From Novosphingobium sp. FSW06-99 (GTDB lineage Bacteria > Pseudomonadota > Alphaproteobacteria > Sphingomonadales > Sphingomonadaceae): 64,000 nucleotides of DNA. This document shows positions 1 to 64,000 of the stretch, piece by piece (position 1 is the stretch's first letter; the number at the start of each line of letters is the position of its first letter). The position numbers and the translations under genes are program-made. The stretch covers positions 62,001 to 126,000 of the forward strand of contig NZ_KQ954261.1 of NCBI RefSeq assembly GCF_001519065.1. Reading direction: 5' to 3'. Under the pieces are notes generated by a model. It worked only from the letters and a program-made list of their open reading frames with translations. It did not search any database and was not told the DNA's origin.

Positions 1-1639
1 CGGCGGTCTTGCGGATGTCGGGCACCAGGCGGTTGAGCATTTCGCCCGCTTCCTGCGCGGATTTGACCGTGTCGGCCGACAAAGTGGAGATTTCGGCGGC
101 GGCGGCCTGCGAGCGTTCGGCCAGTTTGCGCACTTCTGCGGCGACCACTGCAAAGCCTTTGCCATGTTCCCCCGCGCGCGCGGCCTCGACCGCTGCATTG
201 AGCGCCAGCAGGTCGGTCTGCCGGGCAATTTCCTGGACGATGCCGATCTTTTGCACGATCGTGCCCATCGCCGCGACCGCGCGCACCACCGCCTGATCGG
301 ACAGATCTGCGTCCTTGGCCGACTGGCGGGCGATCTTTTCGGTCTGGGCGGCGTTGTCGGCGTTCTGTTTGATATTGGCGGCCATCTGTTCCATCGAGGA
401 CGAAACTTCCTCGGTCGACGCGGCCTGTTCGATCGCCCCTTGCGACATCTGTTCGGATGTTGCCGACAATTGCTGGCTGCCCGACGAAACATTGCCCGAC
501 GCCGCAACCGCGCCGGTCACCACATTGCGCAGGCGTTCGACCATCAGTTGCAGCGATTTGCCCAGCATGTCCTTGTCGGATTGCGGGGTGGCATCGACGG
601 TCAGGTCGCCTTCGGCAATGGCGCCGGCGACCGCCGCTGTTGCACGCAGATTGGATGTCATCGTGCGCATGGCGATGCCCAGCGCGTCATTGTCCGACAG
701 CGGTTGCGGATCGACCATCAGGTCGCCCTCGGCAATCCGGTCGGCGATCGCCGCGGTCGCGCGCAGCGATTTCAGCGATTCGTTGAAATCGTGGCGCAAG
801 GTTTCGAATTCCGGGGTGAACCGTTCGCGCAAGTCGGCATCGAGGTCGTTGATCGCCAGTTTGGCCAGGCCTGCGGCGATCTGGTTGACCGCGTTGACCC
901 GCCCGGTGACATCGGTGGCAAATTTGATCACCTTGACCACTTTGCCCGAAGGGTCGATCACCGGGTTGTAGGTGCCCTGGATCCACACTTCGCGCCCGTT
1001 CTTGCCGATCCGCCGAAACTCGCCCGCCTTGTATTCGCCGCGTCCCAGATCGTCCCAGAACGCGCGATATTCGGGGCTGCCCTGCGCCCCGGAATCGACA
1101 AACATGCTGTGATGCCGACCCTGGATGTCGATCAGCGAATAGCCCATGGTGTTGAGGAAATTGCTGTTGGCAGTAACAATCGTGCCATCCGGGGTGAATT
1201 CGATCACCGCTTGCGAACGGCTGATCGCGGCGCTTTGGGCGGAATGGTCGATGTTCTGCAGGCGCTCGGCCGCATCGGTCCATTCCACGCTGAAACCGAT
1301 GCGCTTGCCGCCGGTCATGATCGGAACCACGGTCAGATCAAACGCGCGGCCACCCACCCGGATCGTCGCGTTGTGCGGCCGGTCGAGCCGGGCGAGCATG
1401 GTGCGCTGGTGCACCGGGTTCTTGTGAAAGACATCGATGTTGCTGCCGATCAGGGTATCGATGCTGAACTTGTGCAGTTCCTTGCGAATGTCGCCTTCGG
1501 CTTCGCGCAGAAGTTCCAGCACCGCTTCGTTCATATATGTGATGTTCAGATCCGCGTCGGCCAGCATGACTTTGGCGCGCAGCGTATCGATGGCCTGGAT
1601 CTTGTCGGTCTGATAGTGCTTTTGCAGAAAAGAGAACAT
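1..1639 (-). CDS. PAS-domain methyl-accepting chemotaxis protein (C-terminus cut by window edge)
   Basis: Soluble chemoreceptor-type signalling protein. The visible 546 residues hold two PAS domains (about 12-115 and 135-245, both with the RHHSMFV-type motif), a HAMP-like helical stretch beginning [16 protein letters not shown], then the start of the MCP signalling hairpin, including the conserved tip [20 protein letters not shown]. The frame runs off the left edge, so the end of the signalling domain is missing. There is no signal peptide or transmembrane segment, so it should sense a cytoplasmic cue, probably through a PAS ligand, and act on CheA/CheW (family knowledge). The start is the ATG at 1639, preceded by GAGGTCCGGC, a leader shared with the neighbouring paralogue. 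It is a close paralogue of the next gene but has one PAS domain fewer. Confidence 0.93.
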
Positions 1640-1830
1640 GCCGGACCTCATCGATTAATGACAGGAAAAATCAGATCAGTGCCGTGACATGGGTGCTGTG
1701 CCGCGACGGGAGGCAAGCCGGAGTGTTCCGTGAGAGCCGCTGCGGAGACCATAACGGCTTGTGGTCAATCCGATTGCAACGCGGCAACCGGGCGAGGGCT
1801 GAGGATATTTACGCAGGCGCATGATAAGGC

Positions 1831-1868
1831 CATCGGCGGGCCAGACCTCGTGGTCCTGCCCGCCGATG
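1831..1868 (-). terminator. Hairpin downstream of the second chemoreceptor gene
   Basis: Perfect 10-bp arms (CATCGGCGGG / CCCGCCGATG) with extra inner pairing lie about 57 nt past the stop of the 842-residue chemoreceptor gene. On the minus strand the stem is followed only by GCCTTAT, a weak U-tract, so terminator function is tentative. Confidence 0.4.
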
Positions 1869-1924
1869 AAACCGGTCGTTGCGACAATTGGGCGCGGTGC
1901 CATCCGGCGTGCGCATCGGCCAGG

Positions 1925-4453
1925 TCAGCCGTTTGCGCGGAAATTCCGGTCGTCGTCATCGGGTTCGCCAAGCGTTAGGTTGAGCGCAAAGCCGCGTGCG
2001 CGTTCCTGCTGTTTGGAAACCGTGTTCCTGGCAGTGGCAGCGGGCTTGCGCTCGCCACCTGCCGGTACGCGCGGCGCGGGCCGGGCGATGGCCTTGGCTG
2101 CGCCAGAGGCGATTGGTCGCCCAGGAGCGCGCGCGGTGCCGACCTTGAAAAAATCGATCGATGCTTGCAGGTCTTCGGCTTGTGAAGCCAGTTGGGTCGA
2201 TGTGGCCGACATCTGTTCGGCTGCGCTGGCGTTTTGTTGCATGACGCTGTCAAGCTGTTGTATTGCCACGTTGATCTGGCTGACGCCGACATCCTGTTCG
2301 CGGCAGGCCGCCGAGATTTCCGCGACCAGTTCGGCGGTCTTGCGAATATCGGGCACCAGTCGGTTCAACATCTCGCCCGCATCTTGCGCAGACTTGACCG
2401 TTTCGCTCGACATTGTGGCGATTTCCGCAGCGGCGGCTTGCGAACGCTCGGCCAGCTTGCGTACTTCGGATGCGACAACGGCAAAGCCTTTGCCGTGTTC
2501 TCCGGCGCGGGCCGCCTCGACCGCCGCATTCAGCGCCAGCAGGTCGGTCTGCCGGGCAATTTCCTGCACGATGCCGATTTTCTGGACGATCGTGGCCATC
2601 GCCGAGACTGCGCGCAGCACGGCCTGCTGGGACAGATCGGCATCTTTGGCCGACTGGCGGGCGATCTGTTCGGTCTGCGCGGCGTTGTCGGCGTTCTGCT
2701 TGATGTTGGCAGCCATTTCCTCGACGGCCGAAGATGCTTCTTCGGTCGATGCGGCCTGTTCGGCGGCGCCTTGGGAAACCTGGGCGGATGTTGCCGACAA
2801 TTGCTGGCTGCCCGACGACACATTGCCCGTCGCGGCGACCGCGCCGGTCACCACATGGCTCAACTGTTCCACCATGCGTTGCAAGGCCAGCCCCAGCACA
2901 TCCTTGTCAGACATGGCCTGGGCCTCGATGGTCAGATCGCCTTGCGCGATCGTGCTCGCCACGGCGGCAGTCGCGCGCAAGTTGCGCGTCATCGTCTGCA
3001 TGGCGATACCCAGCGCGTCCTTTTCCGACAACGGCCGGACATCGGTCGACAGGTCGCCTTCGGCAATCGTTGCGGCCAGGTTTGCGGTCTTGCGCAAGTT
3101 GTCGACCATCGCCCGCAGCGAGACGCCGAGCATGTCGTTTTCGGACAGCAGCTTTACGTCAACGGTCAGATCGCCCTCGGCAATCCGGTCGGCAATGGCC
3201 GCCGTCCCGCGCAGCGACCGCAGCGATTCGTTGAAATCGCTGCGCAGCTTTTCGAATTCCGGGATGAAGCTGTCGACAAGATCGGCATCGAGATTGTTGA
3301 CCGCCAGTTTCGCAAGGCCGGCCGCGATCTGGTTCACCGCGTTGACCCGCCCGGTGACATCGGTGGCAAACTTGACCACTTTCACGACATTGCCGTTCAT
3401 GTCGAGGATCGGATTGTAGGATGCCAGGATCCAGACCTGCCGGCCGCCCTTGCCGATCCGCATGAATTCATCGGCAACGAATTCACCGCGATTCAGCCGG
3501 GCCCAGAATTCGCGGTATTCCTGCGACTGGGAATAAGCCGCGTCCACGAACATGGCATGGTGGCGGCCCTTGATCTCTTCCAGGCGATATCCGAGCACCT
3601 GGAGGAAATTGTCGTTTGCGGTCAGGACCTCGCCATTCGGCAAGAACTCGATGATCGCCTGTACGCGGGAAATGGCGTTGAGCTTGCTTTCGAATTCGGC
3701 ATTGCGGAGTTTTTCGGCGGTCACGTCGCTGGCAAACTTCACGACTTTGGCGACTTTGCCATGGTCATCGAAGATGGGGTTGTAGGACCCCTGGATCCAC
3801 ACTTCCTTGCCGTTCTTGCCCAGCCGTTTGAATTCACCGGCCCGGAATTCACCGCGCGCCAGACTTTCCCAGAAATTGCGGTATTCATGGCCGCCCTGCA
3901 GCGCCGGTTCCACGAACATGCTGTGATGCCGCCCCTTGATCTCTTCGAGCGAATAGCCCAGGACATCGAGGAAATTGGCATTGGCATTGACGATCGTGCC
4001 TTCGGGCGTGAATTCGATCCTCGCCTGTGACCGGTCGATGGCGGTAATCTGCGCTGCGAAATCGATATTCTGCAGCCGTTCTTCTGCATCGATCCATTCA
4101 ACCACAAACCCGTATCGCGTGTTGCCGGCAATGATCGGCATGACGGCCAGGTCAAAATTGCGCCCGCCGACGGCGATTGTGGCATTGTGCGGACCATCCA
4201 GCCGGGCCAGCATGGCGCGCTGATGCGATGGCGATTTGTGGAACACGTCGATGTTGCTGCCAATCAGCTCGTCCGCGCTGAAACGCGGCAGATCCTTGCG
4301 GATATCGTCCTGAGCCTCGCGCATCAGGTCAAGCAGCGCTTCGTTCATATAGGTGATGTTCAAGTCCGCATCGGCCAGCATGACTTTGGCGCGCAGAACC
4401 TTGAGAGCCTCGACTTTGTCGAAATTGCTGTATTTGTGCAGAAACGAAAACAT
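1925..4453 (-). CDS. Methyl-accepting chemotaxis protein with three PAS domains
   Basis: 842-residue soluble chemoreceptor. Three PAS domains lie at about 12-115, 135-245 and 255-370; the second and third carry the [12 protein letters not shown] motif and end in DVT. HAMP-like repeats with recurring IAEGDL motifs cover about 375-520. The MCP signalling domain (about 540-790) has the highly conserved hairpin tip. No membrane segment or signal peptide is present, so sensing is cytoplasmic. The C-terminal tail is basic then acidic, with no receptor-type methyltransferase-binding pentapeptide. The start is the ATG at 4453, preceded by GAGGTCCGGC exactly as in the downstream paralogue, so the leader was duplicated with the gene. 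The che genes that would act with it are not in the window. Confidence 0.95.
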
Positions 4454-4740
4454 GCCGGACCTCTTCCGTGGAAGCTGCGAAAATTCGAGGCAGGGCCATT
4501 GACCCTTGCGATGTCCGGAAATGTGTCCGCCTGGCCACCGAACCGGGGCGGGGGGCTCTTGCCCGGTTGCGATCGACCCGCCGCGACCGGGTATAGACGT
4601 GCGCGCTCAAGAGCGAGAAAACGGTCCCGAGTTCGAATTCCTAAGTATAGCTACAGTGTTCCACCGCCGACCACGAATGATCGCAACAGCCTATGGTGCC
4701 CAGGCGGGCCGGTATGCGTCGCGCGCCGTGCAGCCTGGTA

Positions 4741-5805
4741 TCAGGAGAGCAAATGGCCCCGGCGCCGCTGTTCGATCAACCAGGCAAGGCGCACGCTGGT
4801 TCCCGCCGCGCTCTTGCGGGCATGGTCGGCGCCGACCGATTGCGCGGTGGCTATCGCTTCGGCAAACAGGCGACCGCCGACCGAGACAACCAGCAGTTCG
4901 TCTGGGCTGGCCGTACGGCTCTTTGCGATGGTGTCGCGCAAAGTCGACAGCGTATGATGGCGCGGCAGGGCATCCGATAGCGCGATATCGACCGCATCGG
5001 GGCGCTGTTCGCGCACTTGCCGCGCCAGCGCCTCGTCGCTGTCGGGAAAGGCCATGTCGACGATCCATCCCGCATCGGTGAACATGTCGCCCAACAGCGT
5101 GGGCCCGAGCATATGCGGTTCACCCGGTGCGGTTGCCAGCAGGATGGAATAGCGGCGCTGGCGGATACCTTCGGCGGTCGATCCGGCGTGAATGGCATGG
5201 CCCGCCAGTTGCAGCATGCTGAGCGCGATGGTCAGATCGAGTTCGTTGCAATCGTCGGCCAGCCACGCATCGCCCAGCGCGCGTGCGGTCGGTTCCAGCA
5301 GGTGGGTGACCAGCGCATCGCTGACCCATCCCTGTCCGACCAGATCACCGATCAGCGCGTTGAGCCTGCGATCATCGCCATTCAGCGCAAAGCGCGCGGT
5401 GGCGGGGATATGGTCGGTCAGCGGCACCATATCCCGGGCCACGCCCGGCGACAGCCGCGTCTTGTCCTTGCTGCGCCGGTAAAGCTGCAAGTCCCACCCT
5501 GAAAACAGGCGCGTGGGCACAATGTGCTGGCTCAGCACATCGATCGCGGCGTGGCGGGGGTCGTTCTGGATGGCTGACCAGATATGGTCGAGCGCGGCGG
5601 GCGGACCTTCAAGTGTCTGCAGATAGCGGCCACCATCGTACAACAGCATGCCGGTGATGCCCAGGCTGTGATTGCGCGCCCGTGCCCGCGCAACCAGGCC
5701 TTCAAGTTCGGCCGGTGACGGCGCACTGACCGCTTCGCTGCGATAGGTTATGCTGCCGATCCACGCGCCGGGATCGACATCGGTGTGATCACGCTGCGCC
5801 TGCAT
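4741..5805 (-). CDS. AppA-like blue-light sensor: BLUF domain plus B12/heme-fold (SCHIC-like) domain
   Basis: 354 residues. The N-terminal BLUF domain (about 15-110) has the flavin-pocket residues Tyr21, Asn45, Gln63 and Trp104, within YRS, LGITGMLLYDGGRYLQTLEG and SGWDLQLY. A helical cap at about 145-215 has LGDAW, typical of cobalamin-binding regulators. A Rossmann-like domain at about 219-320 has GEPHMLG, a variant of the DxHxxG motif that keeps the ligand histidine (His231), and a late VGG motif. This is the architecture of Rhodobacter AppA, an antirepressor that senses blue light by BLUF and redox/heme by its SCHIC domain. Whether this protein binds heme, cobalamin or neither cannot be told. 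A strong AGGAGG lies 6 nt before the ATG. No PpsR-type partner or photosynthesis gene is in the window. Confidence 0.88.
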   Translation of the reverse strand: MQAQRDHTDVDPGAWIGSITYRSEAVSAPSPAELEGLVARARARNHSLGITGMLLYDGGRYLQTLEGPPAALDHIWSAIQNDPRHAAIDVLSQHIVPTRLFSGWDLQLYRRSKDKTRLSPGVARDMVPLTDHIPATARFALNGDDRRLNALIGDLVGQGWVSDALVTHLLEPTARALGDAWLADDCNELDLTIALSMLQLAGHAIHAGSTAEGIRQRRYSILLATAPGEPHMLGPTLLGDMFTDAGWIVDMAFPDSDEALARQVREQRPDAVDIALSDALPRHHTLSTLRDTIAKSRTASPDELLVVSVGGRLFAEAIATAQSVGADHARKSAAGTSVRLAWLIEQRRRGHLLS

Positions 5806-5959
5806 CGCATCCTCCTGCCCGTCATGGTGTCACAGATCGCCGAGCGCCGTTGCAGACATCGTGCGACCCGATCGTCTTTGCATCCCCATCGGCCTTTGTG
5901 CCGGTTGCGGGCAGGCTCCGTCACGACTCACGCGCCGTCAAGTGGCAATTGGGGCAAGA

Positions 5960-6754
5960 TCAGCGTGGGCGCACCGCCGTGCCGGCCAGCAAGCCGCCAT
6001 CGATGGTGAGTTCGCTGCCGGTCATATAAGTGGCCTCGTCGCTGGCCAGCAGCACGGCGATTGCGGCCACTTCGTCGGCCTCGCCAAACCGGCGCAGCGG
6101 GGCGTCGGCAACAGCGGCGGCGATGCGGGCCTCGCGGTCTTCGCCATGGCCCAGCATGGCATCCCACATCGGCGTCAGGATCGCTCCCGGCGCAATCGCG
6201 TTGCAGCGGATGGCCCAGCCCTGTTCGGCGCAATAGAGCGCCACGCTGCGCGTGTGGTTGCGGATCGCGGCCTTTGACGCGGCATAGGCCGCAGCGCCCG
6301 GAATGCCGACCTGGCCCGAACGCGAGGCCATGTTGATGATCGCGCCACGCCCGCTGGCCTTCATCGCGCCGATGGCCCAGCGGCACCCCAGGAACGTGCC
6401 GTCGAGGTTGACCGTCATGACCCGGTGCCAATCATCCAGCGTGGTGTGTTCGGGATCTTGCGGGCCGTTCGCGCCGTCAAAGCCGGTGATCCCGGCGTTG
6501 TTGACCAGCACGTCGCACGTCGGCACCGCGTGCGACAGGCGCCGCCAGTCGGCCTCCATGGCCACATCAAGCGGTTCGAACCGGCAGCCGATCAGGTCTG
6601 CGGCGGCAGCGCCCGCGGCCTGGTCGCGGTCGGTCATGATCACGTGCGCGCCTTCGGCGTGGAAGCGCACGGCGATGGCATGGCCGATCCCGCGCGCGGC
6701 GCCGGTGATCACGCAGGTCTTGTCGGCCAGACGCCGGGAATGCGGGGCAGGCAT
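5960..6754 (-). CDS. Short-chain dehydrogenase/reductase (SDR)
   Basis: 264-residue classical SDR oxidoreductase. The Rossmann nucleotide motif TGAARGIG lies near residue 18, NNAG follows at mid-protein, and the catalytic tyrosine and lysine are in YAASK, with an upstream serine in MASRSGQ. The end [12 protein letters not shown] is typical of the family. An Asp after the second strand (TDRD) suggests NAD(H) rather than NADP(H); this is an inference. The start chosen is ATG 6754, with AAGGGA 8 nt upstream; a longer frame reaches 6841 but adds arginine-rich sequence with no family match. It is divergent from the acyl-CoA dehydrogenase operon, so it may act on a hydroxy or keto intermediate of the same pathway. 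Confidence 0.9.
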
Positions 6755-6927
6755 CGGTTTTCCCTTCGATCGCGGGCATCGGCCGTCGGCCCGTGGCGCA
6801 TAGCCGCTCGTCCGGCGCGCGCCAAGCCCGGGCTTCCCCAAATGGTCACTTGCTTGCCCCGCGTCGTATGTTAATCGATTGATGAACCGGCGGATGCGCG
6901 CGCGGCGCTTCGCGACAGGAGAGAGCG

Positions 6928-8124
6928 ATGGACCTGAACTTCACGCCCGAGGAAGAGGCGTTTCGCGCCGAAGTGCGTGCCTTCCTGGCAGACAAATTGC
7001 CCGTCCGGCTGTCGGACAAGATCCGCAAGGGTCAGCATCTGACCAAGGCCGAGCACGAGGAATGGCATGCCATTCTCCACGCGCGCGGCTGGCTGGCCAA
7101 CCATTGGCCGGTCGAATGGGGCGGTACCGGCTGGACCGTGATGGAACGGTTTATCTTTGAGACAGAGACCGCGCTGGCCAATGCCCCGCGCGTGCTGCCG
7201 TTCGGCCTGTCGATGATCGGCCCGGTCCTGCTCAAATACGGGTCCGAGGCGCAGAAAAAACAGTGGTTGCCACGCATTCTCGATGGCAGCGACTGGTGGT
7301 GCCAGGGCTATTCGGAACCCGGCGCGGGATCGGATCTGGCCAGCCTGAAAACCAGCGCGGTGCGCGATGGCGATCACTATGTTGTCAACGGGCAGAAGAC
7401 CTGGACCACGCTGGCGCAATACGCCAACATGATGTTCTGCCTGGTGCGCACCAGCACCGAGGGCAAGCGCCAGGAAGGCATCAGCTTCCTGTTGATCGAC
7501 ATGGCGACGCCGGGCATCGAAGTGCGCCCGATCAAGCTGTTGTCGGGCGATCACGAAGTCAACGAAGTGTTCTTTACCGACGTGCGCGTGCCGGTCGAAA
7601 ACCTGGTGGGCGAAGAGAACAAGGGCTGGACTTACGCCAAGTACCTGCTGACCTATGAACGCACCAATATCGCAGGCGTGGGCGCGTCGATGGCGGCGTT
7701 CGGCGAATTGCAGGAGATCGCGCGCACACAGCGGCGCAACGGCCGTCCGTTGTCCGAAGACCCGCAGTTCGCGGCGCGGCTGGCGCGGCTGGAAATCGAT
7801 CTGGAAAACATGAAGACCACCAACCTGCGCGTGCTGGTGGCGGCGGGCGCGGGCGCGGCGCCGACCGCGGAAAGTTCGATGCTGAAAATTCGCGGCACCG
7901 AAATCCGTCAGACGATCGATGACTTGATGCGCCGCGCGGCGGGCACCCACGCGCGACCCTGGCTGCCCGAATCGTTCGAAGGCGGCTGGAACGGCGAACC
8001 GGTCGGCCCCGAATGGGCGGGCCCGGTGGCAACGCATTATTTCAACGATCGCAAGCTGTCGATTTTCGGCGGTTCGAACGAAGTGCAGCGTGAAATCATC
8101 ACCAAGGCCATTCTGGAGCTGTAA
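6928..8124 (+). CDS. Acyl-CoA dehydrogenase (first of a pair)
   Basis: 398-residue flavoprotein of the acyl-CoA dehydrogenase family, which inserts the alpha-beta double bond in acyl-CoA. The N-terminal helical domain begins [17 protein letters not shown]. The canonical FAD/substrate loop YSEPGAGSD is near residue 128, followed by NGQKTWTT. The C-terminal end [17 protein letters not shown] is typical. A GGAGAGAG Shine-Dalgarno precedes ATG 6928. The next acyl-CoA dehydrogenase starts only 5 nt after its stop, so the two are co-transcribed and probably form a heteromer like the paired FadE/ChsE enzymes of steroid side-chain degradation. The substrate is unknown. Confidence 0.93.
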
Positions 8125-8129
8125 CGCAC

Positions 8130-9236
8130 ATGGATTTTTCACTGGGTGAAGACCGCCAGATGCTGGCGGATTCGTTGCGCCGCTTTCTGGCCGACAAAGT
8201 GCCGTTTGCGGTGCGCAAGACCGCCGCGTTCGAAGGGCAGGGCTGGTCGCGCGAGATCTGGGGCCAATTGGCCGAACTGGGCGCGATCGGCGCGCTGTTT
8301 GGCGAAGACGTCGGCGGGTTCGGCGGATCGCCGTTCGATGTGGCGGTGGTGTTCGGCGAAATCGGCCGTGCGCTGTTGACCGGACCGTGGCTGGCGACAC
8401 TGCAGGCCGGGCACGTGCTCGCCGCCGCCGGGCGCACCGACGATCTGGCCGCAGTGATCGATGGATCGCAGGTGATCTCTTATGCCGAAGAGGAAGCCGA
8501 TACCTGGTTCGATCCGGCGGGTATTACCACGCGCGCCACGCAGTCGGGCGAAGGCTGGGTGCTCGATGGCGCCAAGACCGTGGTGGCCTTTGCCGGCAGT
8601 GTCGACCGCTTGCTGGTGGTGGCGCGCGCCGAGGCCGGGCTGTCGACGTTTCTGGTCGAACGCGATGCGCCGGGGCTGACCGTGCGCGATTATCTGCTGA
8701 TCGATGGCGGGGCGGCGGGCGATGTCGCCTTTGCCGCGACGCCTGCCACGCTGGTGGGGGAAGCGGGCAGCGCGGGCCCGGTGATCGAGGCGGCGCGCGC
8801 GTGGGGTCTGGTGGCCCTGGCGTGGGAAGGCGTGGCAGTGATGGACGCCTTGCGCGACCAGACGCTCGATTATCTGCGCACGCGCAAACAGTTCGGCATC
8901 CCGATCGGCAAGTTCCAGGCGCTGCAACACCGTATGGCAACCGTGGCGCTGGAAATCGAACAGGCGCGCAGCGCGGCGATCAACGCCGCTGACCGCTTTT
9001 CGGGCACGCGGGTCGAGCGCGAACGCGCGGCCAGCGCGGCCAAGGCGACGATTGGCAAGGCCGGGTCGCTGGTCGCTGAAGAGGCGATCCAGATGCACGG
9101 CGGCATCGGCATGACCTGGGAACTGGCGCTGACGCACTATGCCAAGCGGCTGGTCATGATCGGCCATGAACTGGGCGACGAGGATTTCCACCTGGCGCGC
9201 TATATCGAACTGGGGCACGAACTCGCTACGGCCTGA
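8130..9236 (+). CDS. Acyl-CoA dehydrogenase (second of a pair)
   Basis: 368-residue acyl-CoA dehydrogenase-family protein, starting MDFSLGEDRQMLADSLRRFL. It keeps the C-terminal family signature (MHGGIGMTWE, about residue 322) and TRKQFG. At the place of the usual YxEPxAGSD loop it has AEEEADTWFDP, so that segment is degenerate. Its partner has the loop, and together the two may complete one active site, as in known alpha2beta2 acyl-CoA dehydrogenases. It lies 5 nt after the first dehydrogenase and is followed by a strong hairpin at 9259-9284. Confidence 0.92.
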   Translation: MDFSLGEDRQMLADSLRRFLADKVPFAVRKTAAFEGQGWSREIWGQLAELGAIGALFGEDVGGFGGSPFDVAVVFGEIGRALLTGPWLATLQAGHVLAAAGRTDDLAAVIDGSQVISYAEEEADTWFDPAGITTRATQSGEGWVLDGAKTVVAFAGSVDRLLVVARAEAGLSTFLVERDAPGLTVRDYLLIDGGAAGDVAFAATPATLVGEAGSAGPVIEAARAWGLVALAWEGVAVMDALRDQTLDYLRTRKQFGIPIGKFQALQHRMATVALEIEQARSAAINAADRFSGTRVERERAASAAKATIGKAGSLVAEEAIQMHGGIGMTWELALTHYAKRLVMIGHELGDEDFHLARYIELGHELATA

Positions 9237-9258
9237 TCGGCACTTGCTTTGCCTGAAC

Positions 9259-9284
9259 GGCCCCGGAACCCTGGTTTCGGGGCC
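9259..9284 (+). terminator. Rho-independent terminator after the acyl-CoA dehydrogenase pair
   Basis: Near-perfect 12-bp stem (GGCCCCGGAACC / GGTTTCGGGGCC, one G-U pair) with a very small loop, followed by GATTTGG, 22 nt past the stop of the second dehydrogenase. Confidence 0.6.
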
Positions 9285-9396
9285 GATTTGGTGAATGCGC
9301 GATGAAGCGCAAAGTCACTTTCGGTTCAATTCTGGCAAGGCAAATACCGGACGATCGAAGGCGCGATTGCCATCGATTCCCAGGGGAGTGTCTGTC

Positions 9397-9783
9397 ATGT
9401 CGAATGCCAAATCCGCGTTGCCTGCCGCCTTGCGCGCGGGCCTGCTGGGCCGGATCGCCGCCGGGCTGGCGCTGGCCACGGTTGCCATGGGCCCGATTGC
9501 CGCCCATGCCGAAACGCAGTGGCAAAAGAACCATCCCGCCCGCACCCATGTCAACAAGCGCCTGGCCAACCAGAACCGCCGCATCAGCGCCGGCGTGCGC
9601 GATGGCCAGTTGACCCATGCGCAGGCCCACGCGCTGCGCGCCGATGACCATGCGATCCGCCAGCAGGAACGCGCGGACGCGCGTGCCGATCACAACCATG
9701 GCCATCTGACCGGGGCACAGGCGCGCAGCCTGAACCAGGAAGAAAATGCCAACAGCGCGGCGATCCACGCCGACCGCCACTGA
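9397..9783 (+). CDS. Small secreted protein with two LT-AQA helical repeats
   Basis: 128-residue protein of unknown function. A signal peptide runs to AAHA (about residue 34), so the mature chain is periplasmic or secreted. The mature part is about 94 residues, rich in Arg, Asn, Gln, Asp and His. It holds two copies of a helix-turn-helix-like unit built around GQLTHAQAHAL and GHLTGAQARSL, each followed by a charged helix. Start ATG 9397 is chosen for its AGGGGAGTG Shine-Dalgarno; the frame is open further upstream but without a signal sequence. It is monocistronic between two hairpin terminators. A periplasmic metal or protein binder is possible but not demonstrated. Confidence 0.75.
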   Translation: MSNAKSALPAALRAGLLGRIAAGLALATVAMGPIAAHAETQWQKNHPARTHVNKRLANQNRRISAGVRDGQLTHAQAHALRADDHAIRQQERADARADHNHGHLTGAQARSLNQEENANSAAIHADRH

Positions 9784-9798
9784 CCACCGATTGCCGCC

Positions 9799-9840
9799 AA
9801 CGGCCCGCCGCAGGCGCGCAGCGGGCCGTTGATATTTTTG
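9799..9840 (+). terminator. Rho-independent terminator after the small secreted protein
   Basis: Perfect 10-bp stem AACGGCCCGC / GCGGGCCGTT (9799-9808 with 9821-9830) followed by GATATTTTTG, 15 nt past the stop codon. Confidence 0.8.
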
Positions 9841-9952
9841 CATTCGGCCTTGCCGTAGCGGCAGCGCCGCTTGGCACGGTTTTGCCGTCTTGACGTGGCC
9901 CGGCAACCCTGCACGATGCCCGCAAAGCAAAGTGCGGGAGACGGTGCACACA

Positions 9953-11503
9953 ATGACTTTCAACGGGGCAGAGGCCTTTGTCGCCACGCTGTGCGCATGC
10001 GGGGTGGATACCTGTTTTGCCAACCCGGGCACGTCGGAAATGCAACTGGTGGCCGCGATCGACCGGCAGCCGGGGATGCGCGCGGTGCTGGGGCTGTTCG
10101 AAGGGGTGGTGACCGGCGCTGCTGATGGCTATGCGCGGATGACGGGCCGGCCGGCGGTGACTTTGCTGCATCTGGGGCCGGGGCTGGCCAATGGCCTGGC
10201 CAATCTGCACAACGCGCGCCGGGCGGGATCGCCGGTGATCAACATGGTCGGCGATCACGCGACTTATCACCTGCATTTCAACGCGCCGCTGACATCGGAT
10301 GCGGTTGGCGTGGCGCGGCCGATGTCCGACTGGGTGCGCGTGGCCCGATCGCCGCGCGATCTGGCGCAGGCCGGGGCCGAAGCTTTTGTCGCGGCGATGG
10401 AATGGCCGGGGCAGGTGGCAACGGTGATCGTACCCGCCGACCATGCCTGGAGCGGCCCTGCCGCGCCGGTGGACCCGCGCCCTGCGCCGCCCGTACCGCG
10501 CGCACCCGCTGCGGCGATTGCAGAGGTGGCCGAAGCCTTGCGCGGCGATGCGGGGCCGGTCGCCCTGTTGCTGGGCGGGCGGGCATTGCGGGCCGATGCG
10601 CTCGAAGTGGCGGGGCGGATCGCCGCTGCCACCGGGGCAAAGCTGATATGCGAAACATTTGCTGCGCGGGTGGAGCGCGGCGCCGGGCGCGTGGCGATCG
10701 ACAAGCTGCCCTATTTTGGCGAAGTGGCCAGCGAATTCCTGGCCCCATATCGCACCATCGTGGTGTGTGGCACCGAGCCGCCGGTGGCGTTCTTTGCCTA
10801 TCCCGACAAGCCCGGCGCGCTGTCGCCACCGGGCGCGCAAGTCTTGCGGCTGGCAGGCCTGCGCGAAGATGCGCATGACGCATTGACCGCGCTGGCCGAT
10901 GCGCTGGAGGCCCCGGCGCAACCGGTGGACCTTCAGCCGCGCCACGTGCCCGACGCCGGTGCACGCCTGACGCCAGAGGCCATCGGCGCGGTGTTGGCGG
11001 ACCTGATGCCTGCCGGGTCGATCGTCTCGGAAGAAGGGATTTCGGCAGGGGCCGCTCTGTTCGACGCCACCAAGGGCGCCGCGCCGCACGACTGGCTGAT
11101 GGTCACCGGCGGCGCGATCGGGCAGGGTTTGCCGGTGGCGACCGGCGCGGCGGTGGCCTGTCCCGACCGCCAGGTGATCGCGTTGCAGGCCGATGGATCG
11201 GGCATGTACACGTGCCAGGCGCTGTGGACGATGGCGCGCGAGCGGTTGAAGGTGGTGACCGTGGTGCTGAGCAATGGCTCCTACGCGATCCTCAATATCG
11301 AACTGGGACGGGTCGGGGTGCAGAACGCGGGGCCTAAGGCCTTGTCGATGCTCAGTCTCGACAATCCCCGGCTCGACTGGTGCGCGCTGGCCGCCGGGAT
11401 GGGCGTGCCGGCCGAGCGCGCCGACAGCGTGGCCGCGTTTCGCGCCGCGTTCGCCCGTGCGCTGACGGCGCCGGGCCCGATGCTGATCGAGGCGATGGTG
11501 TAA
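9953..11503 (+). CDS. Thiamine diphosphate-dependent enzyme, acetolactate synthase large subunit-like (IlvX type)
   Basis: 516-residue ThDP enzyme. The N-terminal PYR domain has FANPGTSEMQL and the cofactor-activating Glu in GLFEGVVTGAADGYARM (about residue 51), followed by GDHATYH. The C-terminal PP domain has the ThDP/Mg motif starting QADGSGMYTCQALW and ending LSNGSYAI (about 410-445). The family splits or joins C-C bonds next to a carbonyl; this branch is often annotated acetolactate synthase, but no regulatory subunit is nearby. The start is ATG 9953, with GCGGGAGA upstream. The acyl-CoA ligase begins 15 nt after its stop, so it more likely acts in catabolism (2-hydroxyacyl or 2-oxoacid cleavage) than in valine synthesis. 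That role is inference. Confidence 0.85.
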   Translation: MTFNGAEAFVATLCACGVDTCFANPGTSEMQLVAAIDRQPGMRAVLGLFEGVVTGAADGYARMTGRPAVTLLHLGPGLANGLANLHNARRAGSPVINMVGDHATYHLHFNAPLTSDAVGVARPMSDWVRVARSPRDLAQAGAEAFVAAMEWPGQVATVIVPADHAWSGPAAPVDPRPAPPVPRAPAAAIAEVAEALRGDAGPVALLLGGRALRADALEVAGRIAAATGAKLICETFAARVERGAGRVAIDKLPYFGEVASEFLAPYRTIVVCGTEPPVAFFAYPDKPGALSPPGAQVLRLAGLREDAHDALTALADALEAPAQPVDLQPRHVPDAGARLTPEAIGAVLADLMPAGSIVSEEGISAGAALFDATKGAAPHDWLMVTGGAIGQGLPVATGAAVACPDRQVIALQADGSGMYTCQALWTMARERLKVVTVVLSNGSYAILNIELGRVGVQNAGPKALSMLSLDNPRLDWCALAAGMGVPAERADSVAAFRAAFARALTAPGPMLIEAMV

Positions 11504-11517
11504 CAGAAGGAGAGGCT

Positions 11518-13203
11518 ATGTTGACGCTGGACGAGGCGCGCAACGCGCTATGTGCACCGGGTGCGCCGTTCGAAATGGTCGAAGTGGCCGCGCATGGGCG
11601 GACATTCCGCGCATGGAAGAACGCACCTGCCGATCTGGGCACGCTGGCCCGGATCGGGCGGGCGCACGGCACCCGCGATTTTCTGGTCTATGAAGACGAA
11701 CGCGTCAGTTTTGAAGGCTGGTTCCGCGCGGTGGCCGCGCTGGCGCAGCATTTGCGGGATATCGGCGTCGGGCCGGGGGATCGCGTGGCGCTGGCCATGC
11801 GCAATGTGCCCGAATGGCCGGTGGTGTTCTTTGCGGTGACCACGCTTGGCGCGATCTGTGTGCCGTTGAACGCATGGTGGACCGGCGCGGAACTGACGTA
11901 TGGGCTGAACACGGCCGGCGCCAGCGTGCTGATCGCCGATGCGGAACGGATCGAGCGCATCGTGCCGCTGCTCCGCGAGGTGCCTTCGGTGCAGCATGTG
12001 TTCGGCGCGCGGATGGCCGAGGCCCGGCCCGGTGTGGTGGCGCTGGAGACGGTGATCGGTCGGCCCGGCGATTATGGAGCCCTGCAGGATCGCGATCTGC
12101 CGCAGGCCGATCTGGCCCCCGATCTTGAGGCGACGATCTTCTACACCTCGGGCACCACCGGCCATCCCAAGGGCGCGCTGGGCACGCATCGCAACCTTGC
12201 CACCAATATCCTGTCGAGCGCCTATGTCGCTGCGTCGTCTTGTCTGCGGCGGGGCGAAGTGCCGCCGCCGCCCAGCCCGCGCACCGCGCTGGTGTCGATC
12301 CCGCTGTTCCATGTCACCGCCTGCAGCGCGGTGCTGATGGGATCGGTCTATGCCGGCAACACGCTGGTGTTCATGCGCCGCTGGGACGCAGGCCAGGCGC
12401 TGGCGCTGATCGAGCGCGAACGCATCAATCTGGCGGGCGGGGTGCCGACCATCGCGTGGCAATTGCTCGAACATCCCGACCGCGAAAAATACGATCTCTC
12501 GTCGCTGGAAACCGTGTCCTATGGTGGCGCGCCCTCTGCCCCCGATCTGGTGCGCAAGATCAGTGCGGTGTTCGGCGCGCGGCCCGGCAACGGCTGGGGC
12601 ATGACCGAAACAATGGCCACGGTCACCAACATCGTCGGCGAAGACTATCTTGCCCGCCCCGACAGTTGCGGCCCGGCGGTGGCGGTGGCCGATCTGCGCG
12701 TGGTCGATCCCGACACGCTGGAGGACAAGGCGATCGGCGAAGTGGGCGAATTGTGGGCGCGCGGGCCGATGGTCGTCAAAGGATACTGGGAGAACCCGCA
12801 AGCAACCGAGGCCACCTTCGTCGAGGGCTGGGTGCGCACCGGCGATCTCGCGCGGCTCGACCCCGATGGCTATTGCTATATCGTCGACCGGGCCAAGGAC
12901 ATCGTCATTCGCGGCGGCGAAAACATCTATTCGGCCGAAGTCGAAAACGCGCTCTATGACCATCCGGCGGTGATGGATGCGGCGGTGATCGGCATACCCC
13001 ACCACACGCTGGGCGAGGAACCCGCCGCCGTGGTCCACCTGTCACCCGGCCACAGCGCCACCGAGGCAGACTTGCGCGCCTGGGTCGGCGAACGGCTGGC
13101 CGCGTTCAAGGTGCCGGTCGCGATCCGCTTTCACGCCGAGACTTTGCCGCGCAATGCCAATGGCAAAATACTCAAGCGCGATTTGAAGGCGCTATTTTCG
13201 TGA
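11518..13203 (+). CDS. AMP-forming acyl-CoA synthetase (ligase)
   Basis: 561-residue ANL-superfamily enzyme that activates a carboxylic acid to its CoA thioester through an acyl-AMP. Motifs in order: P-loop-like YTSGTTGHPKG (about 208), GWGMTET (about 359), the hinge region RTGDLARLDPDGYCYIVDR with the conserved aspartates, GGENIYSAEVE, and the C-terminal catalytic lysine in NGKILKRDLK (about 550). Start ATG 11518 is fixed by AGAAGGAGAGG immediately upstream; the open frame extends to 11380 inside the preceding gene. Second gene of an operon with the ThDP enzyme. The acid substrate cannot be read from sequence. Confidence 0.92.
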   Translation: MLTLDEARNALCAPGAPFEMVEVAAHGRTFRAWKNAPADLGTLARIGRAHGTRDFLVYEDERVSFEGWFRAVAALAQHLRDIGVGPGDRVALAMRNVPEWPVVFFAVTTLGAICVPLNAWWTGAELTYGLNTAGASVLIADAERIERIVPLLREVPSVQHVFGARMAEARPGVVALETVIGRPGDYGALQDRDLPQADLAPDLEATIFYTSGTTGHPKGALGTHRNLATNILSSAYVAASSCLRRGEVPPPPSPRTALVSIPLFHVTACSAVLMGSVYAGNTLVFMRRWDAGQALALIERERINLAGGVPTIAWQLLEHPDREKYDLSSLETVSYGGAPSAPDLVRKISAVFGARPGNGWGMTETMATVTNIVGEDYLARPDSCGPAVAVADLRVVDPDTLEDKAIGEVGELWARGPMVVKGYWENPQATEATFVEGWVRTGDLARLDPDGYCYIVDRAKDIVIRGGENIYSAEVENALYDHPAVMDAAVIGIPHHTLGEEPAAVVHLSPGHSATEADLRAWVGERLAAFKVPVAIRFHAETLPRNANGKILKRDLKALFS

Positions 13204-13342
13204 TGAATATCAAACGATTGCGGGCAATTGTCAGACATATTGCGCTTTTTGCATCTGCTTGCGCATAACCTGCATTTGCCAAGAATCGGGTCAGCGGCCA
13301 CAGGGGACAGGCCTTTCAGGCATCCTCTCCCAAACTTTCCAA

Positions 13343-13370
13343 GGCCGGCGGAAACGCCGGCCTTTTTTTT
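13343..13370 (+). terminator. Strong rho-independent terminator
   Basis: Perfect 8-bp stem GGCCGGCG / CGCCGGCC with a GAAA tetraloop followed by eight T residues. It lies 140 nt after the acyl-CoA synthetase stop and faces the AraC gene. It may end the synthetase operon or a short independent transcript. Confidence 0.9.
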
Positions 13371-13374
13371 GTAA

Positions 13375-14361
13375 TCAGCCCAGCCGTCCGCGATATTCGG
13401 CCGGGGCCAGGCCCAGATGGTCGCGCGCAAACCGGCGCAGCGAGCGTTCGTCCGACAGGCCGAGCTGTTCGGCAATTGCCGCCAGCGGCATTTGCGTCGC
13501 CAGCAGGTCTTTCAAGCGGCGGGTGCGGAATTCGGCGGAAATGTCGCGAAAGGTCAGATTGTCCTGCGCCAGGCGGCGGCGCAGCGTCGGCACGCTGATG
13601 CCCAGAGCGGCGGCGACGTCTTCCTGGGTGTGCAATCCGCCGTGCAGCGCCTCGATCACCCGCGCGTGGTCGCTGGCCACGGGCATCGGGTCACCTTGCG
13701 CCAGCATGTCGAGGAACGTGGCGAATTCGGCTTCGCCCCAGGCGGTGTAGCGGCGCGGCAGAATCGGTGCGGTCTGGTCCTGCGCGGCGTAATCAATGCT
13801 GACCCCGATGCCGCGCCGCGCCACCGGCGCGCCCAGCGCCAGCAGCAGTTCGCCGCCCATCGCCCGCAATTCGGCCGCGCCGCGCACGCGCACCGGATCG
13901 AGCCGGCGTCCGGTCATCCAGCGCAATGCGCAGTGGATGACGATGGCAAAACACTCGCAATAGATTGCCATGCGCATGGTTTCGGCGAGGCCTGGCGCCG
14001 GTGTTGCGGGGCTGATCGTCAGGCGCAGGATGCCGCGCCCATGGCTGAGATGCAGGCGCACTTCGGCGCGCACCAGCCGCGCCGCCTCGGTCAGGCGATG
14101 CAGTGCGCCGCCCAGCGTATCGGCCTCTTTGGCGGCCATCACCAGCAGCGACAGGCTGCCAGGCGGCACCGGATGCAGCGCGGTGCCATGGCTTTCATCG
14201 CCGGTCTGGCGGATGTTTTCCGCGCAGCATCGCCAGAAATCGGCCATGTCGAGCCGTTCGGTGTCTGGCGCGATGCCAGCTTTGGCAAACAGGTGTGCCA
14301 CCCGCGCATCGCCCACCAGCGCGGCCAGATAGCCGGTATCGACTTGTGGTATGACACCCAT
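13375..14361 (-). CDS. AraC-family transcriptional regulator
   Basis: 328-residue regulator. The N-terminal about 200 residues resemble the arabinose-binding-like effector domain of the OruR/ArgR-type AraC branch. The C-terminus (about 235-325) has two helix-turn-helix motifs: AAALGISVPTLRRRLAQ and AIAEQLGLSDERSLRRFARD, followed by the family signature LGLAPAEYRGRLG. Start ATG 14361 is chosen for GGAGA 7 nt upstream; a longer frame begins at 14409 without such a site. It is divergent from the TonB-dependent receptor and convergent with the acyl-CoA ligase operon, so it probably controls uptake and degradation of the local substrate. Confidence 0.9.
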   Translation of the reverse strand: MGVIPQVDTGYLAALVGDARVAHLFAKAGIAPDTERLDMADFWRCCAENIRQTGDESHGTALHPVPPGSLSLLVMAAKEADTLGGALHRLTEAARLVRAEVRLHLSHGRGILRLTISPATPAPGLAETMRMAIYCECFAIVIHCALRWMTGRRLDPVRVRGAAELRAMGGELLLALGAPVARRGIGVSIDYAAQDQTAPILPRRYTAWGEAEFATFLDMLAQGDPMPVASDHARVIEALHGGLHTQEDVAAALGISVPTLRRRLAQDNLTFRDISAEFRTRRLKDLLATQMPLAAIAEQLGLSDERSLRRFARDHLGLAPAEYRGRLG

Positions 14362-14503
14362 GACATTCTCCTGCAGGCGCTTGATTGGCCTGTCTTTGTC
14401 GATTGTCAATGAGCGAAAACAGCCGCAGCATTTTGCGCGCTTCAGTCCTCTTTTTTATCGCGATCCGGCGCTAACTACCTGTCAACGATAAAGGGAGGAC
14501 TGC

Positions 14504-16810
14504 ATGAAGACCCGATTTGCGACGAGCCTGCTCGTCAGTGTGGCCTGGGCCACGCCTGCCACCATGATGCTTGCCACCGCCGCGCATGCCGCCGACGCCG
14601 TGCCGACCGCGCCGCAAGCCAGCGAGCCCGAAATCATCGTCACCGCCAACCGCCGCAACGAAGGCGTGCAGAAAGTCGGCGGCGAACTGACCGCGCTCAG
14701 CAATGCCGATCTGGAACGCATGCATGCCAGCACGTTCAACGATTTCGCCACGCAAGTGCCGGGCCTCAGCTTTCAGTCGTACAACCCGACCACCAACCTG
14801 ATCGCCATTCGCGGCGTGGCCTCGTCGACTGCCGAACTGGGCGGCGCGGTCTCGCTCTATCTCGACGATGTGCCGATCGGTGCCAGCACGCAATTCGGGC
14901 TGGGCTCGCAAAGCTTCAATTTCAACTTGTTCGACATGGACCGGGTCGAAGTGCTGAACGGCCCGCAAGGCACGCTCTATGGCGCCAATGCGCTGGGCGG
15001 GGCGATCAAATATGTCACCACACCGCCAAAGCTGGGCGAAACGTCGGCCAAGATCGAACTCGACGGCTCGGCCACCGATCATGCCGGAACCAATGGCGCG
15101 GCGCGCGCGGCGATCAATCTGCCGATCGGGCAGGATCTGGCGATCCGCCTTGACGGCAATGTCGAACACGACACCGGCTGGGGCCACGACACCGCGCGCG
15201 GGCTCGATCATCTGGGCAGTGCCGATGTCGTCGGCGGACGGCTGCAAGTGCTGTACCAGCCCGATGACAAGCTGGAGATCCGGCTGTCGGCGTTTGCGCA
15301 GCGGAGCAAGGCCAACGGGCTCGACGTCGGATTCTACAATCTGTCGAACAGCACGCCGGTGGCCGGGGCTTATGATCAGCAATATGCGGTCAATCAGCCC
15401 TCGATTACTTCGGTCGCGGTGCTGTCGGGCACGATCAGCTATGACCTGGGCTTTGCCAAGGCGGTGTCGGTCACATCGTGGCAGCGCAACCACGGCTATT
15501 ACCAGACCGACGACAGCGTGTTCTACGGCGTGATCGTGCCGATCTATGCCAGCGTCTACACGGCCTATTTCGGCGCCCCCACCGTTGGCGCCAGCCCCTA
15601 CAGCCTGCTGGTCGATACCAATACCAGCAAAGTGACGCAGGAAGTACGGCTGCAATCGCCGTCGAACCACACGGTCGAATGGGTGGCGGGGTTCTATTAC
15701 GATCACGAATATACCGGTGAACTGGTCGACCTGCTCTATACCGCCAGCCCCAATGGCCAGTTGCCCGCGCCTTATACCAATTACCCGTTCTATGGCTGGC
15801 TGCCGAGCCACTATACCGAAGTGGCCGGGTTTGGCGATGTGACCGGCTATCTGGGCGATATCTTCGACATGACGGTGGGCGTCCGCTACAGCCACCAGAG
15901 TCAGGCCTATGGGTCCGACATTTCGTGGATCGGCATTCTGCCGGTTGTGCAGAACGGCGGCATCGCGCTCGACCCGACATATTCCTATGAATCGACCTCG
16001 TCGCAGGGGGTGTGGACATACCTGTTCAACCCGCGCCTGCATGTCAGCAAGGACGTGATGGTCTATGGCAAAGTCTCGTCGGGGTTCCGGCCGGGCGGGC
16101 CGAACTTTGTGCTGCCCGCTTCGTTCGGATCGACGGTGCCATCGACATTCCAGCCCGACAAGCTGTGGAACTATGAAATCGGCGAAAAGGGCAGTTTCTT
16201 CGACCACCGCCTGACGTTCAACATCGATGGCTACGACATCGAATGGACGAACATTCAGACCACCCAGAACGTCAACGGGATCAACCAGTTGGTCAATGCG
16301 GGCAATGCCCGCATCCAGGGCGTCGAAAGCAATTTCGTGCTTCGGCTGGTGCAGGGCCTGTCGCTCACCGGCGCGGGGGCGCACACCGTCGCCCGGCTGA
16401 CCACGCCTGCGCCGGTGCTCGGGCTGGCCAATGCCGATGATCGCCTGCCGCTCAGCCCGCGCTGGAATTTCAGCGTCGGCGCGACCTATCGCTTCGATGT
16501 TGGGCAGACCAGGGCCAATGCCTCGATCACCGACACCTGGACCGGGCAGCGCACATCGGGCTATCAGGGCAGCGCCACCAATGTCTATTACAGCCTGCCC
16601 TCGTACAACACCGTCAACGCCAGCGTCGGTGCGACTTTGGCGAGCGGCCTCGAACTGTCGGTCTATGTGCGCAACTTGTTCAATTCAAAGGGCCAGTTGT
16701 CGGCGGTCACGCTCAACAACGCGCTGTCGCCGCTGTTTCCGGTGCCGGTGACACTGGCCCAGCCGCTGACCGGCGGGATCACGCTGCGCTATAACTGGGG
16801 CGGCAAGTAA
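14504..16810 (+). CDS. TonB-dependent outer-membrane receptor
   Basis: 768-residue energy-coupled outer-membrane transporter. It has a signal peptide ending AAHAAD (about residue 29), then a TonB-box-like EIIVTANRR, a plug domain with IAIRGVAS and DRVEVLNGPQGTLYGANALGG, and a 22-strand-type beta barrel to the C-terminus. ATG 14504 follows AAAGGGAGGACTGC, a strong ribosome site. It is divergent from the AraC regulator and followed 20 nt later by a carboxylesterase, which suggests import of an ester-containing organic compound rather than a siderophore. The last residues (RYNWGGK) lack the usual terminal aromatic residue. Confidence 0.93.
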   Translation: MKTRFATSLLVSVAWATPATMMLATAAHAADAVPTAPQASEPEIIVTANRRNEGVQKVGGELTALSNADLERMHASTFNDFATQVPGLSFQSYNPTTNLIAIRGVASSTAELGGAVSLYLDDVPIGASTQFGLGSQSFNFNLFDMDRVEVLNGPQGTLYGANALGGAIKYVTTPPKLGETSAKIELDGSATDHAGTNGAARAAINLPIGQDLAIRLDGNVEHDTGWGHDTARGLDHLGSADVVGGRLQVLYQPDDKLEIRLSAFAQRSKANGLDVGFYNLSNSTPVAGAYDQQYAVNQPSITSVAVLSGTISYDLGFAKAVSVTSWQRNHGYYQTDDSVFYGVIVPIYASVYTAYFGAPTVGASPYSLLVDTNTSKVTQEVRLQSPSNHTVEWVAGFYYDHEYTGELVDLLYTASPNGQLPAPYTNYPFYGWLPSHYTEVAGFGDVTGYLGDIFDMTVGVRYSHQSQAYGSDISWIGILPVVQNGGIALDPTYSYESTSSQGVWTYLFNPRLHVSKDVMVYGKVSSGFRPGGPNFVLPASFGSTVPSTFQPDKLWNYEIGEKGSFFDHRLTFNIDGYDIEWTNIQTTQNVNGINQLVNAGNARIQGVESNFVLRLVQGLSLTGAGAHTVARLTTPAPVLGLANADDRLPLSPRWNFSVGATYRFDVGQTRANASITDTWTGQRTSGYQGSATNVYYSLPSYNTVNASVGATLASGLELSVYVRNLFNSKGQLSAVTLNNALSPLFPVPVTLAQPLTGGITLRYNWGGK

Positions 16811-16830
16811 GCGAAGGGATGCCAAGCACC

Positions 16831-18384
16831 ATGGACCAGCCGGTGCCCTATCAGCCGCCGGTGATCCCGGCCTTCTACCCGGCGGTGTTTGCCGATGTGG
16901 AAACCACCACCGGGCGAATCCGGGGGCTGGTGAACCAGGGTATCGGCGTGTTCCGCGGCATTCCCTATGGTGAACCCGTCGGCGGGGCAGCGCGGTTTCG
17001 CGCCCCCGTCGCGCGGGCAGCCTGGTCCGGGCGGCGCGACTGTTTCGCCCCCGGACAGGTGGCGCCGCAAGTGCCGACCCCGATCAGCAATGCCTATGCC
17101 CGGCTGATCCAGTTCGACCGCGCCCCGGCCGATGGCGGGCTGGGTGAGGATTGCCTGACGCTCAATGTCTATGCCCCGCAAGGCCCGGCGCGGCCCCGGC
17201 CGGTGCTGGTGGTGATCCATGGCGGCGGCTTTGCCATCGGGTCGGGCAATGCGCCGATGTACGATGGCACGATGATGGCGCTGACCCACGATGTGGTGGT
17301 GGTGGCGATCAACCACCGGCTCAATGTGTTCGGCTATCTGGCGCTCGAAGCGCTGGGCGCGGATGAACGCCATGCCGGATCGAACGTCGCAGGCCTGCTC
17401 GATCTGGTGCTGGGGCTGGGCTGGTTGCGCGACAATGTGGCGGCGTTCGGCGGGGATCCCGATCGGGTGACGGTGATGGGGCAATCGGGCGGCGGGTGGA
17501 AAATCAGCGCCCTGCTGGCACTGCCTGCGGCGCAAGGGCTGTTCCACCGGGCGGTGGTGCAAAGCGGATCGTGGCCGGTGTTCACCGATGCCGACAGCGC
17601 CGGCGCGCTGACCGTGGCGCTGCTCGCCGAATTGGGGTTGGGCGCGGCAGACTGGCCGCGTCTGGCCGAAATCGACATGGGGCTGTTGCTGGCCGCCTCG
17701 GTCAAAGTGGGCGCGCTGGCGTTCATGCCCTCGCTCGATGACCAGGTCATGCCGTGGCAGCCCGACGATCCGCGCGCGCTGGCACTCAGCGCGCATGTGC
17801 CCACGATCATTTCAACCACGCGCGAGGATGCCGGGCTGTTCTTCGACACGTTCGATCTGACCGATGAAGGCCTCGACAGCGTATTGGCCACAAGGTTCGG
17901 CGCCGATGCGGGCGCGATTGCGGCGCTCTATCGCGGGGCGGCGCCGACGGCCTATCTGACGCAGGCGCGGATCATCACCGATTGGGGGTTTCGCCGCCTG
18001 GCGCTTGCGCAGGCCGATGCGCGCGCGGGCGCGGGGGCACCGACCTGGCTCTATCGCTGGGACTGGACCTGCCCGGCCTGGGATGGCCGCTATGGCGCGG
18101 CCCATGCCATGGATGTCTCTGCCAGTCTGGCGCGGCCCGATGACCTGCTGCTGGGCGGGGCAAGCGGCGCAGCGGTGCGGATCGTGGCCGAACACAGCGC
18201 GATGATCGCCGGATTCGCCGCCGACGGCGTGCCGGGCGGGCCGCACGGGGCGGGCTGGACGCGCTATGATGCGCAATGCCGCGCCTGCCTGCTGGTGTCG
18301 GAGGCAACCCGTCTGGCGCATGATCCCGATGGCGAACGGCGCGCGTTCTGGATGCGCTATCCCTTGCCGGCGACGGTTGCCTGA
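16831..18384 (+). CDS. Type B carboxylesterase
   Basis: 517-residue alpha/beta hydrolase of the carboxylesterase/lipase B family. It has the oxyanion-hole motif HGGGFAIGSG, EDCLTLNVYAP, and the nucleophile elbow GQSGGG in place of the commoner GESAGG. The catalytic acid probably lies in TREDAGLFF and the histidine in GGPHGAGW. No signal peptide is evident, so it would be cytoplasmic. Two start codons are possible: 16819 directly abuts GAAGGG, leaving no spacer, so ATG 16831 (12-nt spacer) is preferred. It follows the TonB receptor by 20 nt and probably cleaves the imported ester. Confidence 0.88.
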   Translation: MDQPVPYQPPVIPAFYPAVFADVETTTGRIRGLVNQGIGVFRGIPYGEPVGGAARFRAPVARAAWSGRRDCFAPGQVAPQVPTPISNAYARLIQFDRAPADGGLGEDCLTLNVYAPQGPARPRPVLVVIHGGGFAIGSGNAPMYDGTMMALTHDVVVVAINHRLNVFGYLALEALGADERHAGSNVAGLLDLVLGLGWLRDNVAAFGGDPDRVTVMGQSGGGWKISALLALPAAQGLFHRAVVQSGSWPVFTDADSAGALTVALLAELGLGAADWPRLAEIDMGLLLAASVKVGALAFMPSLDDQVMPWQPDDPRALALSAHVPTIISTTREDAGLFFDTFDLTDEGLDSVLATRFGADAGAIAALYRGAAPTAYLTQARIITDWGFRRLALAQADARAGAGAPTWLYRWDWTCPAWDGRYGAAHAMDVSASLARPDDLLLGGASGAAVRIVAEHSAMIAGFAADGVPGGPHGAGWTRYDAQCRACLLVSEATRLAHDPDGERRAFWMRYPLPATVA

Positions 18385-18446
18385 TCGGGGCTTGGGCCCG
18401 GCGCAGGGGTGGGGTAGCATGACGTCCTGACATGGGGGAGGGCGGC

Positions 18447-19028
18447 ATGTATCCCAGACACCGGCTCGATGGGCTGGGCGATGCGATCTACGGTGTGGCG
18501 ATGACGCTGCTGGTGCTCGACATTCGCGTGCCAGAGGGGCTGGTCGTGGCCGACAATGCCGCGTTCGTCGGCTTGCTGCGGGCACTGTGGCCGCACCTGC
18601 TGCCCTATCTGATCAGTTTTGTGGTGCTGTCTTCCGGGTGGCTGTCGGCGATCCGGCTGGCGCATCTGGGCGCAAGCGCCAGCGAAGCCTATGTGCGGTG
18701 GTGGCGGCCCTTGCTGCTGCTGGTCACATTGATGCCGTTCACCACGATGATCGTCGCGCGGTATGACACGGTGCCGCTGGTCGCGGCGTTCTATGCCACC
18801 AACATCGGCCTGATGAGCCTGTGCGCATGGGGCATGCTGGCGGCGAGTGAAGTCGAAGACAACGCGGTGCGGCGCGAACGCCGCCTGTCGCTGATCCTGC
18901 TGGTCGCGCTGTCGATCGCGGCGGTCGCGCTCAGCCCCTGGCTGGGCACGCGCGCGCTGCTGCTCTATGTGTTCAAGGGCCTGCCGACCCGGCTTATCCG
19001 ACCGGGCCGCCAAGCGCCCGCACAATAG
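18447..19028 (+). CDS. TMEM175/DUF1211-family potassium channel-like membrane protein
   Basis: 193-residue integral membrane protein with about six hydrophobic segments. The first resembles the TMEM175 pore helix: RLDGLGDAIYGVAMTLLVLD, where the usual FSD signature is replaced by LGD. Bacterial members are leak-type K+ channels formed by four chains (family knowledge); the changed pore motif makes ion selectivity uncertain. ATG 18447 is preceded by GGGGGAGGG. Its last 35 bp overlap, tail to tail, the end of the convergent outer-membrane efflux gene. Confidence 0.75.
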   Translation: MYPRHRLDGLGDAIYGVAMTLLVLDIRVPEGLVVADNAAFVGLLRALWPHLLPYLISFVVLSSGWLSAIRLAHLGASASEAYVRWWRPLLLLVTLMPFTTMIVARYDTVPLVAAFYATNIGLMSLCAWGMLAASEVEDNAVRRERRLSLILLVALSIAAVALSPWLGTRALLLYVFKGLPTRLIRPGRQAPAQ

Positions 19029-20394
19029 CCACACTGGCCTGCGCGCGGCGGGTTTCCACGGCCAGCAGGGTGCGTTCGGCGGTCAGTGCGTCGGTCTGTG
19101 CGGTCACCACTTCCAGATAGTCGGCAGCGCCTTCGCGATAGCGCGTGAACGACAACTGGCTGGTGGTTTCGGCGGCCTTGACCGCCTTTTTCTGTTCGTC
19201 GGCCTCGCGCGCCAGATCGCGTGCGGCGGCCAGCGCGTCTTCGACATCGCGGAACGCGCCGATCACCGTGGTGCGATAGTTGGCGGTTACCTCATCGAAT
19301 TGCGCGCGCGCCTGGCGCAGCGCCGCGCGCCGTCGTCCACCGTCAAACAGCGGCAGATCGAGCCCCACCGGCCCAAGCGCCCAATATGTATTGGGCGCCG
19401 ACAACAGCGCCGGACCGGTCGACTGAAAGCCGCCTGCCAGCCCCAGTGTCACGGTCGGGAACAGCGCGGCATGCGCGACACCGATGCGCGAATTGGCCTC
19501 GGCCACGCGGCGTTCGGCGGCGGCGATGTCGGGGCGGCGTTGCAGCAGGGTCGACGGCGTGCCGACCGGCACGCCGGGCGCGGCAACCACATGGTTGACC
19601 GGCGCGACATGAAATCCGCTGGCGGGCACGCCGACCAAGGCGGCCAGTTCGTGTTCGGTGGTGGTGCGCTGGTTGGCCACATCGACCGCCAGTGCGCGGG
19701 CATTGCCGAGCACGGTCATCGCGCGGTTTTCATCGAGGCCCGAAGCCACGCCGCCGTCGTGCCGCCGCCGCGTCAGATCGAACGCGCGGGTATAGGCATC
19801 GACCGTGCGGGTCAGCAGGTCGCTTTCGGCATCGAGCCCGCGCAACCGCGCATAGGCATCCGCCACTGCCGCCTGCAGGCTGAGCCGCACCGAGGCGAGA
19901 TCGGCCTCGGTCGCGCGCGCTTCCGACCGCGAGGCGGCAACGGCGTTGCGCACATGGCCCCACAAGTCGACTTCGTAGGACAACTGCGGCCCCACCGTAT
20001 AGACATTGTAGGTCGCCGCCGAACCGGTGCTGAGCGGGCGGTCGACCGCCTCGCGTTCACGCTCTGCGCTGGCCAGACCGTCGATTTCGGGGACCAGCGC
20101 GGCCTTGCTCTGGCCCAGCACGGCACGGGCTTCGTCGCGGCGGGCGAGCGCTGCGGCCAGGGTCGGGCTGGCGGCCTCGGCGCGGGATTCCAGATCGTCC
20201 AGCACAGGGTCGCCAAACGCCTGCCACCAGGGGCCGCGGGCGGCGCCGTCGGCGGGCGCTGCTTCGCTCCACGACGGGGGAATCGCGTCGAAATGCGGGG
20301 GCGTTGCCACCGCGACCGGGTGCTGGGCCGGGGCGAACGAACACCCGCCCAGCAGCATCAGCGCGGCCGTACCAACCAGCGTTCTATTTTGCAC
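18994..20394 (-). CDS. Outer-membrane efflux lipoprotein (NodT/OprM family)
   Basis: 466-residue outer-membrane factor of a tripartite efflux pump. A lipoprotein signal peptide ends in LLGGC (Cys18), so the mature chain is lipid-anchored. The rest is a duplicated OEP domain with long coiled-coil helices and family motifs SYEVDLWGHVRN and LLQRRPDIAAAERR. Third gene of the RND operon: its start overlaps the end of the adaptor gene by 11 bp. Its 3' end overlaps the convergent TMEM175-like gene by 35 bp. Confidence 0.93.
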   Translation of the reverse strand: MQNRTLVGTAALMLLGGCSFAPAQHPVAVATPPHFDAIPPSWSEAAPADGAARGPWWQAFGDPVLDDLESRAEAASPTLAAALARRDEARAVLGQSKAALVPEIDGLASAEREREAVDRPLSTGSAATYNVYTVGPQLSYEVDLWGHVRNAVAASRSEARATEADLASVRLSLQAAVADAYARLRGLDAESDLLTRTVDAYTRAFDLTRRRHDGGVASGLDENRAMTVLGNARALAVDVANQRTTTEHELAALVGVPASGFHVAPVNHVVAAPGVPVGTPSTLLQRRPDIAAAERRVAEANSRIGVAHAALFPTVTLGLAGGFQSTGPALLSAPNTYWALGPVGLDLPLFDGGRRRAALRQARAQFDEVTANYRTTVIGAFRDVEDALAAARDLAREADEQKKAVKAAETTSQLSFTRYREGAADYLEVVTAQTDALTAERTLLAVETRRAQASVAIVRALGGPVG

Positions 20395-21613
20395 GGGCGC
20401 CTGCCTTTGCGGCTGTCACGGCGGGAAGCACTTGCGTCACGTGGACGTTTTGCCCGTTGTGGATGGCGTCGGGTGGCGAATCGATCACCGCATCCCCCGT
20501 GTTCAACGCGCCCGTCACGCGCACCACATTGCCATCGTCGCGGATGATCTTGACCAGGCGCACCGTGACTTTGCCGTCGGCGCCGACCACCGCAATGCTT
20601 GGCCCGTCGTTGCCATAGAGGATCGCGGTGCCGGGCAGCGTCATCGTGCCGACACTGCCGGCCGCGTGGAAATGGACCTGGGTAAAGGCACCCGGTTTGA
20701 GCTGGCGATCGGTGTTGTCCGATTGCAGTTCGACCAGCACCGAGCCCGATTGCACATCGACCGCGCCAGCCGTGCGGACGAGCGTCGCGCTGAACGTGCG
20801 GCCAGGGTATTCGGGCAAGTCAAGACTGGCGACGATGCCGGGGTGGAGCATGGCCGAATAGGTCTGCGGCACATGCACATAGATGCGCATGCGATGCACA
20901 TCGGCAACCGTGAACAGGGGCTGCGCGTTGAGATTGCCGGTGACCACCAGCGCGCCGATCTGCGCCGCACGTGCGGTAACCACGCCGTCGAATGGCGCCA
21001 GCACGCGTTCAAAGCCCTGCATCGCGCGCAATCGTTTGACATTGGCCAGCGCCGCATTGGCGACCGCCGTCTTGGCAGCCAGATCGCCCTGCTTTTCGTC
21101 GGTTTCCTGCTTTGACACAGCGTCCTGGGTCAGCAACTGGGTCCAGCGGGTGGCCGTGGTCGCCGCCAGGCTGCGGTTGGCCAGCGCGGTCTGATAATCG
21201 GCCTCGGCCTGCGCCAGTGCCTGATCGACTTCGGGCGCGTCGAGCACGGCCAGCGGCTGGCCGGTGTGGACATGATCGCCGATGTCGGCCAGCCACGACC
21301 GCACATAGCCATTGGTGCGCGCGTTGATCGCCGCGCTGTTCCACGCCTGGACCTGGCCGGGCAGCACCAGATCGTCGGTCGGTGCGGCGGGGGCGGGATG
21401 GACCACCGCAACATCGCTGACCGCGGCGGCATGCGCGGTGACCGTTTCGGTGCCGACCGAATGGCTGCGCCAGGCGATCCCGGCGCCGGCTATGATCACC
21501 GCACCCACCGCGATCACCACGCCCAGCCGTTTCAGGCGGGCGGCATCGGGCAGGTCCTGGTGCAGATCGACCAGCGTCGAATCGCGGGGTTCGTGCAAAT
21601 GTGAATCAGGCAT
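20384..21613 (-). CDS. RND efflux periplasmic adaptor subunit (membrane fusion protein)
   Basis: 409-residue HlyD-family adaptor. It has an N-terminal inner-membrane anchor at about 28-50, then a biotinyl-lipoyl half-motif (GQVQAWNSAAINARTNGYV), an alpha-helical hairpin at about 120-190, the second lipoyl half with FDGVVTARAAQIGALV, and beta-barrel and membrane-proximal domains. It bridges the permease to the outer-membrane factor in the periplasm. Its start overlaps the permease stop by 8 bp, and its end overlaps the outer-membrane factor start by 11 bp, so the three are translationally coupled. Confidence 0.94.
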   Translation of the reverse strand: MPDSHLHEPRDSTLVDLHQDLPDAARLKRLGVVIAVGAVIIAGAGIAWRSHSVGTETVTAHAAAVSDVAVVHPAPAAPTDDLVLPGQVQAWNSAAINARTNGYVRSWLADIGDHVHTGQPLAVLDAPEVDQALAQAEADYQTALANRSLAATTATRWTQLLTQDAVSKQETDEKQGDLAAKTAVANAALANVKRLRAMQGFERVLAPFDGVVTARAAQIGALVVTGNLNAQPLFTVADVHRMRIYVHVPQTYSAMLHPGIVASLDLPEYPGRTFSATLVRTAGAVDVQSGSVLVELQSDNTDRQLKPGAFTQVHFHAAGSVGTMTLPGTAILYGNDGPSIAVVGADGKVTVRLVKIIRDDGNVVRVTGALNTGDAVIDSPPDAIHNGQNVHVTQVLPAVTAAKAGARAK

Positions 21614-24600
21614 GGGTCAATACCGGTTCGAAAGAGGGTTCGACCGCTGTGCGGCGGCGATGGACGATGCTGAACACGACCGGCACGAAAATCAGCGTGG
21701 CGGTCGTCGCAAACAACAGGCCGCCGATCACCGCGCGGCCCAGCGGGGCATTTTGTTCGCCGCCTTCGCCAAGCCCCAGTGCCATCGGCACCATACCGAT
21801 GATCATGGCGAGCGCGGTCATCAACACCGGGCGGAACCGCACCATGCCCGCCTCGATCGCGGCCAGCGTGGCATCGCCGGTCAGATCGAGCCGTTCGCGG
21901 GCAAAGCTGATCACCAGGATCGAGTTGGCGGTGGCGATGCCCATGCACATGATCGCGCCGGTCAGCGCGGGCACCGACAGCGTGGTGCCCGATACGAACA
22001 ACATCCACACAATGCCCGCCAAGGCGGCAGGCAGCGCCGAAATGATCACCAGCGGATCGAGCCAGCTCTGGAAATTGACCACGATCAGCAGATAGATCAG
22101 CACGATTGCGGCCAGAATGCCCAGGCCCAGGCCCATGAAGGCAATGTTCATGGTGGCGACCTGGCCACGGATGGTGACGGTCACGCCCTTTGGCTGTTCC
22201 TTGGCAAGACCGGCCAGCACGCGGTTGATATCGCTGGCCACCCCGCCCAGATCGCGGCCCTGGGTGGTGGCATAGATGTCGAACACCGGCTGGATGTTGT
22301 AGTGCGACACCACCGCCGGAATGTCCGACCGGTCGAGCCGGGCAACCCCGCCCAGCAATTGCCCGGCGCTGCCCACACTGCCCGAAACCGGCATGTTTTC
22401 CAAGGTGTTGATCGATGACACCAAGTATTCGGGGGCTTGTGCAACAACCGCATATTGCACGCCGTTGTCGGGGTTGACGAAGAACACCGGCGCCACCTGG
22501 CTGGTCCCGGCCAGCGCATTGGCCAGGCTGTTGGTGACATCGCGTTCGGTCAGACCATATTGTCCGATCAGCGACCGGTTGACCTCGACATTCAGATTGG
22601 GCGACGCCGCCGGCTGTTGAATGCGCGTATCGGCAATCCCCGGAATGGGCGCCAGCGCCGCGCGCAGCCGATCGGCAAAGGCACGTGCCGCCTTGGGATC
22701 GCGGGCGGTTACCTGCACGTCGATCGGGGCCGGGCTGCCGAAATTGAGGATCTGGCTGGTGATATCGGCCGGCAGGAACGCGAACGTGGCGCCGGGGAAA
22801 CGTTGCGGCAATTCGCGGCGCAGCGTGGTGATCGCCTGTTCGGTCGGCGCGTGGCCTTCCTTCAGGGTGATCATGATGTCGCCATCCTGGGGCCCGATCG
22901 TGCCACTGTTGGAATACGTGGTGTTGATCGCACTTACCGGCAGGCCGATGTTGTCGGTGATCGTGGCAATCTCGCCAGCGGGCAGAACCTGGCGGATCGA
23001 TTGCGCGATGCGGTCGAACCGTGCGGCGGTGTCTTCGATGCGCGACCCCATCGGCACGCGCACGTGCATCAGGATCTGGCCGGAATCGACCGCCGGGAAG
23101 AAATTGCTGCCCAGAAACGGCACGAGCACGAACGAGGCGAGCACCGCGACCATAAAGCCGATCACAAACCGCCGCCGCGCCAGCAGCGCCAGCCGAAGCA
23201 ATCCGATATAGCCGTTGCGGAAGCGTTCGAAATTTACCTCGAATCCGCGTTGAAAGCGCACGAACAGCCCGCCGATGCCGCGTGGCGGCGCATCGTGCGC
23301 GCCATGTGGCTGGTGCGGTTTCAGCAGATACATCGCCATCGTCGGCACCAGTGTGCGCGACAGGATAAAGCTGAACACCATCGAAAAGATCACCGACAGC
23401 GCCATCGGCACGAACAGGTATCCGGCAACGCCCGGCAGAAAGAACATCGGCACGAACACGATGCAGATGCACAGCATGGATACGAAGGCAGGCACGATGA
23501 TCTGCGCCGCGCCGTCGGTGATCGCCGGGATCACCCCCTTGCCCTGTTCCAGGTGCCAGTTGATGTTTTCGATCGTCACCGTGCCTTCATCGACCAGCAG
23601 GCCGACCGCCAGCGCCAGTCCGCCCAGCGTCATCACGTTGAGCGTCTGGCCAAAGGCATAGAGCGTGGCGATCGCCGCCAGCACCGCCAGCGGGATCGAG
23701 GTGACGATGATCAGCGTCGACCGTACCGAGCCCAGGAACAGCAGGATCATCAGGCTGGTCAGTCCGGCCGCAATCAGCCCTTCGCGGATCACCCCGGTGA
23801 CGGCCGCGCGCACAAAGATCGACTGGTCACCGACAAGCTGCACTTTCAGCGCATCAGGCAGGCCGACCATGATCTGCGGCAGCTTGGCCTTGACCCCGGC
23901 GATGATCGACAGGGTAGAGGTGGCGCCGTTCTTGAGCACCGTCAGCAGCACCGAACGGCGCCCGTTGACGTGCACCACGTTGGTCTGCGGCGGGAAACCG
24001 TCGCGCACGTGCGCCACATCGCGCATATAGATGGTCGCACCGTTCACCACCTTGACCGGCAGATCATTGAGCGCGGCGACCGAGGCGGGGGCGTTGTTGA
24101 GCGATACGCTGTACTGCGTCGGCCCGATCTTGACCGATCCGGCCGGGTTGATCTGGCTCTGCGCGGCGATCGCGTCGGTCACGTCCTGGGCCGACAGGCC
24201 CTTGGACTGCATCGCTGCCGGATCGATATCGACCTGAATCTGGCGCTGCTTGCCGCCCGATGGCCAGGGCATGGCCAGCCCCGGAATGGTGACAAGCTGC
24301 GGCCGCATCTGGCTGGTGCCGATATCGAACAGTTGCTGTTCGGTCAGGCCCGATCCGCTCAGCGCCATTTGCACGATCGGCACGGTCGACGCGCTGTAGT
24401 TGAGGATCAGCGGCGGGGTGGTTCCCGGCGGAAACTGTTTGAGCGCCGATTGCGAAATCGCGGTTACCTGGGCGTTGGCCACCGCAATGTTGGTGCCCGG
24501 CTGGAAATAGATCTTGACGATCCCGACCCCGACCATCGACTGGCTTTCGATGTGTTCGATGTCGTTGACCGTGGTGGTCAGCGTCCGTTCGTAGGGTGTG

Positions 24601-24794
24601 ATCAGCCGATCCGACATGTCCTTGGGATTGAGCCCCGCATATTGCCAGGCCACCGCGATCACCGGGATGCGGATGTCGGGAAAGATGTCGACCGGCGCGC
24701 GCACCGCCGCCAGCACACCGAAAATCGCGATCAGGATCGCCATGACGATGAACGTCAGTGGACGGTGCAGCGCGATTTTGACGATATCCAACAT
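21606..24794 (-). CDS. RND efflux transporter permease
   Basis: 1062-residue proton-driven inner-membrane pump of the RND superfamily (AcrB/MdtB-like fold). It has the N-terminal membrane helix after MLDIVKIALHRPLTF, then VDIFPDIRIPVI, two large periplasmic loops, and the central membrane domain with LALAVGLLVDEGTVTIENI, where an acidic pair takes the proton-relay position. Start ATG 24794 is chosen because the family begins here and GGAG lies 8 nt upstream; the frame is open to 24848. The permease comes first in the operon, whereas most RND operons start with the adaptor. Substrate unknown; divergent from a LysR regulator. Confidence 0.94.
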   Translation of the reverse strand: MLDIVKIALHRPLTFIVMAILIAIFGVLAAVRAPVDIFPDIRIPVIAVAWQYAGLNPKDMSDRLITPYERTLTTTVNDIEHIESQSMVGVGIVKIYFQPGTNIAVANAQVTAISQSALKQFPPGTTPPLILNYSASTVPIVQMALSGSGLTEQQLFDIGTSQMRPQLVTIPGLAMPWPSGGKQRQIQVDIDPAAMQSKGLSAQDVTDAIAAQSQINPAGSVKIGPTQYSVSLNNAPASVAALNDLPVKVVNGATIYMRDVAHVRDGFPPQTNVVHVNGRRSVLLTVLKNGATSTLSIIAGVKAKLPQIMVGLPDALKVQLVGDQSIFVRAAVTGVIREGLIAAGLTSLMILLFLGSVRSTLIIVTSIPLAVLAAIATLYAFGQTLNVMTLGGLALAVGLLVDEGTVTIENINWHLEQGKGVIPAITDGAAQIIVPAFVSMLCICIVFVPMFFLPGVAGYLFVPMALSVIFSMVFSFILSRTLVPTMAMYLLKPHQPHGAHDAPPRGIGGLFVRFQRGFEVNFERFRNGYIGLLRLALLARRRFVIGFMVAVLASFVLVPFLGSNFFPAVDSGQILMHVRVPMGSRIEDTAARFDRIAQSIRQVLPAGEIATITDNIGLPVSAINTTYSNSGTIGPQDGDIMITLKEGHAPTEQAITTLRRELPQRFPGATFAFLPADITSQILNFGSPAPIDVQVTARDPKAARAFADRLRAALAPIPGIADTRIQQPAASPNLNVEVNRSLIGQYGLTERDVTNSLANALAGTSQVAPVFFVNPDNGVQYAVVAQAPEYLVSSINTLENMPVSGSVGSAGQLLGGVARLDRSDIPAVVSHYNIQPVFDIYATTQGRDLGGVASDINRVLAGLAKEQPKGVTVTIRGQVATMNIAFMGLGLGILAAIVLIYLLIVVNFQSWLDPLVIISALPAALAGIVWMLFVSGTTLSVPALTGAIMCMGIATANSILVISFARERLDLTGDATLAAIEAGMVRFRPVLMTALAMIIGMVPMALGLGEGGEQNAPLGRAVIGGLLFATTATLIFVPVVFSIVHRRRTAVEPSFEPVLTHA

Positions 24795-25034
24795 GCGTCG
24801 TGCTCCACGCCCTGGCAAAGGGCGGTTATCGGGTATCGCCCCTATCAACGCACTTTGCCGTCGGCAAAGCGCTTTTAAGGGCGAAACAGCGTGAGACCAA
24901 TTGCCGGTTGAGCCAGTGCCCCTGAGTGTCGCAGCCTGATCCGGTTAAGCCGTCATATCGGTGGCGGCCCAGGCACGTCACCGATCTTCACGGCCCCTAG
25001 CACGCACAGATCGCTTCGGAAAAGGTCTGCAAAG

Positions 25035-25071
25035 GTAACAAATTGTTACAACGGAAGGCAATTTTTATAAT
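25035..25071 (+). promoter_or_regulatory. Promoter with overlapping LysR-type T-N11-A operator
   Basis: A perfect inverted repeat GTAACA-AAT-TGTTAC (25035-25049) contains the LysR-type T-N11-A box (T25036, A25048). It overlaps a -35 element TTGTTA (25043-25048), which is 17 nt from a consensus -10 TATAAT (25066-25071). Transcription would start near 25078 towards the LysR gene. The rest of the 432-nt divergent region (24795-25226) must also hold the efflux operon promoter, for which I see no clear elements. Confidence 0.7.
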
Positions 25072-25226
25072 GCCTGGTGTCGCACAGGGTGCTGGACCGG
25101 GCCTGGACTGGTTCATGGGGGCAATGGGCCGGTTGGCCGGGGGGATCGTTTCCGGCGCGCAGTAGACCGCGTGAAGTTTGCTGGAAAGCGGGTGATCCGG
25201 ATGCTAAATTTGCGCTGGACGGAAAG

Positions 25227-26126
25227 ATGGAGGCTGTCCTGGACTCGATTGGCGATATCGAGCTGTTTCTGGCGATTGCCGAAGCGGGCGGGATATCTGC
25301 CGCGGCGCGGGCGCTGGGTTCCTCGCCGCCCGCGGTCAGTCGCAGGCTGGCGGCGCTCGAGGCGCGGCTGGGGGTGCGGCTGGCCGAACGCAGCGCGCGG
25401 CGGTTTCGCCTGACCGACGAAGGCGCGCTCTATGTCGATCGCTGTCGTGCCATCCTGGGCAATGTGCGCGATGCCGAATCCGAGGTTTCGGCACGCGGCG
25501 CTTCGGCGCGAGGCCTGTTGCGGGTGGGGGCGCCGATGGAACTCGGCCGTCGCCGTATCGCACCGCTGCTGGCCGAATTTGCGCAGTGCCATCCGGGGCT
25601 GGAAACGCATCTGGTGCTGTCGGACGCGGGGTTGGAGCTGGGTCAGGACGGGCTCGACGTGGCGCTGCGGGTGCATCGACCCGAAGATCCGGCGGCGATC
25701 GCACGCAAGATCGCCTCCACCCGACGGCTGGTCTGCGCCAGCCCCGACTATCTGGCGCGGCGTGGCACCCCGGCGACCCCGGCCGATCTGGCGCACCACG
25801 ATTGCCTGCGGCTGGCGCGACGCCATCGCCTGCACGATCACTGGCGGTTTCGCGGCGAAGAGGGCCAGATCACCGTGAAAGTGGGCGGACAACTGGCCAG
25901 CGGCAGCGGCGATGTCCTGCATGGCTGGGCACTGGCGGGGCGCGGGCTGTCGCTTGAGGCGCTGTGGGATGTCGAGGACGATCTGCAATCGGGCCGCCTG
26001 GTTGAATGCCTGCAGGATTACTGGTGCGACAGCATCGATTTGTTCGCGGTGTTCCTGCCGGGCCAACCGATCCCGCCGCGTATCCGCCTGTTTGTCGATT
26101 TCATGGCAGCGGCGCGGTTGCGCTGA
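25227..26126 (+). CDS. LysR-family transcriptional regulator
   Basis: 299-residue regulator. The N-terminal winged HTH (about 1-65) reads DIELFLAIAEAGGISAAARA, then PAVSRRLAALEARLGVRLAER. The rest is a periplasmic-binding-like effector domain. Start ATG 25227 is preferred over the longer open frame from GTG 25077, because that GTG coincides with the predicted transcription start of the promoter at 25035-25071 and the extra residues match nothing in the family. It is divergent from the RND efflux operon, so it probably regulates the pump and itself. It ends 3 nt from the convergent cardiolipin synthase stop. Confidence 0.9.
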   Translation: MEAVLDSIGDIELFLAIAEAGGISAAARALGSSPPAVSRRLAALEARLGVRLAERSARRFRLTDEGALYVDRCRAILGNVRDAESEVSARGASARGLLRVGAPMELGRRRIAPLLAEFAQCHPGLETHLVLSDAGLELGQDGLDVALRVHRPEDPAAIARKIASTRRLVCASPDYLARRGTPATPADLAHHDCLRLARRHRLHDHWRFRGEEGQITVKVGGQLASGSGDVLHGWALAGRGLSLEALWDVEDDLQSGRLVECLQDYWCDSIDLFAVFLPGQPIPPRIRLFVDFMAAARLR

Positions 26127-26129
26127 ATG

Positions 26130-27581
26130 CTACAACAACGGCCCGGCGAGGCGCAGCAGGTTTTCAAGAAAGCGCTGACTGGCCGGGCGCGCGGCCCAGA
26201 CTTGCGGCACAAGCGCGGTGCTGCGCGCGGCATAGCCGTCGATCAACGCGCCCAGATCCGCGTTGATCTGCGGTTCATAGAGGATCAGGCTGAGTTCGAG
26301 GTTCAGGTAGAAGCTGCGCATGTCCATGTTGACCGTGCCGAACAGCGCCACGCCATCGTCGATCAGCACCGCCTTGGCATGGAGCAGCCCGCCGCCAAAG
26401 CGCAGGATGGCAACGCCCGCGGTCAGCAGGTCTTCATAGGCGGCCTGGCTGGCAAACTGCCCCAGCCGGGTGTCGATCCGCGCGGGCACGATGATTTCGA
26501 CCGTAACCCCGCGCTTGGCCGCCGATGTCAGCGCCAGCAGCACGGCCTGATCGGGGATGAAATAGGGGGTGACGATGCGCACCCGCCGCCGCGCGTTGAA
26601 AATGGCCGCAACGATGAATTCGTAGATCGTCGAATTGGGCATTTCGGGCCCCGAGGGCAGCACTTGCATCAGCGCGTGCGTGCTGGGCAGGGGCGCCTGT
26701 CGCGGGTCAATCCGCAGGGCGACCCGATCCAGTTGCGCACCGGGTTCTTCCAGCAGAAAGTCGGCGTTGACCACCGCGGCCAGCGCATCGACGGTCTGGC
26801 CCTCGATCCGCATCATCAGATCGATCCATTCGCCGACATGGCTGTCGGGTTTGAACAGGCGCGGATCGATCAGGTTGAAACTGCCGGTATAGGCGACCGT
26901 GCGGTCGCAGATCAGCAGCTTGCGATGGTTGCGCAGATCCGACCGTTTTGACAGCGACTTGATCAGTCCCACCGGCAGCGACCGGATCAGCCGCACGCCG
27001 CCGGTGCGCAGGCGTTCGGGCCAGTCGGAGCGGAACAGCGCCTTGCTGCCGAAATCGTCGGCCAGAATGCGACAATCAACCCCGCGCGCCGCCGCGCGCA
27101 GCACCGCCTGCAACACCTCGGCCACGCGCCCGGCGGGATCGATGATATAGAATTCCAGGCAGCAATCGCATTGCGCGCGATCGATGTCGCGGCACATGCT
27201 GTCGATGATCGTACCCGCGTCTGACAAGATGGTATAGCTGTTGCGCGCCAGCACGGGAAACCCGCTGTCGCGCATGATCGATCCGGCCAATGCGTCAAAG
27301 GGGCCGGGAATTCCGGCAAGATCGGCGCCGTCTTCGCGTGTCAGCGCATAGGCTTCCTGATAGAAATGGCGGATGCGCTGGCCCAGTTTCAGCCGACGCT
27401 GGCCCAATGTGGGATCGCCGAACATGATATAGAGCACGGGCCCGGCAAACGGCATCGCGATCAGCAGGACGATCCAGGCCAGCGCGGTGTTGACCTGTAG
27501 CCTGCGATAGAGAATGCGCAGCGACAGCCCCGTCGCCAGCGCGATATGCAGGATGAACGGGGCGGATATCGGTGTGTTCAA
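26130..27581 (-). CDS. cls: Cardiolipin synthase (phospholipase D family)
   Basis: 483-residue membrane enzyme that joins two phosphatidylglycerol molecules into cardiolipin. It has two N-terminal hydrophobic segments (about 8-55) with FAGPVLYIMFGD, then two HKD motifs: HRKLLICD and HAKAVLID, each followed by a glycine-serine/asparagine turn (TGSFNLID and FGTVNMDMRS). Length matches bacterial ClsA. No ATG lies at the family start; TTG 27581 is chosen because GGGGAAA sits 8 nt upstream and the frame further out is arginine-rich. Only about 35 bp separate it from the start of the divergent EEP-family gene. Confidence 0.9.
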   Translation of the reverse strand: MNTPISAPFILHIALATGLSLRILYRRLQVNTALAWIVLLIAMPFAGPVLYIMFGDPTLGQRRLKLGQRIRHFYQEAYALTREDGADLAGIPGPFDALAGSIMRDSGFPVLARNSYTILSDAGTIIDSMCRDIDRAQCDCCLEFYIIDPAGRVAEVLQAVLRAAARGVDCRILADDFGSKALFRSDWPERLRTGGVRLIRSLPVGLIKSLSKRSDLRNHRKLLICDRTVAYTGSFNLIDPRLFKPDSHVGEWIDLMMRIEGQTVDALAAVVNADFLLEEPGAQLDRVALRIDPRQAPLPSTHALMQVLPSGPEMPNSTIYEFIVAAIFNARRRVRIVTPYFIPDQAVLLALTSAAKRGVTVEIIVPARIDTRLGQFASQAAYEDLLTAGVAILRFGGGLLHAKAVLIDDGVALFGTVNMDMRSFYLNLELSLILYEPQINADLGALIDGYAARSTALVPQVWAARPASQRFLENLLRLAGPLL

Positions 27582-27616
27582 GGCGTTTCCCCGGCACCAT
27601 CGTGAAAGACCCAACC

Positions 27617-28345
27617 GTGACTGAGCCCGCGCGCACGACATTGCTGACATGGAACATCCAGGCGGGCATCGGCACCGCGCGCTTTCGCGACTATTTGTTG
27701 CAGGCGCATCGCCAGGTGATCCACACGCGCTCCAAGACCACGACCTTGCGCCGCATCGCCAGCGCAATCGCCCCATATGAGGTGGTCTGTCTACAGGAAA
27801 TCGATCTGGGCGGGCGCCGCGCAGGTTTTCGCAACCAGGCCCAGGCGATCGCCACGGGATCGGGGCATGCCCATCTGATCACGCAGGAAAATCGCACGGT
27901 GCCGGGGGTGTCGCGCCACGGCAATGCGATTTTCAGCCATTGGCCGCTGCGGCTGGTCGCCGACATCAAATTGCCCGGCCGGATCGCGGGGCGCGGCTGC
28001 CTGATCGTCGATGTCGATGGGCCAAGGCCCTTGCGCGTGGCCTGCCTGCACCTCAGCCTGGGCGAACCGTCGCAACTGGTGCAACTGGCCGCGATTGCCG
28101 AAGTCCTGCGCGAGGCCCCGGCGTGGGCGGCGATGGGCGATTTCAACAGCGGCGCCGCCAGCGCGCCGATCCGCGCGTTTTGCGCAGCCGCAGGCGGCCT
28201 GCCGGTCCCATCGGCGCCCGCCACTTATCCGGCGTGGCGCCCGCGCCGCGATTTCGACCACATCATCAGCAACGCCCCCCTGTCGGCCTATCGCGCCGAG
28301 TCCTTGCGCCTGTCGGATCACTTGCCGGTTTCGGCGCTGCTTTAG
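27617..28345 (+). CDS. Endonuclease/exonuclease/phosphatase (EEP) family protein
   Basis: About 242-residue metal-dependent phosphoesterase. Motifs in order: LLTWNIQAGIG, the metal-binding Glu in CLQEIDLGGR, SRHGNAIFSHWPL, the catalytic Asp/Asn in MGDFNSG, and the C-terminal SDHLPVSALL. No signal peptide, so cytoplasmic. Substrates of this superfamily include nucleic acids, phospholipids and inositol phosphates; adjacency to cardiolipin synthase hints at lipid phosphodiester chemistry, which is only an inference. GTG 27617 is preferred (GAAAGA upstream), with GTG 27602 as the alternative. The stop codon lies in the first bases of a palindromic repeat. Confidence 0.85.
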   Translation: MTEPARTTLLTWNIQAGIGTARFRDYLLQAHRQVIHTRSKTTTLRRIASAIAPYEVVCLQEIDLGGRRAGFRNQAQAIATGSGHAHLITQENRTVPGVSRHGNAIFSHWPLRLVADIKLPGRIAGRGCLIVDVDGPRPLRVACLHLSLGEPSQLVQLAAIAEVLREAPAWAAMGDFNSGAASAPIRAFCAAAGGLPVPSAPATYPAWRPRRDFDHIISNAPLSAYRAESLRLSDHLPVSALL

Positions 28346-28487
28346 GGTGTGTGGGTATTTCGCCCAGGGCGGGCTGCGAACGGCCGCTTTTTGCGCTTCC
28401 GGTGCTCACGTACTGAAGTACGCTGCGCGCCGGTTCTCAAAATCAGCCATTCTCGCTCCACCCTGAGCCAAATCCCCACACACCCTA
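28343..28487. repeat. 145-bp imperfect palindromic repeat element
   Basis: The ends form an inverted repeat, TAGGGTGTGTGGG at the left and CCCACACACCCTA at the right, with weaker pairing over the next 20 bp. The centre folds into a second hairpin around TCACGTACTGAAGTACG. The element begins on the stop codon of the EEP gene. It resembles short non-autonomous palindromic repeats common between sphingomonad genes; no other copy lies in the window. Confidence 0.75.
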
Positions 28488-28511
28488 GAAGATCGTGCGA
28501 AAACAAAGACT

Positions 28512-28797
28512 CCTAGGCGGCGTGGACAAATTCCGCAGCGCCACGGCTGGAGGCCAAAGCCGCCAGTGCGAGGAGGCGAGGTGAAGGAATATCGGCTATA
28601 TTGCGAACCGAGCCGACGCTGCAATGGCGGCTTTGGGCCCAGCCCCTTCGGGGTTGCCCTGTAAAAGGCCCCGGCGGCGTCGCTCAGCCTTGATGGAGGC
28701 CCGCTCCACCTGCGGCTTCGCTCCCCCTTGTCGCACTTGGGCCGGGGCCTTTTACAGGGCAACCGTGGCGTTGCGGAATTTGTCCACGCCGCCTAGG
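28512..28797. repeat. Palindromic (MITE-like) element with long terminal inverted repeats, interrupted by another repeat
   Basis: Right arm 28741-28797 (57 bp) is complementary to a left arm split in two: 28512-28546 (35 bp, one mismatch) and 28654-28675 (22 bp, perfect). The ends read CCTAGGCGGCGTGG. A 107-bp segment (28547-28653) separates the halves of the left arm, and a 65-bp loop lies between the inner arms. There is no coding sequence, so it would need a transposase in trans. Confidence 0.8.
28547..28653. repeat. 107-bp inverted-repeat element inserted in the left arm of the larger element
   Basis: Bounded by GG on both sides of the interruption. Its own ends form an inverted repeat (28552-28565 with 28625-28639, GGCCAAAGCCGCCA against TGGCGGCTTTGGGCC, one unpaired base). 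The middle contains an ATATCGGCTATAT dyad. This looks like one short repeat landing inside another. Confidence 0.65.
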
Positions 28798-28819
28798 GCG
28801 GGGGACCGCCCAACCAAAA

Positions 28820-28840
28820 TCCTCCGCAAAGCGGGGAGGA
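28820..28840 (-). terminator. REP-like hairpin terminator after the small HTH gene
   Basis: TCCTCCGC / GCGGGGAGGA hairpin with a small bulge. On the minus strand it is followed by TTTTGG, 42 nt past the stop of the 59-residue HTH gene. It is similar in sequence to the hairpin at 41877-41899. Confidence 0.5.
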
Positions 28841-28882
28841 CCGATTCGGCGACGAATGCCCAGGGTCGCGTCCAGGCGTCCG

Positions 28883-29062
28883 TCAGCGCAGTTTGGCAAT
28901 GCCAAGGCCATCGGCTTTGGCGCGGTCCTTTACCGATTCCTCGCTGCGGGTCAGCGCCTTGGCGATGGCTTTCAGCGCCATGCCTTTCTTGGCCAGTTGG
29001 TGCAGTTTCTGGATCTCGTCGGCGGTCCACGCCTGCCGATGGCGTTCAAACGGTTTGGTCAT
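28883..29062 (-). CDS. Small helix-turn-helix protein (SANT/GcrA-like)
   Basis: 59-residue basic protein, MTKPFERHRQAWTADEIQKL at the start, then a predicted helix-turn-helix: LAKKGMALKAIAKALTRSEE. The WTxDEIxxL pattern recalls SANT/Myb-type or GcrA-type DNA-binding domains, so a small DNA-binding protein is likely; its target is unknown. Start ATG 29062 is chosen because the extension to 29143 has no ribosome site. It is monocistronic on the same strand as the pst-phoU operon, between the phoU end and the palindromic repeats. Confidence 0.65.
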   Translation of the reverse strand: MTKPFERHRQAWTADEIQKLHQLAKKGMALKAIAKALTRSEESVKDRAKADGLGIAKLR

Positions 29063-29147
29063 CACATATGCCTGATTGTGTTTGCCGCAATTTCGGGAGC
29101 CGGCCGGTGCCGTCTCCCGAAACGAATGCTTCGGCAAACCCACTGAC

Positions 29148-29164
29148 GCCGGGCGGGGCCCGGC
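29148..29164 (-). terminator. Hairpin just downstream of phoU
   Basis: Perfect 7-bp stem GCCGGGC / GCCCGGC with a 3-nt loop, 6 nt past the phoU stop. No U-tract follows on the minus strand, so function as a terminator is uncertain. Confidence 0.35.
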
Positions 29165-29170
29165 GCAAGC

Positions 29171-29848
29171 TCAATCGGCCGTTCTGTGCCGGTCGATCAT
29201 CACGGTGCCGGTGGCGGCGTAATAGACTGCTTCGGCAATGTTGGTGGCATTGTCACCGATGCGTTCGAGATTGCGTGCGATCAGCAGCAATTCGGTGGCG
29301 GTGATCACGTTGGCGGTTTTTTCCGACAGATGCTCGATCAGATGGCGGATCAGGTCGCGATAGAGCGCATCGACCAGTTCGTCGCGCGCCACCACTTCTT
29401 CGGCCAGGGGGGCATTCTGCGCGGCATAGGCATCGAGCGCCGAATGGATCATCCCTTCGGCGATTTCGGCAATGGCGGGCACTTCGGCCAGCGCGGCAAA
29501 GCGGAAATCCTCGATCTTGAGCGTGCTGCGCGCGACATTCTTGGCATGGTCGCCAACCCGTTCGAGCATGCCCGAAATCTTGAACGCGGCCACCACCTGG
29601 CGCAAGTCGCCCGCCACCGGCGCGCGCAACGCGATCAACTGGATCGCCAGCCGTTCGACTTCGGCTTCGAGCGCGTCGAGCAGCCTGTCGCGCAGGATCA
29701 CCTGTTTGGCCAGGTCGTGATCGCCGCGCCGCAGTGCATCGACCGCGTCGCGGATCAGGCTTTCGGCCTGGCCGCCCATTTGCGCGATCAGCGCGTTGAG
29801 CTGGCCCATGTCATCGTCAAAGGCGCGGATGGTGTGGTCTTGTGCCAT
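29171..29848 (-). CDS. phoU: Phosphate signalling protein PhoU
   Basis: 225-residue cytoplasmic helical protein made of two PhoU three-helix repeats (about 15-105 and 120-215), with the metal-site motifs RDRLLDALE and the paired R-x-x-E-R-I-G-D-N-A-T-N-I-A segment near the end. PhoU links the PstSCAB transporter to the PhoR kinase and restrains phosphate uptake. Start ATG 29848 is the family start; the frame extends upstream without support. Last gene of the pst operon, 19 nt after pstB. Confidence 0.95.
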   Translation of the reverse strand: MAQDHTIRAFDDDMGQLNALIAQMGGQAESLIRDAVDALRRGDHDLAKQVILRDRLLDALEAEVERLAIQLIALRAPVAGDLRQVVAAFKISGMLERVGDHAKNVARSTLKIEDFRFAALAEVPAIAEIAEGMIHSALDAYAAQNAPLAEEVVARDELVDALYRDLIRHLIEHLSEKTANVITATELLLIARNLERIGDNATNIAEAVYYAATGTVMIDRHRTAD

Positions 29849-29867
29849 AATCTCTGTCGATCCCCGA

Positions 29868-30680
29868 TTAACCGAAACGGCCGGTGATATAGTCCTGCAT
29901 CTGCTTGGTTTCCGGCGAGACGAAAGCATCGGACGAGGGGCGGAATTCGATCATTTTGCCCAGTAGCATGAACCCGGTGTAATCCGAGATACGCGCCGCC
30001 TGTTGCAGGTTGTGTGTGACGATGACGATGGTGATGGAGCTTTTCAGTTCCATCAGCGTGCTTTCCAGCTTGGCCGTCGACAGCGGATCGAGCGCCGAGG
30101 CCGGTTCGTCGAGCAGCAGCACATCGGGGTTGATGGCGATCCCGCGCGCCACGCACAGCCGCTGTTGCTGCCCGCCCGACAGGCCCAGGCCCGACGTCGT
30201 CAGCTTGTCCTTCACTTCGTCCCACAGTGCGGCGCGCACCAGCGAGCGTTCGACGATCTCGTCCATTTCGGCCCGGCCGACGCTGCGATGCAGGCGCACG
30301 CCAAACGCGATGTTGTCATAGATCGACATCGGAAACGGTGTCGGGCGCTGAAACACCATGCCGATGCGCGCGCGCAACTGTTCCGAATTCTTGGCCTGAT
30401 CGAGGATGTTCTCGCCGTCGAACTGGATCGTGCCGCTTGCGCTTTGCCCCGGGTAGAGGTCATAGATGCGGTTCATCGTGCGCAGCAGGGTCGATTTGCC
30501 GCATCCCGATGGTCCGATCAGCGCGGTTACCTTGTTGCGCGCGACGGGCAGTTGCACGCCGAACAGCGCCTGCGTCTTGCCATAGAAGAAATCGAGGCCG
30601 TGCACATCGATCACCCGGTCGCCCTCGGGCGGCGGAATCATCACGGTCTGCTGGTCCTGGTGGGGTGTTTCAAACGTCAC
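29868..30680 (-). CDS. pstB: Phosphate ABC transporter ATP-binding protein PstB
   Basis: 270-residue ABC ATPase that powers phosphate import. Walker [10 protein letters not shown] (about residues 57-65), Q-loop, signature [10 protein letters not shown], and Walker [14 protein letters not shown] are all present, followed by the switch histidine in VTHNLQQA. The length and the C-terminal [18 protein letters not shown] are typical of PstB. It overlaps pstA by 4 nt (ATGA), a sign of translational coupling. Confidence 0.97.
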
Positions 30681-31534
30681 TTCTGCGTGCTCCCGCGTGT
30701 CAGGACGCGTCCGAGGATGTTGGTGGTAAGGACCGCCACGGCGATCAGCAGCGCACCGGCCCAGGCCAGGCGTTGCCAGTCGTCATAGGCGCTCATCGCG
30801 AATTGAAAGATCGTCGTCGGCAGTGCGGCCATCGGCTGGGTCAGCTTGAAGCTGAGGAACGGATTGCCCAGCGAGGTGAACAACAGCGGCGCGGTTTCGC
30901 CGCTGATGCGTGCAAAGCTGAGCAATGCACCGGTCATCAGCCCCGATTTGCTGGCGCGCCAGATGATCGCACGGATCACCAGGCCACGATTGGCGCCCAG
31001 CGCCATGCCCGCCTCGCGCAGGGCATAAGGCTGCAACCGCATGATGTCCTCGGTCGCGCGGGTGGCCACCGGCATCGCCAGCAGCGCCAGCGCGACACCG
31101 CCGGCCACCGCCGAAAAGCCATGGAACGGCCGCACCAGCAACTGATAGACGAACAGCCCGATCAGGATCGATGGCGCCGAAATCAGGATGTCGTTGAGGA
31201 ACCGCACCACGGCGGCCAGTTTGGTGCCGTCGCCATATTCGGCCAGCCAGGTCCCGGCCAGAATGCCGACCACCAGCGCGATCACCATGCCCAGCCCGCA
31301 CATCACCAGCGAGCCGACAATGGCGTTGAGCAGGCCGCCCTGTTCATCGGGGGCGGGCTGGCTCATCGTGAAGACATGCGCGTCGAGCCCGGCAACGCCT
31401 TTGACCACCAGCGTTTCGAGGATCAGGAACAGTGCGGCGAGCGCGATGGCGGTGGCGATCCCGGTCAGCACCAGGAACACGCCGTTGTAGATCTTTCTGC
31501 GGGTGTGCAGAAACGTGTCGTGCGGTTTGCTCAT
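30677..31534 (-). CDS. pstA: Phosphate ABC transporter permease PstA
   Basis: 285-residue inner-membrane permease with about six transmembrane helices and the ABC-permease EAA loop ([19 protein letters not shown] region). It pairs with PstC to form the phosphate channel. Overlaps pstC by 4 nt and pstB by 4 nt. Confidence 0.96.
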
Positions 31535-32508
31535 TTCGGGCCTCCGCGTCCCAGCAGCAGTCGGGCGATCGCGATCGTGACGAACGTGATCATGAACAGC
31601 ACCATGCCCAGCGCGATCAGCGCAGAGATGTGCATGTCGCCGGTCGCTTCGGTGAATTCATTGGCGATCGTCGAGGAAATGGTCGATCCCGAATCGAACA
31701 GGCTGCCCGGGAAATTGTGCGAATTGCCGATGATGAAGGTCACCGCCATGGTTTCGCCCAGCGCGCGCCCTAGCCCGAGCATGACCGCGCCGATCGCGCT
31801 GCGCCGGACATAGGGCAGCATGATGCGCATCACCACTTCGCGCGGGGTGCAGCCCAGGCCATAGGCCGCCTCGCGCATGTGCGAGGGCACGCTCATCAGC
31901 AGTTCGCGCAGGATCGCGGCGATATAGGGCAGGATCATCACCGCCAGGATCAGCGATGCGGTAAAGATGTTGGCGCCGTTGGGCACGCCGCTGACCACTT
32001 TTTCCAGCCACGAACCCGGCGTGACCCAGGTCATCAGCGGGATCTGCACGTTCTGCGCAAACCATGGCGCCAGCACGAACAGGCCCCACATGCCATAGAC
32101 GATCGAGGGAATGCCGGCGAGCAGTTCGACCGCGATGGCCAGCGACCTGGCGATCCGTTGCGGGCAGATTTCAACCAGGAACACCGCCACGCCTACCGCC
32201 ACCGGCAAGGCGAAGACCAGCGCGAGGAACGCGGTGATCAACGTGCCGACGATCGGTGCCGCGGCGCCATACTGGTCGGCCACCGGGTCCCAGGTGCTGG
32301 TGGTGAAAAAGCTGAAACCGAAATGGCTCAGTGCCAGCCAACCGCCCGACAGCAGCGACCCGACCAGCCCGATCAGGGTGGCCATCATCGCCAGGACGGC
32401 CGTCAGGCACAGCGTACGGAACAGCCAGTCGTTGCGGGGGGCACGCGGATGGCCCTGCGCGTCACTGACGCGCAGGGCTTCGTTGGCCACAGTCGGGGAA
32501 CTGGACAT
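31531..32508 (-). CDS. pstC: Phosphate ABC transporter permease PstC
   Basis: 325-residue inner-membrane permease with about six membrane helices. The EAA loop reads MREAAYGLGCTPREVVMRIM, and a PstC-typical ALGETMAVTFIIGN segment follows. Partner of PstA. Its start overlaps the pstS stop by one base (TGATG). Confidence 0.96.
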   Translation of the reverse strand: MSSSPTVANEALRVSDAQGHPRAPRNDWLFRTLCLTAVLAMMATLIGLVGSLLSGGWLALSHFGFSFFTTSTWDPVADQYGAAAPIVGTLITAFLALVFALPVAVGVAVFLVEICPQRIARSLAIAVELLAGIPSIVYGMWGLFVLAPWFAQNVQIPLMTWVTPGSWLEKVVSGVPNGANIFTASLILAVMILPYIAAILRELLMSVPSHMREAAYGLGCTPREVVMRIMLPYVRRSAIGAVMLGLGRALGETMAVTFIIGNSHNFPGSLFDSGSTISSTIANEFTEATGDMHISALIALGMVLFMITFVTIAIARLLLGRGGPK

Positions 32509-33545
32509 CAGTGACCGTTATAGACCGGACGACCGCCAGCCTTCACTTCGTTCGCCCACTGGCGACGGATCAGATCCTTCACCGGGCCGGGCAGCGGCAC
32601 ATAGTCGAGGCTGCTCGCGGTGCGGTCGCCGGTTTTGTAGGCCCAGTCGAAGAACCGCAGCACGGCGGCGGTGCGCGCCGGATTTTCCGGGTTGCGCGGC
32701 ACCAGGATGAACGTCGCGCCGCTGATCGGCCAGGCGTTGCGCGCGGGCTGATCGATCAACATGACATAGTTGCCGGGCACTTTGCCCCAGGGCGCGCTGG
32801 CCGCTGCTGCGGCAAAGGCGCCACCGTTGGGCTGCGGAAACTGGCCGGCCGCGTTCTGCACCAGCGTGTAGGTCACCTTGTCCTTGCGCGAATAGATGTA
32901 TTCGACATAGCCGATCGCGCCGGGGGTCTGCTTGACGAAGGCGGCGACGCCATCGTTGCCCTTGCCGCCCAGGCCGGTCTTCCAGTTGACCGAATCGTTG
33001 GCGCCGACTGTGTTGGCCCAGGCCTGGCTCTTGTGCGACAGGAAGCTGGTGAAGATGAACGTTGTGCCCGAACCGTCGGAGCGGTGCACGACGGTGACCG
33101 GCAGGCCGGGCAGGCGCAGGCCGGGGTTGATCCGGGTGATCTGGCCATCGTTCCAGCGGGTGATGCGGCCAAGGTACATGTTGGCGATGATATCACCGGT
33201 CAGGTGCAACTGGCCGGGCGCGATGCCGGGCAGGTTGACGATCGGCACGATGCCGCCGACCACGGTGGGGAACTGGCTCAACCCGTTGCGGTTGAGTTCT
33301 TCCAGTTTCAGCGGCTTGTCGGTGGCGCCGAAATCGACCGTCTTGGCTTCGATCTGGCGAATCCCGCCGCCCGAACCGATCGCCTGATAGTTCAGTTCGT
33401 TACCCGTTGCGCCGTGATAAGCCTGGGCCCAGGCGGTGTAGACCGGGGCGGGAAAGGTTGCGCCAGCGCCAGTAAAATTATCCGCATGGGCAACGCCTGT
33501 CAGCGCTGCGGCAAAGCCTGCGCCGACAATGAATTTCTTGAGCAT
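32508..33545 (-). CDS. pstS: Periplasmic phosphate-binding protein PstS
   Basis: 345-residue high-affinity phosphate-binding protein. A signal peptide ends in VAHA (about residue 21), then the PstS signature GAGATFPAPVYTAWA, the phosphate-contact segments GSGGGIRQIEAKTVDFGATD and RSDGSGTTFIFTSFL, and a typical C-terminus. It lacks a lipobox, so it is a soluble periplasmic protein that delivers phosphate to PstCA. First gene of the operon, about 80 bp downstream of a Pho box. Confidence 0.96.
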   Translation of the reverse strand: MLKKFIVGAGFAAALTGVAHADNFTGAGATFPAPVYTAWAQAYHGATGNELNYQAIGSGGGIRQIEAKTVDFGATDKPLKLEELNRNGLSQFPTVVGGIVPIVNLPGIAPGQLHLTGDIIANMYLGRITRWNDGQITRINPGLRLPGLPVTVVHRSDGSGTTFIFTSFLSHKSQAWANTVGANDSVNWKTGLGGKGNDGVAAFVKQTPGAIGYVEYIYSRKDKVTYTLVQNAAGQFPQPNGGAFAAAAASAPWGKVPGNYVMLIDQPARNAWPISGATFILVPRNPENPARTAAVLRFFDWAYKTGDRTASSLDYVPLPGPVKDLIRRQWANEVKAGGRPVYNGH

Positions 33546-33624
33546 GATATGCTTCCCTTCAGCTCGTCAGGACGTGATCGGGGGCCGGGGGCCGGCGCCG
33601 CTCAGGGGGCGGTAGGCGTCGCAT

Positions 33625-33642
33625 GTGACGGGATTGTGACAG
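33625..33642 (-). promoter_or_regulatory. Pho box upstream of pstS
   Basis: On the minus strand: CTGTCAC-AATC-CCGTCAC, two 7-bp direct repeats with an 11-nt period, matching the PhoB-binding consensus CTGTCAT. It sits 80 bp before the pstS start. The remainder of the 331-nt interval (33546-33876) should also hold the promoter of the divergent DUF11 gene, where I see no convincing elements. Confidence 0.8.
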
Positions 33643-33876
33643 CAATCGTCGCATTTGCCCCGCAGTTTCTGGCCTGCCGTGGCGGTCCGGGCCGCCATAT
33701 GAAAAAACTATGGTCGTTGTACCGGCCTTGGTCAACACGGCGGCGACAAGGGGGCTGGTTGTGCGTTCCAGCCCCTGTTCGGCAAGCCATCCGCATTGGC
33801 ACCAAGCGGCAGGGCAAACGATTCCGTTAGCGCGCGATTAGGGATAACCACCTCTTAACCACACGTAGTTATACCG

Positions 33877-34860
33877 ATGCTCGCAATGAGGGGCATTCAC
33901 CACATATGCATCGCGGGAGCGATGGCCACTGGACTGGCACTGGGGCATCCGGCGTGGGCAACCGGCACGCTGGCGGGGACGCTTATCCAGAATTCCGCTA
34001 TCGTGACCTTCAACATCGGCGCAGGTACGATCACGCAGCGATCGAACACCAATGTGGTGAAGGTCGATCAGGTGATCGGTGTGGCGGTGACGCCGCTGGT
34101 CACGGCGTCGGTGCCGGTCGGGGCATCCCCGGCAACGTTAACATATCAGGTTACCAACACCGGCAATGGCGCCGACAGCTTCGACCTGACCGGCGCGCCG
34201 GCAGTAACCGGCAACGCGTTCACCACCACGCTGCAAACCGTGGCGATCGATAGCAATGGCAACGGCATCTATGACGCCGGTGTCGACACGGTCATCACCA
34301 ACGGAGCCGCCAGCCAGGTGATCGCGCCCGATGCGACGATCAAGGTGTTTCTGATCGTGGCGGCACCGGCATCGGCCACCGACGGACAAACCTCGCAGGT
34401 GCGGCTGACCGCGACATCGGCGACAGGATCTGGAACGCCGGGCACGCTGTTTGCAGGCAAAGGCGTGGGCGGCGTCGATGCCCTGGTCGGTCTGTCGGGC
34501 GGTACCGGGAACGCGCTGGAAACGGTCCAGGCCAGCGTGGCGCAAGTCGCGCTGACCAAATCGGCGACGATCGTCGATCCTTATGGCGGGGGCACCGCCG
34601 TGTCGGGATCGGTGGTCACGTACAGTATCGTTGCCCACACCTCCGGGTCGGGCACGGCCGCCGGACTGACCGTGACCGACGCCTTTCCCACGGGCACGAC
34701 TTATCAGCCGGGCACCATGACGCTGAACGGCACGGGCCTGACCGATGCCGCCGACGCGGATGCAGGCACGGCATCCGCCACCGGAATTACCGTGCTGCTC
34801 GGCAATGTCGCCGGCGGCAGCGCCGACAAGACCGTCACGTTTCAAGTCAAGATCAATTGA
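33877..34860 (+). CDS. Secreted DUF11-domain protein
   Basis: 327-residue exported protein of unknown function. A signal peptide ends at HPAWA (about residue 28). Just after it is the segment GTLIQNSAIVTF, then a Thr/Ser-rich beta module at about 65-220 with a Ca-like NGNGIYDAGVDT loop. A C-terminal DUF11 repeat (about 225-327) begins VALTKSATIVDP, with TVTDAFPTGTTYQPGT, and ends the protein with TFQVKIN. It contains no cysteine-rich or catalytic motif. First gene of a same-strand row of four DUF11-related genes, so probably a surface or matrix subunit. The ATG at 33886 is an alternative start. Confidence 0.75.
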   Translation: MLAMRGIHHICIAGAMATGLALGHPAWATGTLAGTLIQNSAIVTFNIGAGTITQRSNTNVVKVDQVIGVAVTPLVTASVPVGASPATLTYQVTNTGNGADSFDLTGAPAVTGNAFTTTLQTVAIDSNGNGIYDAGVDTVITNGAASQVIAPDATIKVFLIVAAPASATDGQTSQVRLTATSATGSGTPGTLFAGKGVGGVDALVGLSGGTGNALETVQASVAQVALTKSATIVDPYGGGTAVSGSVVTYSIVAHTSGSGTAAGLTVTDAFPTGTTYQPGTMTLNGTGLTDAADADAGTASATGITVLLGNVAGGSADKTVTFQVKIN

Positions 34861-34871
34861 GGGGTTTCGCC

Positions 34872-35372
34872 ATGACTATGATCAATTTCAAGGGTATGCT
34901 CAAGATTGGAGTGGTTTCGCTGGCCGCTCTGTGCGTGTCCGCACCGGCCCTGGCCGCCAATGATCCGTTGACCCTGGTCAGCAAGCAGTTGCTCGACAAA
35001 GTCACCACCGTCGACGGCAAAGTCACGCACCAGATTGTCGATCCGTCGGTCACCCATGACAAAGTGGTGCCCGGAAGCCACATCGTGGTGGTGCTGGAAT
35101 ACCACAACAATCTGGCCCAGCCGATCAGCAATTTCGAATACAAGGATCCGCTGCCCGCACCGTTGATGCTGTCCGACGACAGCGCCGGTGAATTCGACGT
35201 TTCGGTCGATGGCGGCAAGACCTTTGGCAAATTGTCCAACCTGGTCGTCACCGATGCCAAGGGCGCCACGCGCGCGGCCGAGGCGGGTGATGTGACCACG
35301 GTGAAACTGGTCATCCCGCAGATCGCGCCGGGCGCATCGGGGAAAATCGAATTTCACGCCACTGTGCGTTGA
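34872..35372 (+). CDS. Small secreted DUF11-like protein
   Basis: 166-residue exported protein. A signal peptide ends in APALA (about residue 28). The mature chain is one immunoglobulin-like beta domain resembling a single DUF11 repeat: HIVVVLEYHNNLAQPISNFE, YKDPLPAPL, then GASGKIEFHATVR at the end. It begins 11 nt after the preceding DUF11 gene, with GAGGGGTT as ribosome site, so the two are in one operon. The function is unknown; a periplasmic chaperone-like or structural subunit of the surface assembly is possible. Confidence 0.75.
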   Translation: MTMINFKGMLKIGVVSLAALCVSAPALAANDPLTLVSKQLLDKVTTVDGKVTHQIVDPSVTHDKVVPGSHIVVVLEYHNNLAQPISNFEYKDPLPAPLMLSDDSAGEFDVSVDGGKTFGKLSNLVVTDAKGATRAAEAGDVTTVKLVIPQIAPGASGKIEFHATVR

Positions 35373-35507
35373 AATGCCTGAATAATAACAAAAAAATCTT
35401 GGTGTAGCAGGAGTTTGAAGCAACCCGAGGCTCGCGGGGCGGGGAGACGGGCCTGATTTTGCGGACCTGAATACTTTCACACACGAATTTCACATTGGGG
35501 AAATACC

Positions 35508-36608
35508 ATGAAACACGTCAGCAAGTTGCTGGGCGCGGCGGGTACGGCTGCGCTCTTGAGTCTGGTTGCCAATCCGGCCTATGCGGCCGGTACGGCGGCG
35601 GGCACCACCATCACCAACACGGCCACCGTCAATTTCCAGGTGAGCGGTGTTACGCAGACCGCGGCGAGCGCGGCCAACGCGATCATCGTCGATGCCAAGA
35701 TCGTGCTGACCGCGACCGAAACCGGCGCGACCACCACGGTTGCGCCGGGTCAGACCGGTGCAGTCACCACCTTTCAGGTGACCAACTCGTCGAACGAGGT
35801 CATCGACATCGGTCTGGCCGCGGCGGCCCAGGCAACCGGCGCCACCACCGCGCACAGCGGCACCGACAGCGTGACTGCGACCACGTTCACCTATTGGGTC
35901 AACACCAATGGCAGTGCAACGTGCAGCTACAGCGCGGCGAATGCGACCCAGGTCACCTGGCTCGACGAAGTGCCGGTCGGCACCACCGAATGCCTTTATG
36001 TCCAGGCCAACATCCCTTCGACGGCCAGCAACGCGCAAGTCGCGGGTATCAATCTGACCGCAACGGCGGAACAGGGCGGCACCTCCGGTTCGCAAGGCAG
36101 CGTGCTGACGCAATCGGGTTCGGGCGTGGCATGGACGCCGGGCACGATGCAGACGGTGTTTGCCGATGCGGCGGGCAACGGCGGCGACGCCAATTATGAC
36201 GGCAAATTCACCGCGCTGGCCGATTACACGGTGTCCGCGCCGGTGCTGTCGGTCAACAAGAACAGCCTGGTCGTGTCTGACCCGATCGAAGGCAGCAGCA
36301 ACCCCAAGGCGATTCCCGGCGCAACGCTGCAATATTGCATCGTGGTTGCCAATGCATCGTCGGCGGGCACTTCGGCCACCAACATCAGCATCAGCGACAT
36401 TCTGCCGACCACGGTTACCTACAAGGCCAGCTCTGTCGTGCTGAACGCGGTGGTGTCGGGTTCGGGCAATGCGGCAACCTGCGGTTCGGGTACGGCAGGT
36501 AACGATACGGTCAACTATTCGTCCTCGACCGGAACCGTGACCGGTACGCTGGCAACCCTGGCCCCCGGCGCGTCCGAAGGACTGTCGTTCCAGGCGACGA
36601 TCAACTGA
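35508..36608 (+). CDS. Secreted DUF11-domain protein
   Basis: 366-residue exported protein. A signal peptide ends in NPAYA (about residue 26), followed by GTAAGTTITNTATVNFQ, the same post-signal segment seen in its neighbours. The middle is Thr/Ser/Ala-rich beta structure with two cysteines (CSYS, TECLY). The C-terminal DUF11 repeat carries SDPIEGSSNPKAIPGA, nearly identical to the convergent 622-residue protein, and the chain ends LSFQATIN. A good GGGGAAA site precedes ATG 35508; the 135-nt gap before it may hold its own promoter. Likely a structural surface protein; no enzymatic motif. Confidence 0.75.
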   Translation: MKHVSKLLGAAGTAALLSLVANPAYAAGTAAGTTITNTATVNFQVSGVTQTAASAANAIIVDAKIVLTATETGATTTVAPGQTGAVTTFQVTNSSNEVIDIGLAAAAQATGATTAHSGTDSVTATTFTYWVNTNGSATCSYSAANATQVTWLDEVPVGTTECLYVQANIPSTASNAQVAGINLTATAEQGGTSGSQGSVLTQSGSGVAWTPGTMQTVFADAAGNGGDANYDGKFTALADYTVSAPVLSVNKNSLVVSDPIEGSSNPKAIPGATLQYCIVVANASSAGTSATNISISDILPTTVTYKASSVVLNAVVSGSGNAATCGSGTAGNDTVNYSSSTGTVTGTLATLAPGASEGLSFQATIN

Positions 36609-36666
36609 GGCGGATGGCGCGGCGATGGCCTCCAACAGGGCCCCGCCGCGCCTTCGCAGGTGTGCA

Positions 36667-39600
36667 ATGACGCGACACCCCACCTTTTTGCGGGCGGTGG
36701 TGACCGGTCTGTTGTGTCTGCTGGCGCTGTTCACGGCGCCAGCCGTCACCGCGCAGACGATCACCAACATTGCCACGGCGAACTGGCAACAGGCGGGCCA
36801 GGTCGTGACGGCACAGTCGAACGCGGTCTCGTTCACGCGGACCGCAGCGACCGCGTCGATCACGACTTATGCGGTCGGTACCGGTACGTCGACAACGCTG
36901 AGTTTCGTCCCCTCGCAATGCGGTGGGGCGCCGATTGCCGTGTCCGGCAATCCTGCCTCGGCCAGCCAGATCGCCTCGGTGGCGCAGACCACCACGGTGC
37001 AGATCGGCAGCGTGTTCTATTTTGAAGTCTACGCGCCGCAGGGCAATACCAATCCCAATGTCGTCGAATCGATCCAGGTCATGCTGTCGACCAATGGCGG
37101 CGACAAGGAAACGCTGACCGTTTTCGAAACGGGACCCAACACCGGCATCTTCATCGGTGCCATTCCCACTGCCGCAGTGCCGCCGCAGCCCGTCCAGGGC
37201 GATTGCAAGCTGAGCGTCGCGGCGGGGAACACCATTTCCATCGCGGCAATGCTGTCGGGATCGGCCACGCCGATCGCCATTGCCGAACTTTCGGTTGCCA
37301 ACGATCCCTTCGGCTTTGTGTTCGACAGCGAAAGCGGCGCGTCGATCGATGGCGCGACCGTCACGCTGGTCAATGCCACCACCGGTGTTGCGGCCAGCGT
37401 GCTGGCGCCCGACGGCGTGACCAGTTGGCCTGCCACGGTGGTCACCGGCCAGGCCGTGACCGACGGTGCAGGCGTGTCGTTCCAGCTTGCGCCGGGTGAA
37501 TACCTGTTTCCGCTGGTGCCACCGGGGCAATATCGGCTGAAAATCACGCCGCCTGCGCCTTATACCGCGCCTTCTGCGGTATCGGCGCAGAATCTGGCGG
37601 GCATCCTGCGCCCCGATGGGACGCCGGTGCAGATCAGCGCGGGGTCCTATGGCGCCATCTTCACGGTCAGCGGCACTGTGCCATTGCGCGTCGACGTGCC
37701 GGTGGACAAGCCGGGAACAGCCGCCACAATAACCAAATCGGCTAGTAGAGCGACCGCCCAAGAGGGTGATGTGGTGTTTTACACGCTGACTGTTGGCAAT
37801 CCCGAGGCCAATATCAAGCGCGCCGTGACGGTGGTCGACAAACCCGCCAAACAATTGCGCATCCGGCCGCAATCGGTGCGTATCGATGGCGCATCGCAGC
37901 CTTCCGAAGTGCAGTTTGCCCCGGATGGACGGGTCATGACGGTCAATCTGGGGGCAATGGCCGCCGGGGCTACGCATGTCATCACGTATGCCGCGACAGT
38001 CAACGAAAATGCCACGCCGGGGCAGGCGCCCAACACCGCAACGGTTACAGATTCGCTTGGGCTGACATCCTCTACCCATGCCGTGGTACAGATTGTCGCC
38101 GACATGCTGACCGATCGCATGACGCTGATCGGGCGGGTCACCGATGGCGGCTGTTCGTCGACCGGGCTGCGCATGGGCCTTGCCGGTGTGCGCGTGATGC
38201 TCGAAGATGGCAGCTATGCGGTGACCGACAAGGACGGGCGGTATCACTTCGATGGCCTGGTGCCGGGCGATCACGTCGCGCAAGTGGCACCCACGACGCT
38301 GCCCGAGGGCGGCGCCTTTGTCGATTGCGCCCGTTCCACGCGCACCGCGGGCAGCGCCATTTCGCGGTTTGTGTCGGGCCAGGGCGGCATGCTGACGGTG
38401 GCCGATTTCTATGCCACGGTGCCGCAGGGCGCGGCCAAGGCAGCGAGGCTGGCCGCAACCGGGGGCAAGTCCGCCGAGCCCAAAATCAGCGACAAGACCG
38501 CCTCTGGCGCGGATGTCGACTGGCTGGCGATGGGGGACGGGCCCACCCAGTTCCTGTTCCCGGCGGTCGATCACAATCCGCGCTCGCCCTCGGTGCGCGT
38601 GGTGATCCGTCACCGTTACGGGCAAAAGGTCGAATTGTCGGCCAATGGCCAGCCGGTTGCCAAAGTGGCGTTCGACAGCACCAGGATCACCGCCGATCAC
38701 ACCTACGCGGTGTCGATTTGGAGCGGCATTCCGCTGGAGGGCAATGCCACGCATCTGGTTGCGGTGGTGCGCAATGCCGACCGTTCGGTGGCCGCCACGT
38801 TGACCCGCGATGTCTATTTCACCAATGTCGCCGCGCAAGTGCGGCTGGTGCCCGAACAGACGCACCTGGTTGCCGATGCCAGCACCCGGCCGATCCTGGC
38901 GCTGCGCATTCTCGACAGCAACGGTCGCCCGGTGCATCGCGGCATGGCGGGCGATATCGGGATTTCCGCGCCGTATGAAAGCGCCGAAGTGATCAATGCC
39001 CTGCAGCAACGTTCGCTGTCGGGGCAGGGCCGGGCCACGCCGCACTGGACCGTCGAAGGCGACGACGGCATGGCCTATGTCGAGCTGGCGCCGACCATGG
39101 TCAGCGGCGCGGTCCATTTCGATTTCACCTTTGATGACGGCGGGCCCAAGCGGCACCAGACCATCGACACCTGGGTCGTGCCGGGCAATCTGCCGTGGAC
39201 GCTGGTGGGCCTGGCCGAAGGCGCGCTGGGCGCGCAGACCATCGCCGACCGGATGGAACGGGCGAGCACGTTCGAAAGCGATCTGGGCACGCATGCGCGC
39301 ACCGCGTTCTATGCCAAGGGGCGCGTGCTGGGCAAATATCTGCTGACACTGGCCTATGACAGCGCCAAGCAGTCCGCCGACCAGACCCTGACCGGGGCGA
39401 TCAACCCCAACAGCTATTACACCGTGTTTGCCGACGGATCGAACCGCCGGTTCGACGCCGCCAGCCGGTCAAAGCTCTATGTGCGGATCGAGGCCAAGGG
39501 CTTTTCGGCCATGTTCGGCGATTTCCAGACCGGGCTGTCGCAAACCAATCTGGCACGGTATCAACGCACGCTGACCGGCGTGGCGGCCGAGGCCAGCATT

Positions 39601-41868
39601 GGTAATCTGCATCTCAAGGGCTTTGGCGCGAAAACCGCCACCACCCATCGCCATCTGGAAATCCAGGGCGCCGGGGTGACCGGGCCCTACAGCCTGGGCA
39701 CCGTGGCAATGGTGGCCGACAGCGAAACGATCACCATCCAGGTGCGCGACCGGTTCCAGTCGGATGTCGTGGTGTCGACCACCACGCTGACCCGCTTTGT
39801 CGATTATTCCATCGACGTGCTGTCGGGGACGGTCACGTTCAAACAGCCGGTGCTCAGCCATGATTCGAACATGGACCCCGAATTCGTCATCATTGATTTC
39901 GATGTTGATCCGGCCCTGGGCGCGCAGGCCAATGCGCTGGTCGGCGGGGGCCGGATCGAATGGGCCACGAACGGCGGCCATGTAAAGATCGGCATGACCG
40001 GGGTCAGTGATGTCGGCACCAACCAGACCGATCCGACCGCACGGACCAATCTGGGCGCGCTCGATGCCAAAGTCGATCTCGACGCCGCAACCACCTTGCG
40101 CGGCGAATTGGGGGCCAGCCGTGCCCTTGGCGTGACGTCCGACGCCTGGCAGGTAGAGGCCGAACATCACGGCAAGGCTTACGACATGCTGGCCTATGTC
40201 CGTTCGACCGACGCGGCCTATGGCCTGGGCAATGTCGGCAATGCCGAACTCGGCTGGCGCAAATATGGCCTCGATGCCAAGCTGCACATCACCAGGCAGT
40301 TTTCTTTTGTGACCAGCGCGTGGCTCGAAAACAGCCTGACCGACACGTCGAGCCGCAAGGCGCTGCAAGTGAAGGCGCAGTACAAGCTGGGCAAGACCGA
40401 TTTCCACGTGGGGATCAACGCGATCGAGGACGATCTGGCGGGTGTGCAGACTACCACGACCACCACCACGACAACCGCGACAGGCACCTCCAGCACCAGT
40501 TCGACCACCAGCACCGGCGCGACCAGTGGCACATCGACCGTGGTCGAGGCAGGGGTCAGCCGCAAGTTCCTGAACGACAAGCTGCAGATCGATGCCACCG
40601 TCAGCCACGCCATCGGTGCGGCGGGATCGATCGACATGCCCGCCAACGACAGCCTGACCGCGCGCTATACGATCAACCCGAAGGTCAAGCTGGTGGCGAG
40701 CTATGACGTGGCCAATGGCCAGTCGCTCGATACCCACACCGCGCGGGTGGGGTTCGAGCTGCAACCGTGGAAAGGCGCCAAGCTGAGCGGCGGCGTGGGC
40801 GATCAGGATGTGGTCGAATATGGCGAGCGCAGCTTTGCCGCGTTCGGGCTGACGCAGTCGGTGGGGCTGGCAAAGCATCTGACGATGGATGCCTCGGTCG
40901 ATGCCAACAAAGTGCTGTCGGGGTTCAACGCGGCACAGATCCTCAATGTTGCGCAGCCGGTGGTCAATGGCGGGCAATTGAACGGCAGCGGCACGCTGAC
41001 CGAGAATTTTACCGCACTGAGCCTGGGGCTGGGCTGGAAACAGAGCCTGTGGTCGGCCACGCTGCGCGGCGAATTCCGCAATGGCGAATTCGCCGACCGG
41101 CGCGGGCTGACCGCCGGGCTGATCCGCCAGTTGGGCGATGGCGAAGTGCTGGGCACCGGACTGACGGTGACCGATTCGAGCGGCACCGATGGCAGTCGTT
41201 CGGCGGTGTTCGACACCTCGATCGCCTATGCCCGGCGGCCCGCGAGCGCCAGCTATGCCTTGCTGACCAAGCTGGAATATCGTGCCGACACGCTGGTGGC
41301 GGCGACATCGACCACCACCACGGTGACCACGGGCGCCAACACCACTACGCTGGCCGCCAGTTCGATCACCGGGGCGGCCGGCACGGCGGGCGATACCGCG
41401 CTGACCAGCGGCAACCAGCGCGCGCGGCGCTTTATCGCCAGCGTTTCGGGCGACTGGAGCCCGCGCGGCGAAAACGACGATGAAGAACTGACCCAGCGCA
41501 GCGAATTGAGCGTGTTCGTGGCGATGCGCTACAATTTCGATGCCTATGACGGGTACAACCTGTCGGGCACAACGCTGCTGGCTGGCGCCGATGCGCGCGT
41601 GGGGATCGGGGCCAAAGTTGAAGTGGGGGTCAGCGGCACAGTGCGTTTGGCGCCGTCGGATGGCACCACCAGTTTTGCCTTCGGGCCCAGCGTGGGGATT
41701 GTTCCGGCCAAGAATGTGCTGGTCAACCTGGGCTACAACGTGTCGGGTTTCCGCGACCCCGACTTTGCCGCCAGCCGCAACACGTCGCGCGGGGTCTATG
41801 TCGTGCTGCGCATGAAGCTCGACACCTCGACGTTCGCGTTCCTCGGCCTCGATGGCCGCGCGCGCTAG
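36667..41868 (+). CDS. Giant surface/outer-membrane protein: DUF11 and SdrD-like modules plus C-terminal barrel-like region
   Basis: 1733 residues. A signal peptide ends in AVTA (about residue 29), then TITNIATANWQQAGQ, the post-signal segment shared with the small DUF11 proteins. Residues about 60-350 are beta-rich, with a carboxypeptidase-regulatory-like domain. A DUF11 repeat follows (about 357-475, ITKSASRATAQEGDVVFYTL), then an SdrD B-like domain (about 490-560, GLAGVRVMLEDGSYAVTDKD). From about 640 on, a second Ig-like region is followed by roughly 800 residues of alternating short strands and charged turns, with Thr-rich loops at about 1260-1290 and 1545-1580, resembling an outer-membrane barrel; the last residues are FLGLDGRAR. 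Start ATG 36667 has AGG upstream. Function unknown: an anchor, scaffold or exporter for the neighbouring proteins is inferred. Confidence 0.7.
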   Translation: MTRHPTFLRAVVTGLLCLLALFTAPAVTAQTITNIATANWQQAGQVVTAQSNAVSFTRTAATASITTYAVGTGTSTTLSFVPSQCGGAPIAVSGNPASASQIASVAQTTTVQIGSVFYFEVYAPQGNTNPNVVESIQVMLSTNGGDKETLTVFETGPNTGIFIGAIPTAAVPPQPVQGDCKLSVAAGNTISIAAMLSGSATPIAIAELSVANDPFGFVFDSESGASIDGATVTLVNATTGVAASVLAPDGVTSWPATVVTGQAVTDGAGVSFQLAPGEYLFPLVPPGQYRLKITPPAPYTAPSAVSAQNLAGILRPDGTPVQISAGSYGAIFTVSGTVPLRVDVPVDKPGTAATITKSASRATAQEGDVVFYTLTVGNPEANIKRAVTVVDKPAKQLRIRPQSVRIDGASQPSEVQFAPDGRVMTVNLGAMAAGATHVITYAATVNENATPGQAPNTATVTDSLGLTSSTHAVVQIVADMLTDRMTLIGRVTDGGCSSTGLRMGLAGVRVMLEDGSYAVTDKDGRYHFDGLVPGDHVAQVAPTTLPEGGAFVDCARSTRTAGSAISRFVSGQGGMLTVADFYATVPQGAAKAARLAATGGKSAEPKISDKTASGADVDWLAMGDGPTQFLFPAVDHNPRSPSVRVVIRHRYGQKVELSANGQPVAKVAFDSTRITADHTYAVSIWSGIPLEGNATHLVAVVRNADRSVAATLTRDVYFTNVAAQVRLVPEQTHLVADASTRPILALRILDSNGRPVHRGMAGDIGISAPYESAEVINALQQRSLSGQGRATPHWTVEGDDGMAYVELAPTMVSGAVHFDFTFDDGGPKRHQTIDTWVVPGNLPWTLVGLAEGALGAQTIADRMERASTFESDLGTHARTAFYAKGRVLGKYLLTLAYDSAKQSADQTLTGAINPNSYYTVFADGSNRRFDAASRSKLYVRIEAKGFSAMFGDFQTGLSQTNLARYQRTLTGVAAEASIGNLHLKGFGAKTATTHRHLEIQGAGVTGPYSLGTVAMVADSETITIQVRDRFQSDVVVSTTTLTRFVDYSIDVLSGTVTFKQPVLSHDSNMDPEFVIIDFDVDPALGAQANALVGGGRIEWATNGGHVKIGMTGVSDVGTNQTDPTARTNLGALDAKVDLDAATTLRGELGASRALGVTSDAWQVEAEHHGKAYDMLAYVRSTDAAYGLGNVGNAELGWRKYGLDAKLHITRQFSFVTSAWLENSLTDTSSRKALQVKAQYKLGKTDFHVGINAIEDDLAGVQTTTTTTTTTATGTSSTSSTTSTGATSGTSTVVEAGVSRKFLNDKLQIDATVSHAIGAAGSIDMPANDSLTARYTINPKVKLVASYDVANGQSLDTHTARVGFELQPWKGAKLSGGVGDQDVVEYGERSFAAFGLTQSVGLAKHLTMDASVDANKVLSGFNAAQILNVAQPVVNGGQLNGSGTLTENFTALSLGLGWKQSLWSATLRGEFRNGEFADRRGLTAGLIRQLGDGEVLGTGLTVTDSSGTDGSRSAVFDTSIAYARRPASASYALLTKLEYRADTLVAATSTTTTVTTGANTTTLAASSITGAAGTAGDTALTSGNQRARRFIASVSGDWSPRGENDDEELTQRSELSVFVAMRYNFDAYDGYNLSGTTLLAGADARVGIGAKVEVGVSGTVRLAPSDGTTSFAFGPSVGIVPAKNVLVNLGYNVSGFRDPDFAASRNTSRGVYVVLRMKLDTSTFAFLGLDGRAR
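40449..40545 (+). repeat. In-frame ACC-type trinucleotide-rich tract (Thr-rich loop)
   Basis: Within the giant surface gene, a run of ACC/ACG/ACA codons encodes mostly threonine, then Ser/Thr/Gly. The loop lies between two predicted barrel strands, and codon-unit changes in it would keep the frame. Confidence 0.55.
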
Positions 41869-41876
41869 TCCCCAAA

Positions 41877-41899
41877 ATCCTCCCCGTGCAGGGGAGGAT
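41877..41899 (-). terminator. REP-like hairpin terminator between convergent surface-protein genes
   Basis: Perfect 9-bp stem ATCCTCCCC / GGGGAGGAT with a 5-nt loop. On the minus strand it is followed by TTTTGGGG and lies 35 nt past the stop of the 622-residue gene. Similar to the hairpin at 28820-28840. Confidence 0.65.
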
Positions 41900-41934
41900 C
41901 GAAAGCGGTCGGGGGTTTCGGCAACCGACGGTCC

Positions 41935-43803
41935 CTAATTGATCTGCGCCTGATAGGTGATCTGGAACGAAGGCGGGGTGCCGGTCGATCCGGCGAACGT
42001 GCCGCGCGGGTTCAGGCAGATATAGCGCACCGCCGCATCATAGGCCGCCACCGGCTTGTAGGTGCAGCCTGCAAACGTGGTGGGCGCGGTGGTGGCATTC
42101 GAATAGGCGATGTTGGTCGATGTGTTGAAGGTCAACGCGCTGGTCGGCGATCCCTGTACGAACGCCGGGTTGGAACTGGTGCCCACGCTGATCTGGCTCG
42201 GCAGCGTGTCGACAATGAATACAGAATTGGCGGTGACTGCGTCCGGGCCGGTGTTGGCGACGGTCAGCGTGTACTGGATGATCGCGCCGGGGATCGATTT
42301 GGGATTGGTGGTGCCGTTGATCGGATCGGACAGCACGGCGGCCGACTTGACGATGGTCAGCGCGGCGTTGGCGGCGACCTTGGTGTTGGTGATCGTGCAC
42401 GTCAGCACATCGCCCAGTGCCGGGGTGACACTGCCGCCTGGCGTGGTCGGCAGCTTGGTGGTCGATGCGCTGTAGCCGTTGGTGCAAGCCAGCGCCGAGG
42501 TATATTGGTCGGTCTGGGTTGTGCCAGCCGGCGTTTCCGACAGTGTGTAGGCGGTGCCTGCGGTGACTTTCTGCAACGCGGTTGCTGCGGCCCCCAGCGT
42601 TGTGCCGGTGCCGGTGGTGGTGGTACTGGCGACCGTCGTGCTGCCCTGCGCAATGGTCATGGTGAATTCGTCGGTGCTGAATTGCCGCCCCCCGGTGCCC
42701 AGCGCCTTTTGCAGCAGGATATGGGGAAAGGGCGTTTCGGTATAGGTGCACAGCAGCGCGTCGCCATAGGCCAGGCTGCCCAAGGCATAGCTGGCAGTGA
42801 TCTTCGCGCTGGGCAATGTGGTGGTGGAACCGGTGTTGCTGTTGGTGCAGGTCAGGCTGCCCTGGTAATCGGCCAGCGTGCCGGTGCTGCCCGATGCCAT
42901 GGTTTCGACCAGAGTCATCGGCACCGACGCGGCGGCGGCCACCCCGGCGGTGGTGAACGGTCCCAGCCCGGTGCCGCTCGACGTGCCCGATGCCAGCACC
43001 GCCGCGTTGGATGTCGCCTCGATCGCATACGTGAACTGGTCGGCGGTGTTGACGCGCGCATCGGTAATCTGGGTGGTCAGGCGCACCGAGGCGAAGCGCA
43101 CCGCCAGCATGAACCCTTCCAGCCCGCCCGATACCAGCGTGGTGGTAACCTGGGTCGGCTTGGCCGATCCGATGATATAGGCGCCGACATTGTCGGTCGA
43201 GGTGCCGGTTTCGGTAACCGTGGTGGTGCCGGTGCCGCTGATCGTGGGATATTCGGTGCCGCTGATCGCACCGGCCTGGTCGAGCGTCGTCCATGCGCTG
43301 CCGTTGGTAACAAAGGTCAGGGTTTCGCCGGTGTTGGTGGATTCGCCATCGGCCAGCGCCATCATGTAATTGGTCACCCCGCTGGCCCCGGCGGGCGGGG
43401 TCAGCGTGATCGATGAAATTGTCACTGTGGTGGTGCCGGCGGCGGTGGCATAGAGCACGGGTTCGCCGGCAATGCCCATCATGGCGGTGTTGCCGATCGC
43501 CGCGCCGTTCCACGAAGGGCTGGTAACCGGGGTCAACGCGGTGCCGCTGGTTTTCAGATTGAACGCCAGCACCGTGCCGTCCTGCAAGGTCAGGCTGAAA
43601 TTCTGCCCGCCCGGCGATGTTGCAGTCGTGTTGTTGTACGATGTAAAATCAACCCAGCAATAGGTCTGCCAGTCGCTGGGCCCGGTGGTGCCTTGCGACG
43701 TTGCACTATAGCAATTGGATGCCATTGCACCCGTGGTCGACAAAGCCCACGCCATTACGATGAGCGCGATCCGGCAAACGATGACCGTTGTTGTTCTGAT
43801 CAT
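41935..43803 (-). CDS. Secreted adhesin-like protein with CshA-like, prealbumin-like and DUF11 modules
   Basis: 622-residue exported protein. A signal peptide ends in GAMA (about residue 25). The mature N-terminus (about 26-200) has NCYSATSQGTTGPSDWQTYC and then WVDF, recalling the non-repetitive ligand-binding domain of CshA-type adhesins (tentative). Two prealbumin/SpaA-like modules follow, each ending in LTCT-type strands (SLTCTNSNTGS; LTCTITNTK). The C-terminal DUF11 repeat has SDPINGTTNPKSIPGA, almost the same as in the 366-residue neighbour, and the chain ends ITYQAQIN. Start ATG 43803 is the first that begins a signal peptide. Convergent with the giant surface gene. Probably surface-exposed or a matrix component; export route unknown. 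Confidence 0.7.
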   Translation of the reverse strand: MIRTTTVIVCRIALIVMAWALSTTGAMASNCYSATSQGTTGPSDWQTYCWVDFTSYNNTTATSPGGQNFSLTLQDGTVLAFNLKTSGTALTPVTSPSWNGAAIGNTAMMGIAGEPVLYATAAGTTTVTISSITLTPPAGASGVTNYMMALADGESTNTGETLTFVTNGSAWTTLDQAGAISGTEYPTISGTGTTTVTETGTSTDNVGAYIIGSAKPTQVTTTLVSGGLEGFMLAVRFASVRLTTQITDARVNTADQFTYAIEATSNAAVLASGTSSGTGLGPFTTAGVAAAASVPMTLVETMASGSTGTLADYQGSLTCTNSNTGSTTTLPSAKITASYALGSLAYGDALLCTYTETPFPHILLQKALGTGGRQFSTDEFTMTIAQGSTTVASTTTTGTGTTLGAAATALQKVTAGTAYTLSETPAGTTQTDQYTSALACTNGYSASTTKLPTTPGGSVTPALGDVLTCTITNTKVAANAALTIVKSAAVLSDPINGTTNPKSIPGAIIQYTLTVANTGPDAVTANSVFIVDTLPSQISVGTSSNPAFVQGSPTSALTFNTSTNIAYSNATTAPTTFAGCTYKPVAAYDAAVRYICLNPRGTFAGSTGTPPSFQITYQAQIN

Positions 43804-43958
43804 GGCATTCGCTATGGCCCAAGCCCGCCGCGACTGCAATCGTGACGTCACTTCGCTGCCGGTGCGCGATGGCAAAACGGCGCCTGGCCCGCACGGACGC
43901 ATGGCGGGTACAAATCTGTTCTGGCCAGAGCCGCGATATTGCGCCAACAGCGCTAGCC

Positions 43959-44687
43959 ATGACTCGTGACCACCGACCGACGATCAGTCTGATCATCCCC
44001 GCCTACAATGAGGAGGACTACCTGCCCGCGTGCCTCGACGCGGTCATGGCCAATCTGGCGGGCAAAGTGAAAGAAATCATCGTCGTCGACAACAACAGCA
44101 CCGACCGCACGCGCGAAGTGGTCGAGCGCTATCCGGCGGTGACTTATGTGTTCGAGCCTGAAAAGGGCATCACCCGCGCGCGTCAAACGGGGTATCGCGC
44201 CTCGACCGGCGATATCCTGGCCTATGTCGATGCCGACACGCGCCCGCCCGAAGGCTGGATCGAGCAGATCTGGGAACAGTTCGCCGCGCGCAGGGATCTG
44301 GCCTGCCTGTCGGGGCCCTACAGCTTTTACGACCTGACCGGCATTCGCAACAAGATGTCGACCAGTTGGTTCATCGCCGCACAGCCGGTCTACAAGCTGA
44401 CCGGGTACATGATGGTCGGCGGCAATTTCGCGATCAGCCGCGATGTGCTGGAAAAGATGGGCGGTTTCGACAGCAGCATCGAATTTTATGGCGAGGATGT
44501 CGATATCGGCAAGCGCGCCAAGATTCATGGCAAAGTGCTGTTTTCGCGCCGGTTTGTCATGCCGACATCGGCGCGGCGGATGAAAAAGCAGGGCTTTGCG
44601 CGCACTGCCGGGATCTATCTGGCCAACTATGTCTCGATCATGCTGCGCGGCCGACCCGCGCATAACGATTACCAGGACGTGCGTTAG
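43959..44687 (+). CDS. Family 2 glycosyltransferase
   Basis: 242-residue GT-A fold glycosyltransferase. It has ISLIIPAYNEEDYLPACLDA at the start, the nucleotide-binding Asp in VVDNNSTD, the DxD metal motif in YVDADTRPPEGW, and an acceptor-side GEDVDIGKR in the ED position. No membrane helix or signal peptide, so it works on the cytoplasmic face, adding one sugar to a lipid or polysaccharide precursor. Start ATG 43959 fits the family; the open frame upstream to 43842 is arginine-rich. Divergent from the adhesin-like gene, so it might modify surface polysaccharide; donor and acceptor are unknown. Confidence 0.88.
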   Translation: MTRDHRPTISLIIPAYNEEDYLPACLDAVMANLAGKVKEIIVVDNNSTDRTREVVERYPAVTYVFEPEKGITRARQTGYRASTGDILAYVDADTRPPEGWIEQIWEQFAARRDLACLSGPYSFYDLTGIRNKMSTSWFIAAQPVYKLTGYMMVGGNFAISRDVLEKMGGFDSSIEFYGEDVDIGKRAKIHGKVLFSRRFVMPTSARRMKKQGFARTAGIYLANYVSIMLRGRPAHNDYQDVR

Positions 44688-44714
44688 GACAAAATTCGCC
44701 CGGGCCGTGTTCGA

Positions 44715-45467
44715 TCAGTGCGCCTTGCCCGCGCGCTGCGGGATCAGCCATAGCGCCAACGCGATCAAGGCCACCAGCACCAGCGTGGCATGGTCGCGGC
44801 CAAACCCCAGGCCGCCCTGGGCAAGCGGCTTGTCCAGGAAATCGCCCACGGTTGCCCCCAATGGCCGGGTCAGGATGAAGGCGGCCCAGAACAGCACGAC
44901 CCGGCTGATCCCGGTGCGCCACCAGGCCAGCACCAGCAGCGCCAGCAGCCCGCCGAACAGCGCGGCGCCACCGGCATAGCCCAGCCCGCCATCATCGGCG
45001 GCCCAGTCACCCAGCGCAGTGCCCAGCGTCTGCGACAGCGTGATGGTCAGCCAATAAAAGCTTTCCGCCTTTGGCCCCGACACGCTGGCAACCGAGACGG
45101 TGCCCAGCGTCCAGCGCCAGACCGCCAGCGCGCCCAGCACACCGGTCAACAAGACCGCGGCGCCCCCGGCATAGCCGATGCCCAGCGACCGGTCGAAGAA
45201 ATCGGCCGCCGCCGTGCCCGCCGTGGTCGAGGCGAGGATGGTCGCCCAGTACAGTAAGGGATGAAACCGCGTGGTGTGGATCTGCCAGGCCACCAGCACC
45301 GCCAGCGGCAACGCAAACACCACGATCCCCAGCAAGTAGCCCATCGCGAATTGCTGCGTGAACAGATCCGCGCCGGTTTCGCCCAGCGTGGTGGCCAGGA
45401 TCTTGATCACCCAGAAACCGATCGTGACGGTGGGGACTTTGGCCAGTGTGGTGTTGCGGTCGGACAT
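44715..45467 (-). CDS. COG4705-family membrane protein with fourfold internal repeat
   Basis: 250-residue integral membrane protein. Four internal repeats of about 55-60 residues each have a membrane pair and a TLGE/GTxxxD core: TTLGETGADLF, TTAGTAAADFFDRSLGIGY, QTLGTALGDWAADDGGLGY, and PLGATVGDFLDKPLAQGGLG. The acidic residues inside membrane segments suggest ion or metal transport, but the family is uncharacterised. Start ATG 45467 lies 2 nt after the stop of the upstream outer-membrane protein gene, so translation is coupled. It converges with the GT2 gene. Confidence 0.8.
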   Translation of the reverse strand: MSDRNTTLAKVPTVTIGFWVIKILATTLGETGADLFTQQFAMGYLLGIVVFALPLAVLVAWQIHTTRFHPLLYWATILASTTAGTAAADFFDRSLGIGYAGGAAVLLTGVLGALAVWRWTLGTVSVASVSGPKAESFYWLTITLSQTLGTALGDWAADDGGLGYAGGAALFGGLLALLVLAWWRTGISRVVLFWAAFILTRPLGATVGDFLDKPLAQGGLGFGRDHATLVLVALIALALWLIPQRAGKAH

Positions 45468-45469
45468 TG

Positions 45470-46183
45470 TCAGAGATCCAGTTTCAGCGACGTGTAGAAC
45501 ACCGTCTGTTTGCGGTTGAGGCCCTGGCCGAACGCGCCCAGCAGCGAAAACGGCCCGGCCAGGTGGATTTGCGTGCCAAGGTTCACCCCGGTCACCGCAC
45601 GTTCGGTCAAGCTGTCGCGCGACTGGCCGTAATATTCCAGCCCCAGCATGAACCCTGCGCGCACCATATGCGTTACGACCACGCCCTGTTGCCAGTAATC
45701 GCGATTGCCCGCGCCGGGGTTGAGCGTGTAGCCGCCGCCGCCGAACACGCTCCACCCGTCCCAGTCGTGTTCGGCCCACACCGGCAGCAACACTTGCGTC
45801 TGGGTGCTGCCATGCGCGGTGGGCACGATCACGCGCGGGAACACCGAAATGTCGAGCGGGATCACCCCGTCGTCATGGTGCAGCACTTTGACTTTGATCG
45901 CGAATTCGGCATCGCCCAGGCCGAACGGCTGGCCGGTCTGGGTGGCCAGCGGCAGCGTGGTGGTCAATTGCACATCCTTGACCGGACCATAGTTGATATC
46001 CCACCCGAACTGGGTGGCATTGTTGCCCGGTTGCAGCGTGCCGCCGGCATAGTTGTAGATTTCCCAATGGCCGGGATCGGTCGGTTCGGGATCGTCGGTG
46101 ACGAACGGCGGCCCGGCGTACGCGGGCAGGGGGATCAGCGCGGCCATTCCCGGCAATCCCCACCGCAGGGCCTTACGCAACAA
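45470..46183 (-). CDS. Putative outer-membrane protein (MetA-pathway/phenol-degradation transporter-like)
   Basis: 237-residue predicted outer-membrane beta-barrel. With the chosen TTG start (46183) it has a clean signal peptide, LRKALRWGLPGMAALIPLPA then YA, followed by GPPFVTDDPEPTDPGHWEIY, a signature of the putative outer-membrane family associated with aromatic degradation. Repeated amphipathic strands follow, and the chain ends TVFYTSLKLDL. GGGGAGG lies 6 nt upstream of the TTG, which decides the start; longer frames reach 46354 but add a non-hydrophobic arginine-rich stretch. First gene of a two-gene operon with the COG4705 membrane protein, suggesting a shared transport role (inference). 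Confidence 0.72.
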   Translation of the reverse strand: MLRKALRWGLPGMAALIPLPAYAGPPFVTDDPEPTDPGHWEIYNYAGGTLQPGNNATQFGWDINYGPVKDVQLTTTLPLATQTGQPFGLGDAEFAIKVKVLHHDDGVIPLDISVFPRVIVPTAHGSTQTQVLLPVWAEHDWDGWSVFGGGGYTLNPGAGNRDYWQQGVVVTHMVRAGFMLGLEYYGQSRDSLTERAVTGVNLGTQIHLAGPFSLLGAFGQGLNRKQTVFYTSLKLDL

Positions 46184-46189
46184 CGCCAG

Positions 46190-46196
46190 CCTCCCC
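46190..46196 (-). promoter_or_regulatory. Ribosome binding site that fixes a TTG start
   Basis: GGGGAGG on the minus strand, 6 nt before TTG 46183 of the outer-membrane protein gene. No ATG or GTG in the same frame has a comparable site. Confidence 0.6.
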
Positions 46197-46360
46197 GCGC
46201 TTTGGGAAAGCAGCGTGGAACAGGCCGACCGGCGCGACAAGCAGGCTCGCCACGCAAAGCGCTTTCCCGTAGCGCGCATCGACCTTGGGAAGACTGTGCA
46301 AGACCTGGCTCCCTTGTGCCTCTGCCGGGTAACCTGTGCTGCGTGCTTGACCAAGCGAGA

Positions 46361-46388
46361 ATGGGCCGGAGATTGCTCCCCGGCCCAT
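46361..46388 (-). terminator. Hairpin after the second TonB receptor gene
   Basis: 9-bp stem ATGGGCCGG / CCGGCCCAT with a 10-nt loop, 28 nt past the stop of the TonB receptor. No U-tract follows on the minus strand. Confidence 0.4.
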
Positions 46389-46416
46389 GTGCGCTGTGTC
46401 GTGGCGTTTCAGTTCG

Positions 46417-48807
46417 TCAGAAACGGAGCTTGATCTGCGCCTGATAGCTGGTCGGCGCCTGGAACAGGTACAGCGTCGATGCGCTCGATGAGGGGCCCGA
46501 TTGCGCGGTGATCGGGCGCGTGCCCAGCGGGTTGTTGACCGTCACGCCCACGGTTACGTTGCCGTACGTCCCGCTCGCCGACAGCACTTCATAGCTATAG
46601 GGCGCCAGCCGCACATTGTTGCCGCCGCTGGTCGTGCCTTCGTCGCCCGACGAGGGGCCGTCTTCATACTGGCGACCGGTCAGCTTGTGCAGATAGCTCA
46701 GCTTGAGGTGACCCATGCTGTAGACTGCGCCGAACGTGGCCGTGTAATCGGGGGCATAGGCCAGCCACAGCCCGGTGACCGAATCCTTTGACGACATCAG
46801 CGTGGCGTTGGCGATCGCGGTCAGGCCGGGCACCACGACATAGCTGAGCTGACCTTCTATGCCCTTGTACACCGCCGGATTGGCGTCGAGCGTAACGTTG
46901 TTGCTGTTGGTCGGGTCGACCGCGGTCGAATTCGACGCCTTGATGTAATAGATGTCACCGTCGAAGTTCAGGCGTTGCCCGGCAAACACCACCCCGGCCT
47001 GATAGTTGGTGGTCTTGGTCGGCACCGGATCGACCGGCACATTGACGTTGCCGGCGCCCTTGGTTTCCAGGCTGACCGACAGCGCGGGCACGATGAAGCC
47101 CCGTGCATACTGGGCATAGGCCGAAAATTGCGGCGTGATCAGATAGTTGACGGTGGCATAGGGCAGCACCGGCTTGTAGGTTTCCTGCGCATCGCCGCCG
47201 ATGCGGCTGTGCTGGTCGGCGATCGGCGAATCAACTTCACGCGTGAAGAACAGCGCCTTGAAACCGGGAGTGACGGTCAGTGTGTCATTCAGCGCCTTGA
47301 TTTCATAGTCGCCGAACACTTGTTCCTGGTTCCACTTGGTGCGTTCGTCATAGTTGACATAGGCGGGGACGAGCGACCCGTTCTGTTCGACGTTGTACGA
47401 CTTGTCCTTTTCCAGCCAGTTCCAGTTCTGGCCATCGTTCATGATGTCAAAGTTGAAATTGTAGTTGCTGATCCCGCCGTTGGCCGAACCCTTGGTAAAG
47501 TCGTATTCATAGCGATAGCGGTGTGACTGCGAATGTTCGTACCAGGCACCCAGTTTCAGCACGCCGATCGGAGTCTTGACATCGATTTGCAGGATGTCGC
47601 CCCAGTCGCGGTACTGGTTGACCTTGGTATAGCCGGCGATATCACCCGCCACGACTTTGCCGCCGCTGCCGCCCAGCCCGGTGCCCTGGGCATAGACCTG
47701 TGTGGCCAGCGTCAGGCTGCAGGTGTTGTTCGACGTGTTGATGGTGTTGCACGGGTCGCTCGAATCTTCGGTCGACAGCGTGAAGTTCTTGTAAAAGAAC
47801 GTGTAGAGCTTGTTGTCGATGGTGATGATGCTCGACGGTTCCCACTGCAACCGCGCCACTTCCATATCGGTGGTCTTGTTTTCCCAGTTCCAGTCCTTGC
47901 GCGCGTTGGCATAGTCACCGGGATTGTCGGCGGTGGTTGCGCCGAACTGTTTGCCATAGACCGCGACCTGCGCGGCGGTGGCGCCACCGGCGGCGTCGGA
48001 CTGGTTGAACAGGCTCTGGTTGTAATTGGCCAGGATGCTGAACTGGGCATTGTCGCCCAGCGGCTTGACGATCTTGACATAGCCGTTGCCCCACCAGCCG
48101 GGCTGGTTGGTCAGCGCGCCGTCGGTGCGCTTGTATTCGCCTACCGCGATCACCTTGAGATCGCCCAGCGATTTGATTTCGCCCGAATTGACCGTCAGGC
48201 GTTCGAGGAACGTGTTGAAGCTGCCGTAGAGCGCCTGTTCCTGCAGGCCGAACTCTTTGGTCGGATCGCGCGAGATGATATGGATGTTGCCGCCATAGCT
48301 GGACTGGCCAAGGTCAGTCGCCGCGCCCGGGCCGCGATCGATGATCAGGCGCTCATAAGTGCCGTCGGGGAAATACGAGGTCGAATGGTGCGTCGGATCG
48401 TTCGAATCCTCGAACGGAATACCGTCGAACGTGATGTTGTACTGGCCGTCCTGAAACCCGCGCAGCACGATCTTGGTGTCGCCGAGGCCGACGCCGTTGC
48501 CCGAACTGGGCAGGATCGACGCACCGGGGGTGAACAGCACGATCTGCGAATAGTCGGCGGTCGGCGCGATCGAATCCTCGATGATCGCGCGGCTGACAAT
48601 CGCCTGCGGTTCGAAGGTGTGGATTGATGCGGTGATCGGCGTCGCCTGGTTCACCTTGGTCGCGGTCACGACGATGTCGTCGGAGTTGGTGATCGGCGTG
48701 GTGGTCGCACTGTCGGCTGCGGCATCGGCGGCAAAAGCGGGCAGGGCGCCGCCAAGCGCAAGGATGCCCGCGCTGGCCAGCAGCCAGCAACGCGATTGGA
48801 TGTTCAT
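46417..48807 (-). CDS. TonB-dependent outer-membrane receptor
   Basis: 796-residue TonB-dependent transporter. A signal peptide ends in PAFA (about residue 25), then a TonB box-like DDIVVTATKVNQ, a plug with TKIVLRGFQDGQYNITFDG and RGPGAATDLGQSSYGGNIHI, and a long barrel ending in the classical C-terminal aromatic (QAQIKLRF), which the BAM machinery recognises. ATG 48807 is preceded by AGGGGG at 5 nt. The ligand is unknown; there is no adjacent siderophore or sigma/anti-sigma gene. It is divergent from the cellulose operon across 473 nt. Confidence 0.93.
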   Translation of the reverse strand: MNIQSRCWLLASAGILALGGALPAFAADAAADSATTTPITNSDDIVVTATKVNQATPITASIHTFEPQAIVSRAIIEDSIAPTADYSQIVLFTPGASILPSSGNGVGLGDTKIVLRGFQDGQYNITFDGIPFEDSNDPTHHSTSYFPDGTYERLIIDRGPGAATDLGQSSYGGNIHIISRDPTKEFGLQEQALYGSFNTFLERLTVNSGEIKSLGDLKVIAVGEYKRTDGALTNQPGWWGNGYVKIVKPLGDNAQFSILANYNQSLFNQSDAAGGATAAQVAVYGKQFGATTADNPGDYANARKDWNWENKTTDMEVARLQWEPSSIITIDNKLYTFFYKNFTLSTEDSSDPCNTINTSNNTCSLTLATQVYAQGTGLGGSGGKVVAGDIAGYTKVNQYRDWGDILQIDVKTPIGVLKLGAWYEHSQSHRYRYEYDFTKGSANGGISNYNFNFDIMNDGQNWNWLEKDKSYNVEQNGSLVPAYVNYDERTKWNQEQVFGDYEIKALNDTLTVTPGFKALFFTREVDSPIADQHSRIGGDAQETYKPVLPYATVNYLITPQFSAYAQYARGFIVPALSVSLETKGAGNVNVPVDPVPTKTTNYQAGVVFAGQRLNFDGDIYYIKASNSTAVDPTNSNNVTLDANPAVYKGIEGQLSYVVVPGLTAIANATLMSSKDSVTGLWLAYAPDYTATFGAVYSMGHLKLSYLHKLTGRQYEDGPSSGDEGTTSGGNNVRLAPYSYEVLSASGTYGNVTVGVTVNNPLGTRPITAQSGPSSSASTLYLFQAPTSYQAQIKLRF

Positions 48808-49280
48808 GAAACCCCCTGAAACTGGACTCAGTTGTTGCGTATGCGAGGCGGCGAGTGGCCGCGAATTGTTGCAGCGCATTTACGGTTTGATGACTTGGGT
48901 GTCACAAAGCGTGCGTGTCCGCCGCCAACCCCGCAGAATTGCTGGGATGTTGAAAAAATGAAAAATTTGTATCGCGATTCAGCAAACCTTTGCAGGCGGT
49001 TCTGCCTGCCGGATAGCCAGGTCCGGACGGCAGACCGCCTGCCGCCGTCGGGTTGCACCGCGACAGATCAGGCGCACGCTTAAAAAGAGATGCCCCGCAA
49101 GGTTGTCCCGGCGCGGCTTTCCCCGCGACGGTATTAACCTTCGTGAAGGACCGGGGGCCGATGCTGCACCGCAAGATTTTGCCTCAAAGTGCTAGAAAGC
49201 AAGCGATTTCGGCGAATTGGGCAACGGGATATTAATCATTCCCGGCGACAACTTAAGTAATCTTACGGAAGGTTTTCGTC
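48808..49280. other. Divergent intergenic region between TonB receptor and cellulose operon
   Basis: 473 nt with no convincing gene. It contains one long interrupted hairpin at 48992-49042 (GCAGGCGGT / ACCGCCTGC outer stem, plus inner TGCCGGA/TCCGGA pairing) about 185 nt upstream of the TonB receptor start. I looked for a cobalamin or cyclic-di-GMP riboswitch core and did not find one. Promoters for both directions must lie here but are not clear by eye. Confidence 0.5.
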
Positions 49281-49604
49281 ATGCGCTCGGACGCCGCCAA
49301 TCTGCTCAACAGGCTGGGCCAGAACAACTTCAAATATCAGGAATTCCGCGATAATTTTGCGGATATGGAGCTATGGCCGCTGTTCGAAGCGCTGATCCGT
49401 GACCCGCGCATTGCCGGCGACACGCATGGTGGCGAGGATCATACCGCCCAGTCTGTGGTCGAAGCCTCACCTGCGGCAGCGCCCTCGCGACCGACCGGGC
49501 TGTTCAACCGTTATGAAGAAGCCCCGGTGGCGACGCACAAACCCGACGATGTGCGATCGTTGCTGCGCCAATTGGGCGACCGCGTCCAATCCGGAGATCT
49601 GTAA
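49281..49604 (+). CDS. Cellulose biosynthesis small protein, BcsR-like with an extended tail
   Basis: 107-residue cytoplasmic protein at the head of the cellulose operon. Residues 4-45 (LLNRLGQNNFKYQEF, then MELWPLFEALIRD) match the pattern of BcsR: a short helix, an aromatic Tyr, and WPL near the end. Enterobacterial BcsR is about 62 residues; here a disordered Ala/Pro linker and a C-terminal segment (GLFNRYEEAP, DDVRSLLRQLGDRV) follow, recalling BcsP tails. In E. coli BcsR binds BcsQ and helps assemble the c-di-GMP-controlled secretion complex. The gene overlaps bcsQ by 1 nt. GGAAGG is 8 nt upstream of ATG 49281. Confidence 0.6.
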   Translation: MRSDAANLLNRLGQNNFKYQEFRDNFADMELWPLFEALIRDPRIAGDTHGGEDHTAQSVVEASPAAAPSRPTGLFNRYEEAPVATHKPDDVRSLLRQLGDRVQSGDL

Positions 49605-50356
49605 TGCCGCTGATCGTGTGCCATTCGCCCAAAGGCGGCGTTGGAACCAGCTTTGTCGCGGCGGGGCTGGCGCAAGGCCTGTCGTTGCTGGGGCGCGATG
49701 TCGTGGCGCTCGACATGACCGCACAGGACGGCCTGAAGCTCTATTTCGGGCTGGCCCCCGATCAGCGTCTGCCCGATTTCGACGACGATGTGATCGATCA
49801 GGTGACCGTCGGCGGGGTCGTGCTGCGTTCGGGCTGGCGCAGTGCGCACAGCGTTGATTTTGCGCAGGACCTGCGGACTGGCGATCTGCCGTTCGATGGC
49901 GAAACCGTGTATATTGCCGATGTCGCGTCGACCGATGTGGCGTTGGCGCAGATCCTGCGCCGCTATGCGCTGTTGCACATCTGCACGCTGAGCCCGACCG
50001 CGATGGCGTTGGCGCAATTGCCGCGCATCAGCCCGGGCCGGCCGCTCGACGCATTGACCGGCACCATGTTCGTGCTCAACCAGCTTGATGAAACGCGGCG
50101 CTTTGCGCGCCATGCCACGCTGTTCCTGCGCGAATTGCTGGGCGAAAACCTGGTCGCGCAGATCCATCGCGACGAAGCCGTCAACGAAGCGGTCGGCATG
50201 CAGCAGACGCTGTCTCGCTATGCCCCGGCGAGCGCCGCGCTGATCGGCATGCAGGCGCTGGTGACTTTGGTCGAGGCCCGCTGCAAAGCAGGCGTTGCCC
50301 CCGTTGAACAGCCCGAAGCCACGGCAGCACGGGCCGGGAAAAGTGCGGCGGCATGA
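49604..50356 (+). CDS. bcsQ: Cellulose synthase-associated ParA/MinD-like ATPase BcsQ
   Basis: 250-residue SIMIBI-class ATPase. The N-terminal Walker A is SPKGGVGTS (Lys10): the signature lysine of the deviant motif is kept at the start, but the usual P-loop lysine is replaced by Thr15, as in enterobacterial BcsQ (RGGVGTT). DMTAQDGL and YIADVAS correspond to the switch regions. BcsQ localises and stabilises the cellulose synthase at the inner membrane with BcsR. Overlaps both neighbours (1 nt upstream, 4 nt downstream). Confidence 0.88.
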   Translation: MPLIVCHSPKGGVGTSFVAAGLAQGLSLLGRDVVALDMTAQDGLKLYFGLAPDQRLPDFDDDVIDQVTVGGVVLRSGWRSAHSVDFAQDLRTGDLPFDGETVYIADVASTDVALAQILRRYALLHICTLSPTAMALAQLPRISPGRPLDALTGTMFVLNQLDETRRFARHATLFLRELLGENLVAQIHRDEAVNEAVGMQQTLSRYAPASAALIGMQALVTLVEARCKAGVAPVEQPEATAARAGKSAAA

Positions 50357-53300
50357 GCAATACCTGGCGTTCATGGGCCATGCGGCTGGCTTCGGTCGTG
50401 CTGTTGCTGCCGCTGATCGTGCTGACTGTCGGCGTGCCGCTCGATGGCCGGGAGCAATGGCAATGCGCGGGCGCGACGATTGTCGGCGCGCTGGTGCTGG
50501 CGCGCGGCAAGAGCCGTCGGACCACGATCACGCTGGCGCTGTTGTCGGTGCTGGTATCGACGCGCTATCTGTTCTGGCGCACCACTCAGACGCTGTCGTT
50601 CGGCACGCCGCTGGAATTCCTGCTGGGCAGCACGCTGTACCTGGCCGAAGTCTATGCCTGGGTGATCCTGCTGCTGGGTGTGGTGCAGACCAGTTGGCCA
50701 TTGACGCGTCCGGTGGTGGAAATCACCGGCGCGCCCGAAGCCTGGCCGATGGTCGACGTCTATGTCCCGACGTATAACGAAAGCCTGGCGATCGTGCGCA
50801 ACACGGTCTACGCGGCGATGGACATGGACTATCCGGCCGGGCGGTTCCGGGTGTTCATTCTCGATGACGGGCGTCGGCCCGAATTCCGCGCCTTTGCGCG
50901 GGCAGCGGGCTGCGGCTATATCACCCGTGACAACAATCTGCATGCCAAGGCGGGCAACCTCAACGCCGCGATGAAGCGCACCGATGGCGAACTGATCGCC
51001 ATTTTCGATTGCGACCACGTGCCCACGCGCGCTTTCCTGCAACTGACGGTGGGCTGGTTTCAAAAGGACCAGCGGCTGGCCCTGTTGCAGACGCCGCACT
51101 ATTTCTATTCGCCCGATCCGATCCAGCGCAACCTGGGTACGGTCAAGGACATGCCTGGCGAGGGCGAGCTGTTCTATGGCCCGGTGCAGGAAGGCAACGA
51201 CTTGTGGAACGCCACGTTCTTTTGCGGATCGTGCGCGATTATCCGGCGTGCCGCGCTGGAAGAAACCAACGGCTTTGCCGGTGAAACCGTCACCGAAGAC
51301 GCGCATACCGCGCTGAAACTGCAACGCACGGGGTGGAACACCGCCTATATCAACGCGCGCCTGTCCGCAGGCCTCGCCACCGAACGGCTGGTGGTGCACA
51401 TCGGTCAGCGCGTGCGCTGGGCGCGCGGGATGACGCAGATCCTGCGCATCGACAATCCGCTGACCGGCCCGGGGCTCAAGTGGCAGCAGCGGCTTTGCTA
51501 TCTCAACGCGATGCTGCATTTCCAGTTTCCGCTGCCGCGCATCGTGTTCCTGACCAGCCCGCTGGCCTATCTGCTGTTCGGGCAAAACATCATCCATGCC
51601 TCGGCGGGACAGATCTTTGCCTATGCCCTGCCGCACCTGTTCTGTTCGTCGGCGGCGAGCAAGCGCATGCACCGGGGCGACCGGCGCCCGTTCTGGGGCG
51701 AAGTCTACGAAACGATCCTGGCGTTCCACCTGGTCAAGCCGACGGTGATGACCTGGTTTCAGCCGCGCAAGGGCAAATTCAACGTGACCGACAAGGGCGA
51801 TCTGCTCGACCAGACGTTTTTCGACTGGGCGATCGTGCGCCCGCATCTGATCTGCATCGCGCTGATCGTCGGTTCGGTGCTGCTGGGTTTTGCCAAGCTG
51901 TTGCTGTTCCCGCAGATGTTCAACATCCAGCTCGATTCGCTGGTGCTCAACACCGCCTGGGCCACGTTCAGCCTGATCATCCTGCTGGCGGCGGTCTCGG
52001 TCGCGCGTGAATCGCGCCAGACCCGCACCGATATCCGCATTCCCGCCGAATTGCCGGTGATGATCTATCTCGCGTCGGGCCATGTCGTGGCGGGCACCAC
52101 GATCAACATCTCGATGGGCGGCGCGGCGGTGACGCTGCCGCGCGAAATGCCGATGCGCGATCTGAAAGTCACTCATATCACGCTGGCGATGGGCGACGAA
52201 ACGCTCGCCGTGCCGGTGGAAACCGTCCGTTCGGTGGCGGGCGCCAGCTATCTGCGGTTTCGGCCGATGGACATGACCGCCTCGCGCCAACTGGTGCGCG
52301 CGGTGATGGGGCGTGCCGATGCCTGGCAATTGCCCGCGCCGCATCCGGTGGTGTCCGGCCTGCGATCGATCGGCGATATCATCAGGGTCGACCGGGTTAC
52401 CATGAAACGCATCCTGCGCCTGAACTTTGCCGAACGGCGCCTGTTGCGCGCCCAGCGTGTCGAGGCGCAAAAGCGCGCCGCCGCCGCCCGCGCAGATGCG
52501 GAAAGCACCGAACGTGACAACGCCAAGCCGGGCAAGGGCCCGCTGGCCCGTGCGGCGGCGATTGCGCTGATGGCGCTGGGGCTGGGCCTGGTGGCACAGC
52601 CGCGCGCGGTACAGGCCCAGGCCCAGCCGGTGACGGCGGTGGCCGGCACGCCCGCGCCGCTGATCGATCCGGCCAAGGCGGGCAATGGCACCCGGCATCT
52701 GCACTTGTCGCTCAAGGACTTGCGGATCAAGACTCCGATCCGGCTGGCGGGTACGCGCGGCGAGATCGGCATTCCGTTCGGCATGCGGCAAAGCGATGTG
52801 GTGACCGATGCCACACTGACGCTGCATTTCGCCTGGTCACCCGCGCTGCTGGGCGATCTCAGCCAGTTGGTCGTGCTGGTCAACGGCGAAGTGGTGCAGA
52901 CGGTGGCGCTACGCCCGTCGGATTCGGGCGGTCAGGACCTGAAGATCGCGATCAATCCCGCGCTGTTCCTGCCTGGCGACAACCAGCTCAATTTCCGCCT
53001 GCTCGGCCACTATGCGCGCGATTGCGAGGATCCGTTCCATTCCTCGCTGTGGGCGAACATCAGCAACACGCAAAGCTGGTTGGACCTGACCGTGCAGCCG
53101 ACCGCGCAAGCGCTCGATCTGGCGCGTCTGCCGGGGCCTTTCTTCGACCGGTTTGACAATGGCGCGTTGAAACTGCCGTTTGTGTTCGCGGGCAAGCCCG
53201 ATCATGGCGATCTGGCGGCGGCAGCCTCGATCGCGTCGTGGATGGGCAGCCTGGCGTCGTATCGCGGCTATGGCTTCAAGCCGATGGTGGGTCAGTTGCC

Positions 53301-54828
53301 ACAAGGCAATGCGGTGGTGTTCCTGCGCGCGGGGGCCTCGCTGCCCGGTGTCGACGTGCCGGTGACCGGGCCTGGGGCGACGCTGGTGCGCAATCCGGTC
53401 GATGCGTCGGGCACGTTGCTGGTGCTGACCGGGCGCAACGATGATGAAATCCGGCTGGCCGCGGGCGCGCTGGCATCGGGGCATGGCGTGGTGGGCGGTG
53501 CGCACATGGCGTTTGACGGTGCGCGCATTCCGACCTGGCCGCGCTATGGCGCGCCGCGCTGGATCACCACCGATCGCCCGGTCAAGCTGGGCGAAGTCAT
53601 GCCGGCTTATGCCTTGCAGGGCATGGGCCTGCCGCCCGGGCCGTTGACCGCACGTTTTCGCGTCGCGCCCGACTTGTTCTTCTGGCCCCACGATGGCGGC
53701 TCGGTCGATCTGACCTATCGCTATCCCACCGCACCCTGGCTCGACCGCAAGGGCTCGCGGCTCGATGTGTCGCTGAACGGGACGTATCTGCGCACGCTGC
53801 CGCTGACCGGCAACTGGTGGCAATGGCTGCTCGATGGTGGACCGTTCGGCACCGGATCGGCGCACGATTCGGTGGGGCGGCAGAGCGTGGTGCTGCCGCG
53901 CTATACGCTGTTCGGCCAGAATGAACTGGTGTTCGATTACAACCTGATCCTGGCGGACAAGAAGAAGTGCACCGGCACGTTGCCCGAAAACGTGCGGGTT
54001 GCGCTCGATCCCAACAGCACGATCGACCTGACGCAGGCCTGGCACGCGTTGCAGATGCCCAATCTGGCGACGTTTGCGGGCGCCGGCTATCCGTTCACGG
54101 TGCGGCCTGACCTTGCCGAAACCACCGTGGTGATGGACGCCAACCCGTCGGCCGAGGCGATCGAGGCGTTTCTGAACGTGATGGGCCGGATGGGCGATGC
54201 CACCGGCGTCGCCACCACGGGTGTGACCGTGGTCAGCGAGATCGATCCCGACCAGTTGCACGAACAGGATATCCTGGTGATCGGCAGTTCGGCGCTGGCC
54301 GGAACCGAGGCGCTGTTCGGCGGCGCGCCGGTACGCTTTGAAAACGGGGCGCTGCGGGTCAACGAGCGAACGCCGCTGCAATATCTCGAAGCCCTGCTGG
54401 GCGGGTCGGAATGGCATGGCAGCAGCGATGACGCGCAAAGCGTGGTCTATGCCGCCAAGGGTTTTTCGGGGATCGTATCGTTCCAGTCGCCGTTCACCGC
54501 GGGGCGCACGGTGGTCGCACTGCTGGCCGATCAGCCCGCCACGCTGCCCGCGCTGGTCGATGGGCTGAACGATGAAAAGATCAATGCGCAAGTGCAGGGC
54601 GATCTGTCGGTGGTGACCGGCGATGGCATGACCAGCTTTGCCATCCAGCCACAATATTGGGTGGGCAGCCTGCCGGCCTGGATGAAACTGGGCTACTGGT
54701 TCGCGCAACATCCCTTGCTCATGGCGTTGAGCGCGCTGATCGTCGCACTGCTGCTGACCGGCCCAGTCTACCTCTATTTCAGCCGTCAGGCGCGTCGTCG
54801 CCTTGACAGTGCGGGAGACGACAAGTGA
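50353..54828 (+). CDS. bcsAB: Fused cellulose synthase BcsA-BcsB (catalytic and periplasmic subunits in one chain)
   Basis: 1491 residues that make and export beta-1,4-glucan from UDP-glucose at the inner membrane. BcsA part (1 to about 700): N-terminal membrane helices, a GT2 domain with Asp171/Asp172 (DDGRR), DCD (219-221), TED (314-316) and QRVRW (352-356), then more membrane helices. A c-di-GMP-binding PilZ domain follows, with RTDIR (558-562) and NISMGG (585-590). A basic linker and a hydrophobic segment (about 734-757) begin BcsB: a two-lobed carbohydrate-binding/ferredoxin-like periplasmic region, and a C-terminal membrane anchor at about 1452-1475. The fusion resembles Komagataeibacter AcsAB. 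Overlaps bcsQ and bcsC by 4 nt each. Confidence 0.96.
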   Translation: MSNTWRSWAMRLASVVLLLPLIVLTVGVPLDGREQWQCAGATIVGALVLARGKSRRTTITLALLSVLVSTRYLFWRTTQTLSFGTPLEFLLGSTLYLAEVYAWVILLLGVVQTSWPLTRPVVEITGAPEAWPMVDVYVPTYNESLAIVRNTVYAAMDMDYPAGRFRVFILDDGRRPEFRAFARAAGCGYITRDNNLHAKAGNLNAAMKRTDGELIAIFDCDHVPTRAFLQLTVGWFQKDQRLALLQTPHYFYSPDPIQRNLGTVKDMPGEGELFYGPVQEGNDLWNATFFCGSCAIIRRAALEETNGFAGETVTEDAHTALKLQRTGWNTAYINARLSAGLATERLVVHIGQRVRWARGMTQILRIDNPLTGPGLKWQQRLCYLNAMLHFQFPLPRIVFLTSPLAYLLFGQNIIHASAGQIFAYALPHLFCSSAASKRMHRGDRRPFWGEVYETILAFHLVKPTVMTWFQPRKGKFNVTDKGDLLDQTFFDWAIVRPHLICIALIVGSVLLGFAKLLLFPQMFNIQLDSLVLNTAWATFSLIILLAAVSVARESRQTRTDIRIPAELPVMIYLASGHVVAGTTINISMGGAAVTLPREMPMRDLKVTHITLAMGDETLAVPVETVRSVAGASYLRFRPMDMTASRQLVRAVMGRADAWQLPAPHPVVSGLRSIGDIIRVDRVTMKRILRLNFAERRLLRAQRVEAQKRAAAARADAESTERDNAKPGKGPLARAAAIALMALGLGLVAQPRAVQAQAQPVTAVAGTPAPLIDPAKAGNGTRHLHLSLKDLRIKTPIRLAGTRGEIGIPFGMRQSDVVTDATLTLHFAWSPALLGDLSQLVVLVNGEVVQTVALRPSDSGGQDLKIAINPALFLPGDNQLNFRLLGHYARDCEDPFHSSLWANISNTQSWLDLTVQPTAQALDLARLPGPFFDRFDNGALKLPFVFAGKPDHGDLAAAASIASWMGSLASYRGYGFKPMVGQLPQGNAVVFLRAGASLPGVDVPVTGPGATLVRNPVDASGTLLVLTGRNDDEIRLAAGALASGHGVVGGAHMAFDGARIPTWPRYGAPRWITTDRPVKLGEVMPAYALQGMGLPPGPLTARFRVAPDLFFWPHDGGSVDLTYRYPTAPWLDRKGSRLDVSLNGTYLRTLPLTGNWWQWLLDGGPFGTGSAHDSVGRQSVVLPRYTLFGQNELVFDYNLILADKKKCTGTLPENVRVALDPNSTIDLTQAWHALQMPNLATFAGAGYPFTVRPDLAETTVVMDANPSAEAIEAFLNVMGRMGDATGVATTGVTVVSEIDPDQLHEQDILVIGSSALAGTEALFGGAPVRFENGALRVNERTPLQYLEALLGGSEWHGSSDDAQSVVYAAKGFSGIVSFQSPFTAGRTVVALLADQPATLPALVDGLNDEKINAQVQGDLSVVTGDGMTSFAIQPQYWVGSLPAWMKLGYWFAQHPLLMALSALIVALLLTGPVYLYFSRQARRRLDSAGDDK

Positions 54829-57800
54829 CGCGTTTGCACCAGACTCTGGCGCTGTTGCTGGCAGGCGCATGCCTGTGGCCGACATGCGCCATGGCGGAAA
54901 ATCCGGCGGTGCGCGCGCTGTTGCAGCAGGCGCAGTACTGGCAGTCGAAAGGGCGCGGCGATCTGGCCTATCAGGCGTTGCACCGTGCCCAGGTGATCGA
55001 GCCCGACAATGCGGAAGTGAAGCGCGCGCTGGCCGGCCCCGCGCCTGCACCAAAACCAACGGCGCCAAAGGCGGTGGCGGCGAAGCCCGCCGCCACGCCT
55101 GCGCCGGAGCGCGAACCGGCGCGCGCGCGGCCCGCACCGGTCGCGGCGGCAGATCTGGCCGGGCGGGCGCGTGTGGCCGGGTTTGCCGCGCTGCAGGACA
55201 ACGATCTGACCACTGCCACGCGCGAATTCGATGCGGCGCTGGCGCGCAATCGGCGCGATGCCGATGCGCAGGGCGGGTTGGGCCTGGTGGCGCTGAAACA
55301 GGGCAATTTTGGGCGAGCGCGCGATCTGCTCGAACAGGCCTCGCAAGGTGGCAATGCGGTCAAATGGGCGCAGGCGCTGGCCTCTGCGCGCTATTTCGCA
55401 GGCGTTGGCGAAGCGCGCGATCTGGTCGCGCACGGGCAGCTTGCCGCGGCGCAGAAAGTGGCCGAGGACTTGCTGCGGTCTGACGGGGGCAAGGATCGCG
55501 CCGCGCTGGAACTGCTGGCCGATATCTATGACCGGCAGGGACGTTATGCGGATTCGGCCGATCTCTATCGCCAGGCGGCAGATCTCGATGGCGGCAAGGC
55601 GGGCGCCGACGACAAACGGCTGGCCAGCCGGGCGGCGCGCGGTCGCGCTCTGGCGGCGGCGGCCCGCGGCGACGATCTGGCCGCCGAGCAGGAGTTTCAG
55701 CAGGGCCTGATGCTCGATGCCGATGATCCGTGGATCCGCTATGAATTCGCGCGCTTCATGTTTGCGCGCGGGCGCCTGCCCGAAGCGGAATCGCTGGTGC
55801 AGTCGCTGTCGGCTTCGACCAACCCCGATGCGCTCTATGCCGCGGCCATGCTCGATTCCGACATGGGGCATCCGGCTGCGGCCGAGGCGCTGCTCCAGCG
55901 CATCCCCGATACGTACCGCACGCAGCCGATGCGCGCGCTGGCGATGGGGCTGAAAACCGAGGCCGCGATCGCGCGTGCCAAGGCGCTGGCGGCGGGCGGG
56001 CAAAAGGCCGAGGCGGTTGCCGCGCTGCGCCAGATTGGTCAGGCCAAGGGCCTGCCCGCCGCGCGGCAGGCGGCGGTGGCCGACGCGCTTTATGACATGG
56101 GCGATGCGGTCGATGCCGCCTCGCTGGCCCAGGCGGCAATGGCCGGGTCGATCACCGATCTGGGCGGGTATGAAGCGGTGATCCGCGTGGCCACCCGCAC
56201 CGGGCGCGACGATCTGGCGCAGGCGGCCTTGCAAAAGGCCAGCCTGTTGGCGGGATCGTCAACCGACGGACAACGGGCGCTGGGGCGGATCAGCGCAGCG
56301 ATGGCCGCGACGCAGGCCGACCGGCTGCGTCTGCATGGCCAATATGCCGAAGCGTTCGACGTGCTGCAGCGCGGCTGGAGCGCGGCGCCCGACAATATCG
56401 AGGTGTTGAGCGCATTGGCCCGGCTCTATCAGTCGGGACAGATGGCGGCGCGCGCCGCGCAGACGTTCCAGATCATCCTGACGCACAAGCCAGGCGACAA
56501 GGACGCGCTGACCGGGCTGATGCAGACCGCACAGGCGGCCGGCGACCGCGCGCTGTCGCAACAGGCCGAGGCCCGGCTGATCCAGACGTTCCCGCAAAGC
56601 TATGACGTCTATCTGGCGGCGGCCAGGACCGAACAGACACGCGGCAATGGCGGGCAGGCGGCGCGCTATTTCAAGCAGGCGCGCGATCTCTACAATCGCC
56701 AGATGGCCAGCGGATCGGGCGGCAATCCGTTCGGCGGCAACCCCTTTGGCAACGGTGGCGAAGCGCTGGGCGGCAATCCGTTCCGCGCCTCGGCGGCAGC
56801 GCCGGCGCCGCAACCGGTCAATCCGTTCAGCCTGGGCACCGGCACCCGGCTGCCCGCAATGGGGACAATTGCGCTCGACAACCCGGCCCCGGTGGCGGCG
56901 GCTCCCGCTCCCGCTCCCGATGCGGCACCATGGACGGCGGGGGCCAATCCGGCGGGCCTGTCGAACGAATGGGGCGGGCGCGTTCCCGAAGCCGCTGCCG
57001 TGGTGTCCGGCGGCGCGGCGCAACCTTCGGTTCCGGCCGATCCGGTGCTGGCCGAAATCCAGACCGACATTGCCAATCTGGCGCAGGACGATGGTCCGCG
57101 CGTCGAGGTTGGCACCGGCTATCGCTCACGCTCGGGCGAAACCGGGCTGTCGCAACTCAATGAGTTGAAGGGGTCGGCGCAGATTTCGACCGGGTTGGCC
57201 GGGGGCCGCGTCTATGCGCGCGCCGATGAAGTGGTGATCGATGCGGGCCGCCCGACCGGCGACAGCCTCCAACGGTTTGGCCGCGATGCCACGATCGAGG
57301 CGCAATCGATCGTCAACGCAGTGGCGGCGCAATTTGTCCAGGCCGATACCCAGCGCGCCGCTGGGGTCGCCCCGGCGGTGGGCTATACCGGCAAGGTTGT
57401 GCAGGCCGAAGTCGGCGCCACGCCGATCGGGTTTGGCGAAACGCGCGCCACCTGGCGTGTGGCGGTGACCCCGCAAGTCACGCCCAACGTGGCCGCGCGC
57501 GCTTGGTTCGAACGCAAACCGGTGACCGACAGTGTGGTGTCCTATGCGGGCACGCGCGATCCGGTAACGGGCGAATTGTGGGGTCATGTCATGCGCACCG
57601 GTGGCGGTGCGGGCCTGTCGTATGATCGCGACGGCAACGGTGTCTATGGCGATGTCACCTACAATGCCTATGCCGGTGTCGCGGTGCCGACCAACCACAA
57701 TGTCGAGGCCAACATCGGCGCCTATCTGCGCGTGCGCCATACCGTGCATTCGAACCTGACCGCCGGGTTCAACGTCAATTACCAGTCCTATGCCAACGCG

Positions 57801-58202
57801 CAGGACTATTTCACGTATGGCATGGGCGGCTATTTCAGCCCTCAGAGCTTTCTCGCGGTGGGCATGCCGATCACGTATACCTATCAGAACGACCATTTCG
57901 ACCTCAAGGGTTCGGTGACGCCCGGCTTCCAGAGCTATCTGGAGGATCAGGCCAATCTCTATCCCACCGATCCTTCCGCACAGGCGTTGCTCGACACGCT
58001 CAAGGCAAAGGACAGCGATGTGCGCAACTATTATGACAGCCTCAGCCAGACCGGCTTTGCCTGGTCGGCCAGCGGATCGGCCTATTACCGGATATCGCCA
58101 CTGACGCGGGTCGGCGGCGAAGTCAGCTACAACACCTTTGGCAGCTTTGACGAATTCCGCGCGCTGGTCGGCATTCGCCAGTCGCTCGGTGGTGGCAAAT
58201 GA
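54825..58202 (+). CDS. bcsC: Cellulose export protein BcsC (TPR scaffold plus outer-membrane barrel)
   Basis: 1125 residues. A signal peptide ends in CAMA (about residue 25). Alpha-helical TPR repeats occupy the periplasm from about 26 to 630. A low-complexity linker rich in Asn-Pro-Phe-Gly repeats (GGNPFGGNPFGNGG) and Ala/Pro lies at about 630-740. The C-terminal about 360 residues match the BCSC C-terminal barrel that lets glucan cross the outer membrane. GTG 54825 overlaps the bcsAB stop (GTGA), so translation is coupled. TPR number was not counted precisely. Confidence 0.93.
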   Translation: MTRLHQTLALLLAGACLWPTCAMAENPAVRALLQQAQYWQSKGRGDLAYQALHRAQVIEPDNAEVKRALAGPAPAPKPTAPKAVAAKPAATPAPEREPARARPAPVAAADLAGRARVAGFAALQDNDLTTATREFDAALARNRRDADAQGGLGLVALKQGNFGRARDLLEQASQGGNAVKWAQALASARYFAGVGEARDLVAHGQLAAAQKVAEDLLRSDGGKDRAALELLADIYDRQGRYADSADLYRQAADLDGGKAGADDKRLASRAARGRALAAAARGDDLAAEQEFQQGLMLDADDPWIRYEFARFMFARGRLPEAESLVQSLSASTNPDALYAAAMLDSDMGHPAAAEALLQRIPDTYRTQPMRALAMGLKTEAAIARAKALAAGGQKAEAVAALRQIGQAKGLPAARQAAVADALYDMGDAVDAASLAQAAMAGSITDLGGYEAVIRVATRTGRDDLAQAALQKASLLAGSSTDGQRALGRISAAMAATQADRLRLHGQYAEAFDVLQRGWSAAPDNIEVLSALARLYQSGQMAARAAQTFQIILTHKPGDKDALTGLMQTAQAAGDRALSQQAEARLIQTFPQSYDVYLAAARTEQTRGNGGQAARYFKQARDLYNRQMASGSGGNPFGGNPFGNGGEALGGNPFRASAAAPAPQPVNPFSLGTGTRLPAMGTIALDNPAPVAAAPAPAPDAAPWTAGANPAGLSNEWGGRVPEAAAVVSGGAAQPSVPADPVLAEIQTDIANLAQDDGPRVEVGTGYRSRSGETGLSQLNELKGSAQISTGLAGGRVYARADEVVIDAGRPTGDSLQRFGRDATIEAQSIVNAVAAQFVQADTQRAAGVAPAVGYTGKVVQAEVGATPIGFGETRATWRVAVTPQVTPNVAARAWFERKPVTDSVVSYAGTRDPVTGELWGHVMRTGGGAGLSYDRDGNGVYGDVTYNAYAGVAVPTNHNVEANIGAYLRVRHTVHSNLTAGFNVNYQSYANAQDYFTYGMGGYFSPQSFLAVGMPITYTYQNDHFDLKGSVTPGFQSYLEDQANLYPTDPSAQALLDTLKAKDSDVRNYYDSLSQTGFAWSASGSAYYRISPLTRVGGEVSYNTFGSFDEFRALVGIRQSLGGGK

Positions 58203-58666
58203 CGCTGGACCTGCTGGCACGGGTGCGCGAACGGGCCAGTGCGCCCGCGCGTGAATTCGGGCTGGCGGTGCTGACCGCGATGACCGCGGCGGAAGTGTTT
58301 GCACAGGCCAGCCCCGAGGCGGCGCGCGGCTTTTACCTGGCGGTGGGGCGGCGCGTGGCCGGGCTGGTCGATCTGGCGCAAGTGCACGATATCGACGCGC
58401 TGGTCGAACGCATAAACGCGTTGTGGTCGTCGTGCGGGTGCGGCCATGCCCGGATCAGCGCGGTCGAAACCGGGCTGAAGATCGTGCACAGCGGGGCGCC
58501 GGTCCTGCTGCTGGGCGATCAGGACCACTATTGGGCGCGGCTGTTTCCGGCCATGATCGAAGGCGCCTATGACGCCTGGTTTCGCGCACTGGGCAGCGGC
58601 CCGGCGCTGTCCACGCGCATTTTGCGCCAGCATGGCGATGTGATCGAGTTGCACCATGGTATCTGA
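58199..58666 (+). CDS. bcsD: Cellulose synthase subunit D (BcsD)
   Basis: 155-residue protein matching the BcsD/AxcesD family: GFYLAVGRRVAGLVDL near the middle and DHYWARLFPAMIEGAYDAW near the end. In Komagataeibacter BcsD forms a ring-shaped octamer that aligns glucan chains into crystalline cellulose. No signal peptide is visible. Overlaps bcsC by 4 nt and bcsZ by 11 nt. Confidence 0.88.
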   Translation: MTLDLLARVRERASAPAREFGLAVLTAMTAAEVFAQASPEAARGFYLAVGRRVAGLVDLAQVHDIDALVERINALWSSCGCGHARISAVETGLKIVHSGAPVLLLGDQDHYWARLFPAMIEGAYDAWFRALGSGPALSTRILRQHGDVIELHHGI

Positions 58667-59678
58667 TTTTGGCAGGTTCAACCGGCGCTCGCTGCTGGTT
58701 TCGCTCGGCTGTGCGCTGGTGATCGGCTGTTCGCGTCCGGGCGAAGGGCGCGAACCGGCGGCCGACCCGTTCTGGGCGCTGTTTCGCGGCGCCTTTGTCG
58801 ATGGCGCGGGCCGGGTGATCGACAGCGGCAACGGCAATATCAGCCACAGCGAAGGGCAGGGCTATGGCCTGATCCTGGCCGTGCTGGCGGGCGATCGCGC
58901 CGGGTTCGAAACGATCCTCAACTGGACCGAGGCCAATCTGGCGCGCACCGATGTGGCGCTGTTCACCTGGAAATACGACCCGCGCCAAAGCGATCCGGTG
59001 GCCGATCCGAACAACGCGACCGATGGCGATATCCTGATCGCCTGGGCGCTGGCAGAGGCCGCCCGGCGCTGGGGCGGGCAGGGCTGGGCCGGCCGCAGCG
59101 CCGCGATCCGCGCCGCCATTCGCGACCATCTGGTGATCACCCGCCATGGTCGGCACTTGCTGCTGCCGGGCCGGATCGGCTTTGCGCAGGCCGACAAAGT
59201 CACGCTCAACCCGTCGTATTTCATCTGGCCCGCGCTCGATGCCTTCGCCGCGCTCGATGGCGATGGCGCGTGGAGCGCGGTGATCGACGATGCGCAAGGT
59301 GTGCTGCGCGAGGCGCGGTTCGGTGCAGCGGGGCTGCCGTGCGACTGGATCGAGATCGGCGCTGGTGGCAAAGTCGTCCCGGCGGCCGACCATCCGCCAC
59401 GCTTTGGCTATGATGCAATCCGCATCCCGCTCTATGCCATGGCCGGGCGCCGCGCCTCGCTGGCGCAACCGATGGCCGATTTCTGGCGTGCCGAAGGCGG
59501 TGCGGGCGGCCACCCCCCGGCATGGATCGACGTGACCAGCGGCGAACGCGCGCCTTATCCGCTGTCGGCGGGGGGCATGGCGATCCTGCGCCGGACGTTG
59601 GGCCTGCCCCCCGTGCCCGAGGCGATCGACACCGACTATTTCTCCGCCGCGCTCCAGGCCCTCGTCCGCGCGCTTTAG
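58656..59678 (+). CDS. bcsZ: Endoglucanase BcsZ (glycoside hydrolase family 8), probable lipoprotein
   Basis: 340-residue GH8 beta-1,4-glucanase of the cellulose operon, which trims or untangles glucan during export. The proton-donor Glu66 is in SEGQGYGLI, and the acidic ATDGDI (about 119-124) and WKYDP motifs follow. The N-terminus has a twin-arginine-like NRRSLL, then a hydrophobic stretch ending in VIGC (Cys25), a plausible lipobox; most BcsZ proteins are soluble periplasmic, so a lipid anchor would be unusual. Last gene of the operon, with a hairpin terminator shortly after. Confidence 0.92.
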   Translation: MVSDFGRFNRRSLLVSLGCALVIGCSRPGEGREPAADPFWALFRGAFVDGAGRVIDSGNGNISHSEGQGYGLILAVLAGDRAGFETILNWTEANLARTDVALFTWKYDPRQSDPVADPNNATDGDILIAWALAEAARRWGGQGWAGRSAAIRAAIRDHLVITRHGRHLLLPGRIGFAQADKVTLNPSYFIWPALDAFAALDGDGAWSAVIDDAQGVLREARFGAAGLPCDWIEIGAGGKVVPAADHPPRFGYDAIRIPLYAMAGRRASLAQPMADFWRAEGGAGGHPPAWIDVTSGERAPYPLSAGGMAILRRTLGLPPVPEAIDTDYFSAALQALVRAL

Positions 59679-59689
59679 CTCTTTGTTTG

Positions 59690-59715
59690 AAAATTCGCCG
59701 AAAGAGGCGAATTTT
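59690..59715 (+). terminator. Terminator of the cellulose operon
   Basis: Perfect 10-bp stem AAAATTCGCC / GGCGAATTTT with a 6-nt loop, 11 nt past the bcsZ stop. The arm ends supply the T-run. Symmetric, so it could stop transcription from either side. Confidence 0.65.
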
Positions 59716-59798
59716 GAAGACGGCACCGGCCCGCTACCCTTGATCGGGTAGGTGCTTGTCAAGCGGGCGCCTTTCGCGCAAAGCTGAGGCAATTTTTC

Positions 59799-59802
59799 GG
59801 AG
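59799..59802 (+). promoter_or_regulatory. Ribosome binding site consistent with an AUU start
   Basis: GGAG at 59799-59802 with a 7-nt spacer to ATT 59810. The only in-frame ATG/GTG/TTG upstream, TTG 59756, has AGG just 3 nt before it. Confidence 0.45.
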
Positions 59803-59809
59803 ACCTGCC

Positions 59810-60826
59810 ATTTCGCGCCGCGCCACGATCTACGAAATCGCGACTGCCGCCGGGGTGTCTCCCAAGACCGTGTCGCGTGTTCTGAATGACGAACCGTTCG
59901 TCAAGGATGCCGTGCGCGACCGCGTCAAGGCGGTCGCCAAAGAGCTGAATTATCAGCCCAATATCACCGCCAAAGGGTTGATCACGCGGCGCAGTTTCAT
60001 GCTGGGGCTGACGTATGAACGCCCCAGCCCCAGCTATGTCGTCGAATTGCAGCGCGGTGTGCTGGAACGGCTGGCCGACGAACGCTGGCGGATGATCATC
60101 CTGCCGTTTCGCGATGTCTGTGCCCAGCCCGAGGCGTTCTTCACCTTTCTGCGCTCGGCCGCGCTCGATGGTGTGGTGCTGGCCCCGCCGGGCAGCGACG
60201 AGATTGCGGTGCTCGACCGGCTAGACGCGGCGGGCATTCCCTATGGCCGGATCGCGCCGCAGCTTGAACCGGGGCGGGGCGCCTGTTCGCTACTCGACGA
60301 CACGGCCGCCGCGCGCGAGGCGGCGGAACACCTGCTGACGCTGGGGCACCGGCGGCTGGCGGTGATCCTGGGCGATCCCACCCACCGTGCCAGCGCGGCG
60401 CGCAGCGCGGGCTATGCCCAGGCGTTCGCCGCGCACGGCATCGCGATCGAGACGGTCGCGGTCGAACCGGGCGATTTCACGCTGGCCAGCGGCGAAGCCG
60501 CGATGCAGCGCATTCTGGCCCGGCCCGGCCCGCGCCCGACCGCCGTGCTGGCCCAGAACGACGACATGGCGGTGGGCGCAATCACCGTGGCCCGCGATGC
60601 GGGCCTGGCCACCCCCGACGACCTGTCGGTGGTCGGTTTCGACGATTCCGACATCTCGCGCCTGATCATGCCCAAACTGACCACCGTGCGCCAACCGGTG
60701 TTCGACATGGCGGTGTCGGCCACCGAAGGCCTGCTCAAACTGTTGGCCGGAGAACCCGTACCCGCCCCCGTGCTGCACCGCCACGAACTGCTGATCCGCC
60801 AATCCACGGCGGCACCGCGCGGTTAG
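59810..60826 (+). CDS. LacI-family transcriptional regulator (probable AUU start)
   Basis: 338-residue repressor-type regulator. The N-terminal HTH reads RRATIYEIATAAGVSPKTVS then RVLNDEPFVKD, with the hinge helix at about 50-60. A periplasmic-binding-like ligand domain follows (LGDPTHRASAARSAGYAQAF and VLAQNDDMAVGAI), ending in the LacI dimer interface. ATT 59810 gives the normal LacI length of three residues before TIYEIA and has a good ribosome site; TTG 59756 would add 18 atypical residues. It is convergent (6-nt gap) with the GH5/GH3 operon, so its effector is likely a gluco- or manno-oligosaccharide (inference). It also follows the cellulose operon. Confidence 0.85.
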   Translation: MSRRATIYEIATAAGVSPKTVSRVLNDEPFVKDAVRDRVKAVAKELNYQPNITAKGLITRRSFMLGLTYERPSPSYVVELQRGVLERLADERWRMIILPFRDVCAQPEAFFTFLRSAALDGVVLAPPGSDEIAVLDRLDAAGIPYGRIAPQLEPGRGACSLLDDTAAAREAAEHLLTLGHRRLAVILGDPTHRASAARSAGYAQAFAAHGIAIETVAVEPGDFTLASGEAAMQRILARPGPRPTAVLAQNDDMAVGAITVARDAGLATPDDLSVVGFDDSDISRLIMPKLTTVRQPVFDMAVSATEGLLKLLAGEPVPAPVLHRHELLIRQSTAAPRG

Positions 60827-60832
60827 GCCCGC

Positions 60833-62173
60833 TCAGGCGCGTGTGGCGAACCGGGCGGCGTGGTCGCGGATGACCGCGATCATCGGCGCGTCGCTGTCGA
60901 AATTGCCGTACCAGCCCTGGGGTTCGTGGGGCGGGTCGCCCATCAGCGGGTCGCCCGCGTGCCAGCGGTGATCGGGGCGCGTGGTGCGCGCTTCGCCGTT
61001 CCAGCCCCAGAAATTGGTGCCCGCGATCGGGCCGCCCTCGGCCAGGCTCGCCTCGGCGGCGGCATAGATCAGCCGGTAATAGCGCTGGCGGAAGGTGGTC
61101 GGCACCGTGGGGTCATACAATTCGCCATCGCGGGGAAAGCCGAATTCCTCGATCACCAGCGGCTTGTTCAGCGCTTTGGCAAGGCGGACATGCGTGGCCA
61201 CATAGGCTTCGACTTTGGCGCGCCCGGCGTCCCAGGTTCCGGCCAGGTTCTTGCCATCGACCCAGCCCCAGTTGAGCGGCCAGACGTGTGCGGTCAGATA
61301 ATCGATCGATTGGTGCGCGCGCACGACGATGTCTTCGCGCCCGGCGCTGGCGATCGTGCCTTCCATGCCCAGCGAGACCAGATGGTTGGGATCGATGCTG
61401 CGGATCAGCGCCGCGGTGGCGTCGATCCACGCGTAATAGTCGGGCAGCACGCGCGCCATCACCTCGGGGCTGACGCCCGGGCGCGGTTCGTTGCACAATT
61501 GCCATGACAGGATCGCCGGGTCATCGCGATAGGCCCGGCCCGTCACGCTGTTGACTCGCCCGACCAGCGCGCGCACATCGTCGAAAAAGCGCGCCACCGC
61601 CGGGCGGTTGGCATAGAATTGCGCGCCCGCGTCGGGAAACGCGGGCCAGGGGTGCGTGGGATCGTTGTTGTCGAGATAGTGCCCGGTTTCATACCACAGC
61701 CGGGTCATCATCCCCCCCGACCATTCCCAGTTGTTGGTCAGATAGAGCACACCGGTCATGTCGCGCCGCGCCAGTTCGGCCATGGCATGGTCGAGCCCGA
61801 TCAGCAGCGCCGCGTTGCGCTGCCCCGCGCGGTTGACAAAACCGGGGGTGACACTGGCGCGCAATGGCCCTTCCTCGGCCCAGGCGAGCAGCCGCACATT
61901 GCGCACGCCGATCGCCTGCAACCGGTCGAGTTCGCGTCCCAGCCGCGCGCGGCCAGCCGGATCGGCGCCCAGCCAGGCCAGGTACCAGGCATTGGCGCCG
62001 GTGTGCCGCCACGGACGCCCGTCGCGCATCAGTCCGATGCCTTCGCGCCGCACAAAGCCGGGCGCTGCGGTGGCAGCACGCGCCGTGCCGATGGCGAGCG
62101 GACTCGCGGCCAGCCCGGCCAGCACGGTGCGACGGTTGGTGCTCATCAATTCGGACGTTATGGATTGGGACAT
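60833..62173 (-). CDS. Glycoside hydrolase family 5, probable endo-beta-mannanase
   Basis: 446-residue secreted hydrolase. A Tat-type signal follows the start: TNRRTVLAGLAASPLAIG to ARA. The (beta/alpha)8 GH5 catalytic domain has the acid/base Glu229 in LCNEPRPG and the nucleophile Glu in VIEEFGFPRD (342-343), plus GANAWYLAWLG and NVRLLAWAEE, which suit the plant/fungal-type mannanase subfamily (GH5_7) better than cellulases. Start ATG 62173 has GGAGA about 10 nt upstream and overlaps the upstream GH3 gene by 16 bp; ATG 62146 gives the same Tat signal. Exact sugar specificity is uncertain. Confidence 0.82.
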   Translation of the reverse strand: MSQSITSELMSTNRRTVLAGLAASPLAIGTARAATAAPGFVRREGIGLMRDGRPWRHTGANAWYLAWLGADPAGRARLGRELDRLQAIGVRNVRLLAWAEEGPLRASVTPGFVNRAGQRNAALLIGLDHAMAELARRDMTGVLYLTNNWEWSGGMMTRLWYETGHYLDNNDPTHPWPAFPDAGAQFYANRPAVARFFDDVRALVGRVNSVTGRAYRDDPAILSWQLCNEPRPGVSPEVMARVLPDYYAWIDATAALIRSIDPNHLVSLGMEGTIASAGREDIVVRAHQSIDYLTAHVWPLNWGWVDGKNLAGTWDAGRAKVEAYVATHVRLAKALNKPLVIEEFGFPRDGELYDPTVPTTFRQRYYRLIYAAAEASLAEGGPIAGTNFWGWNGEARTTRPDHRWHAGDPLMGDPPHEPQGWYGNFDSDAPMIAVIRDHAARFATRA

Positions 62174-64000
62174 GGCAGCAAAGTCTCCGCATCGTTGCCC
62201 AGCCGGACTTCGCCGATGGTGAAATCGCTGGTGCCTTCGACCGACAGGCGGAACGCTTCGCCCAGCCGGGATACATCGGCGCCATGCGCGGCCAGGCACT
62301 TGAGCGGCAGGCCATAGCGCACCCAGCGGTCGTTGGCGGGCAGCACCACCGGCACATTGGCGGTGCACGGCGTGCCGTTGCACGTGGCGCCCAGCGCGGC
62401 GTGCGCGGGCGCCGCCGCCACACGCACGGTCAGCAACAGCATGACATCGCCGTTGGCTTCGCGCGCCAGATCGAGCGGGGCGGGCGGCATCAGTGCGATC
62501 GTCGCCGCACCGTCATCCACCGCGAACCGCCGCGCGCCTTCCTGCACCGCGAAGTCGCGGGCGGTTACGTGCACGCGCCCGCCCAGCGCATCGACGGGCA
62601 CCGTGGTCACCCGTGTCGATCCGCTGCCATCGGCGGCCTCGACCCGCAGCGACCAGCCGCTGGCGGGTTGCCCGTTGGCAAACCAGCGCCGCGCATCGCC
62701 GGTGGGGGCAACGCCCGGATCTTCGGACAGGGGTGTCCAGTCGCGCGTGCGGTCACGCCAGGTCAGGCCATAGCCGAACGGAAACAGCACGCCATCGGCG
62801 GCGCGCGCGGTGCGCGGCCAGGCGGTCGGCAATTTGCCGGTCATCGCAAAGCGCGGATGGCCCCCGGCATCGCCGACCAGCACATCGGCCAGCCCCTCGC
62901 CTTCGCTGCCGGGCAGCCAGGCGACCACAAAGGCATCGGCGGCATTGAGCGCGGGGTTGACGAACAGGGGCCGCCCGGTGAGCATCACCGCCACCACCGG
63001 AATATGCTGGGCACGCAGGCGCCGCATCGTTTCCCACGGCGCGGTCAGATCGGGCGTCAATTGCAACGATTTGAGATCGCCCTGGAATTCGGCGTAGGGC
63101 CGTTCGCCGAACACCACCACCGCGGCATCGGGGCGCTGGGTATAGTGCCCGTCTGGAGCCAGTTCGGCCTGCCCGCCAGCGGCCTCGACGGCGGATTTCA
63201 GCCCCTGCCACAGCGAGGTCGCGCCGGGAAAGTCGGCCCGGGTCAGCCCGGTGCCCTGCCAACTGATCGTCCAGCCTCCGGCGGCGCGGGCAATGTCGTC
63301 GGCCCCGTCGCCCGCCACCAGCAGGCGCGCCTTGCCATGCAGCGGCAGCACGCCATCGTTCTTGAGCAGGACCAGCGATTTGCGCACCGCCTCGCGCGCC
63401 ACCGCGCGGTGGGCGGGCGATCCCAGCAACGCCCATTGCCCGGCTAGGGGCCGGGTCGAGGGGGCGCCTGCGTCAAACAGGCCCAGCCGCGCCTTGACCC
63501 GCAGGATGCGGGTGACCGCCTCGTCGATGCGCGCCATCGGAATCACCCCGCCGCGCACTTGCGCGATCAGGCTGGTGACCATGTCTTTCCAACTGTCGGG
63601 CGCCATCACCATGTCGACGCCGGCCAGCACCGTTTCAGGGCACGAGGCATTGGTGCAATGTTCGACCTGGCCATGCGCATTCCAGTCGGACACCACAAAC
63701 CCGCCGAAGTTCATGCGGTCTTTCAGCACGCCGGTCAGCAGCGAGTGGTTGCCCGCCATCTTGACGCCCTGCCAGCTCGAAAAGCTGGCCATGATGGTGG
63801 CCACGCCGCCTTCGATCGCGGGGCCATAGGGCGCGCCGTGAATGTCGCGCAGCGCGGTTTCGGGGATTGCCGCATCGCCCTGGTCGACCCCGTTGGTGGT
63901 CGCGCCATCGCCGATGAAATGCTTGGTGGAGGCGATCACTTTGCCCGAGGCGATGAGGTTGTGCCCATCGGGCGGGCCCTGCAACCCGCGCAGCATCGCC
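62158..64000 (-). CDS. Glycoside hydrolase family 3 beta-glucosidase (N-terminus cut by window edge)
   Basis: C-terminal 614 codons of a GH3 enzyme that releases glucose from cello-oligosaccharides. The visible part has KHFIGDGATTNGVDQGD, the nucleophile Asp in GFVVSDWNAHGQ, and the second alpha/beta domain with RKSLVLLKNDGVLPL and LPGSEGEGLADVLVGD. A C-terminal beta region follows, like bacterial exo-glucosidases (ExoP/CelD type). The first in-frame ATG seen (63996) is internal; the frame continues past the right edge. Operon with the GH5 gene (16-bp overlap). A beta-glucosidase beside the cellulose operon parallels bglxA of Komagataeibacter. Confidence 0.93.
   Translation of the reverse strand, partial: AMLRGLQGPPDGHNLIASGKVIASTKHFIGDGATTNGVDQGDAAIPETALRDIHGAPYGPAIEGGVATIMASFSSWQGVKMAGNHSLLTGVLKDRMNFGGFVVSDWNAHGQVEHCTNASCPETVLAGVDMVMAPDSWKDMVTSLIAQVRGGVIPMARIDEAVTRILRVKARLGLFDAGAPSTRPLAGQWALLGSPAHRAVAREAVRKSLVLLKNDGVLPLHGKARLLVAGDGADDIARAAGGWTISWQGTGLTRADFPGATSLWQGLKSAVEAAGGQAELAPDGHYTQRPDAAVVVFGERPYAEFQGDLKSLQLTPDLTAPWETMRRLRAQHIPVVAVMLTGRPLFVNPALNAADAFVVAWLPGSEGEGLADVLVGDAGGHPRFAMTGKLPTAWPRTARAADGVLFPFGYGLTWRDRTRDWTPLSEDPGVAPTGDARRWFANGQPASGWSLRVEAADGSGSTRVTTVPVDALGGRVHVTARDFAVQEGARRFAVDDGAATIALMPPAPLDLAREANGDVMLLLTVRVAAAPAHAALGATCNGTPCTANVPVVLPANDRWVRYGLPLKCLAAHGADVSRLGEAFRLSVEGTSDFTIGEVRLGNDAETLLPCPNP

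Follow-up and report, generated by a model that had tools for sequence, protein, structure and literature searches.

A conserved operon of Sphingomonadales encodes apparently split DUF11 domains that may build a covalently joined surface fibre

Four genes, designated A, B, C and D, of which D encodes a giant protein, form a conserved operon in Sphingomonadales (hereafter the order). Judged from its gene products, the operon probably serves to assemble a surface fibre out of split DUF11/CLIPPER domains, the subunits of which would be covalently joined. The polymer, the bond within it and its export are inferred from sequence. No description of this operon as a fibre system was found in the literature.

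The operon is located in a 64,000-nucleotide stretch of Novosphingobium sp. FSW06-99 (contig NZ_KQ954261.1, positions 62,001 to 126,000), referred to here as the window. A preliminary description of this DNA listed the frames A to E, all of which are present at the positions it gave (Table 1). For gene D, an alternative start is possible at 36625. DUF11-type matches were obtained for D with Pfam (PF01345, E 7e-8) and with TIGR04226 (E 5e-11), and for A, C and E with TIGR01451 (E 2e-8 to 8e-7). The match of A to PF01345 (17.5 bits) is under the Pfam cut-off of 24.6, and B gave no DUF11-type match in either library (Pfam and TIGR-type models). The two SpaA_3 stretches of E were identified with Pfam (E 2e-58). 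A PHROGs search with A, B and C gave no match.

Table 1. Positions of genes, predicted domains and cellulose genes in the window
Feature	Position	Strand	Description
Gene A	33877..34860	+	327 aa; leader and donor hairpin, then an Ig-like domain in the middle and a truncated DUF11 (acceptor) at the C-terminus
A donor hairpin	33961..34068	+	about residues 29-64; Asn39 in 0.97 of 71
A acceptor domain	34540..34857	+	about residues 222-327, to stop codon; Lys228 in 0.99 and Asp268 in 0.97 of 71
Gene B	about 34872..35372	+	166 aa; one acceptor-like domain, without donor hairpin
Gene C	35508..36608	+	366 aa; same build as A
C donor hairpin	35586..35699	+	about residues 27-64; Asn37 in 1.00 of 74
C acceptor domain	36234..36605	+	about residues 243-366; Lys251 in 1.00 and Asp297 in 0.99 of 74
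Gene D	36667..41868	+	1733 aa; donor hairpin and intact DUF11, then other surface modules and a predicted C-terminal barrel
D donor hairpin	36751..36858	+	about residues 29-64; Asn34 in 73/75
D intact DUF11	37714..38100	+	residues 350-478; Lys357, Asp391 and Asn456 each in 75/75
D CarboxypepD_reg/SdrD_B-like stretch	38173..38286	+	residues 503-540; Pfam, under curated cut-offs
D outer-membrane beta-barrel region (predicted)	39877..41823	+	about residues 1071-1719; AF2 and fold searches
Gene E	41935..43803	-	622 aa; tip-like, two SpaA_3 stretches, acceptor C-terminus, without donor hairpin
E acceptor domain	41938..42318	-	about residues 496-622; extends to stop codon
BcsQ-like	49604-50353		cellulose gene
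BcsA-BcsB fusion	50353-54825		cellulose gene
BcsC	54825-58199		cellulose gene
GH8	58656-59675		cellulose gene

In a set of 296 genomes from the order, D has strong matches in 72 and A likewise in 72, with 71 genomes in common; this comparison omits five weak D genomes out of 77 (E 2e-12 to 2e-17) and one weak A genome out of 73 (E 9e-4). Loci with flanks were fetched for 60 of the D matches. Fifty-nine of these share the gene order A-B-C-D, all on one strand, and the remaining one had no B match at the threshold of E 1e-8. Order and strand are also kept in all 72 loci from named genomes that include 3.1 kb or more of upstream sequence, a set overlapping with the 60 loci. The flanks of the operon differ among the relatives. 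Co-conservation, proposed as a check in the preliminary description, thus holds for A to D. The five-gene cluster it described is retained as a four-gene core, whereas E is a variable tip-like gene and not a fifth equal part. Similarly, its three small secreted proteins fall into A and C, which are alike, and B, which differs by the absence of a donor hairpin.

DUF11, since renamed CLIPPER, is an Ig-like domain in which a Lys-Asn isopeptide bond forms by itself; in the crystal structure of an intact DUF11 the bond links Lys715 and Asn806, with Asp748 close by (PMC12617251). For the present proteins, alignments from 80 loci comprised 71 A, 65 B, 74 C and 75 D sequences, proteins outside the length range being omitted; set A2 consisted of 37 of the 74 D relatives plus the window, and sets A3, which entered no later analysis, and A4 each lacked one relative. 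The Lys-Asp-Asn triad is complete within one domain in the DUF11 of D. In the C-terminal domains of A and C the full triad is absent: Lys and Asp are there, and the domain stops before the Asn strand. The C-termini of A, C and the E-like proteins are DUF11 domains without their last strands that have kept Lys and the catalytic Asp. Against a profile of the D DUF11 (130 positions), the tail match of A stops at a median of position 97 and that of C at 71-73. In A, C and D the mature chain opens with a hairpin similar to the missing strands, Asn included. A donor-hairpin profile, built from these same A, C and D sequences, matched A in 71/71, C in 74/74 and D in 73/75 cases.

The completion of DUF11 by joining two proteins was scored with chimeric sequences X>Y, consisting of the last 115 residues of X followed by the first 48 mature residues of Y. 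The profile used as reference was made from 27 DUF11 domains from beyond the order, without three DUF11 loci belonging to the window's family. With this outside profile the median gains were 8.8 bits for A>A, 13.5 for A>C, 7.9 for C>A, 12.5 for C>C, 6.9 for A>D and 4.8 for C>D, compared to -2.3 to +0.6 bits with shuffled N-termini and -0.4 to +0.6 bits when a different part of the donor protein was used. All 20 shuffles scored below the real join in 67/71 (A>A), 67/69 (A>C), 62/69 (C>A), 72/74 (C>C), 50/67 (A>D) and 43/70 (C>D) cases. Coverage alone says little, since between 593/1420 (A>A) and 765/1480 (C>C) shuffled joins also reached 85% of the model. With the D-DUF11 profile the real join exceeded all shuffles in 54/71 (A>A), 46/69 (A>C), 49/69 (C>A) and 49/74 (C>C) cases, and the donor Asn fell on the Asn456 column in 69/71 A; under this profile the D donor added no more than 2.1 and 1.0 bits and exceeded all shuffles in 1/67 and 5/70 cases. 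The Pfam DUF11 model does not decide split-domain joining: joined A reached 18.4 (A>A), 22.8 (A>C) and 22.9 bits (A>D), with one shuffled join at 21.2 bits; joined E reached 22.9-23.1 bits (19.0 shuffled) with matches ending before the junction, and joined C gave no DUF11 match. A coupling analysis of A and C (229 sequences) placed eight donor-acceptor pairs among the top 100, a chance share being about nine, and thus gave no enrichment.

Split-domain joining between subunits fits the sequence pattern and, with the Pfam and coupling results undecided, is considered likely. By donor-strand complementation, the truncated DUF11 of one subunit would be completed by the hairpin of another; Lys, Asp and Asn would then form an isopeptide bond linking both chains. 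Such a bond between shaft subunits is probable, and because of it the polymer would be covalent without a sortase. The E-like proteins, with an acceptor only, would represent the tip, A and C, with both ends, the shaft, and D, with a donor only, the base in the outer membrane. The subunits carry leaders and should therefore reach the periplasm. The suggestion in the preliminary description that the giant protein anchors, assembles or exports the small ones as a fibre is compatible with this split-DUF11 anatomy. If the model is correct, it would constitute a covalent, sortase-free route to surface fibres in Gram-negative bacteria, assign roles to proteins named only "DUF11 domain-containing", explain the matching halves of one domain at both protein ends and provide natural tag/catcher pairs.

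The AF2 model of D residues 612-1733 (pLDDT 73.6, pTM 0.64) contains about 34 strands of at least eight residues by manual count, and its fold matches are mostly outer-membrane barrels (LptD, PapC, FimD, SlpA, AlgE). Together these support, with moderate confidence, the earlier proposal that the C-terminal half of D is outer-membrane-barrel-like. No match to an autotransporter barrel family was obtained for D with Pfam (E up to 1), and PDB sequence searches with D and with its DUF11 gave no match. A role of D as the base of the fibre is fairly probable; that it is covalently bonded there is put at an even chance. As the operon's sole predicted outer-membrane protein, D might likewise export the subunits, for and against which the balance is equal.

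The AF2 monomer of A reached a pLDDT of 92.2 and a pTM of 0.80. Its fold searches gave generic Ig-like matches (integrins, complement; BcpA pilin at Z 8.7, 4.6 A, 170 residues), which are uninformative on the split, and a PDB sequence search with the A profile gave one weak histidine-kinase match. In B, the donor-hairpin profile found no hairpin in any of 65 sequences. The position of the catalytic Asp is Asn in 62 of 65 B proteins of the order and Asp in the window's own B. It is tentatively proposed that B caps donor hairpins in the periplasm, although this is rather less probable than the roles assigned to D. E itself has matches over more than 400 residues in only 2/60 loci, and a further protein with an E-type C-terminus was found in 35/56 wide-flank loci. 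Lys and Asp are present in all 42 E-like tails, E included, and the donor-hairpin profile matched neither E nor any of 41 E-like proteins.

The same plan recurs in other proteobacteria. A relative of B, a shaft-like subunit and a D-like protein occur together in 12 of 24 loci outside the order, from which L195 (Eleftheria terrae), available as an annotation table only, was excluded. A 13th locus has the same set with a broken subunit gene, and eight of the 24 lack such subunits. Read by eye, Ser takes the place of the donor Asn in 3/16 distant D-like proteins (L246, L247, L254) and in 1/18 distant subunits (L245_9), and Gly does so in one of the 16 D-like proteins (L241); another of the 16, L248, is ambiguous. 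The D-like proteins with a replaced donor Asn would therefore be unable to form the Lys-Asn bond. The catalytic Asp is present in 4/11 distant B relatives.

These replacements bear on the bond itself. The same head-to-tail strand donation might yield a non-covalent fibre, as fold completion stands as a signal separate from the bond, which is also missing in some DUF11 domains (PMC12617251). Against this, 97-100 percent of the A, C and D proteins of the order retain Lys, Asp and the donor Asn, next to the invariant Lys and Asp of the E-like tails, and a non-covalent fibre is considered unlikely. About equally unlikely is that A and C self-close, the hairpin completing the C-terminal DUF11 of its own chain to give an internally cross-linked monomer and no fibre. 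The donor hairpin has a pLDDT of about 95 in the AF2 monomer of A, which is also compatible with self-closure, and self and neighbour are indistinguishable by sequence. However, D keeps a conserved donor beside a complete DUF11 of its own, and an acceptor without a donor is present in the E-like proteins, so both need a partner.

Less probable than either is a role of D as a porin-like barrel or surface adhesin, with A, B and C as secreted accessories that share no more than a common domain with it. DUF11 is widespread in surface proteins (73/299 genomes of the phylum), and distant relatives of the D barrel region are annotated as TonB-dependent receptors; the strict ABCD order and the complementarity of truncation and hairpin argue against this reading and for the split-DUF11 fibre. 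The preliminary description had considered a protein part of a biofilm matrix plausible because of a cellulose operon within 10 kb. The cellulose operon lies about 5.8 kb from E. This link is not borne out, as BcsA-BcsB, BcsC and GH8 were found in 0/140 relatives' loci within the flanks covered, some of which are short, and the matrix reading is very improbable.

Chaperone-usher pili have an N-terminal donor, an incomplete Ig-like C-terminal domain, a donor-less tip and a large outer-membrane barrel. The logic proposed for this operon is the same, and the fold matches of D include the ushers FimD and PapC; the usher, PapD-type chaperone and fimbrial-subunit families had no Pfam match in A to E at E up to 1. 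In Gram-positive bacteria, sortase-built isopeptide pili follow a covalent tip-shaft-base logic with CnaA/CnaB-type domains. In contrast, direct reading of A, C and E shows C-termini that end on a strand without an LPXTG-type sorting signal, and no sortase was found among nine neighbouring frames scanned with Pfam. That the operon represents a separate Gram-negative pilus class, with self-ligating split isopeptide subunits, a giant barrel as exporter and base and B, an acceptor of weakened catalysis, as assembly chaperone, in several proteobacterial lineages, is conceivable, with the balance slightly against it.

T11SS cargo was considered and rejected; the available passages of PMC12282271 are mostly on DUF1194, with one naming DUF11, and those of PMC8343143 and PMC10787603 concern other DUF numbers. 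SpyTag/SpyCatcher shares with the proposed fibre a split isopeptide domain joining two chains, but is engineered, whereas the split here would be natural and serve polymerisation (PMC6539128, PMC5487036). The CLIPPER domains of the Acinetobacter silvestris adhesin resemble the present proteins in domain family and in the Lys-Asp-Asn triad, intact in D; their bond is intramolecular and located in stalk domains, whereas the Asn strands in this operon seem to be on another chain (PMC12617251). The words "donor", "split" and "SpyTag" are absent from the main text of that paper. The archaeal thread of Sulfolobus acidocaldarius, Saci_0406, is likewise a donor-strand fibre with a proposed inter-subunit isopeptide bond, in which the N-terminal amino group of Asp24 is bonded to Asn57 two subunits off; here, the predicted bond runs from Lys to the Asn of a neighbour, and tip-, shaft- and base-like proteins and a predicted outer-membrane barrel are present in addition (PMC9715654).

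All five open frames of the cluster claimed in the preliminary description were present when the frames were read in the window. In searches of curated family libraries, DUF11-type matches were obtained for A, C, D (the 1733-residue giant protein) and the convergent E. D also gave weak CarboxypepD_reg and SdrD_B-like matches, and E two SpaA_3 stretches. B had no match of any of these four types. D itself is the only D match in the window's own genome. Of the two genes flanking the cluster, the TonB-dependent receptor is found in none of 140 relatives' loci within the flanks covered, and the phosphate-binding-type protein in two of 140. A cellulose operon is also located in the window.

Features of the window in and around the DUF11 cluster
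Feature	Position	Strand	Description
PF12849 protein	32508-33545		phosphate-binding-type, flanks cluster
Genes A, B, C, D	33877-41868	+	open frames
Gene B	34872-35372	+	window's own B
Gene E	41935-43803	-	open frame, convergent
TonB-dependent receptor	46417-48879		flanks cluster
Cellulose operon	49604-59675		BcsQ-like protein, BcsA-BcsB fusion (1491 aa), BcsC, GH8 enzyme

The recently solved DUF11 structure (PMC12617251) has a CnaA-like fold in which Lys and Asn are bonded and an Asp lies close by; in CnaA-like folds the bond ties the first strand to the penultimate one. The internal DUF11 domain of D contains the Lys-Asp-Asn triad in all 75 aligned D proteins. In A and C, Lys and Asp are kept and the C-terminal domain (the acceptor) ends ahead of the Asn strand. 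The mature N-termini of A, C and D open with the motif I.N.A.v ... SN.v..V (the donor hairpin), which aligns with the missing DUF11 end. In 69 of 71 A proteins the donor Asn lines up with the Asn456 column, as it does in 70 of 88 aligned C rows, to which some C proteins contribute two rows; 15 of the other C rows are gaps. The outside DUF11 profile comprised 27 domains from other families, none of them from the window's order (Sphingomonadales); some came from genomes with D-like proteins, so the profile's independence extends to the order but not to the entire family. Use of D's own DUF11 profile in the joined-sequence test gave a weaker result than the outside profile. With Pfam's DUF11 model, a shuffled control (21.2 bits) fell among the real joins of A (18.4 to 22.9 bits), and coupling analysis showed no enrichment of donor-acceptor pairs. 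A donor-hairpin profile built from A, C and D matches these proteins by construction, its informative part being absence elsewhere: it was found in none of 65 B proteins, none of 41 further E-like proteins (acceptor-type C-terminus, encoded in relatives' loci) and not in E. Lys and Asp are present in all 42 E-like tails, E counted.

If these ends meet, acceptor-only, two-ended and donor-only parts would give a single linear order, with E-like proteins as the tip, A and C as the shaft and D as the base. We infer isopeptide bond formation between subunits, fibre exit through D and, likewise, the side on which the N-terminus of D lies. From the sequences, the chances that D is joined covalently are evenly balanced, because some distant D-like proteins lack the donor Asn and a covalent link between D and the subunits is thus not general. 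In chaperone-usher pili, a linear order results from acceptor-only, two-ended and donor-only parts; the proposed system would share this tip, shaft and base logic of donor and acceptor ends, but with other proteins. Among the listed titles and abstract openings of open-access papers, bioRxiv preprints aside, no description of a split DUF11 domain or of such a self-joining fibre was found. Should the proposed mechanism hold, the system would be new as a whole, made from the known domain family DUF11; if strand donation alone is real, the novelty would be smaller.

When the corresponding positions of B are assigned by eye, Asn takes the place of the catalytic Asp in 62 of 65 aligned proteins, and Arg that of Lys in 26 of the 65. 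In the window's own B both Lys and Asp are present, and since it has Asp where the 62 have Asn, this protein may not be inactive. Outside the order Asp is kept in four of 11 B relatives, and the role of B as a 'dead acceptor' is therefore a weak proposal there.

The comparison of gene neighbourhoods across Sphingomonadales proposed in the preliminary description bore out co-conservation for A to D. Of the order's 296 genomes, 77 (28 of 79 genera) had a match to D, which was weak in five. Strong matches to D and to A were each found in 72 of the 296 genomes, 71 of which are common to both. The order A, B, C and then D on one strand was found in 59 of 60 loci retrieved with flanks; in the remaining locus, no B match reached E 1e-8. 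A second, named set of 80 loci, overlapping with the first in genomes and including Novosphingobium, Erythrobacter, Sphingopyxis, Qipengyuania, Blastomonas and Sphingorhabdus, had the four genes in order in all 72 loci whose sequence extends 3.1 kb or more upstream of D. The flanks are variable: setting aside A to D and one additional DUF11 protein, no family recurred in more than 21 of 61 loci (window counted). A further protein with an E-like C-terminus was encoded in 35 of 56 loci with wide flanks, where 38 of the 41 E-like proteins found lie downstream of D. DUF11 repeats also occur in an 11302-aa open frame (L203, G025:C1:2196778-2198292) in a genome of the window's family. The 1.16 Mb plasmid pTHN of Novosphingobium sp. 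THN1 (L196, NZ_CP028348.1), typed conjugative, encodes a D of almost full length (43.5% identical, with 94% coverage).

An AF2 model of D residues 612-1733, calculated from 38 input sequences, had a mean pLDDT of 73.6 and a pTM of 0.64 (A: pLDDT 92.2, pTM 0.80), with about 34 strands of at least eight residues across residues 1071-1719 by our own count. The top Foldseek rows were mostly outer-membrane barrels (SlpA, LptD, PapC, FimD, SprA) with query TM-scores of about 0.2 or less, and human ApoB100 was within the first three rows. VIA-align gave Z 13.7 with VDAC (9.8 A, 256 residues), 12.5 with FimD (9.6 A, 345 residues) and 12.4 with PapC (6.3 A, 309 residues). By class, the C-terminal half of D is a predicted barrel; the fold matches are no proof of an usher.

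Beyond the order, the C-terminal half of D was matched in 10 of 385 genomes of the class, two of which are the genome of the window itself and another from its family. At E 1e-10, a wider D profile had matches in 58 of 398 phylum genomes, a count that includes members of the window's family. In twelve of 24 loci examined outside the order (L187, L188, L239-L242, L245-L249, L254), a B relative and a D-like protein occur alongside at least one subunit that begins with a donor-like N-terminus and ends in a truncated DUF11, the B matches ranging from E 3e-31 down to a weak 4e-5 (L242). Plasmid p4 of Acinetobacter haemolyticus (L194, CP085288.1, 5483-18990) carries an operon of this kind, with B, D, a tip-like protein and a broken subunit gene, the latter split into several annotated pieces. 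L243 and L244 contain D plus a subunit truncated by the start of the contig, and in L252 D lies at the contig start. No donor/truncated-DUF11 subunits were found in the other eight loci (L189-L193, L250, L251, L253), of which L190 is a short contig.

Outside the order, Asp is kept in all 19 subunit tails reached by the profile (21 examined; Lys lies mostly outside the match), and the internal DUF11 of all 16 D-like proteins has Lys, Asp and Asn. An eight-row D alignment (five of the window's family, two other alphaproteobacteria and Acinetobacter) has Asn34, Ala36, Asn52, Lys357, Asp391 and Asn456 invariant. Inspection of the N-termini by eye shows the donor Asn in 17 of the 18 subunits whose start is readable and in 11 of the 16 D-like proteins; among the latter, it is replaced by Ser in L246, L247 and L254 and by Gly in L241, and L248 is ambiguous. 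The subunits adjoining the three Ser-containing D-like proteins retain the donor Asn. L250, L251 and L253 have a different layout, in which a DUF11 protein, in two cases of about 3000 aa or larger, precedes a barrel encoded as a protein of its own (1086-1206 aa) and small subunits are lacking.
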